64,000 nucleotides of DNA from Anabaena lutea FACHB-196 (GTDB taxonomy: Bacteria; Cyanobacteriota; Cyanobacteriia; Cyanobacteriales; Nostocaceae). The position numbers and the translations under genes are program-made. The notes under the pieces are model-generated. The model was not told the DNA's origin and did not search any database. It saw only the letters and a program-made list of their open reading frames with translations. The first letter of the stretch is position 1. Every line of letters begins with the position of its first letter. Location of the stretch: the NCBI RefSeq assembly GCF_014698305.1, contig NZ_JACJST010000001.1, positions 62,001 to 126,000 of the forward strand. Reading direction: 5' to 3'. Positions 1 to 64,000 of this stretch are shown one piece after another.

Positions 1-170
1 CCTAGGGTGGACATTGCCTACCGTATCATGGTTTTGTAAGGCATAGCCCTACCTACAAATACTGAGATTTTTTCAAGAATCAAATCGGATTCCTATCTAT
101 ATAGAGGTTTACATTTGAGTTCAATACAGACCTAACCCCCAACCCCTTCGTAGGGAAGGGGAGGAAGATT
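1..170. other. Intergenic stretch with REP-like hairpin
   Basis: No coding region was recognised here. A short GC-rich inverted repeat (CCCCTTC ... GAAGGGG) lies near 142-160, just downstream of the stop of the WYL regulator on the minus strand. It resembles the small palindromic repeats common between cyanobacterial genes and could act as a terminator for that gene. Any gene continuing from before the window is not visible. Confidence 0.4.
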
Positions 171-1034
171 CTAGTCAAAAGTCAAATCATAATGTTGACA
201 AAGGGTGATCAGTTTTTGTTTGATGAGCGATCGCACATTGTCGGGTGAGACTACAATACAATCAGAGGAATACTGCATGATTTCTCGTATAAACCAAAAT
301 GTATTTGATACTCTTCTAATTACCTGCTTTACCTTGGGTTTATCTGGTATCCATTCAACTGTTTTATCCTCTGGTTTAGACTGATATGCAAACGCTAACC
401 TATTTAATAGGTGCATTTCTACATCTATTTCATCTAAGTTACTAAACCACTTTTGAGTAATTTCCGTAACTGACGCTTCGTGAATATTGTCTAAACGAAA
501 ACACCAATTATGTTGTAATTCTGGTATATCCAGATTTCCTTCAGTTTCTTCACACCAACAGTCAAGATATTGACGTTTTTCATGGGGTGTGATTTTGGCA
601 TAACGGACAGTAAAATTAAATACTCGTTCTGCTGCATCTTGATAGGAAAGCTGAAAGGGTTGTTCACGCAAGATATAATGATCCACTTGTAACCGCCAAG
701 ATGGACGAGAATGATTTAAAAACCCTTCAATTTCCTTCCGCATTGGTACGGATAATTCACTACGTTCTAGTAACAAATTGGCGATGATTTCCGCTTGTTC
801 AACTTGTCCGATGTCGGTTAATGCAGCTATACAACGATGTAAGGCGCGGATACGGGAATCCTGCCAGTCATGATTTTTACCAACTATTAACTCACGTTGT
901 GCGATCGCTTTGATGAGTTTGGAGATATTGGGTTCATCTCCCCACTTCATACCGAATTCGAGTGCGATCGCTTCTAGTTCCGCTTTGTCGCGTTCTGATA
1001 CCGACAGGGTTATAGACTGACCTTTTCGACTCAT
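171..1034 (-). CDS. WYL-domain regulator of the type I-D CRISPR locus
   Basis: A 287-residue protein. Its N-terminal half is basic and helical. The C-terminal half has a WYL-type core, with segments such as FQLSYQDAAERVFNFTVRYA followed by a YLDCWCEE strand and a CFRLDNI strand at about residues 130-185. WYL proteins are ligand-sensing transcription factors often linked to CRISPR loci. The cyanobacterial relative Sll7009 of Synechocystis represses its type I-D system, which is family knowledge. The gene is divergent from cas3' and shares a 154-bp intergenic region containing an inverted repeat. Its role as repressor of this operon and of itself is inferred from position and family. Confidence 0.75.
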   Translation of the reverse strand: MSRKGQSITLSVSERDKAELEAIALEFGMKWGDEPNISKLIKAIAQRELIVGKNHDWQDSRIRALHRCIAALTDIGQVEQAEIIANLLLERSELSVPMRKEIEGFLNHSRPSWRLQVDHYILREQPFQLSYQDAAERVFNFTVRYAKITPHEKRQYLDCWCEETEGNLDIPELQHNWCFRLDNIHEASVTEITQKWFSNLDEIDVEMHLLNRLAFAYQSKPEDKTVEWIPDKPKVKQVIRRVSNTFWFIREIMQYSSDCIVVSPDNVRSLIKQKLITLCQHYDLTFD

Positions 1035-1188
1035 TAAAAGTGTCCGTATACTTTATACTTGTTTTCTCTTGCCAACTTTTATTTTCGGTGTCATTATAGA
1101 TTTTAACAACGAGTTACGGACAGTTTTTAAGGTAATAATGAAAAACTGCAACCATTAGTTGCAGAAATTGAAAAGAGTTATTAAGGGT
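1035..1188. promoter_or_regulatory. Divergent promoter region with candidate operator
   Basis: The region lies between the WYL regulator and cas3'. It holds a perfect 8-bp inverted repeat, TGTCCGTA at 1041-1048 and TACGGACA at 1115-1122. The left arm falls in the 5' leader of the regulator. An AT-rich core with TTATAGA near 1094 could be a -10 element for cas3'. Binding by the WYL protein is an inference from the layout. Confidence 0.45.
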
Positions 1189-3366
1189 ATGTCAGAAAAT
1201 TACAGTATTCAACTCAAACCTGTTTATTCGCAAACAGTCCCCACACCTGAAGGGGTAAAATTACCTGAAAATTGGTGTTTATCTTGGCATCAATTAGAGA
1301 CTTTAAAAGCATTACGCGATCCAAATATTGACGTAGTTTTCAACACTGCAATGACTGGTGATGGTAAAAGTTTAGCTGCTTATTTACAAGTTCTTCAAGG
1401 TGAATTTTCGGCTATTGGACTTTACCCGACTAATGAGTTAGCAAGAGATCAAGAAGCACAGATTCAAGGATATATTGATATATTTGAACCAGAAAATAAC
1501 CCGCGTGTTGTTAGATTAAGTGGTGCTGATTTAGAGATTTACGCAGAAAATGAAGGTTTAAAAAAAGGTGCTGCACTTTTAAGTCTTTCTAGCCAGAGAG
1601 AAGCATTATTAACTAATCCTGATATTTTTCATTATTTACACCGGAGTAATTATTTAATTACTGGTGATAGTCCTGATAAATTATGGACTAGGATTGATAA
1701 AGACTTCGATTTATTTATTTTTGATGAATTTCATGTGTTTGCAGCACCGCAAATTGCCAGCGTAATTAACACTATGCTGTTAATTCATTGTACAAACCGC
1801 AGGAAAAAATTTCTCTTTCTTTCAGCAACACCAGATAAAGATTTAATCAGCAGATTAGAAACAGCAGGATTTCGTTGTCAAGAAATAAATCCTCTCGATG
1901 AAAATAAATATCAATTTCCTGATACACCAGAACAAGAAGCAAAACTTAAAACCCAAGGTTGGAGACAAGTATCACGAGGTATTTCACTTAATTTTATTTC
2001 CTTAGAACCCAGTTTTAAAGCTTCGGAAACTTGGTTAAAAGCAAGTAGTGATTTAATTGTTTCTCAATTTCAAGAATATCCAGGAAGTAAAGGTGCAATT
2101 ATTCTTAACTCTATTGCAGCAGTGAAGCGATTAACTCCATTTTTTCAGGAACTTTTAAAACCTTATGATTTGAAAGTAGGCGAAAATACAGGTTTATCTA
2201 GCAAAGGAGAAAAAGAGTTAAGTTTATCGGCTGATTTAGTGTTGGGTACAAGCACAATTGATGTGGGGGTTGATTTTAAAATTAACTTCCTGATTTTTGA
2301 ATCATCGGATTCTGGTAACTTTATTCAACGTTTAGGAAGATTAGGCAGACATGACGGATATGAAAAAAATGGTCAAAAAATTAAATTTAATAATTTCACA
2401 GCTTATGCTTTAGTTCCTAACTTTTTAGTTGAGCGTTTATTTCAAACAGAATCACCACCATTACAAACTGATAATATTTATGACCGTCCATTTCTACAAC
2501 AAACAATAAAAGAACAATATCGGAAAATTAATGATTTTCATGGTTATTATCGCCGATGGGGTGCTGTACAGTCATTTTGGTTGTGTTTTAAATTGAGCGA
2601 TCGCACTATTAAACAACAATATGCCCAAAGTCGTGAAAAATTTCAAGCTGCCTGTGAAGAAGTGTTTAAAACCAGATTAAATTCACAAGCTGGACACATT
2701 ACAAAATGGGCAAAAGAATGGAAAGAAATGTCAGGTAAATCAGGAAATCCCATTGCTGAAGATGCAGCGAGTTTTCGCGGTTCTAGTCCTTTGCAATGTG
2801 GGTTATATGATTTAACAGAAAGCAACGAAAATGAGAGATTTAAAACCTACGATTTACCAGGAATTTTAAGCAACTTAGAAATAGAAATGTGGACGGAAGC
2901 AGGATTTATGCGGACATTAAAAGAAACCGCGCAAAGTACCGGACAACCCATAGCCAAAGGTAGATTTGCCCATTGTCTAGCATTTATCAAGTTACGTTCC
3001 TACCGTGAAGAACGGTTGAACTGGAAATTTACCTATTCTGGAGACTTACAACCCATAGCTGACGCTTGGAAAGTTCAGGTTTTAACAGGGGTGGGAGTAT
3101 GGCAACCGGATAATGCTTGGATAGGTCAAATTGATAAAAAACTGAAAAAAGAGGGTTTGGTCTGTTATGTAATTCGTCGTCCCGTTGCAGAGGTGCGGAT
3201 GCGGTTAAGGCTACCCATGCACTTTCAACTTTATCCCATCAGTGACCAGTACAGTGTTCATGAAGCAACTCAGCCCTATTCTATAGCTTTTGGTCAATCG
3301 GCGCTGCTGCTGGATACGCTTGCCTATACGTTTAAGAGTAAGGGAGACGAGCTATGGATTGCTTGA
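1189..3366 (+). CDS. cas3': Type I-D CRISPR helicase Cas3'
   Basis: A superfamily 2 DNA helicase of 725 residues that unwinds target DNA bound by the type I-D Cascade. Visible motifs are Walker A AMTGDGKS at about 54-61, a DEFH box at 179-182, SAT at 212-214 and motif VI QRLGRLGRH near 379-387. There is no HD nuclease domain, as expected for type I-D, where HD is on Cas10d. The ATG at 1189 (MSENYSIQLK) is preferred over a TTG at 1159; AAGGG lies just upstream. It is the first gene of the cas strand, but 2.3 kb of inserted material separates it from cas10d. Confidence 0.9.
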   Translation: MSENYSIQLKPVYSQTVPTPEGVKLPENWCLSWHQLETLKALRDPNIDVVFNTAMTGDGKSLAAYLQVLQGEFSAIGLYPTNELARDQEAQIQGYIDIFEPENNPRVVRLSGADLEIYAENEGLKKGAALLSLSSQREALLTNPDIFHYLHRSNYLITGDSPDKLWTRIDKDFDLFIFDEFHVFAAPQIASVINTMLLIHCTNRRKKFLFLSATPDKDLISRLETAGFRCQEINPLDENKYQFPDTPEQEAKLKTQGWRQVSRGISLNFISLEPSFKASETWLKASSDLIVSQFQEYPGSKGAIILNSIAAVKRLTPFFQELLKPYDLKVGENTGLSSKGEKELSLSADLVLGTSTIDVGVDFKINFLIFESSDSGNFIQRLGRLGRHDGYEKNGQKIKFNNFTAYALVPNFLVERLFQTESPPLQTDNIYDRPFLQQTIKEQYRKINDFHGYYRRWGAVQSFWLCFKLSDRTIKQQYAQSREKFQAACEEVFKTRLNSQAGHITKWAKEWKEMSGKSGNPIAEDAASFRGSSPLQCGLYDLTESNENERFKTYDLPGILSNLEIEMWTEAGFMRTLKETAQSTGQPIAKGRFAHCLAFIKLRSYREERLNWKFTYSGDLQPIADAWKVQVLTGVGVWQPDNAWIGQIDKKLKKEGLVCYVIRRPVAEVRMRLRLPMHFQLYPISDQYSVHEATQPYSIAFGQSALLLDTLAYTFKSKGDELWIA

Positions 3367-3823
3367 GGTGTATGTCTCTATCCCCAAGTTTGGGTTATTT
3401 AACAGGTAAATTGAATGAAATGTCCATCCCTGATAGGGATTATGGAGTCAAGCAAGCTTTTGTTAATTTATTCTCAAGCTTGCTAGTATGGGCAGTAAGG
3501 CATAAACGCCTGAGACCAGTAACGGAAATTTCAATCCCTGATAGGGGTTACTTGTTGCCCATAGGTCTTACTAATTCAGATTGTACATTAAGCTGTCCAA
3601 AATCAAGAGCAAAAAATTTCTCTGGTCTTCTGATACTGTTCTCAAATAAACTATGTTATTATCAGCTACAGCCACAAATGTGGCTTCTAGTGTGGCTTCA
3701 ACGCTTGAGTGCAGGAACGGAGACTCGTTGGACGATATTTTATTCCTCTGACGCGCATAGTTTTCTTATTTCTAGCCAGAAGCCTCCAAGTAAACAATTT
3801 AATTTAATTGGAGATTCAGCTAT
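3367..3823. repeat. Gene-poor stretch with two decayed CRISPR-like repeats
   Basis: No convincing gene was seen. Two related segments, about 3416-3445 and 3526-3555, share ATCCCTGATAGGG. They match the reverse complement of the array repeat downstream (TTTCAATCCCTAATAGGG), with 21 of 27 positions matching for the second copy. Their equivalent positions are 108 bp apart, more than one normal repeat-spacer unit. They look like remnants of an old array in the opposite orientation, which is an inference. A 182-residue open frame covering this stretch (3354-3902) has no protein-like features. Confidence 0.5.
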
Positions 3824-4015
3824 ATGGACAAATATAAACAGCTGGAACTCTTTGACTTGCAACCTTACACCTCAGAACAGCTTATTGCAACTGAGGATGT
3901 AGTGGAATTGGTTGAAGAGATTCAGAAACCCAGTGCTTATAAGCAATTGGAACTCAATCTATTTCCTCTGCAAATCTATCTTACTCCTTTGGAGTTTATG
4001 GAGTTAGCTGCTTAG
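3824..4015 (+). CDS. Small hypothetical protein with internal repeat
   Basis: A 63-residue open frame not assigned to any family. It starts MDKYKQLELFDLQPYTSEQL. A second YKQLEL(N)LFPLQ-like segment occurs around residues 40-52, so it seems to contain two copies of a short YKQLEL motif. GGAG lies about 12 bases upstream of the ATG. It sits between the decayed CRISPR-like repeats and a MITE, inside the cas operon region. Whether it is expressed is unknown. The internal repetition and ribosome site are the only support. Confidence 0.35.
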   Translation: MDKYKQLELFDLQPYTSEQLIATEDVVELVEEIQKPSAYKQLELNLFPLQIYLTPLEFMELAA

Positions 4016-4080
4016 TATTTTTAGGACACTGGAAACTTCAATTTATGGGTTTACCTTAAATCTTGAGACAGTCCCAAAAA

Positions 4081-4197
4081 CCGCCTGAGAATAAATTCTC
4101 AGGCTAATAACAAAAGTCGTCTAAAGACGACTAGAAAATTTTATGAGTCGGTTTTAACCGACTTGAGCTATTAGCCTTGAAATTCATTTCTAGGTGG
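4081..4197. repeat. 117-bp palindromic MITE-like element
   Basis: The element carries imperfect 28-bp terminal inverted repeats, starting CCGCCTGAGAAT and ending ATTTCTAGGTGG, with 20 of 28 positions complementary. Inside are three hairpins: CCTGAGAAT/ATTCTCAGG, AGTCGTC/GACGACT and AAGTCGG/CCGACTT. No transposase is encoded. It lies upstream of the DUF1016 gene and covers a spurious TTG start at 4177, which argues for the ATG at 4240 as the gene start. Confidence 0.65.
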
Positions 4198-4239
4198 TTG
4201 CAGAAGCTAATGCAAAGATTCGGAAATATTTATAACATC

Positions 4240-5259
4240 ATGAATAACCCAATTGCTGATGATTACAGACATCTATTTATGGAAGTACAACAACGAATTC
4301 GTTCAGCCCAATACGATGCTCTTAAAGCCGTTAATCGGGAAATGATTAACCTTTACTGGGATATTGGACAGATGATTTTTATCAAACAACAAAATTCTAA
4401 TTGGGGTAAATCTGTAGTTGAACAGTTATCAAATGACTTACAAATAGAATTTCCTGGTATTAGTGGTTTTTCTGCTCGGAATATTTGGAGAATGCGAGAT
4501 TTTTATTTAGCTTACTACTCTAAAGAAAAACTGACACCATTGGTGGCAGAAATTGGATGGACTCACAATATAGTGATTTTAGAAAAATGTAAAGATGACT
4601 TAGAACGAGAATTTTATATTAGAATGACTCGTAAATTTGGCTGGAGTAAAAATGTGTTAATTCACCAAATTGAAAATCAAACTTATGAAAAAACTCTTCT
4701 AAATCAGACTAATTTTGATCAAAATATTTCATCAGAAATCCGTAACCAATTAAAACTAGCGGTTAAAGATGAATATACTTTTGATTTTCTGGAATTAGCA
4801 GATGAACACAGCGAACGACAACTAGAACAAGCAATTTTAGGAAAAGTTAAACCATTTTTGCAAGAAATGGGAGGTATATTTGCTTTTATTGATAGTCAAT
4901 ACCGGTTAGAAGTTGATGATGAGGAATATTTTATAGATATTCTATTATATCATCGCCGTTTAAAATGTTTGGTAGCAATAGAATTAAAAATTGGAAAATT
5001 TTTACCTGAATATGTTGGCAAAATGCAATTTTATCTATCTGTTTTAGATGATAAGGTAAAACTACCAGATGAAAATCCTTCCATTGGTATTATTCTTTGT
5101 AAATCCAAACAAAGAACTATTGTAGAATACGCACTCAAAGATTCCCATAAACCAATTGGTGTTGCAACTTATCAAATAGTTTCTGAATTACCACAAGAAC
5201 TAAAAAATCAACTTCCTGATCCTGAACAAGTTGCTAAATTGCTAGAAGGATTTGAATAA
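4240..5259 (+). CDS. DUF1016 (YhcG-type) PDDEXK nuclease
   Basis: A 339-residue protein. The N-terminal DUF1016_N-like helical region carries the typical INLYWDIGQMI and SARNIWRMRDFY segments. A C-terminal PD-(D/E)XK nuclease fold follows, with D233 (FIDILLY), E248 and K250 (AIELKIG). YhcG proteins are predicted nucleases found in mobile and defence contexts; their substrate is not settled. It lies between cas3' and cas10d, 3 bp before the HepT-like gene, so the two are probably co-transcribed. It is not a core type I-D component. The ATG at 4240 is chosen because the upstream extension runs into a MITE; ATG 4210 is an alternative. Confidence 0.75.
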   Translation: MNNPIADDYRHLFMEVQQRIRSAQYDALKAVNREMINLYWDIGQMIFIKQQNSNWGKSVVEQLSNDLQIEFPGISGFSARNIWRMRDFYLAYYSKEKLTPLVAEIGWTHNIVILEKCKDDLEREFYIRMTRKFGWSKNVLIHQIENQTYEKTLLNQTNFDQNISSEIRNQLKLAVKDEYTFDFLELADEHSERQLEQAILGKVKPFLQEMGGIFAFIDSQYRLEVDDEEYFIDILLYHRRLKCLVAIELKIGKFLPEYVGKMQFYLSVLDDKVKLPDENPSIGIILCKSKQRTIVEYALKDSHKPIGVATYQIVSELPQELKNQLPDPEQVAKLLEGFE

Positions 5260-5262
5260 ATC

Positions 5263-5679
5263 ATGGATATCAATGATCTAATTGCGACTAAAGCAAATTT
5301 AATCACAAAATATTACAAGACCTTAGAAAAATTTACTTCTATTAGTCTTGATGAATTTCTCTCTGATTATTGTCAACAACTGCTGGCAGAAAGACTATTG
5401 TATTTAATTACTCAAACAGCAATAGACATTAATCAGCAAATAATATCAAAAATAAATCCTGAAAATAGTTCTACCACCTTAGAATCATTTACTCAACTTG
5501 CTAAATATCAAGTCATTACACGAGATTTATCTCAATCATTAACACCATCAACAGGACTCATAAAACATCTAACTTATGAATATGACAATATAAATCCAAA
5601 TCAAGTTTTTAAAGCAATTAATGTTGCTTTAGAAAAATATCCAATTTACATTAGACAAATCAAATCTTATTTAATCTGA
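5263..5679 (+). CDS. HepT-like (DUF86) protein with degenerate active site
   Basis: A 138-residue helical protein whose C-terminal part matches the HepT/DUF86 family of RNase toxins, normally paired with MntA nucleotidyltransferases. The segment TPSTGLIKHLTYEYDNIN aligns with the family motif GFRNxLVHxYD. The catalytic Arg is replaced by Ile100 and the His by Tyr105; only Tyr107 remains. No MntA-like gene is adjacent. It begins 3 bp after the DUF1016 gene and ends 13 bp before cas10d. It may be an inactivated toxin or an adaptor; loss of RNase activity is an inference from the missing residues. Confidence 0.6.
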   Translation: MDINDLIATKANLITKYYKTLEKFTSISLDEFLSDYCQQLLAERLLYLITQTAIDINQQIISKINPENSSTTLESFTQLAKYQVITRDLSQSLTPSTGLIKHLTYEYDNINPNQVFKAINVALEKYPIYIRQIKSYLI

Positions 5680-5692
5680 CTGGAAAAAGGCA

Positions 5693-8600
5693 ATGGCTAA
5701 AAAAAGTAAAGATACAAATGAACATCAACAACTATCACTTTTAGAAATAGAGAATAATTCAAATTCTGAAACCTCAGATGATGATTGGTTATCGGGTGAT
5801 TTTGGTTTTGATAGTGATGGTGATAGAACTATTGAAGCCAAAGGACAATTACTCACACTCAAGCTATTAAGAGAAGCAATTTCCGCACAAAATCCCAACG
5901 ATCAAGTAATGGCAGATTTTGGAGAATATGTCTTACCAAATCTGCTAAAAATAGCTATTGGTGTCACTGCGAAAGGTGGTAAATTCTTTGATGAAATAGA
6001 CGAAAAACGAGCAACAGAAGGAAAAACCAAAGTTAGACGTGATAATGCTGCTGATCAATCTTTAAATACTCACTTGCTTAATGGATTATTTCCAGCTAAT
6101 TTAATTGAGCAAAGATTAGAAAAACTGGATACTACAGTTAAACGAGTCGTCAAAGATAAAGAACGACGTTTAGTAATCGCTGGGTTTATTTTACATGACT
6201 TTGAAAAATTCCCAGATGCACCTGAAGACTGTCGCAAACTACCTTTAGATGAACATAAAAAAATCATTGATGAAAAAATTCAACAATTAGGACTTGATAA
6301 ATTTATCAATCCAGAAAATCCCGAAGTTTATCACGAATATATTGATGATTTATTGTGTATGGCTTATAATGCACAAATTCGCTGGGATACTAACTGGAAC
6401 TTCTCGGAATTTGGGTTAAATCCTGTTCTGAAAGATCGCACTATTCGCAGTTTATGTGATTTAACTCGTTTAGCTGATTTACTTTCTTCAATTATCAAAC
6501 ATCCTCAAGATGCAGAAAATAGGGCATTAAATGAAATTCTCCATAGTCTCAGTGATGGTAAATTAAAATTCACCTATCATCACATTTCCGAAAATAGAGG
6601 TGTTTTAACCAACGTTGTTAATAATGCTGTAATTGAAGCTCACACTAACTTAAATACTGAAGAAAATAGATATTATCAACCTTTGTTATATCTACCAACA
6701 GGGGTAATTTATCTAGCGTTGCGTGATGCTCCTCCTATCTCTCCAGAAACATTACCAGATTTGGTAGTTAATAAGATTAAATCCCTTTGTGCAGGTCAAT
6801 TAAAACTGAGACAAACGGGATTTGGTAGAGATGGAAAAGGGATGAAATATGCTGAATATTACAACCTATTTTTCGAGTCTCTAGGTTTAATGCAAGTTGC
6901 GTTAGATGCTACTTTACGCATTCTCAATACTAATAAAGCATCTGTTGCTAAAAGTCGCAGTGAAAATTTAGTTAAGTTCCAAAAACAGAATGTTTTATCT
7001 GCTGATTATGATTTTAACTTTGATGATAGTATTCGCATTGATCAAATTGCCGAATTTGGAGATTTAATTACTCGCAAAATTTGGGAAGAAACCGTTGATA
7101 AAATTGAAACCGCACGCAAGAAAGATAAAAAACTTCCACAAGTTCCAGATTTTGATTTAACTCACAAAGTTGCTGAATTTTGGAATTTAACAGAATATTT
7201 ACCCCAGGTTCGAGAAATTCAACGCATTAATGAAAGTTTGAAAGAACAGAAACTCAAAGGTAATACAGGAGGTGTACCTTATGAATGGTATTATCTAGCG
7301 GCTAAATATCTGGAAAAACATCCAGGTATTGAAGATGTCCGCGAAAATTGTCAACAAGTAATTTATTATTTGACAGATTTAATTTCTCCAATTCTGGCAC
7401 ATTATCAATTACCTGATGGTTGGGATGATTTAAGATTGTGGGTATCAAGAGTTGTGATGTTACCTACTACCAAGCAAGAAACATCTGCAACAAGTGAAGT
7501 TGATAATTTTCTCAATGAATTAACTAACTACAATACGGCTAAAAAACCAGGAAGAGGTAAACAATTAATTTGCTCAATTTCTCATTCTGCATACACTGTA
7601 ACTGAGCAAATGGAATCAGCAGTTTTATTTACCCCTCAAGTTTATACAAATAAACAAATGTTAGGAGGTTCTAACGCTAAACGCAACATTTCCAGTATTG
7701 CGGGGGTGGAAATGATGCTCAGACAAATATTGATGAATCAAACTCAAGCTGTAGGTAAAAGATTTGAAGATGGTAAATATCGCTATCTCTATTTTTACCC
7801 AACTTATTACTTCACACCAGAAACTAATAAGTTTTTACAAAAAGCCTACACAAATATTGCTCAAACTCGGTTTGACACGAGCATTCGTAATCATTTCATC
7901 AGTAAAGATTTACAAGTTGATTTAGGTAAAGAAAATTATCAAAGTGTAGATAGTTTCTTAATTGATGAAAATTTAGATAGTGAAAAAGACCGCACATTTA
8001 AACTTTCCTATCCTGAAGATCAACCGTTAACTTTTTACTTTATGGCTTTACCACCAGGAAGAGACAGCACTGATACCGAATCGTGGGTAATGCCGAGTTG
8101 GTTAGCGTTTGCTTTCCCAATGATTTTAGATGTCAAAACTGTAGTTTCTGAGTCTCCTATTCCTCCATTTAATGATGGTGCAGAATTTGAAGAAACCGTA
8201 TTTCTTGATAGTGCGCCTCATGCTTTTCGGACTTTGGTAAAAAGAGATAGATTTCGACTTGATTATATTCTTGAAGGTTGGGAAGAGTACGGTATTCAAT
8301 ATCCTGCACCTTTAAATGTTTTAACTGCTGCTTATGCTATTCATTTAGATGTGAATGCTAGACAAGGTAAGACTGGTTATGATGCTAACTGGGGGAAATT
8401 TACAGAGTTAGCTAAGGATTTTGAAACCAGTCCTCTTTATGTCTTTGCTTATCTCAATAAATGGGTGCGTAACCAAGGAGTGGAAACAGCCAGAATTGAA
8501 AAAATCAAACTTTACACCTATCATTTTTACCCTTGTTTTGACCCTTATGCAAAATTTGATTCTACTAAGGAGAAATTAATTGTGAGAGAAATATCAACCT

Positions 8601-9043
8601 TGAATCATCCTAAAAAATTAACGGAATTATATCGCCGTTTTTATCGGGCAAATAAAAGGTTTAATCCTAAAGCTAATGCTGTTTTAAAACCCATTGATAT
8701 TGCTGCGGATATTATTCTCAAAGCAGATTTATGTATGTTTGGTGGAGAAGTGTTAACTTCAGCCGTAGCGGCAGAGATTTTTAAACTCATGGATCGGGTA
8801 CATTCTTCTACTGCGGAAGGACGCTGGATTATAAATAAAAGGGAGGAAGAAAGACAAGCAGTTTTAGAGTTTGCAAACTATTTTGTAGTGGATGTTTTTG
8901 AGGGTTGTTTTAAGAGCGATCGCGCACGTTTAGCAGGTCGTCAATTAAACCTGATTCGAGATACCTGTGAATTTCTTTATCGCTTAGAAGATGACAAAGA
9001 AAATGCAGAAAAAACTAAATCTGAAGGTGATGAAAATGAATAA
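5693..9043 (+). CDS. cas10d: Type I-D large subunit Cas10d (Csc3) with HD nuclease
   Basis: The 1116-residue large subunit of the type I-D effector, which combines a Cas10-like body with the HD nuclease that cuts target DNA. The HD region is visible at about residues 120-175: H127 in NTHLLNG and the H168-D169 pair in FILHDFEKF. No GGDD cyclase motif was seen in the palm region, as expected for Cas10d. Length and position before csc2-csc1 fit the family. It begins 13 bp after the HepT-like gene, so its transcription may depend on the DUF1016/HepT-like pair upstream. The C-terminus is charged and lysine/glutamate-rich. Confidence 0.92.
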   Translation: MAKKSKDTNEHQQLSLLEIENNSNSETSDDDWLSGDFGFDSDGDRTIEAKGQLLTLKLLREAISAQNPNDQVMADFGEYVLPNLLKIAIGVTAKGGKFFDEIDEKRATEGKTKVRRDNAADQSLNTHLLNGLFPANLIEQRLEKLDTTVKRVVKDKERRLVIAGFILHDFEKFPDAPEDCRKLPLDEHKKIIDEKIQQLGLDKFINPENPEVYHEYIDDLLCMAYNAQIRWDTNWNFSEFGLNPVLKDRTIRSLCDLTRLADLLSSIIKHPQDAENRALNEILHSLSDGKLKFTYHHISENRGVLTNVVNNAVIEAHTNLNTEENRYYQPLLYLPTGVIYLALRDAPPISPETLPDLVVNKIKSLCAGQLKLRQTGFGRDGKGMKYAEYYNLFFESLGLMQVALDATLRILNTNKASVAKSRSENLVKFQKQNVLSADYDFNFDDSIRIDQIAEFGDLITRKIWEETVDKIETARKKDKKLPQVPDFDLTHKVAEFWNLTEYLPQVREIQRINESLKEQKLKGNTGGVPYEWYYLAAKYLEKHPGIEDVRENCQQVIYYLTDLISPILAHYQLPDGWDDLRLWVSRVVMLPTTKQETSATSEVDNFLNELTNYNTAKKPGRGKQLICSISHSAYTVTEQMESAVLFTPQVYTNKQMLGGSNAKRNISSIAGVEMMLRQILMNQTQAVGKRFEDGKYRYLYFYPTYYFTPETNKFLQKAYTNIAQTRFDTSIRNHFISKDLQVDLGKENYQSVDSFLIDENLDSEKDRTFKLSYPEDQPLTFYFMALPPGRDSTDTESWVMPSWLAFAFPMILDVKTVVSESPIPPFNDGAEFEETVFLDSAPHAFRTLVKRDRFRLDYILEGWEEYGIQYPAPLNVLTAAYAIHLDVNARQGKTGYDANWGKFTELAKDFETSPLYVFAYLNKWVRNQGVETARIEKIKLYTYHFYPCFDPYAKFDSTKEKLIVREISTLNHPKKLTELYRRFYRANKRFNPKANAVLKPIDIAADIILKADLCMFGGEVLTSAVAAEIFKLMDRVHSSTAEGRWIINKREEERQAVLEFANYFVVDVFEGCFKSDRARLAGRQLNLIRDTCEFLYRLEDDKENAEKTKSEGDENE

Positions 9044-9067
9044 TCAAACTGCGTCTCATCTCGTTGC

Positions 9068-9180
9068 TCTCGTTCCCAGTCTCTGACTGGGAATGCCTAA
9101 ACAGAGTCTCTGACTCTACCTTATTTCACAGAAGGCAGAGCCTTCAAGAATCCATTCCCATACAGAGTATGGGAACGAGA
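9068..9180. repeat. 113-bp MITE-like element (TCTCGTTCCCA family)
   Basis: The element is bounded by an 11-bp inverted repeat, TCTCGTTCCCA at 9068-9078 and TGGGAACGAGA at 9170-9180. Sub-terminal hairpins (CCCAGTC..GACTGGG) are also present. Related left halves occur at 12597-12641 and 24861-24912. It separates cas10d from csc2 and could form a strong RNA hairpin within the operon transcript. Confidence 0.7.
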
Positions 9181-9230
9181 AAATAACGAGAAAGTTACTA
9201 CATCAAACAACCTAATTTCAGAGAAAAATC

Positions 9231-10241
9231 ATGGCACTCTTAAAAACTGTTGATGCTAAATTATTTCAATCTCAAATTCCCTACAAACCAATGGGAAAAT
9301 ATGTCCATTTCCTCACCATTCGCGTTACCGAATCTTATCCGTTATTCCAAACAGATAGCGAACTAAACAAAGCAAGGGTAAGGGCTGGAGTCAAAGACAA
9401 AAACACCATTAGCCGTCTTTCCATGTTCAAGCGTAAACAATCAACACCAGAAAGATTAGTTGGTAGAGAATTATTACGCAAATACGAATTTATGACAGCA
9501 GAAGAATGTGAATATAACGTATCTTTTGCAATGGATAATCCTGATTGTATTATTTACGGTTTTGCTATTGGAGACTCTGGTTCTGAAAAATCAAAAGTTG
9601 TTGTAGATACTGCATTTTCTATTACAGCTTTTGATGAATCTCATGAAACCTTTACCCTCAATGCACCCTATGAAAATGGAACAATGGCTTCTAAAGGTGA
9701 AGATGGTTCTAAACCAGGTGAAGTTACTAGCAGAATTAACCAACAAGACCACATCAGACCACAGGTTTTCTTCCCTAGTATTGTCACCTTAAAAGATCCC
9801 ACAGAAGCTAATTTCCTTTATGTTTTTAATAACATCCTGAGAACTCGTCACTATGGCGCACAAACAACTCGCACAGGTAGAATTAGAAATGAGTTAATTG
9901 GTGTTGTATTTGCTGATGGAGAAATTACCAGTAACCTGCGTTGGACTCAAGCAATATATGATCAAATGAAGGCTAATAATACCCTCAAATCACCAGATCC
10001 TTTAGATGAAGATGATGTAATTGCTGCTGCGAAAAGTGCAATTGAGAATTTAATGGCTGATGAGTTTATTGTGCATACAGACTTTATTGGTGATGTTTTT
10101 GTACCCCTGTTGAATGAAGTTAAATCCCTCACAAATAACGAGGTTGGAATTAAATCAATTTTGCAAAAAGCTGACGCAGAAGCTAAAGAGTATGCTAGTA
10201 AACATATCAGCAAAAAGAAAACTGCTGCTAAGGCTAAATAA
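9231..10241 (+). CDS. csc2: Type I-D backbone protein Csc2 (Cas7d)
   Basis: 336 residues, the usual Csc2 length. Cas7-family proteins polymerise along the crRNA to form the Cascade backbone. The sequence contains the family's basic RNA-contacting stretch around RHYGAQTTRTGRIRN (about 205-220) and a lysine-rich C-terminal tail. The ATG follows a 187-bp intergenic gap occupied mainly by a MITE-like element. The stop is 5 bp before csc1, the only tight junction among the core cas genes, so Csc2 and Csc1 are likely translated together. Confidence 0.92.
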   Translation: MALLKTVDAKLFQSQIPYKPMGKYVHFLTIRVTESYPLFQTDSELNKARVRAGVKDKNTISRLSMFKRKQSTPERLVGRELLRKYEFMTAEECEYNVSFAMDNPDCIIYGFAIGDSGSEKSKVVVDTAFSITAFDESHETFTLNAPYENGTMASKGEDGSKPGEVTSRINQQDHIRPQVFFPSIVTLKDPTEANFLYVFNNILRTRHYGAQTTRTGRIRNELIGVVFADGEITSNLRWTQAIYDQMKANNTLKSPDPLDEDDVIAAAKSAIENLMADEFIVHTDFIGDVFVPLLNEVKSLTNNEVGIKSILQKADAEAKEYASKHISKKKTAAKAK

Positions 10242-10246
10242 CAGCC

Positions 10247-10954
10247 ATGACTATTATCTACCGTTGTCAATTAGAACTACACGACAGCCTATATTTTGCC
10301 ACCCGTGAAATTGGCAGACTATACGAAACAGAGCCAATAATTCATAATTATGCCCTCTGTTACGCACTTGGTTTAGTTGATAGTTCTATCTACTCAACAA
10401 CCGTTGCTGAAGAACATTCCTATCGCTATTTCTGCCCCGAACAAGTGCCAAAATATGAAGCACATTTAACTCCTTTAAATCAACAAGGAATCTATATAAC
10501 TCCGGCTCGTTCTGTAAATCATGCTGCTATTCTCAATACATGGAAGTATGCAAATAATAACTACCATGTAGAAATGGAGAAAACCCAAAAGAATATTCCT
10601 AGTTTTGGACGAGCAAAAGAAATTGCACCGGAAAGTCAATTTGAGTTTTTTCTAATTGCTCAAAAAGACATCAAATTACCTAAATGGATTCGTTTAGGTA
10701 AATGGATGAGTAAAGCAGAAATTACAGTTGAAAAACTACCACAACCAAAAACCAAAACTGATTTATTCACCTGTACTCATCCTTTAAATCCATTAGATGT
10801 CATGTTTACTAATCAAGTCATTAGCTATGATGTGGTAAATATGCCTCCAGTTAGCCTCATTCAAAATGTGCAAATGCAAGGGGAATATTATGTTTTTGAT
10901 GATATCAAAAATGTAAAACTTCCCAAACAAATGCAATACAGATTTAAGGCTTAA
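10247..10954 (+). CDS. csc1: Type I-D Cas5-like protein Csc1
   Basis: A 235-residue RAMP-fold protein of the Csc1/Cas5d family. It caps the 5' handle of the crRNA and contacts the large subunit. The start MTIIYRCQLELHDSLYFATR is the first strand of the RRM-like fold, and the order csc3-csc2-csc1 is diagnostic for type I-D. The start codon lies 5 bp after the csc2 stop. A C-rich/G-rich hairpin follows the stop before cas6. Confidence 0.9.
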   Translation: MTIIYRCQLELHDSLYFATREIGRLYETEPIIHNYALCYALGLVDSSIYSTTVAEEHSYRYFCPEQVPKYEAHLTPLNQQGIYITPARSVNHAAILNTWKYANNNYHVEMEKTQKNIPSFGRAKEIAPESQFEFFLIAQKDIKLPKWIRLGKWMSKAEITVEKLPQPKTKTDLFTCTHPLNPLDVMFTNQVISYDVVNMPPVSLIQNVQMQGEYYVFDDIKNVKLPKQMQYRFKA

Positions 10955-10964
10955 AATTTTAGAT

Positions 10965-10990
10965 CCCCCCAACCCCCTTAAAAAGGGGGG
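10965..10990. terminator. G/C-run hairpin between csc1 and cas6
   Basis: A run of six C, then AACCCCCTTAAAAA, then six G can form a stem. It lacks a clear U tract, so it may be a dispersed hairpin repeat or attenuator rather than a full terminator; cas6 begins 28 bp later. Confidence 0.45.
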
Positions 10991-11017
10991 CTTTGAAAAA
11001 TTCCTCATCATTAATCT

Positions 11018-11839
11018 ATGCCCCATAGTCTCATCCTCAACATCATCCCCCAATCTCCTATCTACCCCAATTTCCTCACTGGCAGACATTACCACGCCTT
11101 ATTCCTGAATCTGGTGAGTTCTGTGGATAGAAAATTAGGAGATTACCTCCACGAATCAAACGCCGATAAAGCCTTTACTCTCTCACCATTACAGATACAA
11201 AGCAAACATAAAATTCAATCTCTCATCTTGCAATATGCCCATCAAAATCCTATTTCCGCAGGTACTTGTTGTTGGTGGCGAATATCTTTATTAGATGACA
11301 ATTTATTTAGTCAACTCACACCTTTATGGTTGAATCTTAACCCGGAACATCCTTGGCATTTGGGTTCAGCTAATTTATTTATTACCAGCATTCAAGGTAC
11401 ACCCCAATCTACCCAACCTTGGGCTAATGTTTGCACATATCCCCAATTATATGAACAAGCAAGTGAGAAAGAACGGATAATTAATTTCATTTTTTCTACA
11501 CCTGTAGCCTTTCGTCAAGGTGGTTTTGATAACGTTTTACCAACAAGAGAATCTGTTTTTAATAGTTTGTTGAATCGGTGGAATAAATATAGTGGTATTG
11601 AATTAGCTGATATTTCTTTTGAGTCAGTTTATCCTAGTGCTTTCAATATCAGAACTGAGGTTATTAGCAACTATGAAAATAAATTCATTGGTTGTTTAGG
11701 TGAAATTAGTTATCGCATTCTTGGCAATGTGGAAACAATAGGAATTAAACAAATTAACGCATTAGCTAATTTTGCTTTATATGCAGGTATTGGGAGGAAA
11801 ACAACAATGGGTATGGGAATGGTGAGAAGAAAATTGTAG
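11018..11839 (+). CDS. cas6: CRISPR repeat endoribonuclease Cas6
   Basis: A 273-residue double-RRM endoribonuclease that cleaves the pre-crRNA within repeats to leave an 8-nt 5' handle. The family G-rich loop is at the C-terminus (GIGRKTTMGMGM, about 258-270). Candidate catalytic histidines lie in the N-terminal RRM (GRHYHALF near residue 23-30). The TAG stop overlaps the first bases of a 91-bp MITE, so the last few residues and the stop may be set by that insertion. Loci of this type usually encode one Cas6, and only one is seen here. Confidence 0.9.
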   Translation: MPHSLILNIIPQSPIYPNFLTGRHYHALFLNLVSSVDRKLGDYLHESNADKAFTLSPLQIQSKHKIQSLILQYAHQNPISAGTCCWWRISLLDDNLFSQLTPLWLNLNPEHPWHLGSANLFITSIQGTPQSTQPWANVCTYPQLYEQASEKERIINFIFSTPVAFRQGGFDNVLPTRESVFNSLLNRWNKYSGIELADISFESVYPSAFNIRTEVISNYENKFIGCLGEISYRILGNVETIGIKQINALANFALYAGIGRKTTMGMGMVRRKL

Positions 11840-11925
11840 GTTGGGTTGACGCAAGGAAACCCAACATCATCACATTATTAATCAATGTTTTTGTTGGGTT
11901 GCGCTGTCGCTTAACCCAACCTACA
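11835..11925. repeat. 91-bp MITE-like element (TGTAGGTTGGGTT family)
   Basis: The left end TGTAGGTTGGGTT is the reverse complement of the right end AACCCAACCTACA (13 bp perfect). Inner inverted copies AAACCCAACA/TGTTGGGTT are present. A shorter relative (CCCAACA..TGTTGGG) lies at 25698-25731. The TAG stop of cas6 lies inside the left terminus. No open frame is carried. Confidence 0.75.
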
Positions 11926-11971
11926 GATGAATTGTTTTTTATTGTCTTAAAAAGAGAATTGTGAATATTTT

Positions 11972-12580
11972 ATGCTGCCAACTGTCACCTCTGCTGATGA
12001 TTACGTTAATATCGCTTCTTTAAATCAATATTCTTATTGTCCTCATCGTTGTTGGCGGATTCATTGTGCTGGTGAATTCATTGATAATCAATACACTATT
12101 GAAGGCACAAGTTTACATGAACGAGTTCACGCTGTGGGGGAAGTAAATCGTGAGGAAACTTGGCAGATACGGGCAATTTATCTGAAGTCTGACCAATATC
12201 AACTGATTGGTAAATCTGATTTAATTGAATTTGAAAATGGCGAATTTTATCCAATTGAATATAAACGCGGACGTAAAGGAGAATGGGATAATGATGAGTT
12301 ACAAGTTTGCGCTCAGGCTTTGTGTTTGGAGGAAATGACTGGAAAAAATATCAATTCTGGTTATATCTATTATGCTCAAACACATCAACGTAAGTTAGTG
12401 GAAATTACGCCGGAATTACGAGCAAATACCATTGCAACTATTGAATCTGTGCAAATGATGTTGTTTACGGGTGCTATGCCAAAACCTGTGAAAACAAAAC
12501 GCTGCGATGGTTGTAGTCTTTATTCTCGATGTTTGCCTCAAGCTGTTGAGAAGGTTGGGCGTTATAAAGAGGTAAATTGA
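11972..12580 (+). CDS. cas4: Cas4 adaptation nuclease
   Basis: A 202-residue RecB-family exonuclease with an Fe-S cluster, which trims prespacers and selects PAM-proximal ends together with Cas1-Cas2. Cluster cysteines are C23 (in YCPHRC) and C178, C181 and C187 in the C-terminal CDGCSLYSRC motif. Nuclease residues D83 (GKSDLIE), E96 and K98 (IEYKRG) are intact. It sits directly upstream of cas1 and downstream of a MITE. Its start has AAAGAGAATTG upstream. All expected functional residues are present, so active adaptation is plausible. Confidence 0.93.
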   Translation: MLPTVTSADDYVNIASLNQYSYCPHRCWRIHCAGEFIDNQYTIEGTSLHERVHAVGEVNREETWQIRAIYLKSDQYQLIGKSDLIEFENGEFYPIEYKRGRKGEWDNDELQVCAQALCLEEMTGKNINSGYIYYAQTHQRKLVEITPELRANTIATIESVQMMLFTGAMPKPVKTKRCDGCSLYSRCLPQAVEKVGRYKEVN

Positions 12581-12596
12581 TTAGTTTTTAAGTGAG

Positions 12597-12641
12597 GCGG
12601 AGCCTTTTAGCTGCATTCCCAGCCGGAGTCTGGGAACGAGA
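12597..12641. repeat. Partial TCTCGTTCCCA-family repeat
   Basis: Reverse-oriented left half of the element at 9068-9180, including GGCGGAGCCTT and TGGGAACGAGA. It forms a CCCAG..CTGGG hairpin just upstream of cas1. Confidence 0.6.
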
Positions 12642-12666
12642 AATAACTACAAATTGAGGATTAATT

Positions 12667-13668
12667 ATGGGGACTCTTTACGTTACACAAAATGATTCTT
12701 TTATTGGTAAGGTTGATGAACGAATTCATGTGAAGTTTGAAAAGAAAACACTTCAGGATATCCCGTTCATTCATCTTAAAGATGTGGTGGTTTTGGGACG
12801 TGCAACTGTTTCACCTGCTGTTGTTTTTGAGTTAATGAATCGTCATATTCCGTTGTCTTTTATTGATGAAATGGGTCATTATTTGGGACGTTTAGAACCA
12901 GAAATGACTGGTAATATTTTCATTCGGAAGGCACAATGGCAAGCTGCGGGTGAGTCTCCCCAATCTATTCATGCGGTACAAGGTTTTGTGAGGGGGAAGT
13001 TGAAAAATTACCGTCAACTTTTGATGCGTTGTCAACGGGATTCTGATGTTGATTTGTCTAAATATATTACTCGCATTGAACAAACAATTGCTCCCATTGA
13101 TTCAACTCATAATATTAATTCTTTGCGTGGGTTGGAAGGTGCGGGGAGTGGAGCCTATTTTGGTTGTTTTAATCAGTTGATTCGTAACGCGGAATTTACT
13201 TTTACTAAGCGTGTGCGTCGTCCAGCAACAGATCCGGTAAACTCGTTATTGAGTTTTGGTTATTCTTTGTTGCGTCATGATTTGCAAGGGGCTGTGAATA
13301 TTGTGGGGTTTGATCCATATTTAGGATACTTGCATTTTGATCGCTATAATAGACCTTCTTTACCTCTAGATTTAATGGAGGAGTTTCGGCCTTTGGTGGT
13401 TGACTCGGTGGTTTTATCTATTTTGAATAACAAATTATTGACACCAGTGGATTTCGTTACTGAACCTTTAAGCAATGCTGTTTCCCTGACTCCCGAAGGA
13501 CGTAAAACCTTTTTGACACTGTACGAAAAGAAAAAGCAATCGGTGTTTAAACATCCGGTTATGAGTCGTAAATGTACTTATCGAGAAGCTTTTGAGTGGC
13601 AAGCTAGATTACTTGCTAAATACTTAATGGGTGAAACTGATAAGTATCCACCGTTGGTTTTGAAGTAG
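12667..13668 (+). CDS. cas1: Cas1 integrase
   Basis: The 333-residue metal-dependent integrase that, with Cas2, inserts new spacers at the leader end. Conserved active-site residues are visible: E157 in LRGLEGAG, H223 in GYLHFDRYNRP, and E238/E239 in LMEEFRP. The start has a GAGGA ribosome site 8 bases upstream. It follows cas4 and precedes cas2, the standard adaptation order. The protein is complete, consistent with the long array downstream. Confidence 0.96.
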   Translation: MGTLYVTQNDSFIGKVDERIHVKFEKKTLQDIPFIHLKDVVVLGRATVSPAVVFELMNRHIPLSFIDEMGHYLGRLEPEMTGNIFIRKAQWQAAGESPQSIHAVQGFVRGKLKNYRQLLMRCQRDSDVDLSKYITRIEQTIAPIDSTHNINSLRGLEGAGSGAYFGCFNQLIRNAEFTFTKRVRRPATDPVNSLLSFGYSLLRHDLQGAVNIVGFDPYLGYLHFDRYNRPSLPLDLMEEFRPLVVDSVVLSILNNKLLTPVDFVTEPLSNAVSLTPEGRKTFLTLYEKKKQSVFKHPVMSRKCTYREAFEWQARLLAKYLMGETDKYPPLVLK

Positions 13669-13687
13669 CTATTAGCAAGAAGAAAAA

Positions 13688-13718
13688 AGTAGGGGTTTAG
13701 CACTGCTAAACCCCTACT
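13688..13718. repeat. Perfect 31-nt palindrome between cas1 and cas2
   Basis: AGTAGGGGTTTAGCA and its exact reverse complement flank a single C. It would form a 15-bp hairpin in the mRNA, a possible attenuator or processing site between cas1 and cas2. Confidence 0.7.
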
Positions 13719-13747
13719 AATCCTAACTCCTGACTTCTAAATTATTT

Positions 13748-14020
13748 ATGAATGTTGTTGTTTCTTACGATATTTCTGAGGATAAACGCCGTACTAAAAT
13801 CCATAATATCCTCAAGTCTTATGGACAATGGGTGCAGTATAGTATTTTTGAATGTCAGTTGACTGAGACTCAGTATGCTAAACTGCGATCGCGCCTCAAT
13901 AAGCTGATTAAGCCGGATACTGATAGCATTCGCTTTTATTTCCTCTGTGCTTGCTGTTTTGGTAAGGTGGAACGAATTGGTGGTGAACAACCCCTCGATA
14001 CGACGATTTTCTTCGCTTAA
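13748..14020 (+). CDS. cas2: Cas2 adaptation protein
   Basis: A 90-residue ferredoxin-fold protein that dimerises as the scaffold of the Cas1-Cas2 integrase. It starts with the conserved strand MNVVVSYDISEDKRR, including Asp8, and has the typical length. The stop codon abuts the leader region: the leader's 11-bp inverted repeat begins at the next base. It is separated from cas1 by the 31-nt palindrome. Confidence 0.95.
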   Translation: MNVVVSYDISEDKRRTKIHNILKSYGQWVQYSIFECQLTETQYAKLRSRLNKLIKPDTDSIRFYFLCACCFGKVERIGGEQPLDTTIFFA

Positions 14021-14247
14021 TGCGCGAGGGGGTGGGTGTAAAAAATCCGGTTTCTCAAAAAACGCCTGAAACCATTTCTACATAAGGCTTTGCTCGCTTT
14101 TTTCTACCCCGACCCCTCGCGCACCTTACACAGTAAGGCTTTCAGCGTTTTTCACTCTTGACACGATTCCTGAAATGGACTATGATGAGAGCGCTCGCGC
14201 AAACGAACCTTGAAAACTACATATATATAGGCTTTCGGGCTGCCGCA
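14021..14247 (+). promoter_or_regulatory. CRISPR leader with consensus promoter
   Basis: A perfect sigma-70-type promoter is visible: TTGACA at 14158-14163, 17 bp, TATGAT at 14181-14186. Transcription would begin near 14193, about 55 nt before the first repeat. Upstream, an 11-bp inverted repeat TGCGCGAGGGG/CCCCTCGCGCA (14021-14031/14113-14123) can form a long stem and may terminate the cas transcript. AGGCTTT occurs three times (14085, 14136, 14229), the last 12 bp before repeat 1, and could be a leader motif for integration. Confidence 0.7.
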
Positions 14248-17200
14248 GTTGAAATTTCATTTACTCCCTATTAGGGATTGAAAGACTATATTGATGATGC
14301 CAAGAATAGGTGGGAAAGACGTTGAAATTTCATTTACTCCCTATTAGGGATTGAAAGTGCTTCTATATCCTACAGAAATTCCCCTAACGCCAGTTGAAAT
14401 TTCATTTACTCCCTATTAGGGATTGAAAGAGGATGCTGGCAACGCTCTTTTAAAAGCATTTGGCATCAAAGTTGAAATTTCATTTACTCCCTATTAGGGA
14501 TTGAAAGCAAAATCTCACCTACTATTCAAATACTTCTCCCATTTATCCAGTTGAAATTTCATTTACTCCCTATTAGGGATTGAAAGTACGAGTCTCCCAC
14601 GCCGGACATCAAATACTTTGAGGTTGAAATTTCATTTACTCCCTATTAGGGATTGAAAGGAGTTTTAAATCCAAACCAAATTCAGGATTATTCCGTTGAA
14701 ATTTCATTTACTCCCTATTAGGGATTGAAAGACATGAGGTTAATATGTTTCAGGCGTTTGACCCGCCATTGAAGTTGAAATTTCATTTACTCCCTATTAG
14801 GGATTGAAAGTTAGCCATGAATTTAGAACAGATAGGAGCGATCGCTTGTTGAAATTTCATTTACTCCCTATTAGGGATTGAAAGTACCCAATTCCTATTG
14901 ACTATATTAGAGATATTGGAGAAGGTTGAAATTTCATTTACTCCCTATTAGGGATTGAAAGATTAGCGATCGCCTCCAAAAACTTTAATAATTATACTTC
15001 AAGTTGAAATTTCATTTACTCCCTATTAGGGATTGAAAGTTTATCTAGACGCTCAATCTTGGGAGGAGCGTAAAAGAAGTTGAAATTTCATTTACTCCCT
15101 ATTAGGGATTGAAAGGATAAACTCTTCTTTTGTAATTTATAAATACTGTAGTTGAAATTTCATTTACTCCCTATTAGGGATTGAAAGACCGCCAATAGTG
15201 CGCCCAACGCGCAACTCAGAGTTGAAATTTCATTTACTCCCTATTAGGGATTGAAAGTTGCAATTGCTACCCGAAAATTTTCCAAAACGTTGAAATTTCA
15301 TTTACTCCCTATTAGGGATTGAAAGGATAGTGTAAGCTCTTACTGCACAACTCGCCCTGGTTGAAATTTCATTTACTCCCTATTAGGGATTGAAAGTGAA
15401 ACGCTTGATTGATCGCAAGAATAAGAAATTGGGAGTTGAAATTTCATTTACTCCCTATTAGGGATTGAAAGCGCTAAGAAATTTGATTTCAGAAGTGAGA
15501 GATTTACGTTGAAATTTCATTTACTCCCTATTAGGGATTGAAAGTCGCTATCAAAACCAGATGTATTCTGAATATTTACCGCAAGTTGAAATTTCATTTA
15601 CTCCCTATTAGGGATTGAAAGCCCGAAAACTTATGAGTACTCAATAAGCGATCGCCTGTTGAAATTTCATTTACTCCCTATTAGGGATTGAAAGTTTTCA
15701 CCTTTAAAATATGAAATTCTACCAGATTCGGCATAAGTTGAAATTTCATTTACTCCCTATTAGGGATTGAAAGTTAATGCCTTATTTTCTAACTAACTGT
15801 CTGTTAACGGTTGAAATTTCATTTACTCCCTATTAGGGATTGAAAGCTGGTAGAAAGCCGGGGTTTGGTAGGTATGGTAATGTTGAAATTTCATTTACTC
15901 CCTATTAGGGATTGAAAGACTTGGAAAAAGGGACTTTAGCTATTTGGCTCGCGTTGAAATTTCATTTACTCCCTATTAGGGATTGAAAGAGTACCTGCTA
16001 ACGGCTACAAGTCAGCAAAAGGAGTTGAAATTTCATTTACTCCCTATTAGGGATTGAAAGGAAAAAAGAGAGATGGATAGTAAAAATAACGTTAAGTTGA
16101 AATTTCATTTACTCCCTATTAGGGATTGAAAGGCTTTGGCTTCTTCGGTTGCAGACTTGTAATCCGCAGTTGAAATTTCATTTACTCCCTATTAGGGATT
16201 GAAAGTGCTGATGAAATAGAGCAAGGTTTGGATTACTTTGTAGTTGAAATTTCATTTACTCCCTATTAGGGATTGAAAGATAAGATTTCTTGGTTAATTC
16301 GCCAAACCTTTTAGTTGAAATTTCATTTACTCCCTATTAGGGATTGAAAGTAATTCGTTAAGACTTGCTTTATCAGTTGAATACTGTTGAAATTTCATTT
16401 ACTCCCTATTAGGGATTGAAAGGGAAAGCGATAGCAAGATGACTAAATCAGAGGCTGTAGGTTGAAATTTCATTTACTCCCTATTAGGGATTGAAAGTTG
16501 CATTTCTATTTTTTCCTCTTTCGAGTAATGGTTGAAATTTCATTTACTCCCTATTAGGGATTGAAAGTCTCTAGTATTTGTAATTCAGTATCTCCACCAA
16601 ATCCTGGTTGAAATTTCATTTACTCCCTATTAGGGATTGAAAGGTTTATTCTTTCATCAGGCGTTCCAGCGTCTAAAGTTGAAATTTCATTTACTCCCTA
16701 TTAGGGATTGAAAGGTCAGGCACGGATGCTGGTAAAGAGCCGACTCTTTTTAAGTTGAAATTTCATTTACTCCCTATTAGGGATTGAAAGAAATAATCGG
16801 CGTTTCAGTTAAGCACAGTGAAAGTTGAAATTTCATTTACTCCCTATTAGGGATTGAAAGCTTCCGAATCTAAATTTTTTGAGTATAGGGCAGAGTTGAA
16901 ATTTCATTTACTCCCTATTAGGGATTGAAACCAGCAAGGCATTAATAGACGCGTTGAACAAAAAGTTGAAATTTCATTTACTCCCTATTAGGGATTGAAA
17001 CCTAAAAGGCTTAGTTGCTTCTACTAATGGATGAGAAGTTGAAATTTCATTTACCCCCTATTAGGGATTGAAACGCAGTATCTTTCTCTTGCCCAATTAA
17101 AAACCAAGTTGAAATTTCATTTACTCCCTATTAGGGATTGAAACTAATTCCTGATCTGAGCGATCGCCCACCCATCCCGTTGAAATTTCATTTACTCCCT

Positions 17201-18963
17201 ATTAGGGATTGAAACGGACTGACCTTCTTTGATGCCATCCTTAACAGCTTGTTGAAATTTCATTTACTCCCTATTAGGGATTGAAACTGACGTTCGGCAC
17301 GACAAAGTATTGAGCGCAGGTTGAAATTTCATTTACTCCCTATTAGGGATTGAAACGCACGCTAACACTACAAGAATGGTAACTAAAGCATTAGAAGTTG
17401 AAATTTCATTTACTCCCTATTAGGGATTGAAACGTTTACCAAAACTTCAATAAATGAAAATTGTCCCGAATTGGTTGAAATTTCATTTACTCCCTATTAG
17501 GGATTGAAACATGACACATAACAACACTGCTATTGGAACTATTCGTTGAAATTTCATTTACTCCCTATTAGGGATTGAAACTAATTAATACAATTCTTAA
17601 TCCTAAAGTTAGACCTAGTTGAAATTTCATTTACTCCCTATTAGGGATTGAAACAGCTTCTTTTCTTGCTTGCTTAATACGATTAGCAAGTTGAAATTTC
17701 ATTTACTCCCTATTAGGGATTGAAACCCCGAAAACTTATGAGTACTCAATAAGCGATCGCCTGTTGAAATTTCATTTACTCCCTATTAGGGATTGAAACG
17801 GAATTTAAAAACGACCGCATTAATAGCGATCGCTTGTTGAAATTTCATTTACTCCCTATTAGGGATTGAAACTATGTAGGTGATGATTGTTGCATTAGAT
17901 GTACTATGTTGAAATTTCATTTACTCCCTATTAGGGATTGAAACGCTTATTTTCAGGAAGACGTGATAGCCACGGCATGTTGAAATTTCATTTACTCCCT
18001 ATTAGGGATTGAAACTATCTCTAAACGTATAACGATTTTGTATTACGTTTTGTTGAAATTTCATTTACTCCCTATTAGGGATTGAAACTTTTTGGATATT
18101 GATATCCACTATTTCATCAAGAGGAAAGTTGAAATTTCATTTACTCCCTATTAGGGATTGAAACAGTAATCGATGATTTATCTCGTTGGCTATTCATCTG
18201 TGAAGTTGAAATTTCATTTACTCCCTATTAGGGATTGAAACCAGCCATGTCAGTACTTAATAGTTAGATTATCTAATTAGTTGAAATTTCATTTACTCCC
18301 TATTAGGGATTGAAACGGGAATAAATAAATTATTCCAGAAATAAATTAAAGTTGAAATTTCATTTACTCCCTATTAGGGATTGAAACTGCTGAAGTTAGA
18401 TTTTGACTAAATCGCTAAACCCTAGTTGAAATTTCATTTACTCCCTATTAGGGATTGAAACCAAGAATCTGGAAACGATTCCGAAATCTCGGAAAATGAG
18501 GTTGAAATTTCATTTACTCCCTATTAGGGATTGAAACGACGATATCATCGATGAAGCTTGGGATGACTTCTACTCCTGTTGAAATTTCATTTACTCCCTA
18601 TTAGGGATTGAAACAGTGATTCTCTCGCGGCATAAGAATCCTGAATGGTTGAAATTTCATTTACTCCCTATTAGGGATTGAAACGTAAGTCCTTGGTCGT
18701 ATGTGAATACAGCCAAGTGTTGAAATTTCATTTACTCCCTATTAGGGATTGAAACTATGCATCCGCTCTAGCTCTAATTTTCGACCTTCTTGTTGAAATT
18801 TCATTTACTCCCTATTAGGGATTGAAACCTTTTCTGTAAAATTACTGGAAAGGGAGATGTGGCATCTTCAGTTGAAATTTCATTTACTCCCTATTAGGGA
18901 TTGAAACCTCACCTTCCCTATCTTCAGAATTTTCATACCAAGCAATGTTGAAATTTTATTCTG
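14248..18963 (+). CRISPR. Type I-D CRISPR array, 64 full repeats plus decayed end
   Basis: A 37-nt repeat (begins GTTGAAATTTC, ends GGGATTGAAAG or GGGATTGAAAC) with spacers of 31-42 nt. I count 64 full repeats: numbers 1-36 (14248-16860) end in G and numbers 37-64 (16895-18907) end in C. Repeat 39 (17038-17074) has one internal T-to-C change. A degenerate 65th repeat starts at 18947 (GTTGAAATTTTATT) and marks the leader-distal end. The spacer at 15622-15657 is repeated exactly at 17727-17762. Six spacers contain the HIP1 octamer GCGATCGC. Array orientation follows from the leader promoter, the adjacent cas2 and the decayed far end. Confidence 0.98.
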
Positions 18964-19068
18964 AGATGAGCGGACGAACCACCGAGGGAATTAGTAGTAA
19001 CTGAAAAGCTAACAATTACTACCAATTACTCACTTATACAATATGACTATATGACTATTTTGGAAATA

Positions 19069-19845
19069 TCAATAAAAACTAGTAAGTACGCACAAAAATA
19101 AAGCTTCAGTCCACTCAACAACTGCACCATAAGTATCTCCTGTATGTCCACCTAACTTATGATTAAACCAAGCTGCTGTTGAACTAGAAATCACAGTTCC
19201 AATCATCATCATCCCCATAGCCAAAGCTAAATTCTGGGGATTAATTAACCAAACCAAACCACTCAAACCCAGCAGCAAAAAAAAGCTTGGTAACACATCC
19301 TGATAAGAACGAATCGCTTGTTTATGAAATGCACCCTTACCTGTAGGTTTTAAATAAGGATAAAAAGCGATCGCAACTTGTTGTCCCCAACGTCCCCACC
19401 CACAAGCCGCAATCAACGCTAAATAGCGGTTTTCTGACAAATCACTCAACGCAGCCGTTTTCAATAGTAAGATAGCGATCGCAGCCATCGCCCCAAACGC
19501 ACCTGTAGCACTATCTACCATCACCTGCAATCTTTTTTCTGGATCTGTCACCGCTAATCCATCCGCTGTATCCATTGCTCCATCTAAATGTAGCCCCCCC
19601 GTAATTGCAATCCAAACACAGACTACTAAGGCACTACGAGTTAATACTGAAATATTTAGATAACTAATTGCTGTATCCAATAAACCTAAAATTCCGCCAA
19701 TCATCAACCCCACAACAGGAGCAAAACAGGCTACCTGCTTGAATTCTAGGTCTTTGATATAGGGCAAAGGAATAGCACTATAAAATATTATACTTGCAAC
19801 CAACTGTAACAGTTGCTGTTTGCACCACTGCAACATTCTCATCAT
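19069..19845 (-). CDS. cobS: Adenosylcobinamide-GDP ribazoletransferase (cobalamin synthase)
   Basis: A 258-residue integral membrane enzyme that joins adenosylcobinamide-GDP with alpha-ribazole(-phosphate) in the last steps of cobalamin synthesis. Several hydrophobic helices are seen. The family motif [15 protein letters not shown] lies around residues 81-95, and the second conserved segment [13 protein letters not shown] is near the C-terminus. The start has three nearby ATGs (MMRML); the first is used. It is not part of the CRISPR module and faces the array end; no other cobalamin genes are in the window. Confidence 0.93.
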
Positions 19846-20110
19846 AATTAATCAAAGGTTAATTAACGGACTCATGAAAAAAAGTCTGTTATGCTGATTT
19901 AATCATTATTCAACCCAAAAAGTACCAATTAATACAAACATCTCGGCGGTAGCAAAAGCCACAAATTGCTCAGGGATGGTTTGCTTTTCGATTCTTTAAT
20001 GGACGATCGCCCTACAAACTTGATATTTTGGAAATGTAGGGAGTCAAAAAGCTACGCGATTGACTTTTTAGCTGTGTTGTCACTCACCATCCCGAAATAG
20101 CTATTTCTCT

Positions 20111-20563
20111 ATGAGTCATCATCTACCCGACACCAGGATACCAGCCCCATGCATTGTCAATACTGGCATTATTGTCAATAAGCTCGATATCCGACGATTA
20201 CTGACTGATTTAGGTCGAGTCCGCTACATTTACACCCAAGACAACAAGCTACTCAGCGAGGGTGAAGGGGATGTGATGGAAGTATTCACCAGTCAGCAAA
20301 GGTCTACTTTGGTTGCTAACAAAGCGCTGTATCTGAATATTTATAGTTTTGACTATCTAGAACTCAAACAATCGCCGCAACAAGAAACCTGCTTTGATTT
20401 AATCCAAGAGAATATCTGCTTGCGTTTGATTCCCCTATCCATACCCTTGCAAGAACGATGCGATCGCCACTTTAACGTCGTTGCCCTAGAAGCCATGATG
20501 GAGCAGGTACTATCAGCCAGATGGGATGCAGAACTTGATGATGACTGTTCCGATTGCTTCTAA
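20111..20563 (+). CDS. Conserved cyanobacterial hypothetical protein
   Basis: A 150-residue soluble protein that I do not recognise as a named family. The central part (IVNKLDIRRLLTDLGRVRYI, then LVANKALYLNIYSFDYLEL) looks like alternating strands and helices. The C-terminus is acidic and ends in DDDCSDCF, with two cysteines. No membrane segments or signal peptide. It lies alone between cobS and tgt. Codon use and composition match neighbours, so it is likely real. Confidence 0.6.
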   Translation: MSHHLPDTRIPAPCIVNTGIIVNKLDIRRLLTDLGRVRYIYTQDNKLLSEGEGDVMEVFTSQQRSTLVANKALYLNIYSFDYLELKQSPQQETCFDLIQENICLRLIPLSIPLQERCDRHFNVVALEAMMEQVLSARWDAELDDDCSDCF

Positions 20564-20599
20564 CTTAGAAATCATATACCCAATAAGGCAGTAGTATAA

Positions 20600-21838
<1,239 letters not shown>

Positions 21839-21839
<1 letters not shown>

Positions 21840-21990
21840 AGGATGTCTGAGAAGTATCAGAATTGATCAAGATCCCCCCTCACCCCCCTTTCCAAGGGGG
21901 GATAAATTACTCAAAGTCCTCCTTTTTAAGGAGGATTTAGGAGGATCTACAAGTGTTAGATACCACACGAAAAAGTTTTCAGATATCCTC
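21839..21990. repeat. 152-bp MITE, copy A, with TTA target duplication
   Basis: Terminal inverted repeat GAGGATGTCTGA/TCAGATATCCTC, flanked by TTA at 21836-21838 and 21991-21993. The reverse complement of copy B (50034-50185) differs at about three positions over the same 152-bp length. Internal C/G-run and AGTCCTCC..GGAGGA hairpins are present. The TTA/TA flanks suggest mobilisation by a TA-targeting (IS630/mariner-like) transposase. Confidence 0.85.
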
Positions 21991-22136
21991 TTAAGGAAGA
22001 TGGGAAGATAGGAAGTTAGGAAATTGGAAAGAATAATTAATTAGCAATCACCAATTCCCAATTGCCAATCACCAAACCATGTTAAGATACATCTCAAATA
22101 TGAAAGCTGTATTGGATTAGGTGGATTTAAACAAAC

Positions 22137-22274
22137 ATGGAAGCAGCACTTTTATTAGCAAAACTGCCTGAAGCTTACCAAATCTTCGACCCCTTGGTGG
22201 ATGTTCTCCCAGTAATTCCTGTATTCTTCTTGTTGCTCGCTTTTGTTTGGCAAGCAGCCGTAGGTTTCAGGTAG
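22137..22274 (+). CDS. psbK: Photosystem II reaction centre protein K
   Basis: A 45-residue single-span thylakoid protein, [20 protein letters not shown] at the start and ending [10 protein letters not shown]. The presequence, KLPEAY(Q)[10 protein letters not shown] segment and C-terminal helix are highly characteristic of PsbK, a small subunit of the photosystem II core. It is too short for typical gene callers. It lies 298 bp downstream of tgt, with a MITE between them. Confidence 0.95.
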
Positions 22275-22391
22275 ACCAATGTATTCTTAATTTTCTGGAC
22301 AGGAAACATACACCTGTCCTATTTTTTTGCCCCATTATCTTAGCGAAAATTGATATTTATTAATATTTTGCAATAAATCACTATAATTAAC

Positions 22392-22490
22392 TAGTACAAC
22401 ACGGCGTAAGTTAAGCAACCATTAAAAATACTGAAAAAGCCTGTTTAATCTACTTTTTTAATTTTTAATTGTTAATTTTTAATTCCGCCC
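22392..22490. repeat. Dispersed repeat (TAGTACAACACGG family), copy 1
   Basis: This copy is similar over about 95 bp to 30021-30129: both contain AACCATTAAAAAT, then GTTTAATCT.CTTTTT and end in ATTTTTAATT runs. The left end TAGTAC is shared; the right end is less clear here. It lies upstream of the ferredoxin gene. Confidence 0.6.
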
Positions 22491-22543
22491 TCTTGATCAA
22501 CACAAAGCCACAAGCCACACTTACACTCAGCGAGGAATCAGCT

Positions 22544-22840
22544 ATGGGAAACATCAAATTTGTCAAAGAAAATAAAGAAATAGTGGCAGCCGATGGTGCT
22601 AATCTCCGGATCAAAGCCATGGAAAATGGCATTGATATCTATAAATTCTTTGCTAAGGTGACGAATTGTAACGGTAATGGACAGTGTGCTACTTGCGTAG
22701 TTGAGGTAGTCGAAGGACTGGAGAACCTCTCACCGCGCACCGATGTAGAAAACCGCAAATTCAAGAAAAAGCCCGATAATTACCGTCTTGCTTGTCAAAC
22801 CCTAGTTAACGGGCCTGTCAGTGTTGTTACCAAGCCTTAA
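22544..22840 (+). CDS. 2Fe-2S ferredoxin
   Basis: A 98-residue ferredoxin-fold protein with the cluster motif C-x5-C-x2-C ([10 protein letters not shown], about 44-53) and a distal Cys in RLACQT near residue 86. It carries electrons, probably in the cytoplasm; the partner is not evident. The ATG at 22544 has GAGGAAT about 9 bases upstream. An in-frame TTG at 22469 would add 25 residues from a low-complexity A/T repeat and is rejected. The neighbours are psbK and psbM. Confidence 0.85.
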
Positions 22841-22983
22841 GTAAGCAGTTGATCGGTTCAGAATTCTAGCCAATGACTAATAACCAATAACTACTGACCA
22901 AAACAGAAAATTTGAGCAAACCCTGTCATCGATGATGCTATTCTAAAATTGTTGACTGGAAATCAAAGAGAGGCTATCTTGCC

Positions 22984-23100
22984 ATGCAAGTTAATGAGTT
23001 GGGGTTCGTAGCGAGCATTTTGTTCGTTCTAGTTCCTGCCGTGTTTTTAATAATTCTTTACATCCAAACTGCCAGCCGTGAAGGTGGAAAAGATAGTTAA
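22984..23100 (+). CDS. psbM: Photosystem II reaction centre protein M
   Basis: A 38-residue single-span subunit at the photosystem II dimer interface. It starts [20 protein letters not shown] and continues with an LYIQT segment, matching PsbM closely; the tail SREGGKDS is hydrophilic. AGAGAGG lies about 12 bases upstream of the ATG. An intrinsic terminator follows. Confidence 0.95.
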
Positions 23101-23116
23101 TACTTGAGTAATAAAA

Positions 23117-23154
23117 GAAAAAACCCTGACACTTTTAGTGCTGGGGTTTTTATT
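23117..23154 (+). terminator. Intrinsic terminator of psbM
   Basis: AAAAACCCTGACAC and GTGCTGGGGTTTTT form a stem with a TTTTA loop and a T-rich tail, 17 bp after the psbM stop. Confidence 0.75.
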
Positions 23155-23351
23155 TATCAACCACCGATATGAATTTCGGATTGTGGATTGGTAATGGGAG
23201 CAAGTATTACCAATTACCTTTTTCCCCATTACCAATCAGAACTTAAGATGAATGGTTAAGACTCTCCTCAGGGATACAGGATCAATCTTCATCATTCTCA
23301 AATCTATCCTGTTCATCCTTTGATCTGAAAATCTTGCCCCCAATTACCTAT

Positions 23352-24203
23352 TTATGCCACCGTCCGCGCTAACAATACAGGACAAGTCGCATTAACTCGA
23401 ACAAAGTCAGACAAAGAAGCACCAATAAGTCTGTCTAGATCCACAAAACTCTTAGCAATAGATGGACGACGATCTGGAGAACCCAGCAATAATAAATCTA
23501 CATTCAGTTCTTCAGCTAAACGGCAAATTTCTTCCCCAGGTTTGCCACTACTGCTTACACAACGAACTGCAACATTTTGTTTTTCAGCTTCTGCAACTGC
23601 AAGTCCCAAAACTGAATTTTTTTCTGGCTTGATATCAGTAATTCCTGACAATTTGCCACCTAAATCTGTATTGACATTAGCCAAAACTAACTGACCACCT
23701 GTAACACCACGCAACAAAAACAGAGCTAACTTCAAGCAGTTGGTAGCTGCTTCAGAATTATCTATAGCCACCATAACGCGCTTAATTCTCTTGACATAAA
23801 TGTCATCCTTAACCAGCAACATGGGACGAGAAGACAATTGAAAAACATACTGACTGACTGAGTTCGATAAAATCGATTGTAGTCGCTTGAGTCCTCGTGA
23901 ACCCATGATAATCAAGTCAGCATCCATTTCTTCAGCTACTTGACAAACTACATCTTTGGGATCACCTTGTCGCAAAATCGAAGAAACCTGACTAGGATCT
24001 AAGTTCAAAGACTGAATCGCATTAGCGAGAATCTTGCCACCTTCTTCCCATTTATCCGTCATTGCCGACGCAGTACTTTGTGGGGGTACAACGTGCAGAA
24101 CGGTAACTTTTGCAGATTGGATCGAAGGCATTTCTTTCAATGTCTTGAGCATTTCTTCTGCGTGTCCCAGTCCAGAGACAGCCAGCAAAATTTTTTCTAT
24201 CAT
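23352..24203 (-). CDS. Tandem universal stress protein
   Basis: 283 residues with two UspA domains, about 1-140 and 142-283. Each starts with the typical strand (KILLAVSG and RVMVAIDNSEAA) and contains a hydrophobic LLLLGS/LIIMGS strand followed by a basic helix. The G-x2-G-x9-G-S nucleotide motif is partly kept in domain 1 (GSRGLKRL). USP proteins bind ATP or act in stress resistance; the trigger here is unknown. It is transcribed toward psbM. Confidence 0.9.
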   Translation of the reverse strand: MIEKILLAVSGLGHAEEMLKTLKEMPSIQSAKVTVLHVVPPQSTASAMTDKWEEGGKILANAIQSLNLDPSQVSSILRQGDPKDVVCQVAEEMDADLIIMGSRGLKRLQSILSNSVSQYVFQLSSRPMLLVKDDIYVKRIKRVMVAIDNSEAATNCLKLALFLLRGVTGGQLVLANVNTDLGGKLSGITDIKPEKNSVLGLAVAEAEKQNVAVRCVSSSGKPGEEICRLAEELNVDLLLLGSPDRRPSIAKSFVDLDRLIGASLSDFVRVNATCPVLLARTVA

Positions 24204-25001
24204 CTTCCGTAATTGTTCTTAAGGTTTCTTGGGGTTTCGCTGCTAGTACTGAGCATCAGAACGGATGTTCTCAACTTTGCTCTACAACCTAGTCAGTAAA
24301 TAGGCACAAATTAACTTTCGCTATGAGTCATTAGTTATGAGTCCTTAGTTAGTACTACTAAAACTAACCAATGAGCCAAAAACTAATGAATCTTTAAGTT
24401 TATTTGCACTTAGTTACTTAAAATTGCAACTAGGCTTTTGTTAGATTAAGCATACTCTCAATCTAGCCTAATAAACTTTACGAAATATGATGTTAGTCAT
24501 TATTTTTAATTTATGTTCATCTTTTTTAATTAGAACTTCGTTAAGTAATGCTAAGAAAAATTAAGGATAGATCATATCAGTTATCCAATCCAATACAAGA
24601 TTTTTAATGGAATGTCTACAATCACCAATGAACTTAGTTTGAGGTTAACTCAGAAATTTCATTAACTAATGGTACAATTGATACAGATTTAAAACCGAGA
24701 TATCACCCACTAAATTGAAACCGTGCTAAAGTATCTGCAAGACTTTGAAGATAAAGAAATACTAAGATATCCGGTGAGCCTAGTTACTTTAAATATTGTT
24801 TATAATCACTTTTTTAGAGGTTTAGCATTGCACTTTACCCCTACTCCTAAATCACATTTATCTCGTTCCCAGTCTCCAGACTGGGAATGCTATCACAGAG
24901 GCTCTGACTCTACTGTTAGGAGGAACTTTGTTTGTGTAGCTGCGACTTCCCGTCGCCAAGGCTTAATTTCACTTATTCCTAAATAACATTATTAATAGAA
25001 C
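24204..25001. other. 800-bp A/T-rich intergenic region
   Basis: I see no convincing gene in it. It contains the left half of a TCTCGTTCCCA-family repeat at 24861-24912 and otherwise low-complexity A/T-rich sequence with TTAGTTA-like short repeats near 24330-24420. An 87-residue open frame at 24723-24986 runs through the repeat and has no protein-like pattern. Confidence 0.5.
24861..24912. repeat. Partial TCTCGTTCCCA-family repeat
   Basis: Left half of the element seen at 9068-9180: TCTCGTTCCCAGTCT, GACTGGGAATGC and AGAGGCTCTGACTCT are shared. Confidence 0.6.
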
Positions 25002-25571
25002 ATGAACAAAACAGCAAATCAATGTCTTTGTTGCCATCCCTTGGCTAATCGTCGCCATTTTCTCAAATCTCTCCTTCCCGGAGCAGTAGCATTTAGTATC
25101 TTACAATCAGCAGCACCTGTTAGAGCCGCAACTCGTCAAACAAAAGCTTTAGTTCTTAGTTGTATTGACTTTCGGTTTATGACAGCAGAACGCTATTTTT
25201 TAAGCAAGAAAAATTTATGGGGTGAGTATGATTGGACAGCTTTAGCAGGTGCTTCCTTAGCCATAACAGGTTTTCCCCACCCATCTGATGCTGAAGCATT
25301 TTGGGATCAGCTAGATATATCCTATCGACTACATCATATTCAGAAAGTGATTGTAATTGATCATCAAGATTGCGGAGCTTATGCAATGATGATTGACTCT
25401 AATTTAAGCAAAGATCCAGAGCGAGAGTTACAAGTACATACAGATTATTTAAATCGAGCTTATTGGTTAATTCGCAATCGCTATCCTGATATTGATGTTG
25501 AACTTTATTTAGCGACTCTCAATAAAGCTGAATTCCAACCTATTTTACCAACAGTTGAAAATCAGATATAG
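25002..25571 (+). CDS. Tat-exported carbonic-anhydrase-like protein
   Basis: A 189-residue protein. A twin-arginine signal is seen at the N-terminus (RR at 17-18 in NRRHFLKSLLPGAVAF), with cleavage likely near APVRAA. The mature part shows beta-carbonic-anhydrase-like ligands: C54, D56 and R58 (SCIDFRF), then H121 and C124 (DHQDCGAY). It would act in the periplasm or thylakoid lumen. It is shorter than most beta-CAs and the rest of the fold diverges, so CO2 hydration is likely but unproven. Cysteines in the pre-signal region (CLCC) are unusual. Confidence 0.7.
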   Translation: MNKTANQCLCCHPLANRRHFLKSLLPGAVAFSILQSAAPVRAATRQTKALVLSCIDFRFMTAERYFLSKKNLWGEYDWTALAGASLAITGFPHPSDAEAFWDQLDISYRLHHIQKVIVIDHQDCGAYAMMIDSNLSKDPERELQVHTDYLNRAYWLIRNRYPDIDVELYLATLNKAEFQPILPTVENQI

Positions 25572-25636
25572 GAATAATATTTGATTTTTGAAATACACGT
25601 AGTGCTTACGCCAACGCGCAGAGTACCGGAGGCATT

Positions 25637-25695
25637 ATTACGAATTACGAATTACGAATTACGAATTACGAATTACGAATTACGAATTACGAATT
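25637..25695. repeat. ATTACGA heptamer tandem repeat
   Basis: About eight tandem copies of ATTACGA. The same unit recurs at 39930-39977 and, inverted or in short form, at 46026-46090, 48653-48670 and 59478-59490. A short GTTGGGTT hairpin follows at 25698-25731. Confidence 0.85.
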
Positions 25696-25744
25696 GTGTA
25701 ACCCAACAAAAACTTCGTCAATGTTGGGTTTCCTTAGGTCAACT

Positions 25745-27850
25745 TTAAACCACAGCCAATAAACCATTATGCTTTAGCAGCGCAGTGGTACTAGGTTCCC
25801 GACCCCGGAAGGATTGAAAAACTTCCATTGGATGCTTACTACCGCCCAGTGCTAACACTGTATCCCGGTAGCGTCTACCAGTAATGTGTATTGCTTCTTC
25901 GTCTTCCAGTCCAGCTTCTTCAAAAGCAGCAAAAGCATCAGCGCTGAGAACTTCTGCCCACTTATAGCTGTAGTAACCGGCTGCATAACCACCTTCAAAA
26001 ATGTGACCAAATGCACATAAAAAGGCATCTTCAGGTAATGGTTGTAAAATGGTAGTCGTTTTAGCAATGCGTTGACGTACATCTACCGGAGTTTCTTTAC
26101 TACCAGGACGATAGCGGTAGTGTAGCTCTAAATCAACGCTACTGAGGTGAATTTGTCGCAACATTGCCGAACCACTCATGTAATTACGGGCTGCTAACAG
26201 CTTTTGGTAATAATGCTCTGGTAGTGGTTCACCTGTTTCGTAGTGTTTAGCCATACCAAACAAGGTGGGGCGGTCATAACACCAGTTTTCCATAAACTGA
26301 CTAGGTAACTCCACGGCATCCCACTCCACATTATTAATGCCTGCGGCTCCCGTATAATCAACCTTGGTCAGCATATGATGTAAGCCATGTCCAAACTCGT
26401 GGAACAATGTTTCCACTTCATCAAAAGTCATTAAACTGGGCTTGTCATCGATTGGGGGAGTTTGGTTACAAATCAAATAAGCTACAGGTAAGCGGATGCT
26501 AGTTACACCATTTTCTTTGATTTTGCGGCGATGAATACAAGCATCCATCCAAGCACCACCTCGCTTTTCAGCGGGACGGCTATAGGGGTCTAGATAAAAG
26601 TAAGCAATGGGAGAGCCATTTTTATCAGCAATTTGGAAATAACGTACATCCTCATGCCAAACTGGAGCTTGACCATCAGCGGGAGTAACAGTCACACCAA
26701 ACAACCGCTTCACTAGTCCAAATAACCCATCTAAAACTTGGGGAAGAGGGAAGTAAGGACGCAATTCTTCCTCAGTAAAAGCAAATTTTGCTTCTCTTTG
26801 ACGTTCTGCCCAAAAGCTGATATCCCAATGTTGTAAATTCTCGGCTTCTGCTGCTCCTTTGGATTTGGCAAAGGCTTTGAGTTCTTCTAAGTCTTTGACA
26901 GCCGCATGATAACTGGCTTGGCGTAGTTCTTCTAACAGCTTTTCTACTGCTGGGACATTCTTGGCCATCTTACTAGCTAAACTGAGTTCGGCAAAATTTT
27001 CAAAGCCTATTAACTCTGCCAGTTCTTGCCGCAACTCTAAAATACTTTCAATTAAAGGGTTGTTATTCAACTCCCCAAAAGAAGCACGAGTAATATAAGC
27101 TTTATAAACCTTTTCACGCAAATCTCGACGCGTGCTGTGTTGCATGAAGGGGAAATAGCTAGGAAAATCCAAACTAATGTGCCAGGGTCCATTTTCTGGA
27201 GTAGCGTTTTCTTCTCCTGCCGCACGAGCAGCTTGGGCAGCCAGACTAAGTAAGCTACTAGGTAAACCCTCTATTTCGGCTTTGGTTGTGAGAATTAAGC
27301 TAAAAGCTGTAGTAGCATCCAGAAGATGATTAGAAAACTTTGTAGACAAATCTGCTAACTGCATCTGAATAGCATTGAAACGTTCTCGTGCTGCTCCTTC
27401 TAAGCCCACACCAGACAATTTTGCATCCCGAATAGCTGCTTCAACAATCCGCTGCTGGGCTGATTCTAAGGTTTCCCAGGTATCACTAGCGCGTAGGGCT
27501 TTAAAAGCCTTGTAAATAGGTTTGCTTTGACCAAGGGTGTTAATAAACTGCACTACTTGCGGCTGAACCTTTTCATAGGCTATACGTAGTTCTGGGCTAT
27601 TTTTAACACCCATCAAATGGTTCAGTATCCCCCAACTCCAGTGCAGCCTTTCTGTCAACTTTTCTAGAGGTTCTACTAAACCGCTCCAGGTAGGTTTGAC
27701 ATTAGCTTCTAAGATAGCTAATTGCTGCTCCAGGTCTGCTAACAGATGCCTGAAGGCTGGTTCTACTTGCTCCGGTGTAATCTCTGCAAACAGAGGTAAA
27801 CCACAGCCTTGAATTAGGGAACTTTGAGAAATAGTAGCAGTTGCACTCAT
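25745..27850 (-). CDS. M3-family metallopeptidase (oligopeptidase A-like)
   Basis: A 701-residue cytosolic zinc oligopeptidase of the PrlC/Dcp family that degrades short peptides, including cleaved signal peptides. The HEFGH zinc motif is at about residue 483, with the downstream glutamate about 25 residues later (NNVEWDAVELPSQFMENW). Length is normal and no signal peptide is seen. The stop lies next to an STRR and a GTTGGGTT hairpin. Single gene, divergent from the dienelactone hydrolase gene. Confidence 0.93.
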   Translation of the reverse strand: MSATATISQSSLIQGCGLPLFAEITPEQVEPAFRHLLADLEQQLAILEANVKPTWSGLVEPLEKLTERLHWSWGILNHLMGVKNSPELRIAYEKVQPQVVQFINTLGQSKPIYKAFKALRASDTWETLESAQQRIVEAAIRDAKLSGVGLEGAARERFNAIQMQLADLSTKFSNHLLDATTAFSLILTTKAEIEGLPSSLLSLAAQAARAAGEENATPENGPWHISLDFPSYFPFMQHSTRRDLREKVYKAYITRASFGELNNNPLIESILELRQELAELIGFENFAELSLASKMAKNVPAVEKLLEELRQASYHAAVKDLEELKAFAKSKGAAEAENLQHWDISFWAERQREAKFAFTEEELRPYFPLPQVLDGLFGLVKRLFGVTVTPADGQAPVWHEDVRYFQIADKNGSPIAYFYLDPYSRPAEKRGGAWMDACIHRRKIKENGVTSIRLPVAYLICNQTPPIDDKPSLMTFDEVETLFHEFGHGLHHMLTKVDYTGAAGINNVEWDAVELPSQFMENWCYDRPTLFGMAKHYETGEPLPEHYYQKLLAARNYMSGSAMLRQIHLSSVDLELHYRYRPGSKETPVDVRQRIAKTTTILQPLPEDAFLCAFGHIFEGGYAAGYYSYKWAEVLSADAFAAFEEAGLEDEEAIHITGRRYRDTVLALGGSKHPMEVFQSFRGREPSTTALLKHNGLLAVV

Positions 27851-28083
27851 GGTTTTGTGTTAGTAGCCGATAAATAGACGGAACAATGATTTTTATTTAT
27901 ATAACTAATAATGTACCGTCACTACACAATTTGGCCTTGCTGGAATGGCAGTCTTATGAATTCATGAAAATCTACCAGCAAGCTGAAGCATAATTTTTGC
28001 ATTAAGAGTGAGACATTGTTGCTGTTTTTGTCAGTTTTGTAGGGATAATCAACCATGATGAGTATTTTAGTATTTACAGGGTC

Positions 28084-28869
28084 ATGAAAATTTTGCTTTC
28101 TGTTTTTTTTACACCTGTGGTTATGTTGTTGACTGCTGGTGATGTACTGGCAGTAATTATAACTAAGAATATCCAATATAAACAAGGTAATACCATTTTA
28201 GAAGGTTATTTAGCTTATGATGACGCTATCAAGGTTAAGCGTCCTGGGGTTTTAGTAGTTCATGATTGGACTGGCTTACAGTCTTTTACCAAAAAACGGA
28301 CTGAGCAATTAGCCAAGCTGGGATATGTTGCTTTTGCAGCTGATATCTATGGCAAGGGTGTAAGACCAAAAAATCAACAGGAGTCGGGAACCCAAGCGAC
28401 AATTTATCGCCAGGATAGAAAATTATTGCGTCAAAGAGCAACAGCAGGGTTACAAGTTTTACAAAACTATCCGTTAACTGACCCTAAACGCATCGCTGCT
28501 ATTGGATACTGCTTCGGTGGTGGTACAGTATTAGAATTAGCCCGCAGTGGTGCAAATATTCAGGGTGTAGTCAGTTTTCATGGCAACCTGGATACCCCTA
28601 ACCCCAGTGATGCCAAAAATATTAAATCTAAGGTATTAGTTTTACATGGTGCTGATGATCCCTTTGTGCCTGAAGAGCAACTCAAAGGCTTTGAAAACGA
28701 AATGCGTCAGGCAAATGTGGACTGGCAATTAATCTCTTACGGTGGTGCAGTTCATTCTTTCACCAACCCAGAAGCCAAAAATGATCCCAAAGGCGCACTT
28801 TATAATCCAATTGCAGAACAACGTTCTTGGCAGGCTATGCGGCAGTTTTTTGCGGAAATCTTTCGCTAA
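28084..28869 (+). CDS. Exported dienelactone hydrolase family protein
   Basis: A 261-residue alpha/beta hydrolase with an N-terminal hydrophobic signal (about 1-23). The DLH catalytic triad is visible: C143 in GYCFGGG, an aspartate at 191-192 (HGADDPF) and H224 (GAVHSF). Members hydrolyse esters or lactones; the natural substrate in cyanobacteria is unknown. Divergent from the M3 peptidase across a 233-bp region. Confidence 0.85.
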   Translation: MKILLSVFFTPVVMLLTAGDVLAVIITKNIQYKQGNTILEGYLAYDDAIKVKRPGVLVVHDWTGLQSFTKKRTEQLAKLGYVAFAADIYGKGVRPKNQQESGTQATIYRQDRKLLRQRATAGLQVLQNYPLTDPKRIAAIGYCFGGGTVLELARSGANIQGVVSFHGNLDTPNPSDAKNIKSKVLVLHGADDPFVPEEQLKGFENEMRQANVDWQLISYGGAVHSFTNPEAKNDPKGALYNPIAEQRSWQAMRQFFAEIFR

Positions 28870-29317
28870 AAATCTTTAAAACCCCAAATATCGACGTTGC
28901 TGAATTGAGGTATGAATTCGGTTGTAGAGACGTTTCCTGAAAAGTCTCTACAAGGATTTTGGTATGAGATAAAATCATATTCATACATGGAATCAGCAAC
29001 GCCAAAATATCTAAATATCCCATAAACCCGGTTTCCACAAGCGGCCTGGTTCGTTCCGTTATTGCAACTGGTAATCAGTAATATCAATTCACGTAGATTA
29101 AAACTACTGAATAATCTCCGCGTCACCACGTCTGTGTGTCTGTGCTTCTTGGTAGTGGTAGGAAATTTTGGATAAACCGGTCTAGTATTCAAGATTTGCA
29201 GTTTACCTATATAATAATTCTTGTGGAAGTATAAAAACCACAATATTTTAATCAATCTTACAAACTAAACATAACAGAAAAAAAGCTTAGTAAAAACTCA
29301 TACAAGGATAAAAAATA
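28870..29317. other. Intergenic region with dispersed repeat
   Basis: No convincing gene. It contains one copy (about 29080-29145) of a repeat also present at 35862-35920 and inverted at 44393-44452. The 129-residue minus-strand frame over this region encodes repeat sequence only. Confidence 0.5.
29080..29145. repeat. Dispersed repeat (ATATCAATTCAC family), copy 1
   Basis: Shares ATATCAATTCAC, then AATCTCCGCGTCA..GTCTGT with the copies at 35862-35920 and 44393-44452. Confidence 0.6.
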
Positions 29318-29761
29318 ATGCAGAAAAATTTATCAGATTGTGAAAAAGTATTACTTAAAAACTTTGAAGTTCGTCAGTATCTGGTAAAAATGTCGGAAAT
29401 TGTCAAAAAATACTTCCCAGACAATAATACCGAGGCGGAAATATGGTGTAGTAAAATGTTTGAAGGTTTTAAAATTGTAATCCCTCAAGCGGATGGATTG
29501 ATTGACGCAGTGCTGAATGTATGCTTTTGGCAACAATCCTCGGAAGATGGTAGTTTTAGCTTTACTGCCCCTTACAAGTTGGATCATATAGAGTTTCATT
29601 CCATATGGGACAAAGTATCTCAAGTAGATGCCTATTACAACTATTGTGGGAATTGGGTTTATAGCGGATGGGTTACAGAGGATAAAATAGCTCCTGATCA
29701 AGTAACTTCTCTTTGCGTAGAACTTTTTACTTTATTCAAAGACTTAACAATTACTTTATAG
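29318..29761 (+). CDS. Hypothetical protein
   Basis: A 147-residue soluble protein with no recognised family. It is rich in aromatic residues (for example VDAYYNYCGNWVYSGW at about 105-120) and has a helical N-terminus. No signal or membrane segment. AAGGATAAAA lies upstream of the ATG. It stands alone between two repeat-containing regions. Possibly a stand-alone accessory gene; function unknown. Confidence 0.5.
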   Translation: MQKNLSDCEKVLLKNFEVRQYLVKMSEIVKKYFPDNNTEAEIWCSKMFEGFKIVIPQADGLIDAVLNVCFWQQSSEDGSFSFTAPYKLDHIEFHSIWDKVSQVDAYYNYCGNWVYSGWVTEDKIAPDQVTSLCVELFTLFKDLTITL

Positions 29762-30173
29762 CGTTTCCTCATAGAGTAAAGTAAAAATTAATCTGCGTAC
29801 TCGTCAAGAAGCCACCCTACAGGTGTCTATATCTGCGGTAAAATCTTTCTGGCTGTGCTTCACGAATGTGGGAACGGCTATATAGGTGAGAAAATTGAAA
29901 GTGAGAACATCGGAAAGTTGTAGCAGATAAATCTTTCAGCCGATTGACAACAAGATAAAATCATTCCTGTGTTGAAGAATATATCCAGGTAGTGAAAAAT
30001 AATTTTTTACTACAATTCATTAGTACAGATGGGAGTAAGTCAACCAACCATTAAAAATTATGGAAAGCTTGTTTAATCTGCTTTTTGGAATTTTCAATTT
30101 TCAATTTTTAATTCCCAGAAAGCGGTACTAGTAGTTATTTTACAGACGACAACTGAGAAATTGTAATTGGCTT
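29762..30173. other. Intergenic region with MITE-like repeat
   Basis: No gene seen. It contains the repeat at 30021-30129; the rest is A/T-rich. Confidence 0.5.
30021..30129. repeat. Dispersed repeat (TAGTAC family), copy 2
   Basis: The element is bounded by TAGTAC at 30021 and GTACTA at 30124-30129. Its interior is similar to 22392-22490. It is likely a non-autonomous MITE-like element. Confidence 0.6.
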
Positions 30174-30551
30174 ATGTCTAACCTACCAGAACTTAACAAA
30201 GAAACAATTTGGGCAATCATCAACGATACAATTGATGATGCTATCGTCAACCAATTAGTATGGTATCACTTAGGTTATCGCTACGACGTTGCAACTGAAA
30301 AATGGAACACCAGTCAAGTAGCACCAGCATGGCGAGATGAGTATTCAGAACCAATAGATTTTCTGGAGTCTCGCCCCGCAACCATGAAATTGACTCGTTC
30401 CATTCCCCAAGAAAACAAACAACTACTCAAAGAAAAACTAGGTTTCAAAGGTTACAAAATTGGTGAATTTGGACCACGACAAACTCGTAGGGCGACAGCA
30501 GCAAATTGGTTATTAAGTTATATGCTCATCACTACTGGAAAAATCGAGTAA
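30174..30551 (+). CDS. DUF1823-like cyanobacterial protein
   Basis: A 125-residue protein that resembles the cyanobacteria-restricted DUF1823 family, in the start SNLPELNKETIWAIINDTID and the VWYHLGYRYD segment. No catalytic motif, signal peptide or membrane helix is evident. The C-terminal half is basic (RQTRRATAANW). The function of the family is unknown to me. It lies upstream of the GH13 gene, separated by 254 bp of A/T-rich DNA, so it is probably a separate transcript. Confidence 0.6.
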   Translation: MSNLPELNKETIWAIINDTIDDAIVNQLVWYHLGYRYDVATEKWNTSQVAPAWRDEYSEPIDFLESRPATMKLTRSIPQENKQLLKEKLGFKGYKIGEFGPRQTRRATAANWLLSYMLITTGKIE

Positions 30552-30847
30552 GTTTTCAGGGTAGATATTTAGTCAAAAAATAAATACTTTTCACTAAATA
30601 TCTGCTACTTCAGGAGTTACACTAATTCATCTATTTTCACTATAGAAAGCTCTATTTACATTAAATATTTTAATACCAAATTAATTTGTTTTTGTTCTTT
30701 TTTCTATTTCTAGAATAACAAAAAAAATAAGTTTATAATATATCTCAAAAGTTAGATTAAATAGATATTCCTTAAGGCTGATTGTATTATTTAATTTAAT
30801 CCGCAATGATGTGTCAGCCTCATATAATTATCAACAACTTGATGACA

Positions 30848-32509
30848 ATGACAAAGCTAATTGAATTTAAATTATTTGCTCCTTATAACAAAGGAGTAAC
30901 CTTAGTTGGGTCTTTTTCCAATTGGCAAGAAATACCAATGGATAAATGCGAAGATGGATATTTTCGGACAAGTGTAGAATTAGCAGACGGAAGTTATCAA
31001 TATAAATTTCGAGTTCAATCAAATTCCTGGTTTTTTGAACCAGAACAGTGGGTTGATATCACAGATCCCTACGCTACAGATATTGATGAAATGGGTGGGA
31101 AAGATAATGGCATTATCAGAGTAAAAGATGGGGATATTATTACTGATACCTATGTTTGGAGACATGATGATAAAGACCTATCACCAGATCATCAATTGGT
31201 AATTTATGAAATGCACGTTGGGGATTTTTCTGGTGGAGAAGATGATCCCTATGCAAGAGGCAAATATAAACACGTAATCGAAAAACTAGATTACCTATGT
31301 GAATTAGGAATTAATGCTATTGAGTTGATGCCTATCAAAGAATATCCTGGTAGTTATAGTTGGGGTTACAATCCCCGTTACTTCTTTGCCACAGAATCTA
31401 GTTATGGTTCTACAGCAGACTTAAAAAATATGATTGACGAGTGTCATGCTAGAGGCATTCGTGTGATTATGGACGGAATTTTCAACCACTCAGAAGCTTC
31501 CAGTCCTCTAACTCAAATCGACCATGACTATTGGTATCATCATTCTCCCCGTGATCCAGAAAATAATTGGGGGCCAGAATTTAATTATGAACATTATGAC
31601 GAAAATTTAGATACTTATCCGGCTAGGAAATTTATTGGCGATACAATTAGATTTTGGATTGAAGAATATCATATAGATGGTATTCGCTATGATGCCGCAA
31701 GACAAATTGCCAACTACGATTTCATGAGTTGGATTGTCCAAGAAACTCAAAGAACTGCTGGTATTAAGCCTTTTTATAATATTGCTGAACATATTCCAGA
31801 AACCCCCAGCATCACTAATCAAGATGGACCAATGGATGGTTGCTGGCATGATAGTTTCCGTCATACCATTACAGTACATATTTGCGGTGATGTCTTTGAT
31901 TTAGAAAATCTCAAAGATGTCATTGACTGTAAACGTCAAGGCTTTATGGGTGCAACCAATGTTGTTAATTACTTAACTAATCATGACCATGACCATCTCA
32001 TGGTTGAGTTGGCTAATCGTAATATTTTTGACGAGGAAGCTATGAAGCGGGCTAAGTTGGGGGCAGCTATTCTCATGACAGCCATTGGTGTGCCTCTGAT
32101 TTGGATGGGGGAAGAATTTGGTGAATATAAACCCAAACAACCTTCTTCAGCAAAAATTGATTGGAATTTGTTAGGTAATGACCTAAATCGCGGCTTGTTT
32201 GATTACTACAAAGGTTTGATTAATCTGCGTAAAACTAATCATGCACTCTACACAGAAAATATTGATTTTATCCACGAAAATACAGAAGCAAAAGTTCTGG
32301 CTTATAGTCGATGGAACGATGAAGGTTCTCGTGTAGTAGTCGTGGCAAATTTTTCTGATAACTTCCTAGCTGGCTACGAAATTACTAATTTTCCCTCTGG
32401 TGGTACATGGCATGAATGGACAGGTAATTATGATATAGAGGCAAGTGAAAATAGTATCATGACTGATTTAGGCTCTTATGAAGCCAAAGTATTTGTCTGG
32501 CAGAAGTGA
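30848..32509 (+). CDS. GH13 glycoside hydrolase with CBM48 domain
   Basis: An alpha-amylase superfamily enzyme of about 553 residues. The N-terminal CBM48/isoamylase-N domain covers about 1-90 (GVTLVGSFSNWQEIPM). The catalytic barrel shows the four GH13 regions: DGIFNH, GIRYDAARQ (nucleophile Asp), IAEHIPE (acid Glu) and LTNHDHD. It probably acts on glycogen or maltooligosaccharides, as a branching, debranching or maltohydrolase-type enzyme. The exact activity cannot be told. Of the clustered ATGs at 30806, 30842 and 30848, the last (MTKLIEFKLF) fits the domain start. Confidence 0.85.
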   Translation: MTKLIEFKLFAPYNKGVTLVGSFSNWQEIPMDKCEDGYFRTSVELADGSYQYKFRVQSNSWFFEPEQWVDITDPYATDIDEMGGKDNGIIRVKDGDIITDTYVWRHDDKDLSPDHQLVIYEMHVGDFSGGEDDPYARGKYKHVIEKLDYLCELGINAIELMPIKEYPGSYSWGYNPRYFFATESSYGSTADLKNMIDECHARGIRVIMDGIFNHSEASSPLTQIDHDYWYHHSPRDPENNWGPEFNYEHYDENLDTYPARKFIGDTIRFWIEEYHIDGIRYDAARQIANYDFMSWIVQETQRTAGIKPFYNIAEHIPETPSITNQDGPMDGCWHDSFRHTITVHICGDVFDLENLKDVIDCKRQGFMGATNVVNYLTNHDHDHLMVELANRNIFDEEAMKRAKLGAAILMTAIGVPLIWMGEEFGEYKPKQPSSAKIDWNLLGNDLNRGLFDYYKGLINLRKTNHALYTENIDFIHENTEAKVLAYSRWNDEGSRVVVVANFSDNFLAGYEITNFPSGGTWHEWTGNYDIEASENSIMTDLGSYEAKVFVWQK

Positions 32510-32546
32510 AATCTACTTCACCTAAACCAGCATTCTAGTCATGTAT

Positions 32547-32570
32547 AAGAGGGGGTAAATAACCCCCTTC
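32547..32570 (+). terminator. Terminator-like hairpin after the GH13 gene
   Basis: AAGAGGGGGT and ACCCCCTT form a stem with a short loop about 38 bp after the stop. There is no strong T tract. Confidence 0.5.
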
Positions 32571-32703
32571 ATGAAGATGAAAGCTATAAGATTTATGATC
32601 AGCAAGTATTTTGGACATCAAACTTCATCTGATAATTCTATAAATTAAATCAATTAGTAATATTATTTAACTTCTATGAAAGAATCTTGTTTTTTTTCTT
32701 GAA

Positions 32704-32730
32704 AATGTGTATAGTAATCGTTTACACATT
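32704..32730. promoter_or_regulatory. Palindromic candidate operator upstream of the DAHP synthase
   Basis: Perfect inverted repeat AATGTGTA-N11-TACACATT, 34 bp before the start codon at 32764. The size and symmetry suit a dimeric regulator; the spacing does not fit an NtcA site (GTA-N8-TAC). Confidence 0.5.
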
Positions 32731-32763
32731 AATAGCATTTAGACAAATCAAGAGATTTGAGTC

Positions 32764-33804
32764 ATGATCAACAAATTAATTAACACTAACATTAAAAGTT
32801 CTCACGTCTTATTAACTCCGAATGAAGTTAAGGCAAAATCACCTTTAACTAAGTCTGCGGAACAGACTATTTTGAAGTTTCGACAGGAAATAGAAAATAT
32901 TCTAGATTTCCAAGATAGCCGGAAATTTATCGTAGTTGGGCCTTGTTCAATTCATGATCCAAAAGCGGCTATTGAATATGCTGAAAGGTTGAAAATTTTA
33001 GCAGAAAAGGTTCAAGATAAACTGCTATTAATCATGCGTGTTTATTTTGAAAAACCCCGAACTACTGTGGGCTGGAAAGGATTAATTAATGACCCGGATA
33101 TGGATGATTCTTTTCATGTTGAAGATGGTATATTAATTGCCCGTAACTTGTTATTGAAACTTGCCGAATTAGGATTACCAACTGCCACAGAAGCCCTTGA
33201 TCCTATTATACCTCAATATATTAGTGAACTGGTTGCTTGGTCAGCAATTGGCGCACGCACAACTGAATCACAAACCCACAGAGAAATGGCTAGTGGTTTG
33301 TCTATGCCTGTAGGCTTTAAAAATGGTACTGATGGTAATATTCACGTAGCTTTAAATGCCTTGAAATCAGCTAAAGAACCACATAACTTCTTAGGAATTA
33401 ATCAAAAAGGACAAGTAAGCGTATTTCAAACTAGAGGGAATGCTCATGGCCATGTAATTTTGCGTGGTGGAAGTCAGCCTAACTTTGATGTAGAAAATAT
33501 CAAACTGGTGGAAGAAGAATTAAAAGCGGCAAATTTACCACCCAGAATCGTGATTGATTGTAGTCATGGCAACACAAACAAAGATTACAGATTACAACCT
33601 GTAGTCTTAGAAAATGTGATTCAGCAAATAGTGGATGGTAATACCTCCATAGTCGGGATGATGCTAGAGTCCAATTTATATGAAGGTAATCAACCGATTA
33701 CTGGCAAACGCGAAGAATTACAATATGGAGTTTCAGTAACTGATAAATGTATTAATTGGGAAGAAACAGAAAAAATTATTTTGGCTGCTCACGCCAAACT
33801 TTAG
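32764..33804 (+). CDS. DAHP synthase, class I-alpha (AroFGH type)
   Basis: A 346-residue 3-deoxy-7-phosphoheptulonate synthase that condenses phosphoenolpyruvate and erythrose-4-phosphate, the first step of the shikimate pathway. Motifs of the I-alpha (E. coli AroG-like) type are present: GPCSIHDPKAA, RVYFEKPRTTVGWKGLINDP and DCSHGN. A second, I-beta enzyme is at 38842, so the cell has two isoenzymes, likely with different feedback control. A palindromic candidate operator lies upstream. Confidence 0.93.
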   Translation: MINKLINTNIKSSHVLLTPNEVKAKSPLTKSAEQTILKFRQEIENILDFQDSRKFIVVGPCSIHDPKAAIEYAERLKILAEKVQDKLLLIMRVYFEKPRTTVGWKGLINDPDMDDSFHVEDGILIARNLLLKLAELGLPTATEALDPIIPQYISELVAWSAIGARTTESQTHREMASGLSMPVGFKNGTDGNIHVALNALKSAKEPHNFLGINQKGQVSVFQTRGNAHGHVILRGGSQPNFDVENIKLVEEELKAANLPPRIVIDCSHGNTNKDYRLQPVVLENVIQQIVDGNTSIVGMMLESNLYEGNQPITGKREELQYGVSVTDKCINWEETEKIILAAHAKL

Positions 33805-33884
33805 CAAAATAAATATAGCAGAGACGCAGGTTAATTTCTCTGCGTACCTCTGCGATTTACTCAGCGTACTTCTGCGTTTAAAAA

Positions 33885-35816
33885 TTACAAAATCGACCTA
33901 ATTTCCTTCAAATAAACTCTGCTAAAAGCTTCCTCAACGCCCAAGGTGTAATCCTCAATTAATCCCTGTCGCTGAATAGAAACCTCCTTGTCTTTCTTAA
34001 TCACGACAATAGAACCATCTAAGACATCTCTTACCAACATCATTTCAGTTTCACTGGGATTATCTAAAACGACAATATTACTTCCTTGGTAAAACATTCC
34101 TTCTGGTTCCAGAATTTCTTCTGGGTATTCAGCAATGAGTAAGTCAAGTTTGGGATGACGCAACAAAATTTGCACATTCTGGTTGTAATCTTGACTCAAT
34201 ACTTTTTCTGAGCGATTGACTAAAACACCTTGACGACAAACAGCACCAATTGTCCATTCGGGATGCTGCAAAAGAATATGATCAATTGTTGCTTGCAGTT
34301 CAGTAAGGTCGATTTGATTAAAAGTAATAATTGGAATTCTGGCATCAATGCTAGAGTGAAAAAAGGTTGCCAAAATATGAGCAGGGACATCAACACTATT
34401 ACCCACTGCTGGGTTAAGGTGCATCAAAATTCCTGGTGCAGAATTAATTTCTAGAATAGCAAAGTTGCCGGATTTCCAAGATTCAGAAAGATTTTTAGCA
34501 ATGATATCAATACCCAGACAAGTGAGCCGAAAATGTTGGGCGATATCTTGCGCCAAAATAATATTGTCATGGTGAATTGGGTTTGTAGCATTAATGCTCA
34601 TTCCCCCAGCAGAGAGATTCGCCACTTTACGCAGATAAACAGTGCGATCGCTCTTAACAATACTATCCAATTCTAAACCCTGCTCCTCTAAAGACAATTC
34701 CATTGCTTCATCAATCTGAATCTTACTCATGGGAGAAGTTGGTGTATCCCTCCTTTCCGGTTTCCCATTTTCCCGCCTAATTAATTCTTTAATGGTTGAG
34801 TGTCCATCACCCACAACCGATGCTGGGCGGCGTTCTGTAGCGGCGACAAATTTACCATCAACGCACAGTAACCGAAAATCCGTTCCTGATATGCTTTTCT
34901 CAACAATAATCCTGGTTGGCTGTTCATCTGGAATCGCTAACAACGCCCTATTATAAGCAGATTCCAACTCTCTAACATTTTGCACCTCAGCAGTAACACC
35001 AATTCCTTTGTGACCTACCACAGGCTTAACTGCAACTGGATAGCCAATCACTTTCGCTACCGCCACAGCTTCCTTTTCGGAGTTGACTATATCACCTTTG
35101 GGAACAGGGAAACCCAAGTTTTGTAAAAAGTCTTTACAGTCATCTTTGCGGGTACTGAATTCTGAATCAAGATGGCTATCACAATCAAAAGTCGTTGCGA
35201 CTCCTCGCACCTGTTTTTTACCATAGCCATATTGCATTAGTCCTTCTTCCCACAAGTAGAAAGCAGGAATACCCTGTTGGTATGCAGTTCGCAATAAAGC
35301 GTAAACAGTAGGACCCCCATACACAGAGGCACGAAATGTATTTTGCAAGCTTACTAATCTTTCCTCAATTGAGAATTCCTCACCTTGAGTAATAGTTTCC
35401 AACCAATCCCAAACTAAATAAACTACTGATCTAGTTGTCCGTTCATGAAGTGATTGAATGCTAATTCTGAAAAAATTGGGATATTGCTTGATGCTCCAAA
35501 GATGGAAGTGCAAACCCATGTCTAATTTACCCACTTCCGAAACGACATGAGCAAATAAATCAGCGTAGGAATTATAGGTTTGCTCTGCTAAGTGGGGATA
35601 GCGTGGGCGAAGACCACTGGAGGTATCGCTAATAATTGAAACATACTCCTCAATTTTTAGGGGCTGTCGATATTCAGTCAAAGAAAAATCAAAAACTAGC
35701 GCCCCTGTATCTAAATAGGGATTAGGTCCAATATAATACCTTAAATTGAAAATATCGAAAACATCAGTTCTTCTAGCATTGATGCGAATGACATCGGTGC
35801 TTTGCTCTTGAACCAT
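33885..35816 (-). CDS. cphA2: CphA2-like cyanophycin synthetase
   Basis: 643 residues, clearly shorter than CphA1 (about 870-900). It contains the CphA N-domain (about 1-160), the ATP-grasp domain (about 215-480; PVAVKPVVGHKGIGV, AILEINSAPGI) and only a truncated C-terminal Mur-ligase-like part without a visible P-loop. This matches CphA2, described in nitrogen-fixing cyanobacteria as making cyanophycin from beta-Asp-Arg dipeptides. It faces the DAHP synthase tail to tail, and a cyanophycinase gene lies 0.9 kb upstream on the other strand. CphA1 is not in the window. Confidence 0.8.
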   Translation of the reverse strand: MVQEQSTDVIRINARRTDVFDIFNLRYYIGPNPYLDTGALVFDFSLTEYRQPLKIEEYVSIISDTSSGLRPRYPHLAEQTYNSYADLFAHVVSEVGKLDMGLHFHLWSIKQYPNFFRISIQSLHERTTRSVVYLVWDWLETITQGEEFSIEERLVSLQNTFRASVYGGPTVYALLRTAYQQGIPAFYLWEEGLMQYGYGKKQVRGVATTFDCDSHLDSEFSTRKDDCKDFLQNLGFPVPKGDIVNSEKEAVAVAKVIGYPVAVKPVVGHKGIGVTAEVQNVRELESAYNRALLAIPDEQPTRIIVEKSISGTDFRLLCVDGKFVAATERRPASVVGDGHSTIKELIRRENGKPERRDTPTSPMSKIQIDEAMELSLEEQGLELDSIVKSDRTVYLRKVANLSAGGMSINATNPIHHDNIILAQDIAQHFRLTCLGIDIIAKNLSESWKSGNFAILEINSAPGILMHLNPAVGNSVDVPAHILATFFHSSIDARIPIITFNQIDLTELQATIDHILLQHPEWTIGAVCRQGVLVNRSEKVLSQDYNQNVQILLRHPKLDLLIAEYPEEILEPEGMFYQGSNIVVLDNPSETEMMLVRDVLDGSIVVIKKDKEVSIQRQGLIEDYTLGVEEAFSRVYLKEIRSIL

Positions 35817-36197
35817 TGATTATTAACCTTTAGCTAAATACTCTGGAATCTGGTGGTTTCTGATATCAATTCACTTAATTAAAGCTACAAATGAATCTCC
35901 GCGTCAGAGCGTCTGTCTATTTGTACCTCACTCAACCGATAACCGCTATATCCAAATTGATTAAGTATTAAATCTGAATTGCAACAACTCAGCATATCCC
36001 AATGATCTAAAAGTTGCTCCTATCTCAGGACATAACTTCGACTAAATTACTGATTTCCTCAGAGACAGATGGAGCTTGAGTATGATCGCCTTCAACGTCT
36101 TTTCGATCAAAAAATCAAAAAAATATAACCTAAGAAAGGTGCAATAGGTTCGCCAAATGTATATAACTCAAAAAGGGCGTTCAGGGTACAGTCAAGC
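35817..36197. other. Intergenic region with dispersed repeat copy
   Basis: No gene seen. A copy of the ATATCAATTCAC-family repeat lies at 35862-35920. Promoters for the divergent cphA2 and small hypothetical gene are expected here but none stands out. Confidence 0.5.
35862..35920. repeat. Dispersed repeat (ATATCAATTCAC family), copy 2
   Basis: Nearly identical over about 45 bp to the reverse complement of 44405-44450 (GATATCAATTCACTTAATTA, then GCTACAAATGAATC). It is more distantly related to 29080-29145. Confidence 0.7.
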
Positions 36198-36401
36198 ATG
36201 AATAACACACAAGCTAGTCTGAGAGATGAAGTTCGGCAACTTGCGGAGGAAGCATTTCACAACAAGTTGATTTCAGGATATGGAGATGGACCAGATATCA
36301 ATGAGTACCAAATTGTCTACCAAGGTAAACCCAGGCATATCTCACTTGCACAAGCACGTCTTTTCTTAATTGACTTACTCTATAGGAGTCGAGTTCAGTA
36401 G
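36198..36401 (+). CDS. Small conserved hypothetical protein
   Basis: A 67-residue protein beginning MNNTQASLRDEVRQLAEEAF, with a central GYGDGPDINEYQI segment and a leucine-rich C-terminal helix. No known domain. It looks like a real small protein because of its balanced composition and amphipathic helices. It lies between cphA2 (divergent) and cphB, about 300 bp before cphB. A link to cyanophycin is only positional. Confidence 0.5.
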   Translation: MNNTQASLRDEVRQLAEEAFHNKLISGYGDGPDINEYQIVYQGKPRHISLAQARLFLIDLLYRSRVQ

Positions 36402-36697
36402 AGATTAAATATAGCGTTTCCCAGTCTAGTGAAGTACAAAATCATCTGCGTCTATCTGCGTTCATCTGCGTTTTATTATTACTGCGTGTACCTCATTTGA
36501 GTGGTAATTGCTATAAGCTGCGAGAAATAATAGCCTCCACCTACCATTTTGCAGAACGGAAAATTGCTATTGATTTATTAACGGTTCTGACTAACAACTA
36601 AATACATTTTCATGGCTCTGCAATCTATCAAATGGATGATTCCTTACTTGTAATGTCATGTTTTAGTGAAAATAAATAACCAAAACTAGGAAGCATC

Positions 36698-37552
36698 ATG
36701 ACTGACATTCATAGCAAAAGGCAGCTAGTAATTATTGGTGGAGCCGAAGAAAAAGATGGAGATACCCCAATCTTGCGCGAGTTTGTGCGCCGTTCTGGTG
36801 GGACAAAGGCACACATAGTAATTATGACGGCGGCTACAGAACTACCACGAGAAGTCGGAGAAAATTATATTAGAGTTTTTGAGCGTCTGGGAGCCGAACA
36901 GGTTCGCATTATTGATACAGAAACTCGTGAAGATGCATCCTCATCTACAGCATTGGAAGCGATTAGTAAAGCCACAGGTGTATTTTTTACTGGCGGAGAT
37001 CAAGCTCGCATCACCAGTATTCTCAAAGACACAGAAATTGATGCAGCGATTCACAAACGTTACTCGGAAGGCATAGTCATCGGTGGAACCAGTGCAGGTG
37101 CTGCTGTCATGCCAGATCAAATGATAGTCGAAGGTGATTCCCAGACTAATGCCCGAATTGAAGTGGTGGAAATGGGGCCTGGTCTTGGTTTTTTACCTGG
37201 GGTAGTGATTGATCAGCATTTTTCTCAGCGCGGACGCTTAGGACGCTTAATTTCTGCTTTAGTGCAAGAGCCTGTGGCCTTGGGATTTGGCATTGACGAA
37301 AATACAGCTATGGTAGTAACTGATAACCAGATTGAAGTCATTGGCGAAGGTGCAGTCACGATTGTAGATGAATCAGAAGCTACCTATAATAATCTGGATC
37401 AAATTTTGAAGGATGAGCCTTTGGCAATTGTCGGCGCGAAGCTACATATTTTGCCACATGGATACAAATTTGATCTAAAAACACGCCAACCTATCCTAGA
37501 GCAGCAGCCAGCGGCAAATGTGCCTGTACCCGTGGCTACAACTGGAAGCTAA
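36698..37552 (+). CDS. cphB: Cyanophycinase
   Basis: A 284-residue serine peptidase of family S51 that hydrolyses cyanophycin to beta-Asp-Arg dipeptides. The nucleophile S132 is in GGTSAGAAV, and other family segments (IIGGAEEKDGD, FFTGGDQARI, GVVIDQHFSQRGRLGRL) are clear. In many cyanobacteria cphB precedes cphA1. Here the next gene is rpsO, while a cphA2-like gene is on the opposite strand upstream. AGGAAGC precedes the ATG. Confidence 0.95.
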   Translation: MTDIHSKRQLVIIGGAEEKDGDTPILREFVRRSGGTKAHIVIMTAATELPREVGENYIRVFERLGAEQVRIIDTETREDASSSTALEAISKATGVFFTGGDQARITSILKDTEIDAAIHKRYSEGIVIGGTSAGAAVMPDQMIVEGDSQTNARIEVVEMGPGLGFLPGVVIDQHFSQRGRLGRLISALVQEPVALGFGIDENTAMVVTDNQIEVIGEGAVTIVDESEATYNNLDQILKDEPLAIVGAKLHILPHGYKFDLKTRQPILEQQPAANVPVPVATTGS

Positions 37553-37675
37553 CTTTCTGGGAAATTCTGCCTCTTCTTTGATAGGGCGGCAACCCTAATT
37601 CACCACACAGCTTAGAGGTTGTGATATTATGGGAGACTGCTGAAGACATTAAAAAAAATAGAAATTGAATTAATC

Positions 37676-37945
37676 ATGGCTCTGACGCAACAGCGCAAAC
37701 AAGAACTAATTTCTGGCTTCCAAGTTCACGAAACCGATACTGGTTCAGCCGATGTCCAAATCGCTATGTTAACTGACCGCATTAACCGCCTCAGTGAACA
37801 CCTCCAAGCTAATAAAAAAGACCATTCTTCCCGCCGGGGTTTATTAAAGATGATTGGTCAACGTAAGCGCCTTCTATCCTATATCCAAAAGGATAGCCGG
37901 GAAAAGTATCAAGCATTGATTAGTCGCCTCGGTATTCGTGGTTAG
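37676..37945 (+). CDS. rpsO: 30S ribosomal protein S15
   Basis: An 89-residue S15 protein that binds 16S rRNA in the platform. It contains the conserved [15 protein letters not shown] segment, [15 protein letters not shown] and [10 protein letters not shown]. It precedes the PAM68 gene by 12 bp, so the two form an operon linking translation and photosystem assembly. Confidence 0.98.
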
Positions 37946-37957
37946 GAACTACCGCTT

Positions 37958-38452
37958 ATGCCTGGTGAAGAATCAGAACGCAGTCGTTTACCCTTTGAGC
38001 CAAACAAAAAGCGCCAAAAACCCGCTAAAACTACTCCAAAAACTGCCCCTAAAACTAACAGTCAACCCATAGTCAAGTCTCAGGAATCTAGTAAACAGCC
38101 GCAAAAGCCCCAAACCTTCACTAAAGAAGAAATGGCGATTCCTGAAGTCGTCAGCCAGCGGATGATTCGCCGAGTGGCTGCTTTCTGCGGTATACCCACA
38201 GCGTTAGGTATTATCGTTTTAGTTGCCAGCTATCTGCTGATCACGTTCGCTGATATCCAACTGCCTCCCATTGCTGTGTTATTGGTGAACATGGGATTAT
38301 TTGGTTTAGGGGTGCTGGGAATAACCTATGGTGTTCTCTCAGCTTCTTGGGATGAAGAAAGACCTGGAACTTTACTAGGTTTGGGTGAGTTTGGCATTAA
38401 TTGGGGACGGATGACCGAAGTTTGGCGCGAAACTCGAAACAAGAACGTCTGA
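37958..38452 (+). CDS. PAM68-family photosystem assembly protein
   Basis: A 164-residue thylakoid membrane protein. A long basic, proline-rich N-terminus (about 1-60) precedes two transmembrane helices (about 77-97 and 108-128). The IPEVVSQRMIRRVAAFCGIP segment and the C-terminal SASWDEERPG(T)LLGLGEF segment match PAM68/DUF3464, which acts early in photosystem II assembly and chlorophyll insertion. It is co-transcribed with rpsO (12-bp gap). Confidence 0.88.
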   Translation: MPGEESERSRLPFEPNKKRQKPAKTTPKTAPKTNSQPIVKSQESSKQPQKPQTFTKEEMAIPEVVSQRMIRRVAAFCGIPTALGIIVLVASYLLITFADIQLPPIAVLLVNMGLFGLGVLGITYGVLSASWDEERPGTLLGLGEFGINWGRMTEVWRETRNKNV

Positions 38453-38841
38453 ATCATTAGCGCTCAGGTATTTAGATAACTGTAATATTGGGTAGGTTTT
38501 TAAGCTTGAATGTTGAAGTGGAAATTTTATCTCTTCAACATCAATTTCCAAAAAATTATAATTTCTTATTTATACCCAATATTCAGAAAAAGTACTGGGC
38601 GCTACATTTTTTTTGATATTTTATCTGTTAACTAATAAGTATTAAATCCTAGGTAAGGTGATAGCTTTTTTCACATGAAGCTGTATAGAATCAGATTTCC
38701 AGGATACTAACCGCATATGTAGACACCCGTAAGGTGGCTGATCGTTCACGTAGTGTCTCCGACAGGAGAAGAGTACGCAGATAAACGCAGAGAAATTCCA
38801 TAAGAAAGTATAAAAGTTACTCAAATAACAGGAATTTTAAC
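38453..38841. other. Intergenic region with 100-bp inverted-repeat element
   Basis: No gene seen. It holds a nested palindromic element at 38484-38583 and, near the aroF start, a CGTAGTGTCTCCG / ACGCAG-type repeat fragment common in cyanobacterial intergenic DNA. Confidence 0.5.
38484..38583. repeat. 100-bp element with 11-bp perfect terminal inverted repeats
   Basis: AATATTGGGTA at 38484-38494 and TACCCAATATT at 38573-38583 bound the element. An inner pair TGTTGAAG/CTTCAACA forms a second stem. It follows the PAM68 gene and may be a MITE or a large terminator hairpin. Confidence 0.7.
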
Positions 38842-39900
38842 ATGATTGTTGTGATGAAAGTGGGTTCCCCACAGGAAGAGATAGACCGCCTAAGCGAGGA
38901 ACTAAGTAGCTGGGGATTAACACCAGAAAAAATCATTGGACAGCATAAAGTCGTAATTGGTCTAGTCGGTGAGACAGCTAGCTTAGACCCTTTACAAATT
39001 CAGGAAGCCAGTCCATGGATTGAGCAAGTGTTGCGGGTGGAAGTACCCTACAAACGAGTTAGCCGCCAATTCCGCCACGGTGAAGCTTCTGAGGTAGTTG
39101 TTAATACGCCTGATGGGGCTGTTGTGTTTAGCGAACATCATCCATTGGTAGTTGTCGCTGGGCCTTGTTCGGTGGAAAATGAGGAAATGATTGTCGAGAC
39201 GGCGCGACGTGTAAAAGCTGCTGGGGCTAAGTTTTTACGTGGTGGTGCATACAAACCCCGGACTTCACCTTACGCTTTTCAAGGTCATGGCGAAAGTGCC
39301 TTGGAATTGTTGGCGAAAGCGCGGGAAGTGAGTGGACTCGGCATTATTACCGAAGTCATGGATACAGAAGATTTGGAGAAAATAGGGGAAGTTGCGGATG
39401 TGATTCAAGTCGGGGCGAGAAATATGCAAAATTTCTCCATGCTGAAAAAAGTTGGGGCGCAACCGAAACCAGTGCTTTTAAAACGAGGTATGGCGGCGAC
39501 GATTGAAGATTGGCTAATGGCGGCTGAGTATATTTTGGCTGCGGGTAATCCTAATGTGATTTTGTGTGAGCGGGGAATTAGAACTTTTGATCGTCAGTAT
39601 ACGCGCAATACTTTGGATTTGTCGGTTGTGCCTGTGTTGCGAAAACTGACCCATTTACCGATGATGATTGACCCTAGTCATGGTGTCGGTTGGTCTGAGT
39701 TTGTACCTTCTATGGCAATGGCGGCGATCGCAGCTGGTACAGATTCCCTGATGATAGAAGTACATCCCAATCCTGCCAAAGCCTTATCTGATGGACCCCA
39801 ATCTTTAACCCCAGACCGTTTTGATAAGTTGATGCCAGAATTAGCAGTTCTAGCTAAATTAATGGGGCGCTGGCAACAACCGACACCTGTAGCAGTATAA
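38842..39900 (+). CDS. aroF: DAHP synthase, class I-beta (AroF, with N-terminal regulatory domain)
   Basis: A 352-residue 3-deoxy-7-phosphoheptulonate synthase of the I-beta type. An N-terminal ferredoxin-like regulatory domain (about 1-70, MIVVMKVGSPQEEIDRLSEE) is followed by the barrel, with GPCSVENEEMI, KPRTSPYAFQG and IDPSHGVG. It performs the same reaction as the I-alpha enzyme at 32764. It stands alone as a transcription unit; an ATTACGA tandem repeat follows the stop. Confidence 0.95.
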   Translation: MIVVMKVGSPQEEIDRLSEELSSWGLTPEKIIGQHKVVIGLVGETASLDPLQIQEASPWIEQVLRVEVPYKRVSRQFRHGEASEVVVNTPDGAVVFSEHHPLVVVAGPCSVENEEMIVETARRVKAAGAKFLRGGAYKPRTSPYAFQGHGESALELLAKAREVSGLGIITEVMDTEDLEKIGEVADVIQVGARNMQNFSMLKKVGAQPKPVLLKRGMAATIEDWLMAAEYILAAGNPNVILCERGIRTFDRQYTRNTLDLSVVPVLRKLTHLPMMIDPSHGVGWSEFVPSMAMAAIAAGTDSLMIEVHPNPAKALSDGPQSLTPDRFDKLMPELAVLAKLMGRWQQPTPVAV

Positions 39901-39929
39901 AACTAATTCGTAATTTGTAACCATCATCC

Positions 39930-39977
39930 GAATTACGAATTACGAATTACGAATTACGAATTACGAATTACGAATTA
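39930..39977. repeat. ATTACGA heptamer tandem repeat
   Basis: About six to seven copies. The last TTA (39975-39977) is the stop codon (TAA on the minus strand) of the lipoprotein gene. Confidence 0.85.
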
Positions 39978-40847
39978 CCTTCTTCTGCTACCAAAACCAG
40001 AAGAACGGCGACTTGACGAACGTCCACCACTACCAAAACTACTACCAGAATTGCGGCGGGTTGAGCTAGAGTTACCAGAAGGACGCAGGGTACTGCCACC
40101 AAAACCAGAACCTGTAGCTCTACTACCTGTATTTGTTCTTGGTGTCGTGCGAAGTGAGTTTCCAGATGACCTAATCGTTCCTGTGGTGCGGAAAGCGGTG
40201 CGATTTCTCACTGCTGCGGGTGGTTCATTGTAGCGAGTACGATAGCTAGAAACAGCTTGGTCATAGGTAGAACCATATCCACCATAGCCATTCATAATCC
40301 CACCTGACTGATAAACAGGGGGTACATAGTACTGAGGTCTAAATAATAGACTACCAATGGCTTGACCTGCCACGTTACCAGCCAAAGAAGCTGCAAAAGG
40401 TGTCCAGAAGTTAGATTCTTGACGAACAACAACTGTTTCTCTTTGTCCAGTTTGGGGATTAGTTTTGGTTTCAGTAACGTTATGAACGTACTCGATTTTA
40501 AAATCTTCTGTCAGGTATAGGGCTGGCTGTCCATTTTCTACCTTCAAGTAAGTTTTTTTACCCTCTTTGATTTCTTCATCTGTCAGCCGTGCCATTTGTA
40601 ACTTTTCGGTGGCAAATGTTGGAGGCTGACTATTGAGTAAAAACAGCGTATACTCCCCATTACCATCGTTGTAGGTGGCTTGCTGTACTGGATACTGTCC
40701 ATCACTTATTTTCGTGGGGGTAGCAGTTTGGCTCACATTGTTATTGGAAGATGTAGTTTCGTTTCCTCCCCCACAGGCGACAGTTGTCAAGCACAAACTC
40801 AAGGCTAGAAGAATGACTGTAAATTTACGTGCTATGGTCATGATCAT
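39975..40847 (-). CDS. Lipoprotein with Ser/Gly/Arg-rich tail
   Basis: A 290-residue protein. The signal peptide ends in a lipobox (LTTVACGGG, lipidated Cys about 25). The middle (about 50-170) is a soluble domain of unknown function. The last 100 residues are low complexity, dominated by Ser, Gly, Arg, Thr and Asn, ending SSRRSSGFGSRRR. It is probably anchored to the outer face of the plasma or outer membrane. The basic tail could contact cell-wall or extracellular polymers (inference). AGGAAAA lies before the ATG. The stop is supplied by the adjacent tandem repeat. Confidence 0.6.
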   Translation of the reverse strand: MIMTIARKFTVILLALSLCLTTVACGGGNETTSSNNNVSQTATPTKISDGQYPVQQATYNDGNGEYTLFLLNSQPPTFATEKLQMARLTDEEIKEGKKTYLKVENGQPALYLTEDFKIEYVHNVTETKTNPQTGQRETVVVRQESNFWTPFAASLAGNVAGQAIGSLLFRPQYYVPPVYQSGGIMNGYGGYGSTYDQAVSSYRTRYNEPPAAVRNRTAFRTTGTIRSSGNSLRTTPRTNTGSRATGSGFGGSTLRPSGNSSSTRRNSGSSFGSGGRSSSRRSSGFGSRRR

Positions 40848-40903
40848 TGTGTGATTTTCCTAAAGTGATCGATGCGGGTAGTAATTATAGACTAACTAAC
40901 AAA

Positions 40904-41497
40904 TTACAAAGGAATCAATTCCGGAAAATACTGCAACAACTGATCGTTAGTCAGTTCGTCACCTAACTGGGCTGGTGAAAAATGCACTTGGATGGCTCGG
41001 AGTTTATGTTTGTAGTGCAGATTGATTAAAGCTTTAAAGCCTTCCTTCAGCGCCTGGATATTAGAAAGATCTGCTTCTAATTCTGGTACTTCTCCTTCAT
41101 AAGCCACTGTCAGCATGACTACTACGTTGCGGGTGACAGGGATAGATAAAGGTTCATCGAAACGGGAAACTGCACTAAAATCTGGTTCACTGAGATATCT
41201 TTGGGCGGAGTCGGTAAATAATTCATTGACATAATCTCCCGCTTCGCCTTCACTCCAAAATACATCGCCTTCATTAGCGGCTGAAGTCCAGTATTCATCA
41301 TATTGAAGTAGGCTTTGGCAGATTGAGACTAATTCTTCTCCCAAAACTTCCAAATCGCCATCAGCATCAATTGCTTCCCGTGCGGCGCGGTTTAAGATTC
41401 CCAAAATTGGTGCTACTTCGCCCCCGTTTAAATGCAGGAATAGACGACAGACGACATAGCGAGTTTTACCCATCATCCGATTAAAGCCATCGCGCAT
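40904..41497 (-). CDS. DUF1517-like protein
   Basis: A 197-residue soluble protein. The pattern TRNVVVMLTVAYEGEVPELEADLSN followed by a helix and a strand ending AIQVHFSPAQLGDELTNDQLL resembles the C-terminal part of DUF1517 proteins found in plants and cyanobacteria. No signal peptide or transmembrane helix is present in this version. Function unknown. It lies just upstream of the lipoprotein gene on the same strand (56-bp gap), so the two may form a unit. Confidence 0.5.
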   Translation of the reverse strand: MRDGFNRMMGKTRYVVCRLFLHLNGGEVAPILGILNRAAREAIDADGDLEVLGEELVSICQSLLQYDEYWTSAANEGDVFWSEGEAGDYVNELFTDSAQRYLSEPDFSAVSRFDEPLSIPVTRNVVVMLTVAYEGEVPELEADLSNIQALKEGFKALINLHYKHKLRAIQVHFSPAQLGDELTNDQLLQYFPELIPL

Positions 41498-41759
<262 letters not shown>

Positions 41760-43316
41760 TTATCGACCCATGAAATAAAATCCTTGCACAAAATCTAAGG
41801 TCATCTTGAGTGAAGGCATAATATATTCTGATTCAATCGATATATCATCAACAGAAGTACTCATAGGACGATTCATCAATCGTTTGCCAAAGTTAGGATG
41901 ATCATAAAGAGTTAAAGATTGAGCGTTAGAATTTGTTAATATTGTTTGGGTTGGCGCTTTAAAAAATCTTAATTTTGCTGCTACTTCTAGATTCTTTTTC
42001 GTCTGTTTAATTGTCTTTGACTTATTCAGAGCTTCCTCTACCAAGAAGATTATTTTTTTGACAAGTTGTGGTGATTTGAAACTTTGGTTAGTCATCGTTT
42101 CTTTACGAATCATCTCTACCATTGTGTAGATATTTTTTTGGGTAGCAGCGGCATCCTTAAAGGGAAGAATAGCCATAAAAGCTGTTGGTAATAAAGCTTC
42201 ATCGCTATCGACTCGAAAGGTAAAAATAGTTCTACGGCTTCCGTTTTCTACACTGGGTATTTGTATCAGTCCCGCATATTCTTGAGCAATTTGGTAATAA
42301 GTCCCAGCGAGAACAAAGTTAGCTTCGTGTTCTAAAGGTAAGTCTACAATAATGCGAATTGTCGGCGGAGTAGCATTAAAAAAGTCCCGTGATTCTTCCT
42401 CATTAAAATTTTGAATGATGGTGCGATCGCCTGTAGGCGAAAGGTCAACCCAGTCGCATTTGATGCCTTCAATTTTTAAACCAAAACGGGGAGTGGCGTA
42501 AAGTTTTGTACCAGTTAATGTAGCTCCAGTTAAGTCAGCACCAATCCATTCGACTTTAATTAATTTTGTCTGAGTTAAGTTAGCGTGTACTAAACTTGCA
42601 TTGGTTAAATTGGCATTACTCAAATCTGCCCCAGTTAAGTTGGCTCCACTCAGTTTGGCATTGCTCAAATCTGCCCAAATTAGATTTGCTCCTCTCAAAT
42701 CTGCCCAACGAAGATTTGCCCCACTTAAGTCTGCTCCACTAAGATTGGCCATGCAAAGTTGGGACTGTCTCAACTCACTGTCACGTAAATTTGCCCCACT
42801 GAGATCGGAAGAAGTCAAATCAGTGGCGTTTAAATTAGCCATTTCTAAGTTGGCTTCCCGCAAACAAGAGCCTCTTAAATTGGCTTCGCTCAAGTTAGCG
42901 TGACGGAGATTAGCCTGACGCAGTGTAGCTTCTCGTAAATCGGCACTGTTGAGGTTAGCTTCACTCATATCAGCGCGAGTGAAATCAGTGCGAATTAACT
43001 CAGCGCGAACTAAGGAAGCGTGACGGAGTTGAGTGCGACTAAAATCTGCTCTAATCAAATTAGCGACATTGAGACTGGAGTTGTTAAGAATTGCCCCAGC
43101 CAGATTTGCGCCACTGAGCCTAGCTACATTCAGCTTGGCATAACTCAAATTAGCTTCGGAGAGGTTTATTCCACTGAGGTTAGCTACGCTGAGATTAGCT
43201 TGGCTGAGATTAACACCATTAAGTTTAGTGCCGCTCAAGTTGACTTCCGCTAGTTCAGCGCCACTAAAATCTAAGACTCCCCTTGCATATTTTTCTAATA
43301 ATTCCTCTATAGTCAT
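41760..43316 (-). CDS. Pentapeptide-repeat protein with novel C-terminal region
   Basis: 518 residues. The first part (about 15-265) is made of tandem pentapeptides of the A(D/N)Lxx type (for example ANLSGADLSGANL), which fold as a right-handed quadrilateral beta helix. The C-terminal 250 residues (from about EGIKCDWVDLSPTG) are a separate domain with an unknown fold, including a long strand-rich part and a DHPNFGKRLMNRP segment. Function unknown; such proteins serve as scaffolds or DNA mimics. It is divergent from tyrA. Confidence 0.8.
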   Translation of the reverse strand: MTIEELLEKYARGVLDFSGAELAEVNLSGTKLNGVNLSQANLSVANLSGINLSEANLSYAKLNVARLSGANLAGAILNNSSLNVANLIRADFSRTQLRHASLVRAELIRTDFTRADMSEANLNSADLREATLRQANLRHANLSEANLRGSCLREANLEMANLNATDLTSSDLSGANLRDSELRQSQLCMANLSGADLSGANLRWADLRGANLIWADLSNAKLSGANLTGADLSNANLTNASLVHANLTQTKLIKVEWIGADLTGATLTGTKLYATPRFGLKIEGIKCDWVDLSPTGDRTIIQNFNEEESRDFFNATPPTIRIIVDLPLEHEANFVLAGTYYQIAQEYAGLIQIPSVENGSRRTIFTFRVDSDEALLPTAFMAILPFKDAAATQKNIYTMVEMIRKETMTNQSFKSPQLVKKIIFLVEEALNKSKTIKQTKKNLEVAAKLRFFKAPTQTILTNSNAQSLTLYDHPNFGKRLMNRPMSTSVDDISIESEYIMPSLKMTLDFVQGFYFMGR

Positions 43317-43398
43317 GAGCCTACCTCTCAGATGCCAACTTTAATAGTTGGTAAAGTTATGCAGAGAATATGTAAAAGTTTAGTTGTCAATTGAAAAA

Positions 43399-44241
43399 AT
43401 GAAAATTGGTATTTTAGGACTGGGACTGATAGGCGGCTCTCTGGGTTTTGATTTACAGTCGCAAGGACATCATGTTTTAGGAGTTAGCCGTCGTGAATCA
43501 ACCTGTAAAAAAGCTGTTGATTTGGGAAGTGTGAATGAAGCCTCAGTTGACTTGAGCCTGTTGGCATCAGCCGATGTTGTATTTATTTGCACCCCTATAG
43601 GACTTATTGTGCCTCAAGTTGAACAGCTAATTGCTCATTTACCTGCGACTACTATCGTGACTGATGTAGGTTCAGTAAAAACACCAATTGTAGAGGCGAT
43701 TGCCCCCATTTGGGAAAATTTTATTGGTGGTCATCCAATGGCGGGAAATACGGATGTAGGCATAGAATCTGCACAACGAAATTTGTTTGTTAATCGTCCT
43801 TATGTACTCACACCTGTAGCGACAACGCCAATTAGTGCCATTACAGTGTTAGAGGAAATTGTGCGATCGCTTGGTTCTATTATCTACCATTGTCAGCCAG
43901 AAAAACACGACCGTGCTGTTAGTTGGATTTCTCATTTACCTGTGATGGTTAGTGCCTCCTTGATAGCTGCTTGTTTGAGTGAAACAGACCTAGAAATTGC
44001 CCACCTTGCCCAAAATCTTGCTAGTTCAGGTTTTCGAGATACCAGCCGTGTTGGTGGTGGGAATCCAGAATTAGGGGTGATGATGGCACAATATAATCGT
44101 CAAGCCTTGCTACACTCGCTACATCAGTATCGTCAAAACCTCGACGAATTTATTTACCTGATTGAACAAGAAAAGTGGGAACAGCTAAACGAACAAATGA
44201 ATTTAAATCAACAGACTCGACCTAAGTTTGTTAAAGATTAA
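43399..44241 (+). CDS. tyrA: Prephenate/arogenate dehydrogenase
   Basis: A 280-residue NAD(P)-dependent dehydrogenase of tyrosine biosynthesis; cyanobacterial members typically prefer arogenate and NADP. The Rossmann motif GLGLIGGSLG is at about 5-14, and the active-site segments GGHPMAGN and SHLPVMVSASL are present. The ATG at 43399 is preferred to a TTG at 43384, since the Rossmann strand begins directly (MKIGILGLG). It complements the two DAHP synthases in the window. Confidence 0.93.
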   Translation: MKIGILGLGLIGGSLGFDLQSQGHHVLGVSRRESTCKKAVDLGSVNEASVDLSLLASADVVFICTPIGLIVPQVEQLIAHLPATTIVTDVGSVKTPIVEAIAPIWENFIGGHPMAGNTDVGIESAQRNLFVNRPYVLTPVATTPISAITVLEEIVRSLGSIIYHCQPEKHDRAVSWISHLPVMVSASLIAACLSETDLEIAHLAQNLASSGFRDTSRVGGGNPELGVMMAQYNRQALLHSLHQYRQNLDEFIYLIEQEKWEQLNEQMNLNQQTRPKFVKD

Positions 44242-44607
44242 TAATATAGCGTTTTCTTGTCAGTTGAGGTACAAATTTATCGAAAAAGGGAACAGCGAAT
44301 AGGGAACTCTTAAAAGTTTTTCCTATTTCCTGTTCCCAAGGCGTGGGAGTAATGCGGTTTTACTTTCAGGTTGATACAAATGGACAGATGGGTCAGGGGA
44401 CGCACAGACGCGAAGATTCATTTGTAGCTTTAATTAAGTGAATTGATATAACTTGTTGAGGCTTTAAACTATTAACAAATTTGTTTATAACTCATATCAT
44501 GTTCGCTTAATTGCTATATTAAAAAAGTCATCGCGTCCCCCCTTCACCGCGCGGTTCCCTAACTATAAGTCTTTAACCGAACACGATATCAGTGGGGATT
44601 AAAACAG
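44242..44607. other. Intergenic region with inverted dispersed repeat
   Basis: No gene seen. An inverted copy of the ATATCAATTCAC-family repeat lies at 44393-44452. Confidence 0.5.
44393..44452. repeat. Dispersed repeat (ATATCAATTCAC family), copy 3, inverted
   Basis: The reverse complement matches 35862-35920 almost exactly over its central part; the outer arm (GACGCACAGACGCG) corresponds to the CGCGTC..GTCTGT end. Confidence 0.7.
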
Positions 44608-45315
44608 CTAATCTCGCCACAAAGCAATACCACCTAATAACCCGGTGATATTGGGAATAAGTTTCACGTTTAAGGGCAAATTCATATTCACTCGCACCGC
44701 TTCACCACCGCCGATGTAAAGACAATCATAGTTAAACAGACTTTGCAAAGATGCGATCGCTTTTTCTAACCGCCGATTCCATTTTTTATCCCCAATTTTT
44801 TCCAAGGCTGCACGTCCTAGCTGTTCTTCATAAGTCTTCCCTTGACGAAACAGATGATGTCCCATCTCCATATTTGGTACTAACTTACCATCAACAAATA
44901 AAGCGGAACCAAAACCAGTCCCCAGGGTAATCACCAATTCCACACCTTGACCTGCAATTGCACCTAGTCCTTGCATATCTGCATCATTAATTACTTTCAC
45001 GGGTTTATTTAGTCGTCCAGCCAGTGTTGTTGCTAAATCAAACCCAATCCAACTTTGATCTAGGTTGGCGGCTGTTTCCGTGACTCCACAACGCACAACA
45101 CCAGGAAAACCAACGGAAACTCGATGATACTCACCTTGAGATGAGGCTAACATCGCAATGGCATTAATGACTACTTCTGGTGTCGCGGGTTGGGGTGTTT
45201 CTAACCTTCCCCTTTCTGTTAATGGTTTACCTGTAATATCCAAAACCATGACTTTGACACCACTACCGCCAATATCCACCGATAGGGTGCGAATTGATCC
45301 GTTATCTTCAAGCAT
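44608..45315 (-). CDS. ROK-family sugar kinase (polyphosphate glucokinase type)
   Basis: A 235-residue ROK kinase. The phosphate-binding motif LSVDIGGSGVKVMVLD is near the start, the catalytic Asp is in INDADMQGLG and the GTGFG motif follows. The overall pattern and short length fit polyphosphate/ATP-glucokinases (PpgK), which phosphorylate glucose. The ATG at 45315 has AGGAG about 11 bases upstream, better than the upstream ATG at 45339. Single gene; context gives no further clue. Confidence 0.8.
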   Translation of the reverse strand: MLEDNGSIRTLSVDIGGSGVKVMVLDITGKPLTERGRLETPQPATPEVVINAIAMLASSQGEYHRVSVGFPGVVRCGVTETAANLDQSWIGFDLATTLAGRLNKPVKVINDADMQGLGAIAGQGVELVITLGTGFGSALFVDGKLVPNMEMGHHLFRQGKTYEEQLGRAALEKIGDKKWNRRLEKAIASLQSLFNYDCLYIGGGEAVRVNMNLPLNVKLIPNITGLLGGIALWRD

Positions 45316-45520
45316 TGGTTTTTTTATCTCCTGCTGCAACTTCTTTGGTTATTATGCGCTGCTAAATTCTCGTCAGCAGCAGATTTTTTGAGAGTCTTCA
45401 GCTTTGCTTGCAGTTATAAATCTCTATCGCCACCCTCATCTAGATTTGCTAGTGTAGGAATAGCGCGAAGATTGGTGATACTGGCTCTCTATTATTAAAA
45501 TTCCTTTTTGAGAAAGCATT

Positions 45521-46024
45521 ATGACGGCGTTTGAATCTAACAGCCTGCGTTCTTATAGCCAAGAAGAGGTGCAGCAAATTCTGCAATTAGCGATCGCTCG
45601 TCAAACTGACGATCTTGATCAAGAATTTTCATATCAGCAGATACTAGAAATTGCTGCTGAGTTACAAATATCACCTGATTTAGTAAAAGTTGCAGAACAG
45701 GACTGGTTAGGACAAAAAAGTGAAGTCCAGCAGCGCCAAGCTTTTGAGGTTTACCGCTGGGGTAAATTCAAAAAGCGTCTTGGTAATTATACTATTGTCA
45801 ATGGTTTTTTGCTGCTGATGGACTTGATTGGGGGCAATACTCTTTCTTGGTCACTTTATATTTTACTATTTTGCGGTTTAGCCATAGGGCTGGATATCTG
45901 GAATACGTTTCAAACTAAAGGTGAAGAATACGAAGTTGCTTTCCAAAAATGGAATCGTAAGCATCAAATTAAACAGACTATCAATACAGTTTTAAATAAG
46001 TGGTTTAAAACATGGCAAGGTTAA
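45521..46024 (+). CDS. 2TM-domain membrane protein
   Basis: A 167-residue protein. The N-terminal 70 residues are soluble and helical (SYSQEEVQQILQLAIARQTD). Two closely spaced membrane helices (about 92-107 and 111-126) then follow with basic flanks, the pattern of the 2TM domain. Such domains occur next to histidine-kinase-like or stress proteins; function unknown. The start has GAGAAAGC upstream. It is followed by a long repeat-rich gap. Confidence 0.7.
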   Translation: MTAFESNSLRSYSQEEVQQILQLAIARQTDDLDQEFSYQQILEIAAELQISPDLVKVAEQDWLGQKSEVQQRQAFEVYRWGKFKKRLGNYTIVNGFLLLMDLIGGNTLSWSLYILLFCGLAIGLDIWNTFQTKGEEYEVAFQKWNRKHQIKQTINTVLNKWFKTWQG

Positions 46025-46480
46025 AATAATTCGTAATTCGTAATTCGTAATATTTCCTTCGGAAACGCTAGGGATACGTAATTCGTAATGCCTCTTTCAG
46101 AGGAACTATGCCTACGGCACGCTACGCGAACGCTAACGTAATAGTGCCTACAGTCCCGCTAGGGATACGTAATTAAGTTTTGCAACGGGGATTTAGACCC
46201 CCAGAATTTGTTAATTTAAGACATAAATTTAGTAACCTATTGTACAAATAAACACAGATAATCTGTGATTAGATAAAGATATATTTACCGAATAGCTAAT
46301 TGCCGATTTGATAGCAAAGTATACATCAAATCATAGTGGCATTTTGACCAGTTTTTAATTTTTGAATATTATATAATCAGAAAATAAATAATTAATTATA
46401 TAGCTCTATTAATTTTCCCATATTCAGGAAAACAGAGTACGATTACGGATTATTTATCATGCATTCACGCATCTCAGATC
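46025..46480. other. Repeat-rich intergenic region
   Basis: It begins with AATTCGT heptamers, then two GCTAGGGATACGTAATT units (about 46067 and 46159) and a GCTACGCGAACGC motif typical of Nostocales interspersed repeats. The remainder to the kinase start is A/T-rich. No gene seen. Confidence 0.6.
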
Positions 46481-48565
46481 ATGATTTGCTGCTTAAATCC
46501 AGATTGTTCAAATCCCCAAAATCCAAAGGGAAATCAGCTTTGTCAAACTTGTAAAACTCCCCTTGTACCACTTTTAAGAAATCGCTTCCGTGTCATTCGG
46601 GTGCTTTCAGATGAAGGGGGATTTGGTAGAACCTATCTATCAGAAGATACAGATAAATTAAATGACTACTGTGTAGTTAAACAATTAGCTCCAAAATTCC
46701 AAGGAACTTGGTCACAAAAGAAAGCAATGGAGTTGTTTAGTGAAGAAGCAAAGCGACTTCGTGAACTTGGAGAACATCCACAAATTCCCACTCTATTAGC
46801 TTACTTTGAGCAAGATAACTGTTTGTATTTAGTTCAGCAATTTATTGATGGACATAATTTATTAACAGAGTTGCAATTAAGAAAGACCTATAGAGATTGG
46901 GATATTCAATCTATTTTGCTAGATTTGTTGCCGATTATCCAGTTTATTCATGAGCGGGGAGTTATTCATCGAGATATCAAGCCAGAAAATATTATTCGCA
47001 GGAAAAGTGATGGCAGATTAATTTTAATTGATTTTGGTTCTTCTAAACAATTAACAGCCAAAGGTCAAAAAAAGCATGGAACTTCAATTGGTTCACATGG
47101 TTATTCTTCCATTGAACAAATTAGAGATGGCAAAGCTTATCCCGCTAGTGATTTATTTAGTTTAGGGGCTACTTGCTTTCATTTATTAACGGGAATTTCT
47201 CCTTTCCAATTGTGGATGGAACATGGATACAGTTGGGTAAAAACTTGGCAGAATTATTTGCGAACTCCTGTGAGTAATGAAGTAGCACAAGCTATAGATA
47301 AGCTGTTACAAATAGATATTAAGAATCGCTACCAATCAGCTAATGAAGTTATCAGAGATTTGAGTAAACAGTATACACATATATTACCACCAGCTAGTAA
47401 TTCATTTGTCCAATTACCAAAAAATCATTCAACTACTTATCCAAAAAAATATATTTTCCTGAGAAATGTACTTTTGATAGCTGGGGTGATTTTATCTTTG
47501 GGGTTGGGAGAATCTGGTTATAGACATTTTCGCCAGTTAAAAACTGGTCTTTCCTCTAGTTTCAGTCCACCACCAATTAGTACAGTTAAGAGTGATGCTA
47601 TTGTCCATCAGTCTCAAGAGGAATCTTTGGGGAAAATGTCTTTGGTGAAAACTCTCCCAGGTGAGGAAGATTTGATTTTGTCTGTGGCGATTAGTCCTGA
47701 TGGTAAGATGATTGCTAGTAGTGGCGATTGCACGAAGGGCTGCGAGGAAAAAAATAGCATCATTAATTTATGGGATATTAGCACAGATCAGGAAATTACA
47801 GCCCTGAAAGGACATACAAAAAAGGTAAATGTGGTAGCTATTAGCCCTGATGGTAAAAGTTTGATTAGTGGTAGTGATGATTCCACAATTAAAGTTTGGA
47901 ATTTAAGCACTAAAAAGCTGATTCATACTTTAATAAGTCATGCTGACGCAGTTCATGCTTTGGCGATTAGCGCTGATGGAAAAACTTTAGTGAGTGCTAG
48001 TGATGACAAAACAATTAAAGTTTGGAATTTAGCAGAGGGAAAGCTAATTCATACTTTTAAAGGTCATTCTTACTGGGTGCGAACTGTAGCGATGAGTCCT
48101 AATGGTGTCACCTTAGCCAGTGGTAGTTTTGACAAGACGATTAAACTCTGGAATATTGCTCAAGAAAAGCCAATTCGTACAATTACACCCAATTTACAAA
48201 CTGTGACTACTGTCGCTTTTAGCCCTGATGGTAAAATTTTAGCAAGTGTTAGCCGCGATAGCTACGCTCACCCCAAGTATCGCAAAATTAAACTGTGGAA
48301 TATCGAAACTGGGGCGGAAATTCCTACTCTGATGGGACAAGAGAATAATGTGACGACTATTGCTTTTAGCCCAGATGGTAAGATTTTAGCTGGTGCTAAC
48401 CGCGATCGCACGATTAAATTATGGGATGTGTCTACAGGTAAGGAAATTAGCACCTTACAGGGAGATACTAGTACAGTCACATCTTTGGCTTTTAGTGCTG
48501 ATGGTAAGACTTTGGTTAGTGGTGGGGAAGATAAGAAAATTAAAATTTGGCGGTTGTCTGAGTAG
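46481..48565 (+). CDS. Zinc-ribbon / Hanks Ser-Thr kinase / WD40 protein
   Basis: A 694-residue multidomain protein. An N-terminal zinc ribbon (Cys pairs at about C3-C9 and C21-C24) is followed by a eukaryotic-type kinase (about 36-300; glycine loop GGFGRTY 46-52, K67, HRDIKPEN 163-170, DFG 184-186). One membrane helix is at about 326-343. A C-terminal beta-propeller carries about seven WD40 repeats (about 385-694, repeated IAISPDGK..IKLW). The kinase looks active. WD40 would face the opposite membrane side and may sense or bind partners. Common architecture in Nostoc; targets unknown. Confidence 0.93.
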   Translation: MICCLNPDCSNPQNPKGNQLCQTCKTPLVPLLRNRFRVIRVLSDEGGFGRTYLSEDTDKLNDYCVVKQLAPKFQGTWSQKKAMELFSEEAKRLRELGEHPQIPTLLAYFEQDNCLYLVQQFIDGHNLLTELQLRKTYRDWDIQSILLDLLPIIQFIHERGVIHRDIKPENIIRRKSDGRLILIDFGSSKQLTAKGQKKHGTSIGSHGYSSIEQIRDGKAYPASDLFSLGATCFHLLTGISPFQLWMEHGYSWVKTWQNYLRTPVSNEVAQAIDKLLQIDIKNRYQSANEVIRDLSKQYTHILPPASNSFVQLPKNHSTTYPKKYIFLRNVLLIAGVILSLGLGESGYRHFRQLKTGLSSSFSPPPISTVKSDAIVHQSQEESLGKMSLVKTLPGEEDLILSVAISPDGKMIASSGDCTKGCEEKNSIINLWDISTDQEITALKGHTKKVNVVAISPDGKSLISGSDDSTIKVWNLSTKKLIHTLISHADAVHALAISADGKTLVSASDDKTIKVWNLAEGKLIHTFKGHSYWVRTVAMSPNGVTLASGSFDKTIKLWNIAQEKPIRTITPNLQTVTTVAFSPDGKILASVSRDSYAHPKYRKIKLWNIETGAEIPTLMGQENNVTTIAFSPDGKILAGANRDRTIKLWDVSTGKEISTLQGDTSTVTSLAFSADGKTLVSGGEDKKIKIWRLSE

Positions 48566-48672
48566 GCTGATATTCCTGGTTTTTCAGGGAATTAGGGGAT
48601 ATTTTTGGAGTTTAACCGAGTACCGTGGGTTTAAATCCCCGTCACAAAACCTAATTACGAATTACGAATTAT

Positions 48673-49938
48673 TTAACTGCGATCGCTTTCCCAATCATTA
48701 ATCACTTTTTGTAAATACCACTCTTCCGACATCCCCGGATACACATTTTTCTTTTGCTGAATCAGTCTTTGGGCGATTTCCCAATATCCCCCCACTAGAC
48801 GTAACAGTTTTTGACGTAATAGATTATGGGTGGCTTTGTTTGTTTCTGGGACAGATGACTGGATTTTTTGCAGGCTATTTAATACTTGTTGATAATTTTC
48901 CCAGTCTTCTTGTTCACAAAATATACTCGCTGCTTTTTGATAATCTGCGATCGCTTTTGACATTTCTTCTAAAAAGGTGTAAGCTAGTCCGCGATTGTAG
49001 TAAGCTTGTGGATCATGGGGATTAATTTGTAAGGCTTGAGCGTAGTCTTGAATAGCAGCCAGATAGTTACCCATTGACCGATAAACATTACCTCTAGCAA
49101 TATAGACTAAACCATTTTCTGGTTCTATCTTGATTGCTTGGTTAAAATCCGATAACGCCCCTTGATGATCTCCTAACTGCGAACGAGCCTTTCCCCGATT
49201 GCGATAGACAATAGCAGCTTGAAAATTTAGTTGTAGTGCTTGATTAAAATCTGCGATCGCTTCTCGATAATTTCCCATTTTACAACGCACCACCCCACGA
49301 CAGCAATAAGCTTGTGCATCTTGGGAATCAGCTTTTAAAATCCAATTTAAATCAGCAATTGCTTCTCCTGTGTCTCCCTTTTCCGCCTTATCTAATAATT
49401 GCGTGAAATAATCTTTAGTAGATATGACAGGAGTCGGTTTAGAAGTGGGTGGATTTACGGTAGATTTTTCTTGAGGTTGTATTTGTTTAATCTTCTCCAA
49501 ACAGAGACGACAATTTTCTGCATCCTTTTGTACTAGATATAATTCTGCGGCTTTTTTAAAATTAGCGATCGCATCTTGAATATATCCCTGTTTGCGTCGC
49601 ACTATCCCCCGCAAATCATAACCAGCAGCAAAATTCAGATTCAGCTGAATCGCTTTTTCTACATCTTCTAAACAACCAGGTAAATTTTTCAGCGCCAACC
49701 TAGCTAAAGCGCGACAATAATAAGCTTGGACACTTTTGTTATCAAGTTTGATAGCTTCGGTATAATCAGAAACAGCTTGGAGAATTGCACCTGAATCATA
49801 ATATGCTAAACCCCGTTTTACGTAAGCGGCGCTAAAATAAGGATCTACCTGTATAGCTTGGTTAAATTCTGCAATCGCACCAGCATAATCTTTTTGTTGA
49901 GCTTTTTCTAATCCCCGATTGTAAAATTCCTCATTCAT
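48673..49938 (-). CDS. TPR-repeat protein
   Basis: 421 residues with two clusters of tetratricopeptide repeats (about 1-145 and 183-355; units such as YYNRGLAYTF..AIADYQKA). A Pro/Thr/Ser linker lies around 160-175. The C-terminal 60 residues are helical. No signal peptide; it is probably a cytosolic scaffold. It converges on the kinase/WD40 gene (108-bp gap), which may or may not mean a shared role. Confidence 0.85.
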   Translation of the reverse strand: MNEEFYNRGLEKAQQKDYAGAIAEFNQAIQVDPYFSAAYVKRGLAYYDSGAILQAVSDYTEAIKLDNKSVQAYYCRALARLALKNLPGCLEDVEKAIQLNLNFAAGYDLRGIVRRKQGYIQDAIANFKKAAELYLVQKDAENCRLCLEKIKQIQPQEKSTVNPPTSKPTPVISTKDYFTQLLDKAEKGDTGEAIADLNWILKADSQDAQAYCCRGVVRCKMGNYREAIADFNQALQLNFQAAIVYRNRGKARSQLGDHQGALSDFNQAIKIEPENGLVYIARGNVYRSMGNYLAAIQDYAQALQINPHDPQAYYNRGLAYTFLEEMSKAIADYQKAASIFCEQEDWENYQQVLNSLQKIQSSVPETNKATHNLLRQKLLRLVGGYWEIAQRLIQQKKNVYPGMSEEWYLQKVINDWESDRS

Positions 49939-50033
49939 AATCTTTTATTTTCAATAATACTTCTATAGCCATCCTATATATAATATCAAAGCCTCTCCTC
50001 CCAAGGGGGGAGAGGTTTAGAGTGGGGTTCTTA

Positions 50034-50185
50034 GAGGATGTCTGAAAACTTTTTCGTGTGAGATCTAACACTTGTAGATCCTCCTAAATCCTCCTTAAAA
50101 AGGAGGACTTTGAGTAATTTATCCCCCCTTGGAAAGGGGGGTGAGGGGGGATCTTGATCAATTCTGATACTTCTCAGACATCCTC
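50034..50185. repeat. 152-bp MITE, copy B, with TTA target duplication
   Basis: Inverted relative to copy A (21839-21990), same length, about three differences. TTA flanks are at 50031-50033 and 50186-50188. A lone terminal fragment (CCAGACATCCTCT) lies 25 bp further on, near 50209-50221, suggesting a second, decayed insertion. Confidence 0.85.
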
Positions 50186-50231
50186 TTAGGTAAACTCTAC
50201 AACTTTTCCAGACATCCTCTATAAACAATAC

Positions 50232-50900
50232 TCAATCTACAATTAAACTAGGAGAAGTCAGCACAAAAACATCCCTAGTTCCAGTAGTTGGATTTTGAGG
50301 TTTAATGGGAGTAGTAAAGTGAAAAAATTCATGATCATTAACTAAAAGCAGTTCTCCTGGTTGGAGGATCTTGTTAAAAACTGGTTTCTCTTTTTTAGCA
50401 TTGTACAAATGCGTTTCTCCACCTTGAATATTGTTTCTACTCACAGCAAATATCCCAATAAAATCAGTACCATCTTGATGGATACCTTCCGGTGCTGGAT
50501 TTCCTAAATGTCCAGGGGAACAACTAGTTCTGATTTGATGAACACCAATTTCTGCTTCCGGGTGAAGTTGACAAGAATCACAAAATGCTAAAACAACCTT
50601 CTTAAAAATATCCAGTTCTACCAACCTATCATCCAAATCTGCAAACTCTCTTTTGATATCACCCAATAAAGGATTATATTCTCCGCTTTGAAATAGATGT
50701 CCATGAGGAAGTTTAATCAACTTATCCCCTGAAACTATCAGCCGCGATAACCTTCTGGAGCGATATTCTCCCTTAATGTAAGGATCAACTGGTAAATTAT
50801 GAAAAAATGGCTGTAAATCTTCAGTATTAATCGAATTTACCTTTCTGAGAGTAAACAGAAAAGCATATTCTAATTCCGTCGCACGTGAGACTTCTTGCAT
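50232..50900 (-). CDS. 2-oxoglutarate/Fe(II) dioxygenase
   Basis: A 222-residue protein of the 2OG-Fe dioxygenase family that includes amino-acid hydroxylases such as isoleucine dioxygenase. Iron ligands H141 and D143 (GIHQDGTDF) and H194 (EFFHFTTP) are visible. The Arg/Thr-rich segment GTRDVFVLTS could bind 2-oxoglutarate. The substrate cannot be told. It stands alone, with MITE copy B just downstream. Confidence 0.82.
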   Translation of the reverse strand: MQEVSRATELEYAFLFTLRKVNSINTEDLQPFFHNLPVDPYIKGEYRSRRLSRLIVSGDKLIKLPHGHLFQSGEYNPLLGDIKREFADLDDRLVELDIFKKVVLAFCDSCQLHPEAEIGVHQIRTSCSPGHLGNPAPEGIHQDGTDFIGIFAVSRNNIQGGETHLYNAKKEKPVFNKILQPGELLLVNDHEFFHFTTPIKPQNPTTGTRDVFVLTSPSLIVD

Positions 50901-51205
50901 AGGATATTTCTCCTTGCATTTTTTAACCCTCCCAGTTTTTTTACATAGGAGGTATGTGATCTCTATTATATGCCACTAGAATTTAAATATCGTAAATTTA
51001 ACTACAAAAGTTACCATTTTGTGATATTAATGAGACAATTTACAAAATAAAGGGAACAGAGAATAGAAAGTGTCTTATTTCTTAAAACTTTAGTAATGAA
51101 AACGTAGCCCGAACAATAAAACGTCCAAGTTTTCAATCTCACTCTTTTAAGGGTGGGTTTCACTGTTCCCCCTTCACTGTTAAGAGTTCCCTCTGAATTA
51201 TTACA
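50901..51205. other. Intergenic region
   Basis: No gene, terminator or clear repeat recognised. It is A/T-rich between two divergent genes, so promoters for both are expected. Confidence 0.4.
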
Positions 51206-51931
51206 ATGACTGATTGGCTTTATCGCTATCCAACACTATATTCTGGTATTTTGCTCAAACGCTACAAGCGCTTTTTTGCTGATGTTCAACTAGCTTCAGG
51301 GGAAGTAGTGACAGCACACTGTCCCAATACAGGGCCAATGACTGGAGTTTCAACTATTGGTAGTGCAGTACAGCTTTCTAAAAGTGATAATCCTAACCGC
51401 AAATTAGCTTATACCTTAGAGTTAATTCAAGTAGAAAATATAGAACCGACTTGGGTAGGTGTGAATACAGCTTTACCAAATCGGGTAGTGAAATTAGCTT
51501 TAGAAAAACATCTTTTTCCAGAATTAGGTGACTATAGCCAAATTAAAGGTGAAGTGGTTTATGGCCAAGATAAAAAAAGTCGAGTAGATTTCTTTTTAAC
51601 AGGAAGTGATGAACAACTTCCGATTTATTTAGAAGTGAAAAATACGACTTGGACACAAGGTAATTTAGCACTGTTTCCCGACACAGAAACCACAAGAGGA
51701 CAAAAGCATTTACGAGAATTAATGGCACTTTTACCTCAAAGCCGGGGAGTGATGCTGTATTTTATTAATCGGGGTGATTGTCCAGAGTTTGCCCCTGGTG
51801 ACAGTACCGACCCTGTATATGGTAAGTTGTTACGGGAAGCTATAAACCTGGGTTTAGAAGTCCTACCCTGTCGTTTTGATGTTTCTCCAGAAGGCATTCG
51901 TTATTTGGGTTTAGCAAAACTGAAAATCTAA
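51206..51931 (+). CDS. sfsA: SfsA family DNA/RNA nuclease
   Basis: A 241-residue protein with the SfsA pattern: LLKRYKRFFADV, HCPNTGPMTG, and a PD-(D/E)XK nuclease core with SRVDFFL and YLEVKNTTW. Originally named as a sugar-fermentation stimulator, it is now seen as a nuclease; the role in cyanobacteria is unknown. Single gene with normal length. Confidence 0.93.
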   Translation: MTDWLYRYPTLYSGILLKRYKRFFADVQLASGEVVTAHCPNTGPMTGVSTIGSAVQLSKSDNPNRKLAYTLELIQVENIEPTWVGVNTALPNRVVKLALEKHLFPELGDYSQIKGEVVYGQDKKSRVDFFLTGSDEQLPIYLEVKNTTWTQGNLALFPDTETTRGQKHLRELMALLPQSRGVMLYFINRGDCPEFAPGDSTDPVYGKLLREAINLGLEVLPCRFDVSPEGIRYLGLAKLKI

Positions 51932-52092
51932 TCTCACCGGAATAGTGCTGTTAGCGGTAGCGGGGCGTTTAGCCCGTACCGAGTACCGAGTAATGAGTGT
52001 TGATTATTCTAATATAAACCATTGGTTTTTTATTCTTTCCCCCTGCCCCTAGTCCCTCCTTCTTTCCCAACAATAATGATTTACCAACTTAC

Positions 52093-53130
52093 TTATTCTG
52101 CTTTCCAGGCATTAAGTTGATCTTGGAATTTTTCCAGATTTTTAGGTTTATACTTGAGCGAAGGATCTTGCCAACGCTTCTTTACAGTGACATCCAAATC
52201 TGAAAACTCACCATCAACTTTGCGTAATATCCTTGGTAAAGGAATACCAAATATTTTTGGATCATGGTGAAAAATAGTTTGATAATTTGGTTTAATCCCA
52301 TCTTCAACACAGCTTTTATCTAAATCTAGACCAATTGCAGCTACTTGAGCCATCATCCAATCGAGTGCAGCATCTGATAAACCTCTCGTTGATTGTGTTC
52401 CTCCTCCCACACAACCGTGATCACCAGGAAACCATATTTGTGTCACTTGGTTTGGAATATCAGCATTAGGAGTCATAGGAGTTACATCAAATGCTTTGCG
52501 AGTTTCGTCAATCGCCACCGCATGGAATGCTTTCTTAATCCGGTGGTTGAGCTTGGTATCAAAAAACTCATATTTCTTATTAAGCCAGTTGTCAAGAGGG
52601 ATAAAAGGAATCAGATCTGGAACACCTAAAGCACCCACAGTATCCCAACATCCTAAGACTTCAATAGGTACATTTCCACCGTATTGTTCGCGAAACTTAA
52701 CTGCTGTTTCACCACTAGGATGAGTATCTTTATCTCTATTTCGGTAAAGCTCGTAAGCTTGTGGAATCTTCCGAATGTATTGTCTTTTCAATAATCCTGA
52801 ACAATAAATTAATCCAGCCAAGCAGCGTGCAGTATAAGCACCACGACTGAAACCAAATAGATAAATTTCATCTCCCTCTTCATAGTTGAGGCACAAAAAA
52901 CGGTAGGCTTTTTGAATCGCTTGGTCAATTCCCACGCCAAAAGCACCTCCTCTGATTTTATCGACTAAGTTTCCAGTTCCCAGACCTTCGTCGTAAAATA
53001 ATATTTGGTAAATGTGATCATCAGAGAGTGGTTTAATAGCTTCAGCCAGTTTTACCACATTGGTTGGATATGGAGTTTCTAATGTTTGCCAAGTTCCATC
53101 ACAGCAGACAATAATCCTTTTCATTTGCAT
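52093..53130 (-). CDS. DUF2235 alpha/beta-hydrolase-like protein
   Basis: A 345-residue protein of the DUF2235 family (Tle1-like phospholipase/hydrolase fold). It starts with the typical RIIVCCDGTWQ. The nucleophile elbow GFSRGAYTAR is at about 93-102, and an Asp/His pair (FPGDHGCVGGG) follows. Relatives include type VI lipase effectors, but no secretion genes are present, so a housekeeping role is more likely. Start MQMKR; the third residue is an alternative start. Confidence 0.85.
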   Translation of the reverse strand: MQMKRIIVCCDGTWQTLETPYPTNVVKLAEAIKPLSDDHIYQILFYDEGLGTGNLVDKIRGGAFGVGIDQAIQKAYRFLCLNYEEGDEIYLFGFSRGAYTARCLAGLIYCSGLLKRQYIRKIPQAYELYRNRDKDTHPSGETAVKFREQYGGNVPIEVLGCWDTVGALGVPDLIPFIPLDNWLNKKYEFFDTKLNHRIKKAFHAVAIDETRKAFDVTPMTPNADIPNQVTQIWFPGDHGCVGGGTQSTRGLSDAALDWMMAQVAAIGLDLDKSCVEDGIKPNYQTIFHHDPKIFGIPLPRILRKVDGEFSDLDVTVKKRWQDPSLKYKPKNLEKFQDQLNAWKAE

Positions 53131-53334
53131 TCACTCCTCTAGAGAAAATTCTGAATTTTGATAGTAAAAATTTTGACAAGGCTATAATTTTGTGTATATT
53201 AACCTCTAATAGGGCAAATAAGCTCAAAAAAGTAATGATATTTAAATATGTCTCAAGCTATATGAAATGTAATATTAGGGTTACATGATCATCAAATTCT
53301 GTCACAACATAGGTGTAAAGTAGCTGATAACCTG

Positions 53335-53817
53335 ATGATTATTCTTTTAATGGGCGTTTCTGGTTCTGGTAAAACTAGCATTGGGAAACTTTTAGCAGAA
53401 TCACTAAATTGGGAATTTAGCGACGCTGATACATTTCACCCACCAGCTAACATCGAAAAAATGCAGGGTGGTATTCCCCTCAATGATGCTGATAGAATGC
53501 CTTGGTTAGAAGATTTACAAGCTGCTATCAAAAATTGGCAACAAGAAAATAAAAATGTAGTTTTGGCTTGTTCTGCCCTTAAAGCTAGTTATCGCCAAAT
53601 GCTGATAATTGATAATCGTGTTCAGCTAGTTTATCTGAAAGGTGCATTTGATGTGATTGAAAAACGGCTAAAAACGCGACAAAATCACTTTATGACCGAA
53701 AAGCTCCTCAAAAGCCAGTTTTATGACCTTGAAGAGCCAAATAATTGTATCTGCGTTGATGTTTCTGAATCGCCTGAAGTGATTGTAGAGAAGATTAGAA
53801 AAGCTTTAGGAATTTAG
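53335..53817 (+). CDS. gntK: Gluconokinase
   Basis: A 160-residue kinase that phosphorylates gluconate to 6-phosphogluconate. The P-loop GVSGSGKT is at 7-14, the family segment DADTFHPPANIEKMQGGIPL follows, then NDADRMPWL and VLACSALKASYR. It lies 51 bp before the HipA-like kinase gene, so co-transcription is possible. Confidence 0.93.
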   Translation: MIILLMGVSGSGKTSIGKLLAESLNWEFSDADTFHPPANIEKMQGGIPLNDADRMPWLEDLQAAIKNWQQENKNVVLACSALKASYRQMLIIDNRVQLVYLKGAFDVIEKRLKTRQNHFMTEKLLKSQFYDLEEPNNCICVDVSESPEVIVEKIRKALGI

Positions 53818-53868
53818 GCTAGTTGATGAGATGATTACCATACTATGTGTTTGCCGTCATGATAAATC

Positions 53869-54780
53869 ATGTCAGATCTGTTTCCAATCATTGAAGTTCC
53901 CCTAGATGCTTCTCAGGATATTGAGGATTTGGGAACACGAATAAAGTTCTGGTTCTATGACGATAACCTTAGTCGTTGTCTCTTTAAGAAAGCTAGACCA
54001 AATACTGGAGAGGATTGGGCAGAAAAAATTGCTACTGAATTGTGCAAATTACTGGGACTACCCCATGCTGAACAGGAATTAGCTATATACAGGGGAGAAA
54101 AAGGTACTGTTTCACCCTCATTTTTACGAGGAGAATGGAAAAACGGTACTCTCATTACTGGTAGGGAAATTCTCGCTCAAAAATTACCTGACTATCCACA
54201 ACATCCAAAAGATCATTCCCAACACACAATTAATAATGTATTCAGTACCATTGAAGCTACTTCGCTTAACTTACCGATAGAATGGATACCACCAGAAGGA
54301 ATTAATACTGCAATTGATACTTTTGTCGGATACTTGCTGTTAGATGCGTGGATAGGTAATACTGATCGACACCATGAAAACTGGGCATTTATCAGTGTTA
54401 AAGATAGAATTTACTTATCACCAACTTATGATCATGGTTCTAGTCTTGGTAGAAACGAGCCTGACTCCAAACGACAACAAAGATTAACCACAAAAGATAA
54501 GGCTTTTGCTGTTGAATCCTATGCCCAAAAATGCTATTCTGTTTTTTATACCCAAGTTGGTAATACACACCGCCTCAGAAACTTTGATGTTTTTTGTGAA
54601 GTAAAAAAACTTTATCCCAATGCTGCAAAAATTTGGCTTGATAGATTGGCAGAAATTAGCAGTAATGATACTTTAAAAATTATTATGCGTATTCCCAAAC
54701 ATCGAATATCCATACCAGCAATAGAATTTGCTCACAAAATACTTGAATTAAATCAAAAGGAACTGCTAAATTTACAGTGA
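53869..54780 (+). CDS. HipA-like kinase core (HipT-type)
   Basis: A 303-residue protein with the HipA C-terminal kinase fold. A possible ATP lysine is K40/K41 (CLFKKARPNTGEDW). The catalytic region GNTDRHHENW has D166 and N171, and the metal-binding motif SPTYDHGSS has D188. The N-terminal subdomain found in full-length HipA is missing. A similar segment occurs instead at the start of the next gene, as in HipBST systems where HipS and HipT are split. There is no HipB-like DNA-binding gene nearby. HipT kinases phosphorylate tRNA-synthetase targets; whether this one does is unknown. Confidence 0.78.
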   Translation: MSDLFPIIEVPLDASQDIEDLGTRIKFWFYDDNLSRCLFKKARPNTGEDWAEKIATELCKLLGLPHAEQELAIYRGEKGTVSPSFLRGEWKNGTLITGREILAQKLPDYPQHPKDHSQHTINNVFSTIEATSLNLPIEWIPPEGINTAIDTFVGYLLLDAWIGNTDRHHENWAFISVKDRIYLSPTYDHGSSLGRNEPDSKRQQRLTTKDKAFAVESYAQKCYSVFYTQVGNTHRLRNFDVFCEVKKLYPNAAKIWLDRLAEISSNDTLKIIMRIPKHRISIPAIEFAHKILELNQKELLNLQ

Positions 54781-54791
54781 ATTTTTTATCT

Positions 54792-55556
54792 ATGAAAACT
54801 CTTTTCTTAGCTTGGCAAGATCCAACAACTCGTGCTTGGTTCCCTGTCGGGAGATTAACATTTGATGGTGAAAAATATACTTTTGTATACACCCAAGGAG
54901 CTAGACAAGCACAAGATAAATGTGATTTCAACCTAGTATATTCGTTCCCAGATTTGCACAGGGTTTATAAATCAACTGAATTATTCCCATTGTTTTATAA
55001 CCGAGTGATGCAAACTTCTCGACCAGACTATAAAGATTGTATTCAATGGCTGAATATACCTGAAAACGAAGATGATCCAATTGCTATTCTTTCGCGTTCT
55101 GGAGGACGTAAGGTAACAGATCATTATGAAGTTTTCCCTTGTCCAGAACCTGATGAAAATGGTTTATACAAAATTCATTTTTTTGCTCATGGTTTGCGAC
55201 ATTTTCCCCCATCTGCAACCGAAAGAATTCATCAATTACAAACCCAAGAAGTTTTGTATTTAGCTAACGAATTTCAAAATCCCTATGACTCACGTGCATT
55301 GCTTTTATGTACAAAGGATCATCATATTGTTGGTTATTGTCCCCGCTATATTGTAGATGATGTTTTTAAACTAAACAACAAAAATTCAGAACTTCTAAAA
55401 GTATACGTTGAGCGCATCAACCCAGTACCAGCACCACTTCAGCTACGTTTATTATGTAGTTTAACCGCAGAATGGCGTGATGATTTTCGTCCATTTTCCA
55501 GTCAGGAATATCAACCAATAGTAGCTGATATCCCTGCTGAATATGTAACGATCTAA
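54792..55556 (+). CDS. HipS-like N-terminal domain fused to HIRAN domain
   Basis: About 254 residues. Residues 1-75 look like HipA N-subdomain 1/HipS (VGRLTFDGEKYTFVY, then YSFPDLHRVYKSTELFPLF). Residues about 115-215 match the HIRAN domain, which binds DNA 3' ends or stalled forks in other proteins (LYLANEFQNPYDSRALLL, IVGYCPRYIVDDVF). A GTG at 54777 would overlap the kinase stop (GTGA). The ATG at 54792 is the alternative used here. Likely an antitoxin or regulator of the upstream kinase; inferred from HipBST. It overlaps the PfkB gene tail by 4 bp. Confidence 0.72.
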   Translation: MKTLFLAWQDPTTRAWFPVGRLTFDGEKYTFVYTQGARQAQDKCDFNLVYSFPDLHRVYKSTELFPLFYNRVMQTSRPDYKDCIQWLNIPENEDDPIAILSRSGGRKVTDHYEVFPCPEPDENGLYKIHFFAHGLRHFPPSATERIHQLQTQEVLYLANEFQNPYDSRALLLCTKDHHIVGYCPRYIVDDVFKLNNKNSELLKVYVERINPVPAPLQLRLLCSLTAEWRDDFRPFSSQEYQPIVADIPAEYVTI

Positions 55557-56530
55557 AGTTGATGAGAAGCCAGAAAAGCATCAACTTCAGCCGCAGTGGG
55601 TTGGGATGCGATCGCACCAGGTTTAATAGTAGTTAGCGCCCCCACAGCACTAGCATAGGTGACAACTCGTTTTGCGGTTTCTCCATCCCGCAAATTTTGA
55701 ATTCCAGATATATGTAATTGATGGATAAACCCAGCTAAAAAGCTATCTCCCGCACCCGTAGTATCAACAACAGGTATAGAAAAAGCAGGTAATTTGCCTT
55801 CATTCTCACCTAAACAATAGGCGCAACCATTTTCACCATCTGTCACCAAAACTCCTTCCAGTGAATTCAAGCGATAAGTAATTGCTCCTGGGTCTGTAGT
55901 ATCAAATAACCATTCTGCTTCTTCTTTAGTCAGTTTGAGAAAATCAAATCTCTTTAATAATGCCTGAATTTTTGACTTGGCTGTATTTTCATCTTGCCAA
56001 AATACTGGTCGCCAATTCACATCAAGAATAATTTTCAGATCATATTGTTCGGCTAACTCTAAGGCTCGCAAAACAGCTTGCTCACTTTCAGGATAGGCTA
56101 GTTCTAAAGTTCCTAAAACCAAAAAGTCTGCTTCATCAAACAGCGAATGTGGTAATTGCTTGGCTACTAGACGGGTATCAGCAAATTCCGAAGTCTCATA
56201 TTCGCCAAATCCAGCAAAAGTGCGATCGCCTGCCAAATCCCTAGTAACATAAACTTGTCGCGTTGGTGCTATAGGATGACGTTGCACACCCGTCGTATCT
56301 ACACCGATATCCTGTAATAGCTTCACCAGATCATTACCTGCTTCATCCTCTCCTACTGCGCCAATAAACCCTGCTGGCGTTCCCAACTTCACCAAAGCAC
56401 AAGCGACATTAGCAGGCGCTCCCCCTGGGTAGGGAGTCCAAGACTGCACTTCTTCCAGCTTTAGCCCCATTTGATCAGCTAAACAATCAAACAAAACTTC
56501 GCCAAGGCACAAAACACGGGGATTACTCAT
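55553..56530 (-). CDS. PfkB-family carbohydrate kinase (fructokinase-like)
   Basis: A 325-residue ribokinase-fold kinase. N-terminal substrate signature PGGAPANVACALVKLG and C-terminal DTTGAGDSFLAGF (catalytic Asp in GAGD) are both present. The pattern is close to fructokinases. It ends tail to tail, overlapping the HIRAN gene by 4 bp. Together with gluconokinase it makes the second sugar kinase flanking the HipA/HIRAN pair. Confidence 0.9.
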   Translation of the reverse strand: MSNPRVLCLGEVLFDCLADQMGLKLEEVQSWTPYPGGAPANVACALVKLGTPAGFIGAVGEDEAGNDLVKLLQDIGVDTTGVQRHPIAPTRQVYVTRDLAGDRTFAGFGEYETSEFADTRLVAKQLPHSLFDEADFLVLGTLELAYPESEQAVLRALELAEQYDLKIILDVNWRPVFWQDENTAKSKIQALLKRFDFLKLTKEEAEWLFDTTDPGAITYRLNSLEGVLVTDGENGCAYCLGENEGKLPAFSIPVVDTTGAGDSFLAGFIHQLHISGIQNLRDGETAKRVVTYASAVGALTTIKPGAIASQPTAAEVDAFLASHQL

Positions 56531-56882
56531 CTCATTTTTGATTTACGACTTGGGATTAGGATTATGTATAAAATATACAACAAACTTTATTCATTTGTCT
56601 CCAGTTATTCATAGAATACAATAGCAATTTTTGTGACTAAATAGAGTATACCTGCTTTTAAATTTCCAAATTTACTACCTCAGTAGACAAGAGAATTTTT
56701 ATGCAAAAACGTACTATTTAATACAAAATATTTTATAGACTAGATTAACCTCCAGATCAAATCCAAAGAAAATATTGACTTTGGTATTAGTGGGAACATT
56801 TGTAATGCCTACCTCTGAGAGAATCTTTTAGAATTGGTAAAGAGCGATTGAGTACATATACCAAGGGAGGAATAAATAAGTC
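56531..56882. other. Intergenic region
   Basis: A/T-rich, no gene or clear repeat recognised. It should contain promoters of the divergent kinase and LuxR-type gene. Confidence 0.4.
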
Positions 56883-57158
56883 ATGGCTGCTAGTGAGTCT
56901 GGGACCCCTGTTAGTCTGTCAGACAGAGAACTGCAAATTATCGACTTAGTGGCCGCAGGCTTAACTAACCAAGAAATTGCAGGAAAACTGGAGATTAGCA
57001 AACGTACAGTAGATAACCATATCAGCAATATTCTCACCAAAACCAAGACCGATAACCGCGTCGCTTTGGTTCGTTGGGCTTTGCAATGGGGAAAAGTATG
57101 CTTAAACGATGTCAATTGTTGTACTCTCCCCACCCATAACGATGAAACCGTTAGTTAG
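56883..57158 (+). CDS. Small LuxR-type regulator (PedR-like)
   Basis: A 91-residue protein that consists almost only of a GerE/LuxR helix-turn-helix (SLSDRELQIIDLVAAGLTNQ, then EIAGKLEISKRTVDNHISNIL) with a short tail containing VCLNDVNCCTLP. Size, tail cysteines and sequence match PedR, which controls photosynthetic genes in response to electron-transport redox state through thioredoxin in Synechocystis. DNA binding is near certain. The redox role is inferred from the family and the conserved cysteines. Confidence 0.8.
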   Translation: MAASESGTPVSLSDRELQIIDLVAAGLTNQEIAGKLEISKRTVDNHISNILTKTKTDNRVALVRWALQWGKVCLNDVNCCTLPTHNDETVS

Positions 57159-57244
57159 TCGATAGCTATTATTCCTGTCTGGGATGCTGAAAAGTCAATT
57201 TTGAGGTTTACTGATTGTTCTCCTCCTCACTCCTCTTTTTCAGT

Positions 57245-57424
57245 GTGAACCTCTACCACAAGTTCCGCAACTTTCACTTAGCGGGAGTTGACGCTAAGGA
57301 ATCAACTTTCTTTTCAGTATCGGAACCTGTACATCATAATTCCTCTTACAATTGGGCAAAACAGATAACCGAGGAAAGGCTCAAGGAATCAATAGACTTT
57401 TACAAGAAGTCAGGGAAGGCATAA
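57245..57424 (+). CDS. Possible small protein of unknown function
   Basis: A 59-residue frame from a GTG (VNLYHKFRNFHLAGVDAKES), with a helical C-terminus (WAKQITEERLKESIDFYKKS). No recognised family and no clear ribosome site. An inverted repeat GGGGAAAAG/CTTTTCCCC (57425-57461) right after the stop supports a transcript end here. It may be a real small gene or a remnant of a larger one. A TTG at 57215 would extend it. Confidence 0.3.
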   Translation: MNLYHKFRNFHLAGVDAKESTFFSVSEPVHHNSSYNWAKQITEERLKESIDFYKKSGKA

Positions 57425-57461
57425 GGGGAAAAGGGTATAATTTGTATTTACTCTTTTCCCC
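57425..57461 (+). terminator. Hairpin after the small open frame
   Basis: A 9-bp perfect inverted repeat GGGGAAAAG/CTTTTCCCC with a 19-base spacer. Confidence 0.45.
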
Positions 57462-57577
57462 ACACCTTTATCTTTTTCAAAAATTTCCCAAAATTATCCA
57501 CAAAAATTAGCAATAATCTAGTCCGACAAGCGCTACATTGGAAAGAAATATATGTTGCTTTATCCGCTTGGGGGAAA

Positions 57578-58231
57578 ATGAATACTACTGCTTCTTTTCC
57601 AGATGGCTCATCTCCCTTTAACTTTTTGAACTTTGACTTTATAGCACCATCACCCAAGCAAGATGCTGAATTACTTAAACAGCTATCTTTTCTTCCTGGG
57701 TTACAAGAAATTCTCATGCTGCGTCAGGTTCACGCCCTAGAACACGCTACTGTTTGGGTTCTCAGTGAAACTAAAAGCGCTTATTACCCTCCAGGAAAGC
57801 CGACAAATGTGCTATTGGATAACGAATTACTAAGTGGTTTGTCTACAGAAGATGGATTTTACCTTTACGGTGATGTCAATATCAGTTATTTGCGACGTGC
57901 GGTAACACTAGCCCAACATCGTCTCACCAGTGGAGAATGGGATTTAGCCGTGCATCCCCGTTGTGGTACAAATTTATCGGTAGCAATGCTATTAACTGCT
58001 GGATTAGCTGTAGGTGTGCATTTATTGGTACCATTTCGACCAATGGAACAACTCATAGGTTTAGGTTTAGCAGCGACAACAGCATCTGAACTTGCACCCT
58101 ATTTAGGTTCTATCGCTCAACGTTATTTAACAACAGCTATCCCCTTTAACCTTGAGACTGAAAATATTATTCAGACACATGATGCTTGGGGACGTGAATC
58201 ACATTTTGTCAAAGTGAAGTGGTGTGACTAA
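57578..58231 (+). CDS. DUF6391-like cyanobacterial membrane-associated protein
   Basis: A 217-residue protein. A conserved-looking LRQVHALEHATVWVLSE segment (about 48-64) has a His-Glu-His pattern, a possible metal site. Two hydrophobic stretches follow at about 132-150 and 157-175. The pattern resembles the cyanobacterial DUF6391 family. Enzymatic role unknown. It is placed before a glycosyltransferase gene, separated by 170 bp with repeat sequence, so no operon link is clear. Confidence 0.55.
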   Translation: MNTTASFPDGSSPFNFLNFDFIAPSPKQDAELLKQLSFLPGLQEILMLRQVHALEHATVWVLSETKSAYYPPGKPTNVLLDNELLSGLSTEDGFYLYGDVNISYLRRAVTLAQHRLTSGEWDLAVHPRCGTNLSVAMLLTAGLAVGVHLLVPFRPMEQLIGLGLAATTASELAPYLGSIAQRYLTTAIPFNLETENIIQTHDAWGRESHFVKVKWCD

Positions 58232-58401
58232 ATAAGTAGGTTGGCGTTAAAAATTGTCGTTATGACAAGGCAGGGGGCAGGGGGCAGAAGGAAAGAGGTT
58301 TTTGGGCAACTTTACTTTTAGTTACATAGTACTCTTCGAGAAGCCGCTCCGCGTCTACGGTTTTTTTGTGCCTTTCTACTTAAATACCTATTAATTGTCT
58401 A

Positions 58402-59400
58402 ATGAGAAAACTTTACTTTTTAGTTCCTGGTACAGATGGAAAATTTGCCTGTGGTGGTCTTTGGGCAGAGTTAAAAACAGTTAGTTTAGCTCAACGAATT
58501 TGTAATGCGGAAGTTGTCACTTATCGTCAACGCGAAAAAGGTCAGATTTTTCTGGATGATCTGCTCAAAGAAAACAACTTAAATGATGTTATTTTTGTAA
58601 TTAGTTGGGGATTTGATATTGCTAAATTAGCGCCTAAACTGCACAAATACAATGTGGTTTATCATGCTCACAGTGCAGGTTATAAATTAAATCTACCAGC
58701 AAATATTCCCATTATTACAGTCAGCCGCAACACGATGGGATATTGGGGACAAAAAGCACCAAATAATCTTATTTATTATTTACCTAATCAAATCGCTAAT
58801 GAATTTACAAATTTGCATCTAGAACGAGATATTGATGTTTTAGTTCAGTCTCGGAAATCTTCTGAATATTTAATCAAAGAATTAATTCCCGCATTGCAGC
58901 AAAAATGCAAAGTATTTGTCGTTGACTCTTATATCGAAGATTTACCGGGATTATTCAACCGAGCGAAAATTTATCTTTACGACTCCGCTGAATATTGGGC
59001 GCAACAAGGCGTTAGTGAAGGTTTTGGTTTACAACCAATGGAAGCCCTAGCTTGTGGTTGTCAAGTTCTTTCTAGCGTTAACGGTGGACTGTCTGATTAC
59101 TTAGATCCTGGATTTAATTGCTATAAAATAGCTGGCTATTCTCTAGAATATGATGTACAGAAAATTTTAAAATCTTTAACATCTCCAGTTTGTTTAACTT
59201 TATCAACAGAGGTTTTATCAGAGTACCGGAGTGAAAATATTATTCAGCGATTTACAGTAATTTTGGCAGAAATCAATGAATTTTTTGACCACAAAAGCCA
59301 TTTTTCCACACCGATTAAAAATTTAACTCAATTGCGTTTAGCAAAATTATTTATAAATAGAGTATATAGTAAACTGAAAAAGAAATTTTTTAAAAAATAA
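58402..59400 (+). CDS. Glycosyltransferase, GT4-like
   Basis: A 332-residue GT-B fold protein. The N-terminal Rossmann-like half carries GGLWAELKTVSLAQRI. The C-terminal half holds the GT4 E-x7-E type motif in VSEGFGLQPMEALACGCQV (about 205-223). Donor and acceptor sugars are unknown. It lies 143 bp before rfbB; both could serve cell-surface polysaccharide synthesis. The C-terminus is lysine-rich. Confidence 0.8.
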   Translation: MRKLYFLVPGTDGKFACGGLWAELKTVSLAQRICNAEVVTYRQREKGQIFLDDLLKENNLNDVIFVISWGFDIAKLAPKLHKYNVVYHAHSAGYKLNLPANIPIITVSRNTMGYWGQKAPNNLIYYLPNQIANEFTNLHLERDIDVLVQSRKSSEYLIKELIPALQQKCKVFVVDSYIEDLPGLFNRAKIYLYDSAEYWAQQGVSEGFGLQPMEALACGCQVLSSVNGGLSDYLDPGFNCYKIAGYSLEYDVQKILKSLTSPVCLTLSTEVLSEYRSENIIQRFTVILAEINEFFDHKSHFSTPIKNLTQLRLAKLFINRVYSKLKKKFFKK

Positions 59401-59543
59401 TTTAACTGATGTATAAATGTTACGGGCAATGTTTATACACAACAGAAGAAATCCAACAGAGAAAAAAATGTTGAAATAATTCGTAATTCGTAATCAAACA
59501 ATAATTTCAATTTAAAATCCAAAATCTAAAATCCAAAATCAAT

Positions 59544-60617
59544 ATGAGTCGTCGTTTATTAGTAACTGGGGGTGCGGGGTTTATTGGTGCGAATTTTGTA
59601 CATCACTGGTGTCGGCTTTATCCAAATGACCGTGTAGTGGTTTTGGATGCTTTAACCTATGCTGGAAATCTCTCCAATTTGAAGTTAGTTCAGGAACAAG
59701 AGAATTTTCGCTTTGTCCTGGGAAATATTTGCGATGCTTCTCTTGTTGATAAAATCCTAGTAGAAGAAAATATTGATACCATCGCTCATTTTGCTGCTGA
59801 ATCTCATGTAGACCGTTCCATTCTTTCTCCTGGGGCTTTTATACAAACTAATGTAGTTGGAACTTTCACTCTTTTAGAATCATTCCGTCAATACTGGGAA
59901 ACAAAAGCACAACCAGATAAGGATCTTTTTCTCCATATTTCTACTGATGAAGTCTATGGTAGTTTATCCCCCAATGACCCGGCTTTCTCAGAAACTACAG
60001 CTTATGCTCCTAATAGTCCTTATTCAGCTTCAAAGGCTGGAAGTGATCACTTAGTTCGTGCTTATTACCATACTTATAAATTACCTACAATTATCACCAA
60101 TTGCTCTAATAATTATGGGGCTTTTCAATTTCCAGAAAAGCTGATTCCCTTAATGTGCATCAATATTTTAATGGGTAAGCCATTACCAGTTTATGGAGAT
60201 GGTAAAAATGTGCGAGATTGGCTTTATGTTAATGATCATTGTCATGCTTTAGATGTGGTAATTCATCAAGGAAAACCGGGGGAAAATTACAATATTGGTG
60301 GTAATAATGAAGTTGAAAATATCAGTCTTGTAAAAACTTTATGCCAAATTATGGACGAGTTAGCACCTGATTTACCAGTGCGTCCATCTGAAAAATTGAT
60401 TACTTTTGTCAAAGATAGACCCGGACATGACCGACGATATGCAATTAACGCCAATAAGTTGAAAACTGAGCTTGATTGGAGTCCTTCTATGACAATTACT
60501 GAGGGTTTACGCCTCACAGTGCAATGGTATCTCGAAAATCATGATTGGTGGAAACCGCTGCTGTCTGAGGAATATCAAGCCTATTATCGGCAAATTACAG
60601 CAGCAGTGTATGAGTAA
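59544..60617 (+). CDS. rfbB: dTDP-glucose 4,6-dehydratase
   Basis: A 357-residue short-chain dehydrogenase that makes dTDP-4-keto-6-deoxyglucose in the rhamnose pathway. NAD motif GGAGFIGANF at about 8-17, HISTDEVYG, and the catalytic YSASKAGSDH Tyr-x3-Lys are present. rfbA, rfbC and rfbD are not in the window, so the cluster is incomplete here. Upstream are short AAATCCAAAATC repeats. Confidence 0.96.
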   Translation: MSRRLLVTGGAGFIGANFVHHWCRLYPNDRVVVLDALTYAGNLSNLKLVQEQENFRFVLGNICDASLVDKILVEENIDTIAHFAAESHVDRSILSPGAFIQTNVVGTFTLLESFRQYWETKAQPDKDLFLHISTDEVYGSLSPNDPAFSETTAYAPNSPYSASKAGSDHLVRAYYHTYKLPTIITNCSNNYGAFQFPEKLIPLMCINILMGKPLPVYGDGKNVRDWLYVNDHCHALDVVIHQGKPGENYNIGGNNEVENISLVKTLCQIMDELAPDLPVRPSEKLITFVKDRPGHDRRYAINANKLKTELDWSPSMTITEGLRLTVQWYLENHDWWKPLLSEEYQAYYRQITAAVYE

Positions 60618-61058
60618 TCAATTAATCAATCAGATCCCCGACTTCTTTGAGAAATCGAGGATATCAGGGCTAAAAACTCAAATGTCATGGAATCTTGATA
60701 TAACTACCCCGTCTAAAACTCCTTATGTCATGATTTGATGACATAGTGATCCCCGAATGGCTAATAAATACGTCAAACAGACCAAAAACCGTCTTCACAC
60801 CCCTTGCTCACTAGGCATGATTACTGGTTAATATTTATTTAACGAAAGCAAACCGCTGATCCCGAAGAAATGCTAATGATGGCAAGACGAGGAATCGAAA
60901 GTTTGCGAATCTCAATTTAAAAACCAACTAAAACACTTATAAACTGGGCAAAACCAGAAGTCAGGAATAAGAAATTCATCTGGGATAGGTGACATTTTAA
61001 CAACCATTCTATAACCCGGGGAAATCATTTACCTTTAAAACTACTGGAGGCCAAATTA
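60618..61058. other. Intergenic region
   Basis: No convincing gene. A short palindrome TGTCATGATTTGATGACA lies at about 60727-60744. CTGGAGG lies 9 bases before the next start. A 65-residue frame at its left end overlaps rfbB and looks spurious. Confidence 0.4.
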
Positions 61059-62309
61059 ATGGCAAAAGAACGCCCCCCGCTAGAGGAGATGACATTACGG
61101 CAACTTCGCAAAGTTGCAAGTGAATGCGGTGTTTCTCGCTATAGCCGAATGCGTAAATCTCAATTGCTGGCATCGATTCAAGAAATCCAGCGCAACAAAG
61201 TTTCGCTTAGTCCATCTCGTTCACTGGAGGCACAGGAAACCGTGGAAGCAGCAAAGTTTGAATTAGGTCAGGAAGATCGTACTGGTGGCTCTCTAGCTGA
61301 TGTGGATGAGGCACTTGCCGATTTACCAGCAGGTTATGGTGAAAGCCGCATCGTTTTATTACCTCGTGATCCTCAATGGGCTTACACATATTGGGATATT
61401 CCCAATGATCACAAAGAAGAACTTCGTCGTCAAGGCGGACAGACCCTAGCACTGCGGATTTATGATGTTACTGATATTAATATTGAACATCAAAGCCCCC
61501 ACAGTATTCAGGAATATCCTGCTGATGAACTAGCAAGAGAATGGTATTTACCAATTCCGGTAAGCGATCGCGATTATGTCATCGATATCGGTTATCGTAC
61601 CGCAGATGGTCGTTGGTTGGTATTAGCTCGTTCTGCTAGAGTTCACATTCCTCCCGTCTATCCTTCCGACTGGATTGAAGATGTCTTCATCACCGTAGAC
61701 TTTGAAGAAGACTTACGCGGTAAGACTAAGTATGAACTAGTTCCCCCAGCTAAGAAAATTGCCACTACTGCTGCTGGAACTGCAAATGGCAACCCCATTT
61801 ATGACCAAATCTTTGGTTTAGCAGAATCTGCTGAAGCTCAACGGGTAGCTGGTTCTCTCTTCGGTTCCATGCAACAAGTACCCGGTTCTGCACGTCCAGA
61901 ACAAGCTCTTAGTTCCTACGTATTCCCATCTGGTGTGGGTATGTGGGCAGTTCCCACCGTATCCGGTTTAACTATGTCCGGTGTAGGTATGTCTGGTGTT
62001 GGCTTCTCTGCTTCCGCAGTACCTGTACGTCCTCGTCAGTTCTGGTTAATTGCTGACGCTGAATTGATTGTATACGGTGCAACTGAACCAGATGCGAATG
62101 TAACTATTGGTGGTCGTCCAATTAAGCTGAATCCAGATGGTACATTCCGTTTCCAAATGTCCTTCCAAGATGGTTTAATTGATTACCCAATTTTAGCTGT
62201 TGCTGCTGATGGTGAACAAAGCCGTTCAATTCACATGAAGTTTGAGCGTGAAACACCTTCCCGCAATACCAATACCAAAGAAGAAGCTGTTCTGGAATGG
62301 CTTAAATAA
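61059..62309 (+). CDS. DUF4912 protein with Rho-N (SAP-like) domain
   Basis: 416 residues. The N-terminal 45 residues form a Rho termination factor N/SAP-like helix pair (LEEMTLRQLRKVASECGVSR). DUF4912 follows (about 95-230; RIVLLPRDPQWAYTYWDIP, ALRIYDVTD). A glycine/serine/valine-rich linker with a repeated MSGVGMSGVGF-type motif lies at about 295-325. The C-terminal beta domain (about 325-405) contains a second YGATEPDANVTIGGRP unit. The Rho-N-like module suggests nucleic-acid binding; function unknown. Strong GGAGG ribosome site. Confidence 0.85.
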   Translation: MAKERPPLEEMTLRQLRKVASECGVSRYSRMRKSQLLASIQEIQRNKVSLSPSRSLEAQETVEAAKFELGQEDRTGGSLADVDEALADLPAGYGESRIVLLPRDPQWAYTYWDIPNDHKEELRRQGGQTLALRIYDVTDINIEHQSPHSIQEYPADELAREWYLPIPVSDRDYVIDIGYRTADGRWLVLARSARVHIPPVYPSDWIEDVFITVDFEEDLRGKTKYELVPPAKKIATTAAGTANGNPIYDQIFGLAESAEAQRVAGSLFGSMQQVPGSARPEQALSSYVFPSGVGMWAVPTVSGLTMSGVGMSGVGFSASAVPVRPRQFWLIADAELIVYGATEPDANVTIGGRPIKLNPDGTFRFQMSFQDGLIDYPILAVAADGEQSRSIHMKFERETPSRNTNTKEEAVLEWLK

Positions 62310-62311
62310 AG

Positions 62312-62341
62312 TTTGAATTTTGAATTTTGAATTTTGAATTT
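62312..62341. repeat. ATTTTGA heptamer repeat
   Basis: Four tandem ATTTTGA/TTTTGAA copies directly after the DUF4912 stop. Confidence 0.8.
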
Positions 62342-62374
62342 TACATTACGCCATAACTGCAACTTTTAATAATC

Positions 62375-62405
62375 CCCGCTATAGTAATCCTGTAGCGGGT
62401 TTTTC
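62375..62405 (+). terminator. Intrinsic terminator of the DUF4912 gene
   Basis: CCCGCTA/TAGCGGG stem followed by a TTTTTC tail. Confidence 0.85.
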
Positions 62406-62980
62406 ATGGAGAAGGCAGAAGGCAGAAGGTAGGAGGCTTTACACGCTTCATGTTGGCTATGGATTTACCGCTAACTGTCCCTTATTTGTCCCTAAAGTTT
62501 ATGGGATTTTTAGGTCAAGTACGACAGTATTCTTATTGTGGTCAGGGATAAAAAAGTCACCTCGCATCCTTTTATCCCTGCTATAAAGGCTTATAAACAA
62601 AAGTAATCTTCATAAGTTGACCTAGTGTGTACACTGCATTATTCATGGCAACTGAGGACTGTTATATTCTCCCCCTTGGTGCTGGCTAACTACGTAATAT
62701 CAATACTATTGTAGATATTTTAGTGTTTATTAACACTATAGTTAATACCAGATTTTTCTGTTATGTTAACCAGCAATGTTAACTCTCAACCCTTCATATA
62801 AAAGCAATACAACTTAGACTGCCATAAGCTTATTGGATTTTTAGGATAGCTACCATAGTATTTGACTTGTCACTAATAACACAATAAGTTAATCATCGAG
62901 TTGTGCTAAAATATGTCCTAATGGTGCAATCACAATAGGGGCTACCAGTAAGTTTATTAAGTTATGTAAAAGGGTGTCCA
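62406..62980. other. Intergenic region before the recombinase
   Basis: No gene seen. It holds short AAGGCAGAAGG repeats near 62411-62429, then A/T-rich DNA. If the recombinase belongs to an integrated element, an attachment site may lie here, but no tRNA or clear core was recognised. Confidence 0.4.
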
Positions 62981-64000
62981 ATGGTTACAGTGGGTATAGA
63001 GGAAAGAGCAGGGTATTGGAGATTAAGACTGCCCAGGATTGTAGCCAAGGATAGTCCCCGATACATCAGCACAGGCTTAAAAGCAGACCCAGATAACTTT
63101 AAGAAAGTTCAGAGGTTGGCTTGGGATATAGAGGAAGATATTGAGACAGGGAATCTTGACCCGACATTAGAGAGATATAAATCACATTTCAAGCCTAAAG
63201 TTACTGTCGCACCTAAGCAATCCTCGGTTAGCTTAGTCACTCTCTGGGAGAAACATAGTGAGTTCAAGAAACCCCAGGTAGCAGCCACCACATATAAAAA
63301 GGATTATTTAGGTAGGTACTACACCCACATCAAGAGCCTACCTACAGATCGTCTGGGGGATGCGATCACTATCAGAGATTATTTATTGGCTACCTACAGT
63401 GCCAATACTGCACAGAAGGTATTAGTATATATTTCAGCGTGTTGTGATTGGGCTGTCAAGTCAAAGCTGATAAAAGATAACCCATTTCTAGGGATGGCTG
63501 GGGATATTAGGAAGCCTAGAGGACAGAAGGACATTGACCCTTTCAGTACCCAAGAGCGTGATGCAATCATCAATGCCTTTCAAGAACATCCCACGCAATC
63601 CCACTATGTCCCCTTTATCAAGTTTCTATTCCTAACTGGTTGTAGGACTGGGGAAGCGATCGCGCTCAAGTGGCAACACATCAACTCTGACTGTACTCAG
63701 ATTATCTTCTGTGAGTCCTATGACGGACAGTACGGTATCACAAAGACTACCAAAACCGGAGTAAGTAGAAAGTTCCCATGTAACCCCGTGCTTAGGGAAC
63801 TGTTGTTAAGTATTAGACCTGATGACCGCACCCCTGATGCCCTAGTCTTCACGATTCCGGGCGGTTCGCCTATCAATAACTCCCGATTTACTAACCAAAT
63901 CTGGAGAGGTTGTCGATCTGGTAAGAAGATATATCACGGTGTAATCCCCCGGTTAGTAAAAGAAGGTAAAGTAGATCGCTACCGATGCCTATATAACACT
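62981..64000 (+). CDS. Tyrosine recombinase/phage-type integrase (partial, runs off the window)
   Basis: The open frame continues to the last base: 340 codons, no stop. The N-terminal region (about 1-70, GYWRLRLPRIVAKDSPRYIS) looks like an arm-binding domain. A core-binding helical domain follows, then the catalytic domain, with the first catalytic arginine R222 in LTGCRTGEAIALKW. The H-x-x-R and nucleophile Tyr lie beyond the window. AAAGGG lies upstream of the ATG. It probably marks the edge of an integrated element extending to the right. Confidence 0.88.
   Translation, partial: MVTVGIEERAGYWRLRLPRIVAKDSPRYISTGLKADPDNFKKVQRLAWDIEEDIETGNLDPTLERYKSHFKPKVTVAPKQSSVSLVTLWEKHSEFKKPQVAATTYKKDYLGRYYTHIKSLPTDRLGDAITIRDYLLATYSANTAQKVLVYISACCDWAVKSKLIKDNPFLGMAGDIRKPRGQKDIDPFSTQERDAIINAFQEHPTQSHYVPFIKFLFLTGCRTGEAIALKWQHINSDCTQIIFCESYDGQYGITKTTKTGVSRKFPCNPVLRELLLSIRPDDRTPDALVFTIPGGSPINNSRFTNQIWRGCRSGKKIYHGVIPRLVKEGKVDRYRCLYNT

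Follow-up and report, generated by a model that had tools for sequence, protein, structure and literature searches.

The stretch of DNA analysed here (hereafter the window, 64,000 nucleotides of Anabaena lutea FACHB-196) carries on its forward strand two overlapping genes that together form a compact module. The first, hipI (53869-54780, +), starts with ATG and encodes a short HipA/CtkA-type Ser/Thr kinase of 303 aa without N-subdomain-1, and the second, hipN (54777-55556, +), encodes a HipS-like and HIRAN protein of 259 aa from the GTG at 54777 or 254 aa from the ATG at 54792. With the GTG start, the beginning of hipN and the stop of hipI share a 4-bp GTGA overlap (54777-54780, +), suggesting that translation of the two genes may be coupled, while the alternative ATG lies 11 bp 3' of the hipI stop; these reading frames agree with the initial annotation, which had allowed for either layout. 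The HipS/HipA-N1-like domain of HipN spans 54792-55145 (+; model residues 1-118) and its HIRAN domain 55152-55511 (+; model residues 121-240). Two genes named by inspection anchor the site: a gluconokinase-like gene (gntK, 53335-53817, +), the left neighbour and outside the module, and a convergent pfkB-type sugar kinase gene ('frk', 55553-56530, -), the right neighbour, whose stop codon overlaps the end of hipN by 4 nt. A HipB-like gene directly upstream of hipI is ruled out, as only 51 bp separate hipI from gntK. Pfam recognizes HipA_C in the kinase (8.3e-08, 32.6 bits against a cut-off of 30.5) and HIRAN in residues 132-231 of HipN (3.4e-08), and the NCBIfam profiles gave no match above cut-off for either protein. 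The PADLOC profiles PDC-M03A (kinase, 1.4e-117) and PDC-M03B (partner, 1.9e-100) match far beyond chance.

By this anatomy the window pair is near certainly hipIN, one of the kinase families that Gerdes, Baerentsen and Brodersen defined by gene context in 2021 (PMC8262856). As set out in the available parts of that paper, hipIN comprises a kinase of 279-321 aa without N-subdomain-1, with the HipI subclades placed in main clade XI and a HipI subclade drawn from Proteobacteria and Cyanobacteria, and a HipS-like plus HIRAN partner, HipN, regarded as a putative antitoxin; phage DNA ends were proposed to activate the pair and so trigger abortive infection. The window has a 303-aa kinase without N1, the core kinase motifs, and a downstream gene for a HipS-like and HIRAN protein, and we found no anatomical difference from hipIN as those parts describe it, Cyanobacteria and the same phage and DNA-end hypothesis included. 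The initial annotation was therefore correct in its observation but mistaken in taking the arrangement for an undescribed system, since it corresponds both to hipIN (PMC8262856) and to PADLOC PDC-M03. The latter, which both window proteins match, is a database entry for which our literature search found no paper using the name; the same search, over open-licence literature and thus outside most subscription papers and preprints, returned no experiment on any hipIN. What is new here relative to the 2021 account is the support at the level of folds, the one-way loss of the kinase, a long-resident site in Nostocales, and locations in a P2 hotspot and in a type I restriction operon.

The HipI model and residue columns, both built from 58 aligned natural kinase sequences, indicate a kinase reduced to its catalytic core. 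The model (pLDDT 95.4) aligns with HipA over residues ~125-437 only, that is, without N-subdomain-1, and the catalytic residues are intact: K40, D166 and N171 occur in 58/58 sequences and D188 in 57/58, while in the Gly-rich loop region G22 is kept in 57/58 and the T23 column holds T in 47/58 and S in 6/58. Residues and model thus bear out the earlier reading of a HipA core with D166, N171 and D188 in place and no N-terminal subdomain. The best structural match is CtkA (3akk_A; Z 27.6, rmsd 2.5, 269 residues), with HipT(Lp) (8ezs_B, Z 19.3) well below it, and a profile search with HipI agrees with this ranking (CtkA 3.8e-15, HipT(Lp) 0.0079). CtkA (3akj, 3akk) is thus closest by structure and by profile, a likeness compared at the fold level. 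Because the closest solved kinase is CtkA rather than HipT, the way in which HipS binds HipT need not apply to HipI and HipN.

According to the models, the N1 subdomain that is missing from HipI is present as a predicted fold in HipN. The HipN model, which draws on 58 natural sequences and reaches a mean pLDDT of 93.1 and a pTM of 0.89, aligns over residues 1-118 with Legionella HipS (7vkb_B; Z 10.7, rmsd 2.1 over 100 of the chain's 102 residues), with HipS 8ezr_A (Z 10.5) and with HipA 2wiu_C (Z 9.6, range 2-184), and over residues 121-240 with the HIRAN folds of 3k2y_D (Z 12.8) and HLTF 5bnh_A (Z 9.3). The HipS likeness comes from this separate alignment of the model to solved structures and not from Foldseek, whose 50 listed matches covered the HIRAN half with low E-values but included no HipS. 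The fusion of a HipS-like and a HIRAN domain postulated from the sequence stands, its predicted HipS fold supported by the match to 7vkb_B (Z 10.7), and only the guessed length of the HipS-like part, 75 residues, fell short of the ~118 in the model.

The HIRAN half offers a partial view of a possible DNA-binding pocket through a weak profile match to HLTF (E 0.038). In that weak alignment (E 0.038), HLTF N91 corresponds to HipN N163, an N in 55/58 sequences, HLTF Y93 to Y165, with Y in 31, H in 12 and F in 9 of 58, and HLTF N90 to a position occupied by Q in 45/58; HLTF Y72 falls outside it. Available text on HLTF reports that the NN90,91AA mutant binds no DNA (PMC4666394), and the available parts of the 2021 paper note that most HIRAN domains of HipN are without HLTF Phe142 and may bind single strands (PMC8262856).

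In HipBST, as described in the accessible portions of two studies, bound HipS forces the HipT P-loop into an ATP-blocking state, and in the E. coli system Trp65 is wedged near the active site (PMC9325769, PMC10627512). Given that the first domain of HipN has the HipS fold in our model, the simplest reading would be a block of the same kind, and we consider it likely that HipN is an inhibitor of HipI. The two systems are alike in pairing a kinase core without N1 with a separate HipS-fold partner; however, HipBST runs in the order B-S-T with the HTH protein HipB upstream, whereas in the window the kinase precedes its partner, HipB is missing, the partner carries HIRAN, and the kinase fold is closer to CtkA than to HipT. 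An alternative is that HipN acts as a targeting subunit, its HIRAN domain directing HipI towards stalled forks or DNA ends so that repair or phage proteins there would be phosphorylated. HIRAN recruits HLTF to forks, according to the text available (PMC4666394), and the greater resemblance of the kinase to CtkA than to HipT would suit such a role, but the first domain of HipN adopts the HipS/HipA-N1 fold, which in HipBST belongs to the inhibitor, and we regard this alternative as unlikely.

The pairing of the two genes is almost without exception. A scan of genome contigs with the kinase alignment confirmed 470 relatives, of which the best 80 were used as loci; these are mostly cyanobacterial but include some assigned by title or label to Planctomycetota, Pseudomonadota, Myxococcota, Acidobacteriota and one Gracilibacteria MAG. 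HipN, counted as linked when its domain starts between -150 and +200 bp from the end of the kinase domain, lies directly downstream of the kinase in 79/80 of these best 80 of 470, and the exception, L131, is a contig that ends 2 bases after the kinase. Among viral-contig loci HipN is found at the same distance in 71/72, the exception being a weak false match (L261) to which the kinase profile lends no confirmation. With linkage of this order across several phyla and no point found in its favour, the idea that a HipA-like gene and a HIRAN gene stand side by side by accident is refuted and retains practically no probability; the co-occurrence on which the initial annotation had made its proposal depend is there in both sets (79/80 genome loci, best 80 of 470, and 71/72 viral loci). 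Of the 79 linked genome loci, three (L121, L137, L169) have a split kinase frame and two a broken HipN: L137 once more, and L139, whose kinase frame is intact and which comes from a low-coverage MAG contig. A start codon giving the exact 4-bp overlap is available in 52/78 genome loci and 33/72 viral loci (L189-L260).

Gene loss within the module runs in one direction. In a sample of 120 genomes of the order, HipN is present in 26/120 and the kinase in 20/120, and the 34 HipN places in these genomes divide into 27 with at least 44% identity and 7 distant ones (29-38%). The 27 close places comprise 13 with an intact kinase, 6 with none (L005, L007, L008, L015, L018, L022), 3 with a broken kinase (L010, L020, L030), 2 cut by a contig end (L009, L019) and 3 with a partial HipN (L026, L027, L031), while every intact kinase at or above 50% identity (13/13) has an adjoining HipN. 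The nine full-length HipN genes with a lost or broken kinase represent about eight events, L007 and L008 being near-copies. This asymmetry fits the pattern expected of a harmful kinase and a harmless inhibitor, stopping short of proof that HipI is toxic, and it fits an inhibitor better than a targeting subunit. At one of the partial places, a TnpB-like transposase gene, named by inspection, stands directly before a truncated hipN without a kinase (L027:247-1971).

The two proteins also differ in constraint. HipI evolves faster than HipN, with dN/dS of 0.27 versus 0.15 to L105 and 0.20 versus 0.11 to L067, and orphan HipN is under purifying selection at 0.13-0.16, all by a crude NG86 estimate in which dS is near or above 1 in several pairs and the L007/L008 pair gave no value. 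Such selection on orphans implies that HipN may act without HipI, and one could accordingly read orphan HipN as an independent or anti-addiction gene, protecting the cell from an incoming hipIN or serving a DNA role of its own, with the kinase dispensable. The six full-length HipN genes that lack a kinase and the three beside a broken one in 120 genomes, the six genomes of the former group having no intact close kinase listed elsewhere, agree with this idea, as do the purifying selection on the orphans (dN/dS 0.13-0.16, crude NG86) and the higher conservation of HipN, 77% identical to its counterpart in G035 where HipI is 63% identical. Yet these dN/dS values span the time both before and after kinase loss and so do not isolate selection after it, and 13/27 close HipN places still adjoin an intact kinase; as a general account of HipN we find the idea improbable.

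The window copy lies between the gluconokinase-like gene and the convergent sugar kinase gene, behind sfsA (names by inspection), and this site has a history. A gntK search in genomes of the family found 50 places in 49/60 genomes, and among 30 loci examined 4 hold the full module (the genome's own included), 2 hold HipN only, 1 retains a 33-residue kinase remnant, 7 show gntK and frk but lack the module between the two, and 16 have other surroundings. Among the best 80 of 470 genome loci, 20 lie near homologues of frk, gntK or sfsA; this 'frk site' call depends on a tblastn match within the flank (E at most 1e-20), with 10/20 also showing sfsA or gntK and the other 10/20 relying on frk, a sugar kinase that possibly has paralogues. 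In a quick kinase tree the site loci and the window fall into one set of 30 rows (99 SH-aLRT), except for Microcoleus L147, and this supported set also holds 10 rows from other sites. In Nostocales the module has thus probably occupied a single chromosomal site for a long time and been lost from it repeatedly. A second hipIN in the same genome, on contig C2, is 56% and 59% identical and belongs to another branch of the tree; its surroundings look mobile by inspection, the pair following directly upon an AAA-type ATPase gene with Fic-, RecD- and integrase-like genes near (L065:5570-8949).

A defence island around the window copy is rejected, its immediate neighbours being sugar-metabolism genes. 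The window does hold a type I-D CRISPR-Cas locus (1159-18960), which ends ~35 kb from hipIN and comprises Cas3d (1159-3363), Cas10d (5693-9040), Cas7d (9231-10238), Cas5d (10247-10951), Cas6d (11018-11836), Cas4 (11972-12577) and Cas1 (12667-13665), with a PDC-S02 match inside the region (4177-5256) and an array of ~64 copies of a 37-nt repeat (~14244-18960). Among the copies listed, the final repeat base switches from G to C at about 16.9 kb, and part of the array near 15.6 kb recurs at 17.7 kb with 99% identity.

Relatives of the pair are found in quite different settings. A P2-type portal gene lies on the same stretch in 34 viral-contig loci. In 31 of them it converges on hipN, with 41-57 bp between the end of the hipN frame and the portal gene, and there are 11 distinct kinase tails among these loci, one of them common to 16. 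For the remaining three the distance is 174 bp in L223 and 155 bp in L234 (partial), and L211 has a 34% match elsewhere. The region from gpA to the portal gene gpQ of P2-like phages is an anti-phage hotspot according to the available text of Rousset et al. 2022 (PMC9122126), whose main text contains neither 'HIRAN' nor 'HipA'. The module of L199 recurs at 99% identity or more in 21/5426 complete E. coli genomes, and when the query is extended into the portal and terminase genes 20/21 match the whole stretch, with SW071614 matching into the portal gene. The extended query matches 1255 E. coli genomes, and beyond the 21 the matches listed (60 of 1260 records) cover portal and terminase only, which suggests that the P2 site is usually filled otherwise. 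In two E. coli genomes examined, the pair has replication-endonuclease/DinI-like genes on one side and the portal gene on the other, and in one of the two a SIR2 and ATP-binding pair adjoins hipIN in the P2-like prophage region (L263:2527-7673).

Phages and plasmids of other hosts carry the pair as well. It lies beside an integrase in the two Vibrio phage records examined of four that matched, which carry a PM2-like capsid note, and beside an integrase in a Clostridioides phage. Of eight plasmid records that matched, five were examined: on one from Rhodococcus the pair is flanked by the S and M genes of a type I restriction system, on one from Nostoc it adjoins HmaC, and in Mycolicibacterium (L187) an IS110 gene separates HipN from a partial kinase frame. 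A PADLOC scan of neighbours started from 242 proteins of 100-1500 aa, drawn from 48 of the 60 loci that lie away from the frk site, the 12 shorter loci being excluded, and covered 227 proteins from 45 loci after 15 from L134, L136 and L138, near-copies of L133, were dropped. The families listed (25 per scan, of 143, 113 and 134) include pAgo, DrmMI, DruE, type I and IIG restriction and SoFic. The table counts families and not loci, and its control, 46 window proteins, itself holds the type I-D CRISPR-Cas locus, so we claim no enrichment of defence genes. The defence neighbourhood that the initial annotation proposed to look for is seen around some relatives, in defence-like contexts, but not around the window copy.

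Presence on plasmids and phage contigs is also what one would expect of plain toxin-antitoxin stabilization, in which HIRAN, like HipB, would bind the promoter of its own operon and autoregulate, with no sensing of DNA damage or phage; the narrow 51-bp gap between gntK and hipI, with no HipB gene directly upstream, points the same way. Yet the HIRAN of HLTF binds single strands and fork structures and no operator, as reported in the available text (PMC4666394), promoter-like sites near the pair show no excess (4, against a shuffle mean of 7.5), and the module has long resided at one Nostocales site, so we give this account little credence.

The explanation towards which we lean, with some reserve, is that HipI is a toxin locked by HipN and that binding of DNA ends by HIRAN frees it and thereby limits phage. 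HipI would be a minimal Ser/Thr kinase toxin and HipN its cognate inhibitor, made from the overlapping gene. The HipS-like domain would most likely occupy the HipA-N1/HipS position on HipI and hold its Gly-rich loop in an ATP-incompetent state, as in HipS-HipT, while HIRAN would replace HipB as the DNA-facing part and most likely bind single-stranded or 3' DNA ends. Abundant ends, from phage replication intermediates or collapsed forks, would then loosen or remove HipN from HipI, and free HipI would phosphorylate an essential host factor, probably in translation, stopping growth and limiting the phage. The predicted folds, the linkage of 79/80 (best 80 of 470) and 71/72 loci, the loss asymmetry, the P2, plasmid and phage contexts, the weakly matched HIRAN pocket, the HipS mechanism and the analogy with HipAD all speak for this explanation. 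Against it stand the place of the window copy between sugar-metabolism genes, the closer likeness to CtkA than to HipT, the Q at the HLTF N90 position in 45/58 and the H at Y93 in 12/58, the purifying selection on orphan HipN, and the broken HipN in 2/79 and split kinase in 3/79 loci.

HipAD (DS-6, PDC-M66) is instructive here: like hipIN it joins a HipA-type kinase to a partner other than HipB, and the available accounts report experimentally that it protects against phage, that protection needs the kinase and that deletion of the partner is toxic (PMC13092281, PMC12548924). Its partner, however, is DUF3037/DUF1829 and not HIRAN in those accounts, and it belongs to a different PADLOC family. 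DNA-triggered phage defence by hipIN we hold to be plausible, a little short of an even chance. More tentative, and rather doubtful as a whole, is the fuller idea that HipN is a DNA-end-gated lock whose HIRAN domain reads the 3' or single-stranded ends of phage DNA and unlocks HipI, with orphan HipN conferring immunity to incoming hipIN. If such a gated lock were real, it would represent a direct DNA-sensing trigger for abortive infection by a kinase, present both in host chromosomes and in P2-like prophages, and the copies in E. coli P2 prophages make the DNA-end hypothesis of 2021 (PMC8262856) directly testable.

Related domains are arranged in other ways elsewhere. HipA-HIRAN pairs occur beside diDNase genes in Gram-positive bacteria, according to the portion available of one report (PMC11706625), and HipL, as the 2021 paper describes it in its available parts (PMC8262856), has the same three domains in one chain where the window has two genes; no kinase-HipS-HIRAN fusion of the HipL type was flagged among the 80 genome and 72 viral loci. 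In L264 a HipI-like N-terminus of ~290 aa opens a 2139-aa frame (687-7103, -), for the rest of which Pfam gave no match at E 0.01, and just upstream lies a HipN-like gene (7103-7888, -) whose match to the PDC-M03B profiles is confined to roughly their first 145 positions. The order is reversed in L266 (1979-3648, -), L265 (1120-2827, -) and L029, where a distant HipN (~30% identical) precedes a distant HipI; these reversed pairs come from three genomes of one genus, one of which has two pairs in tandem.
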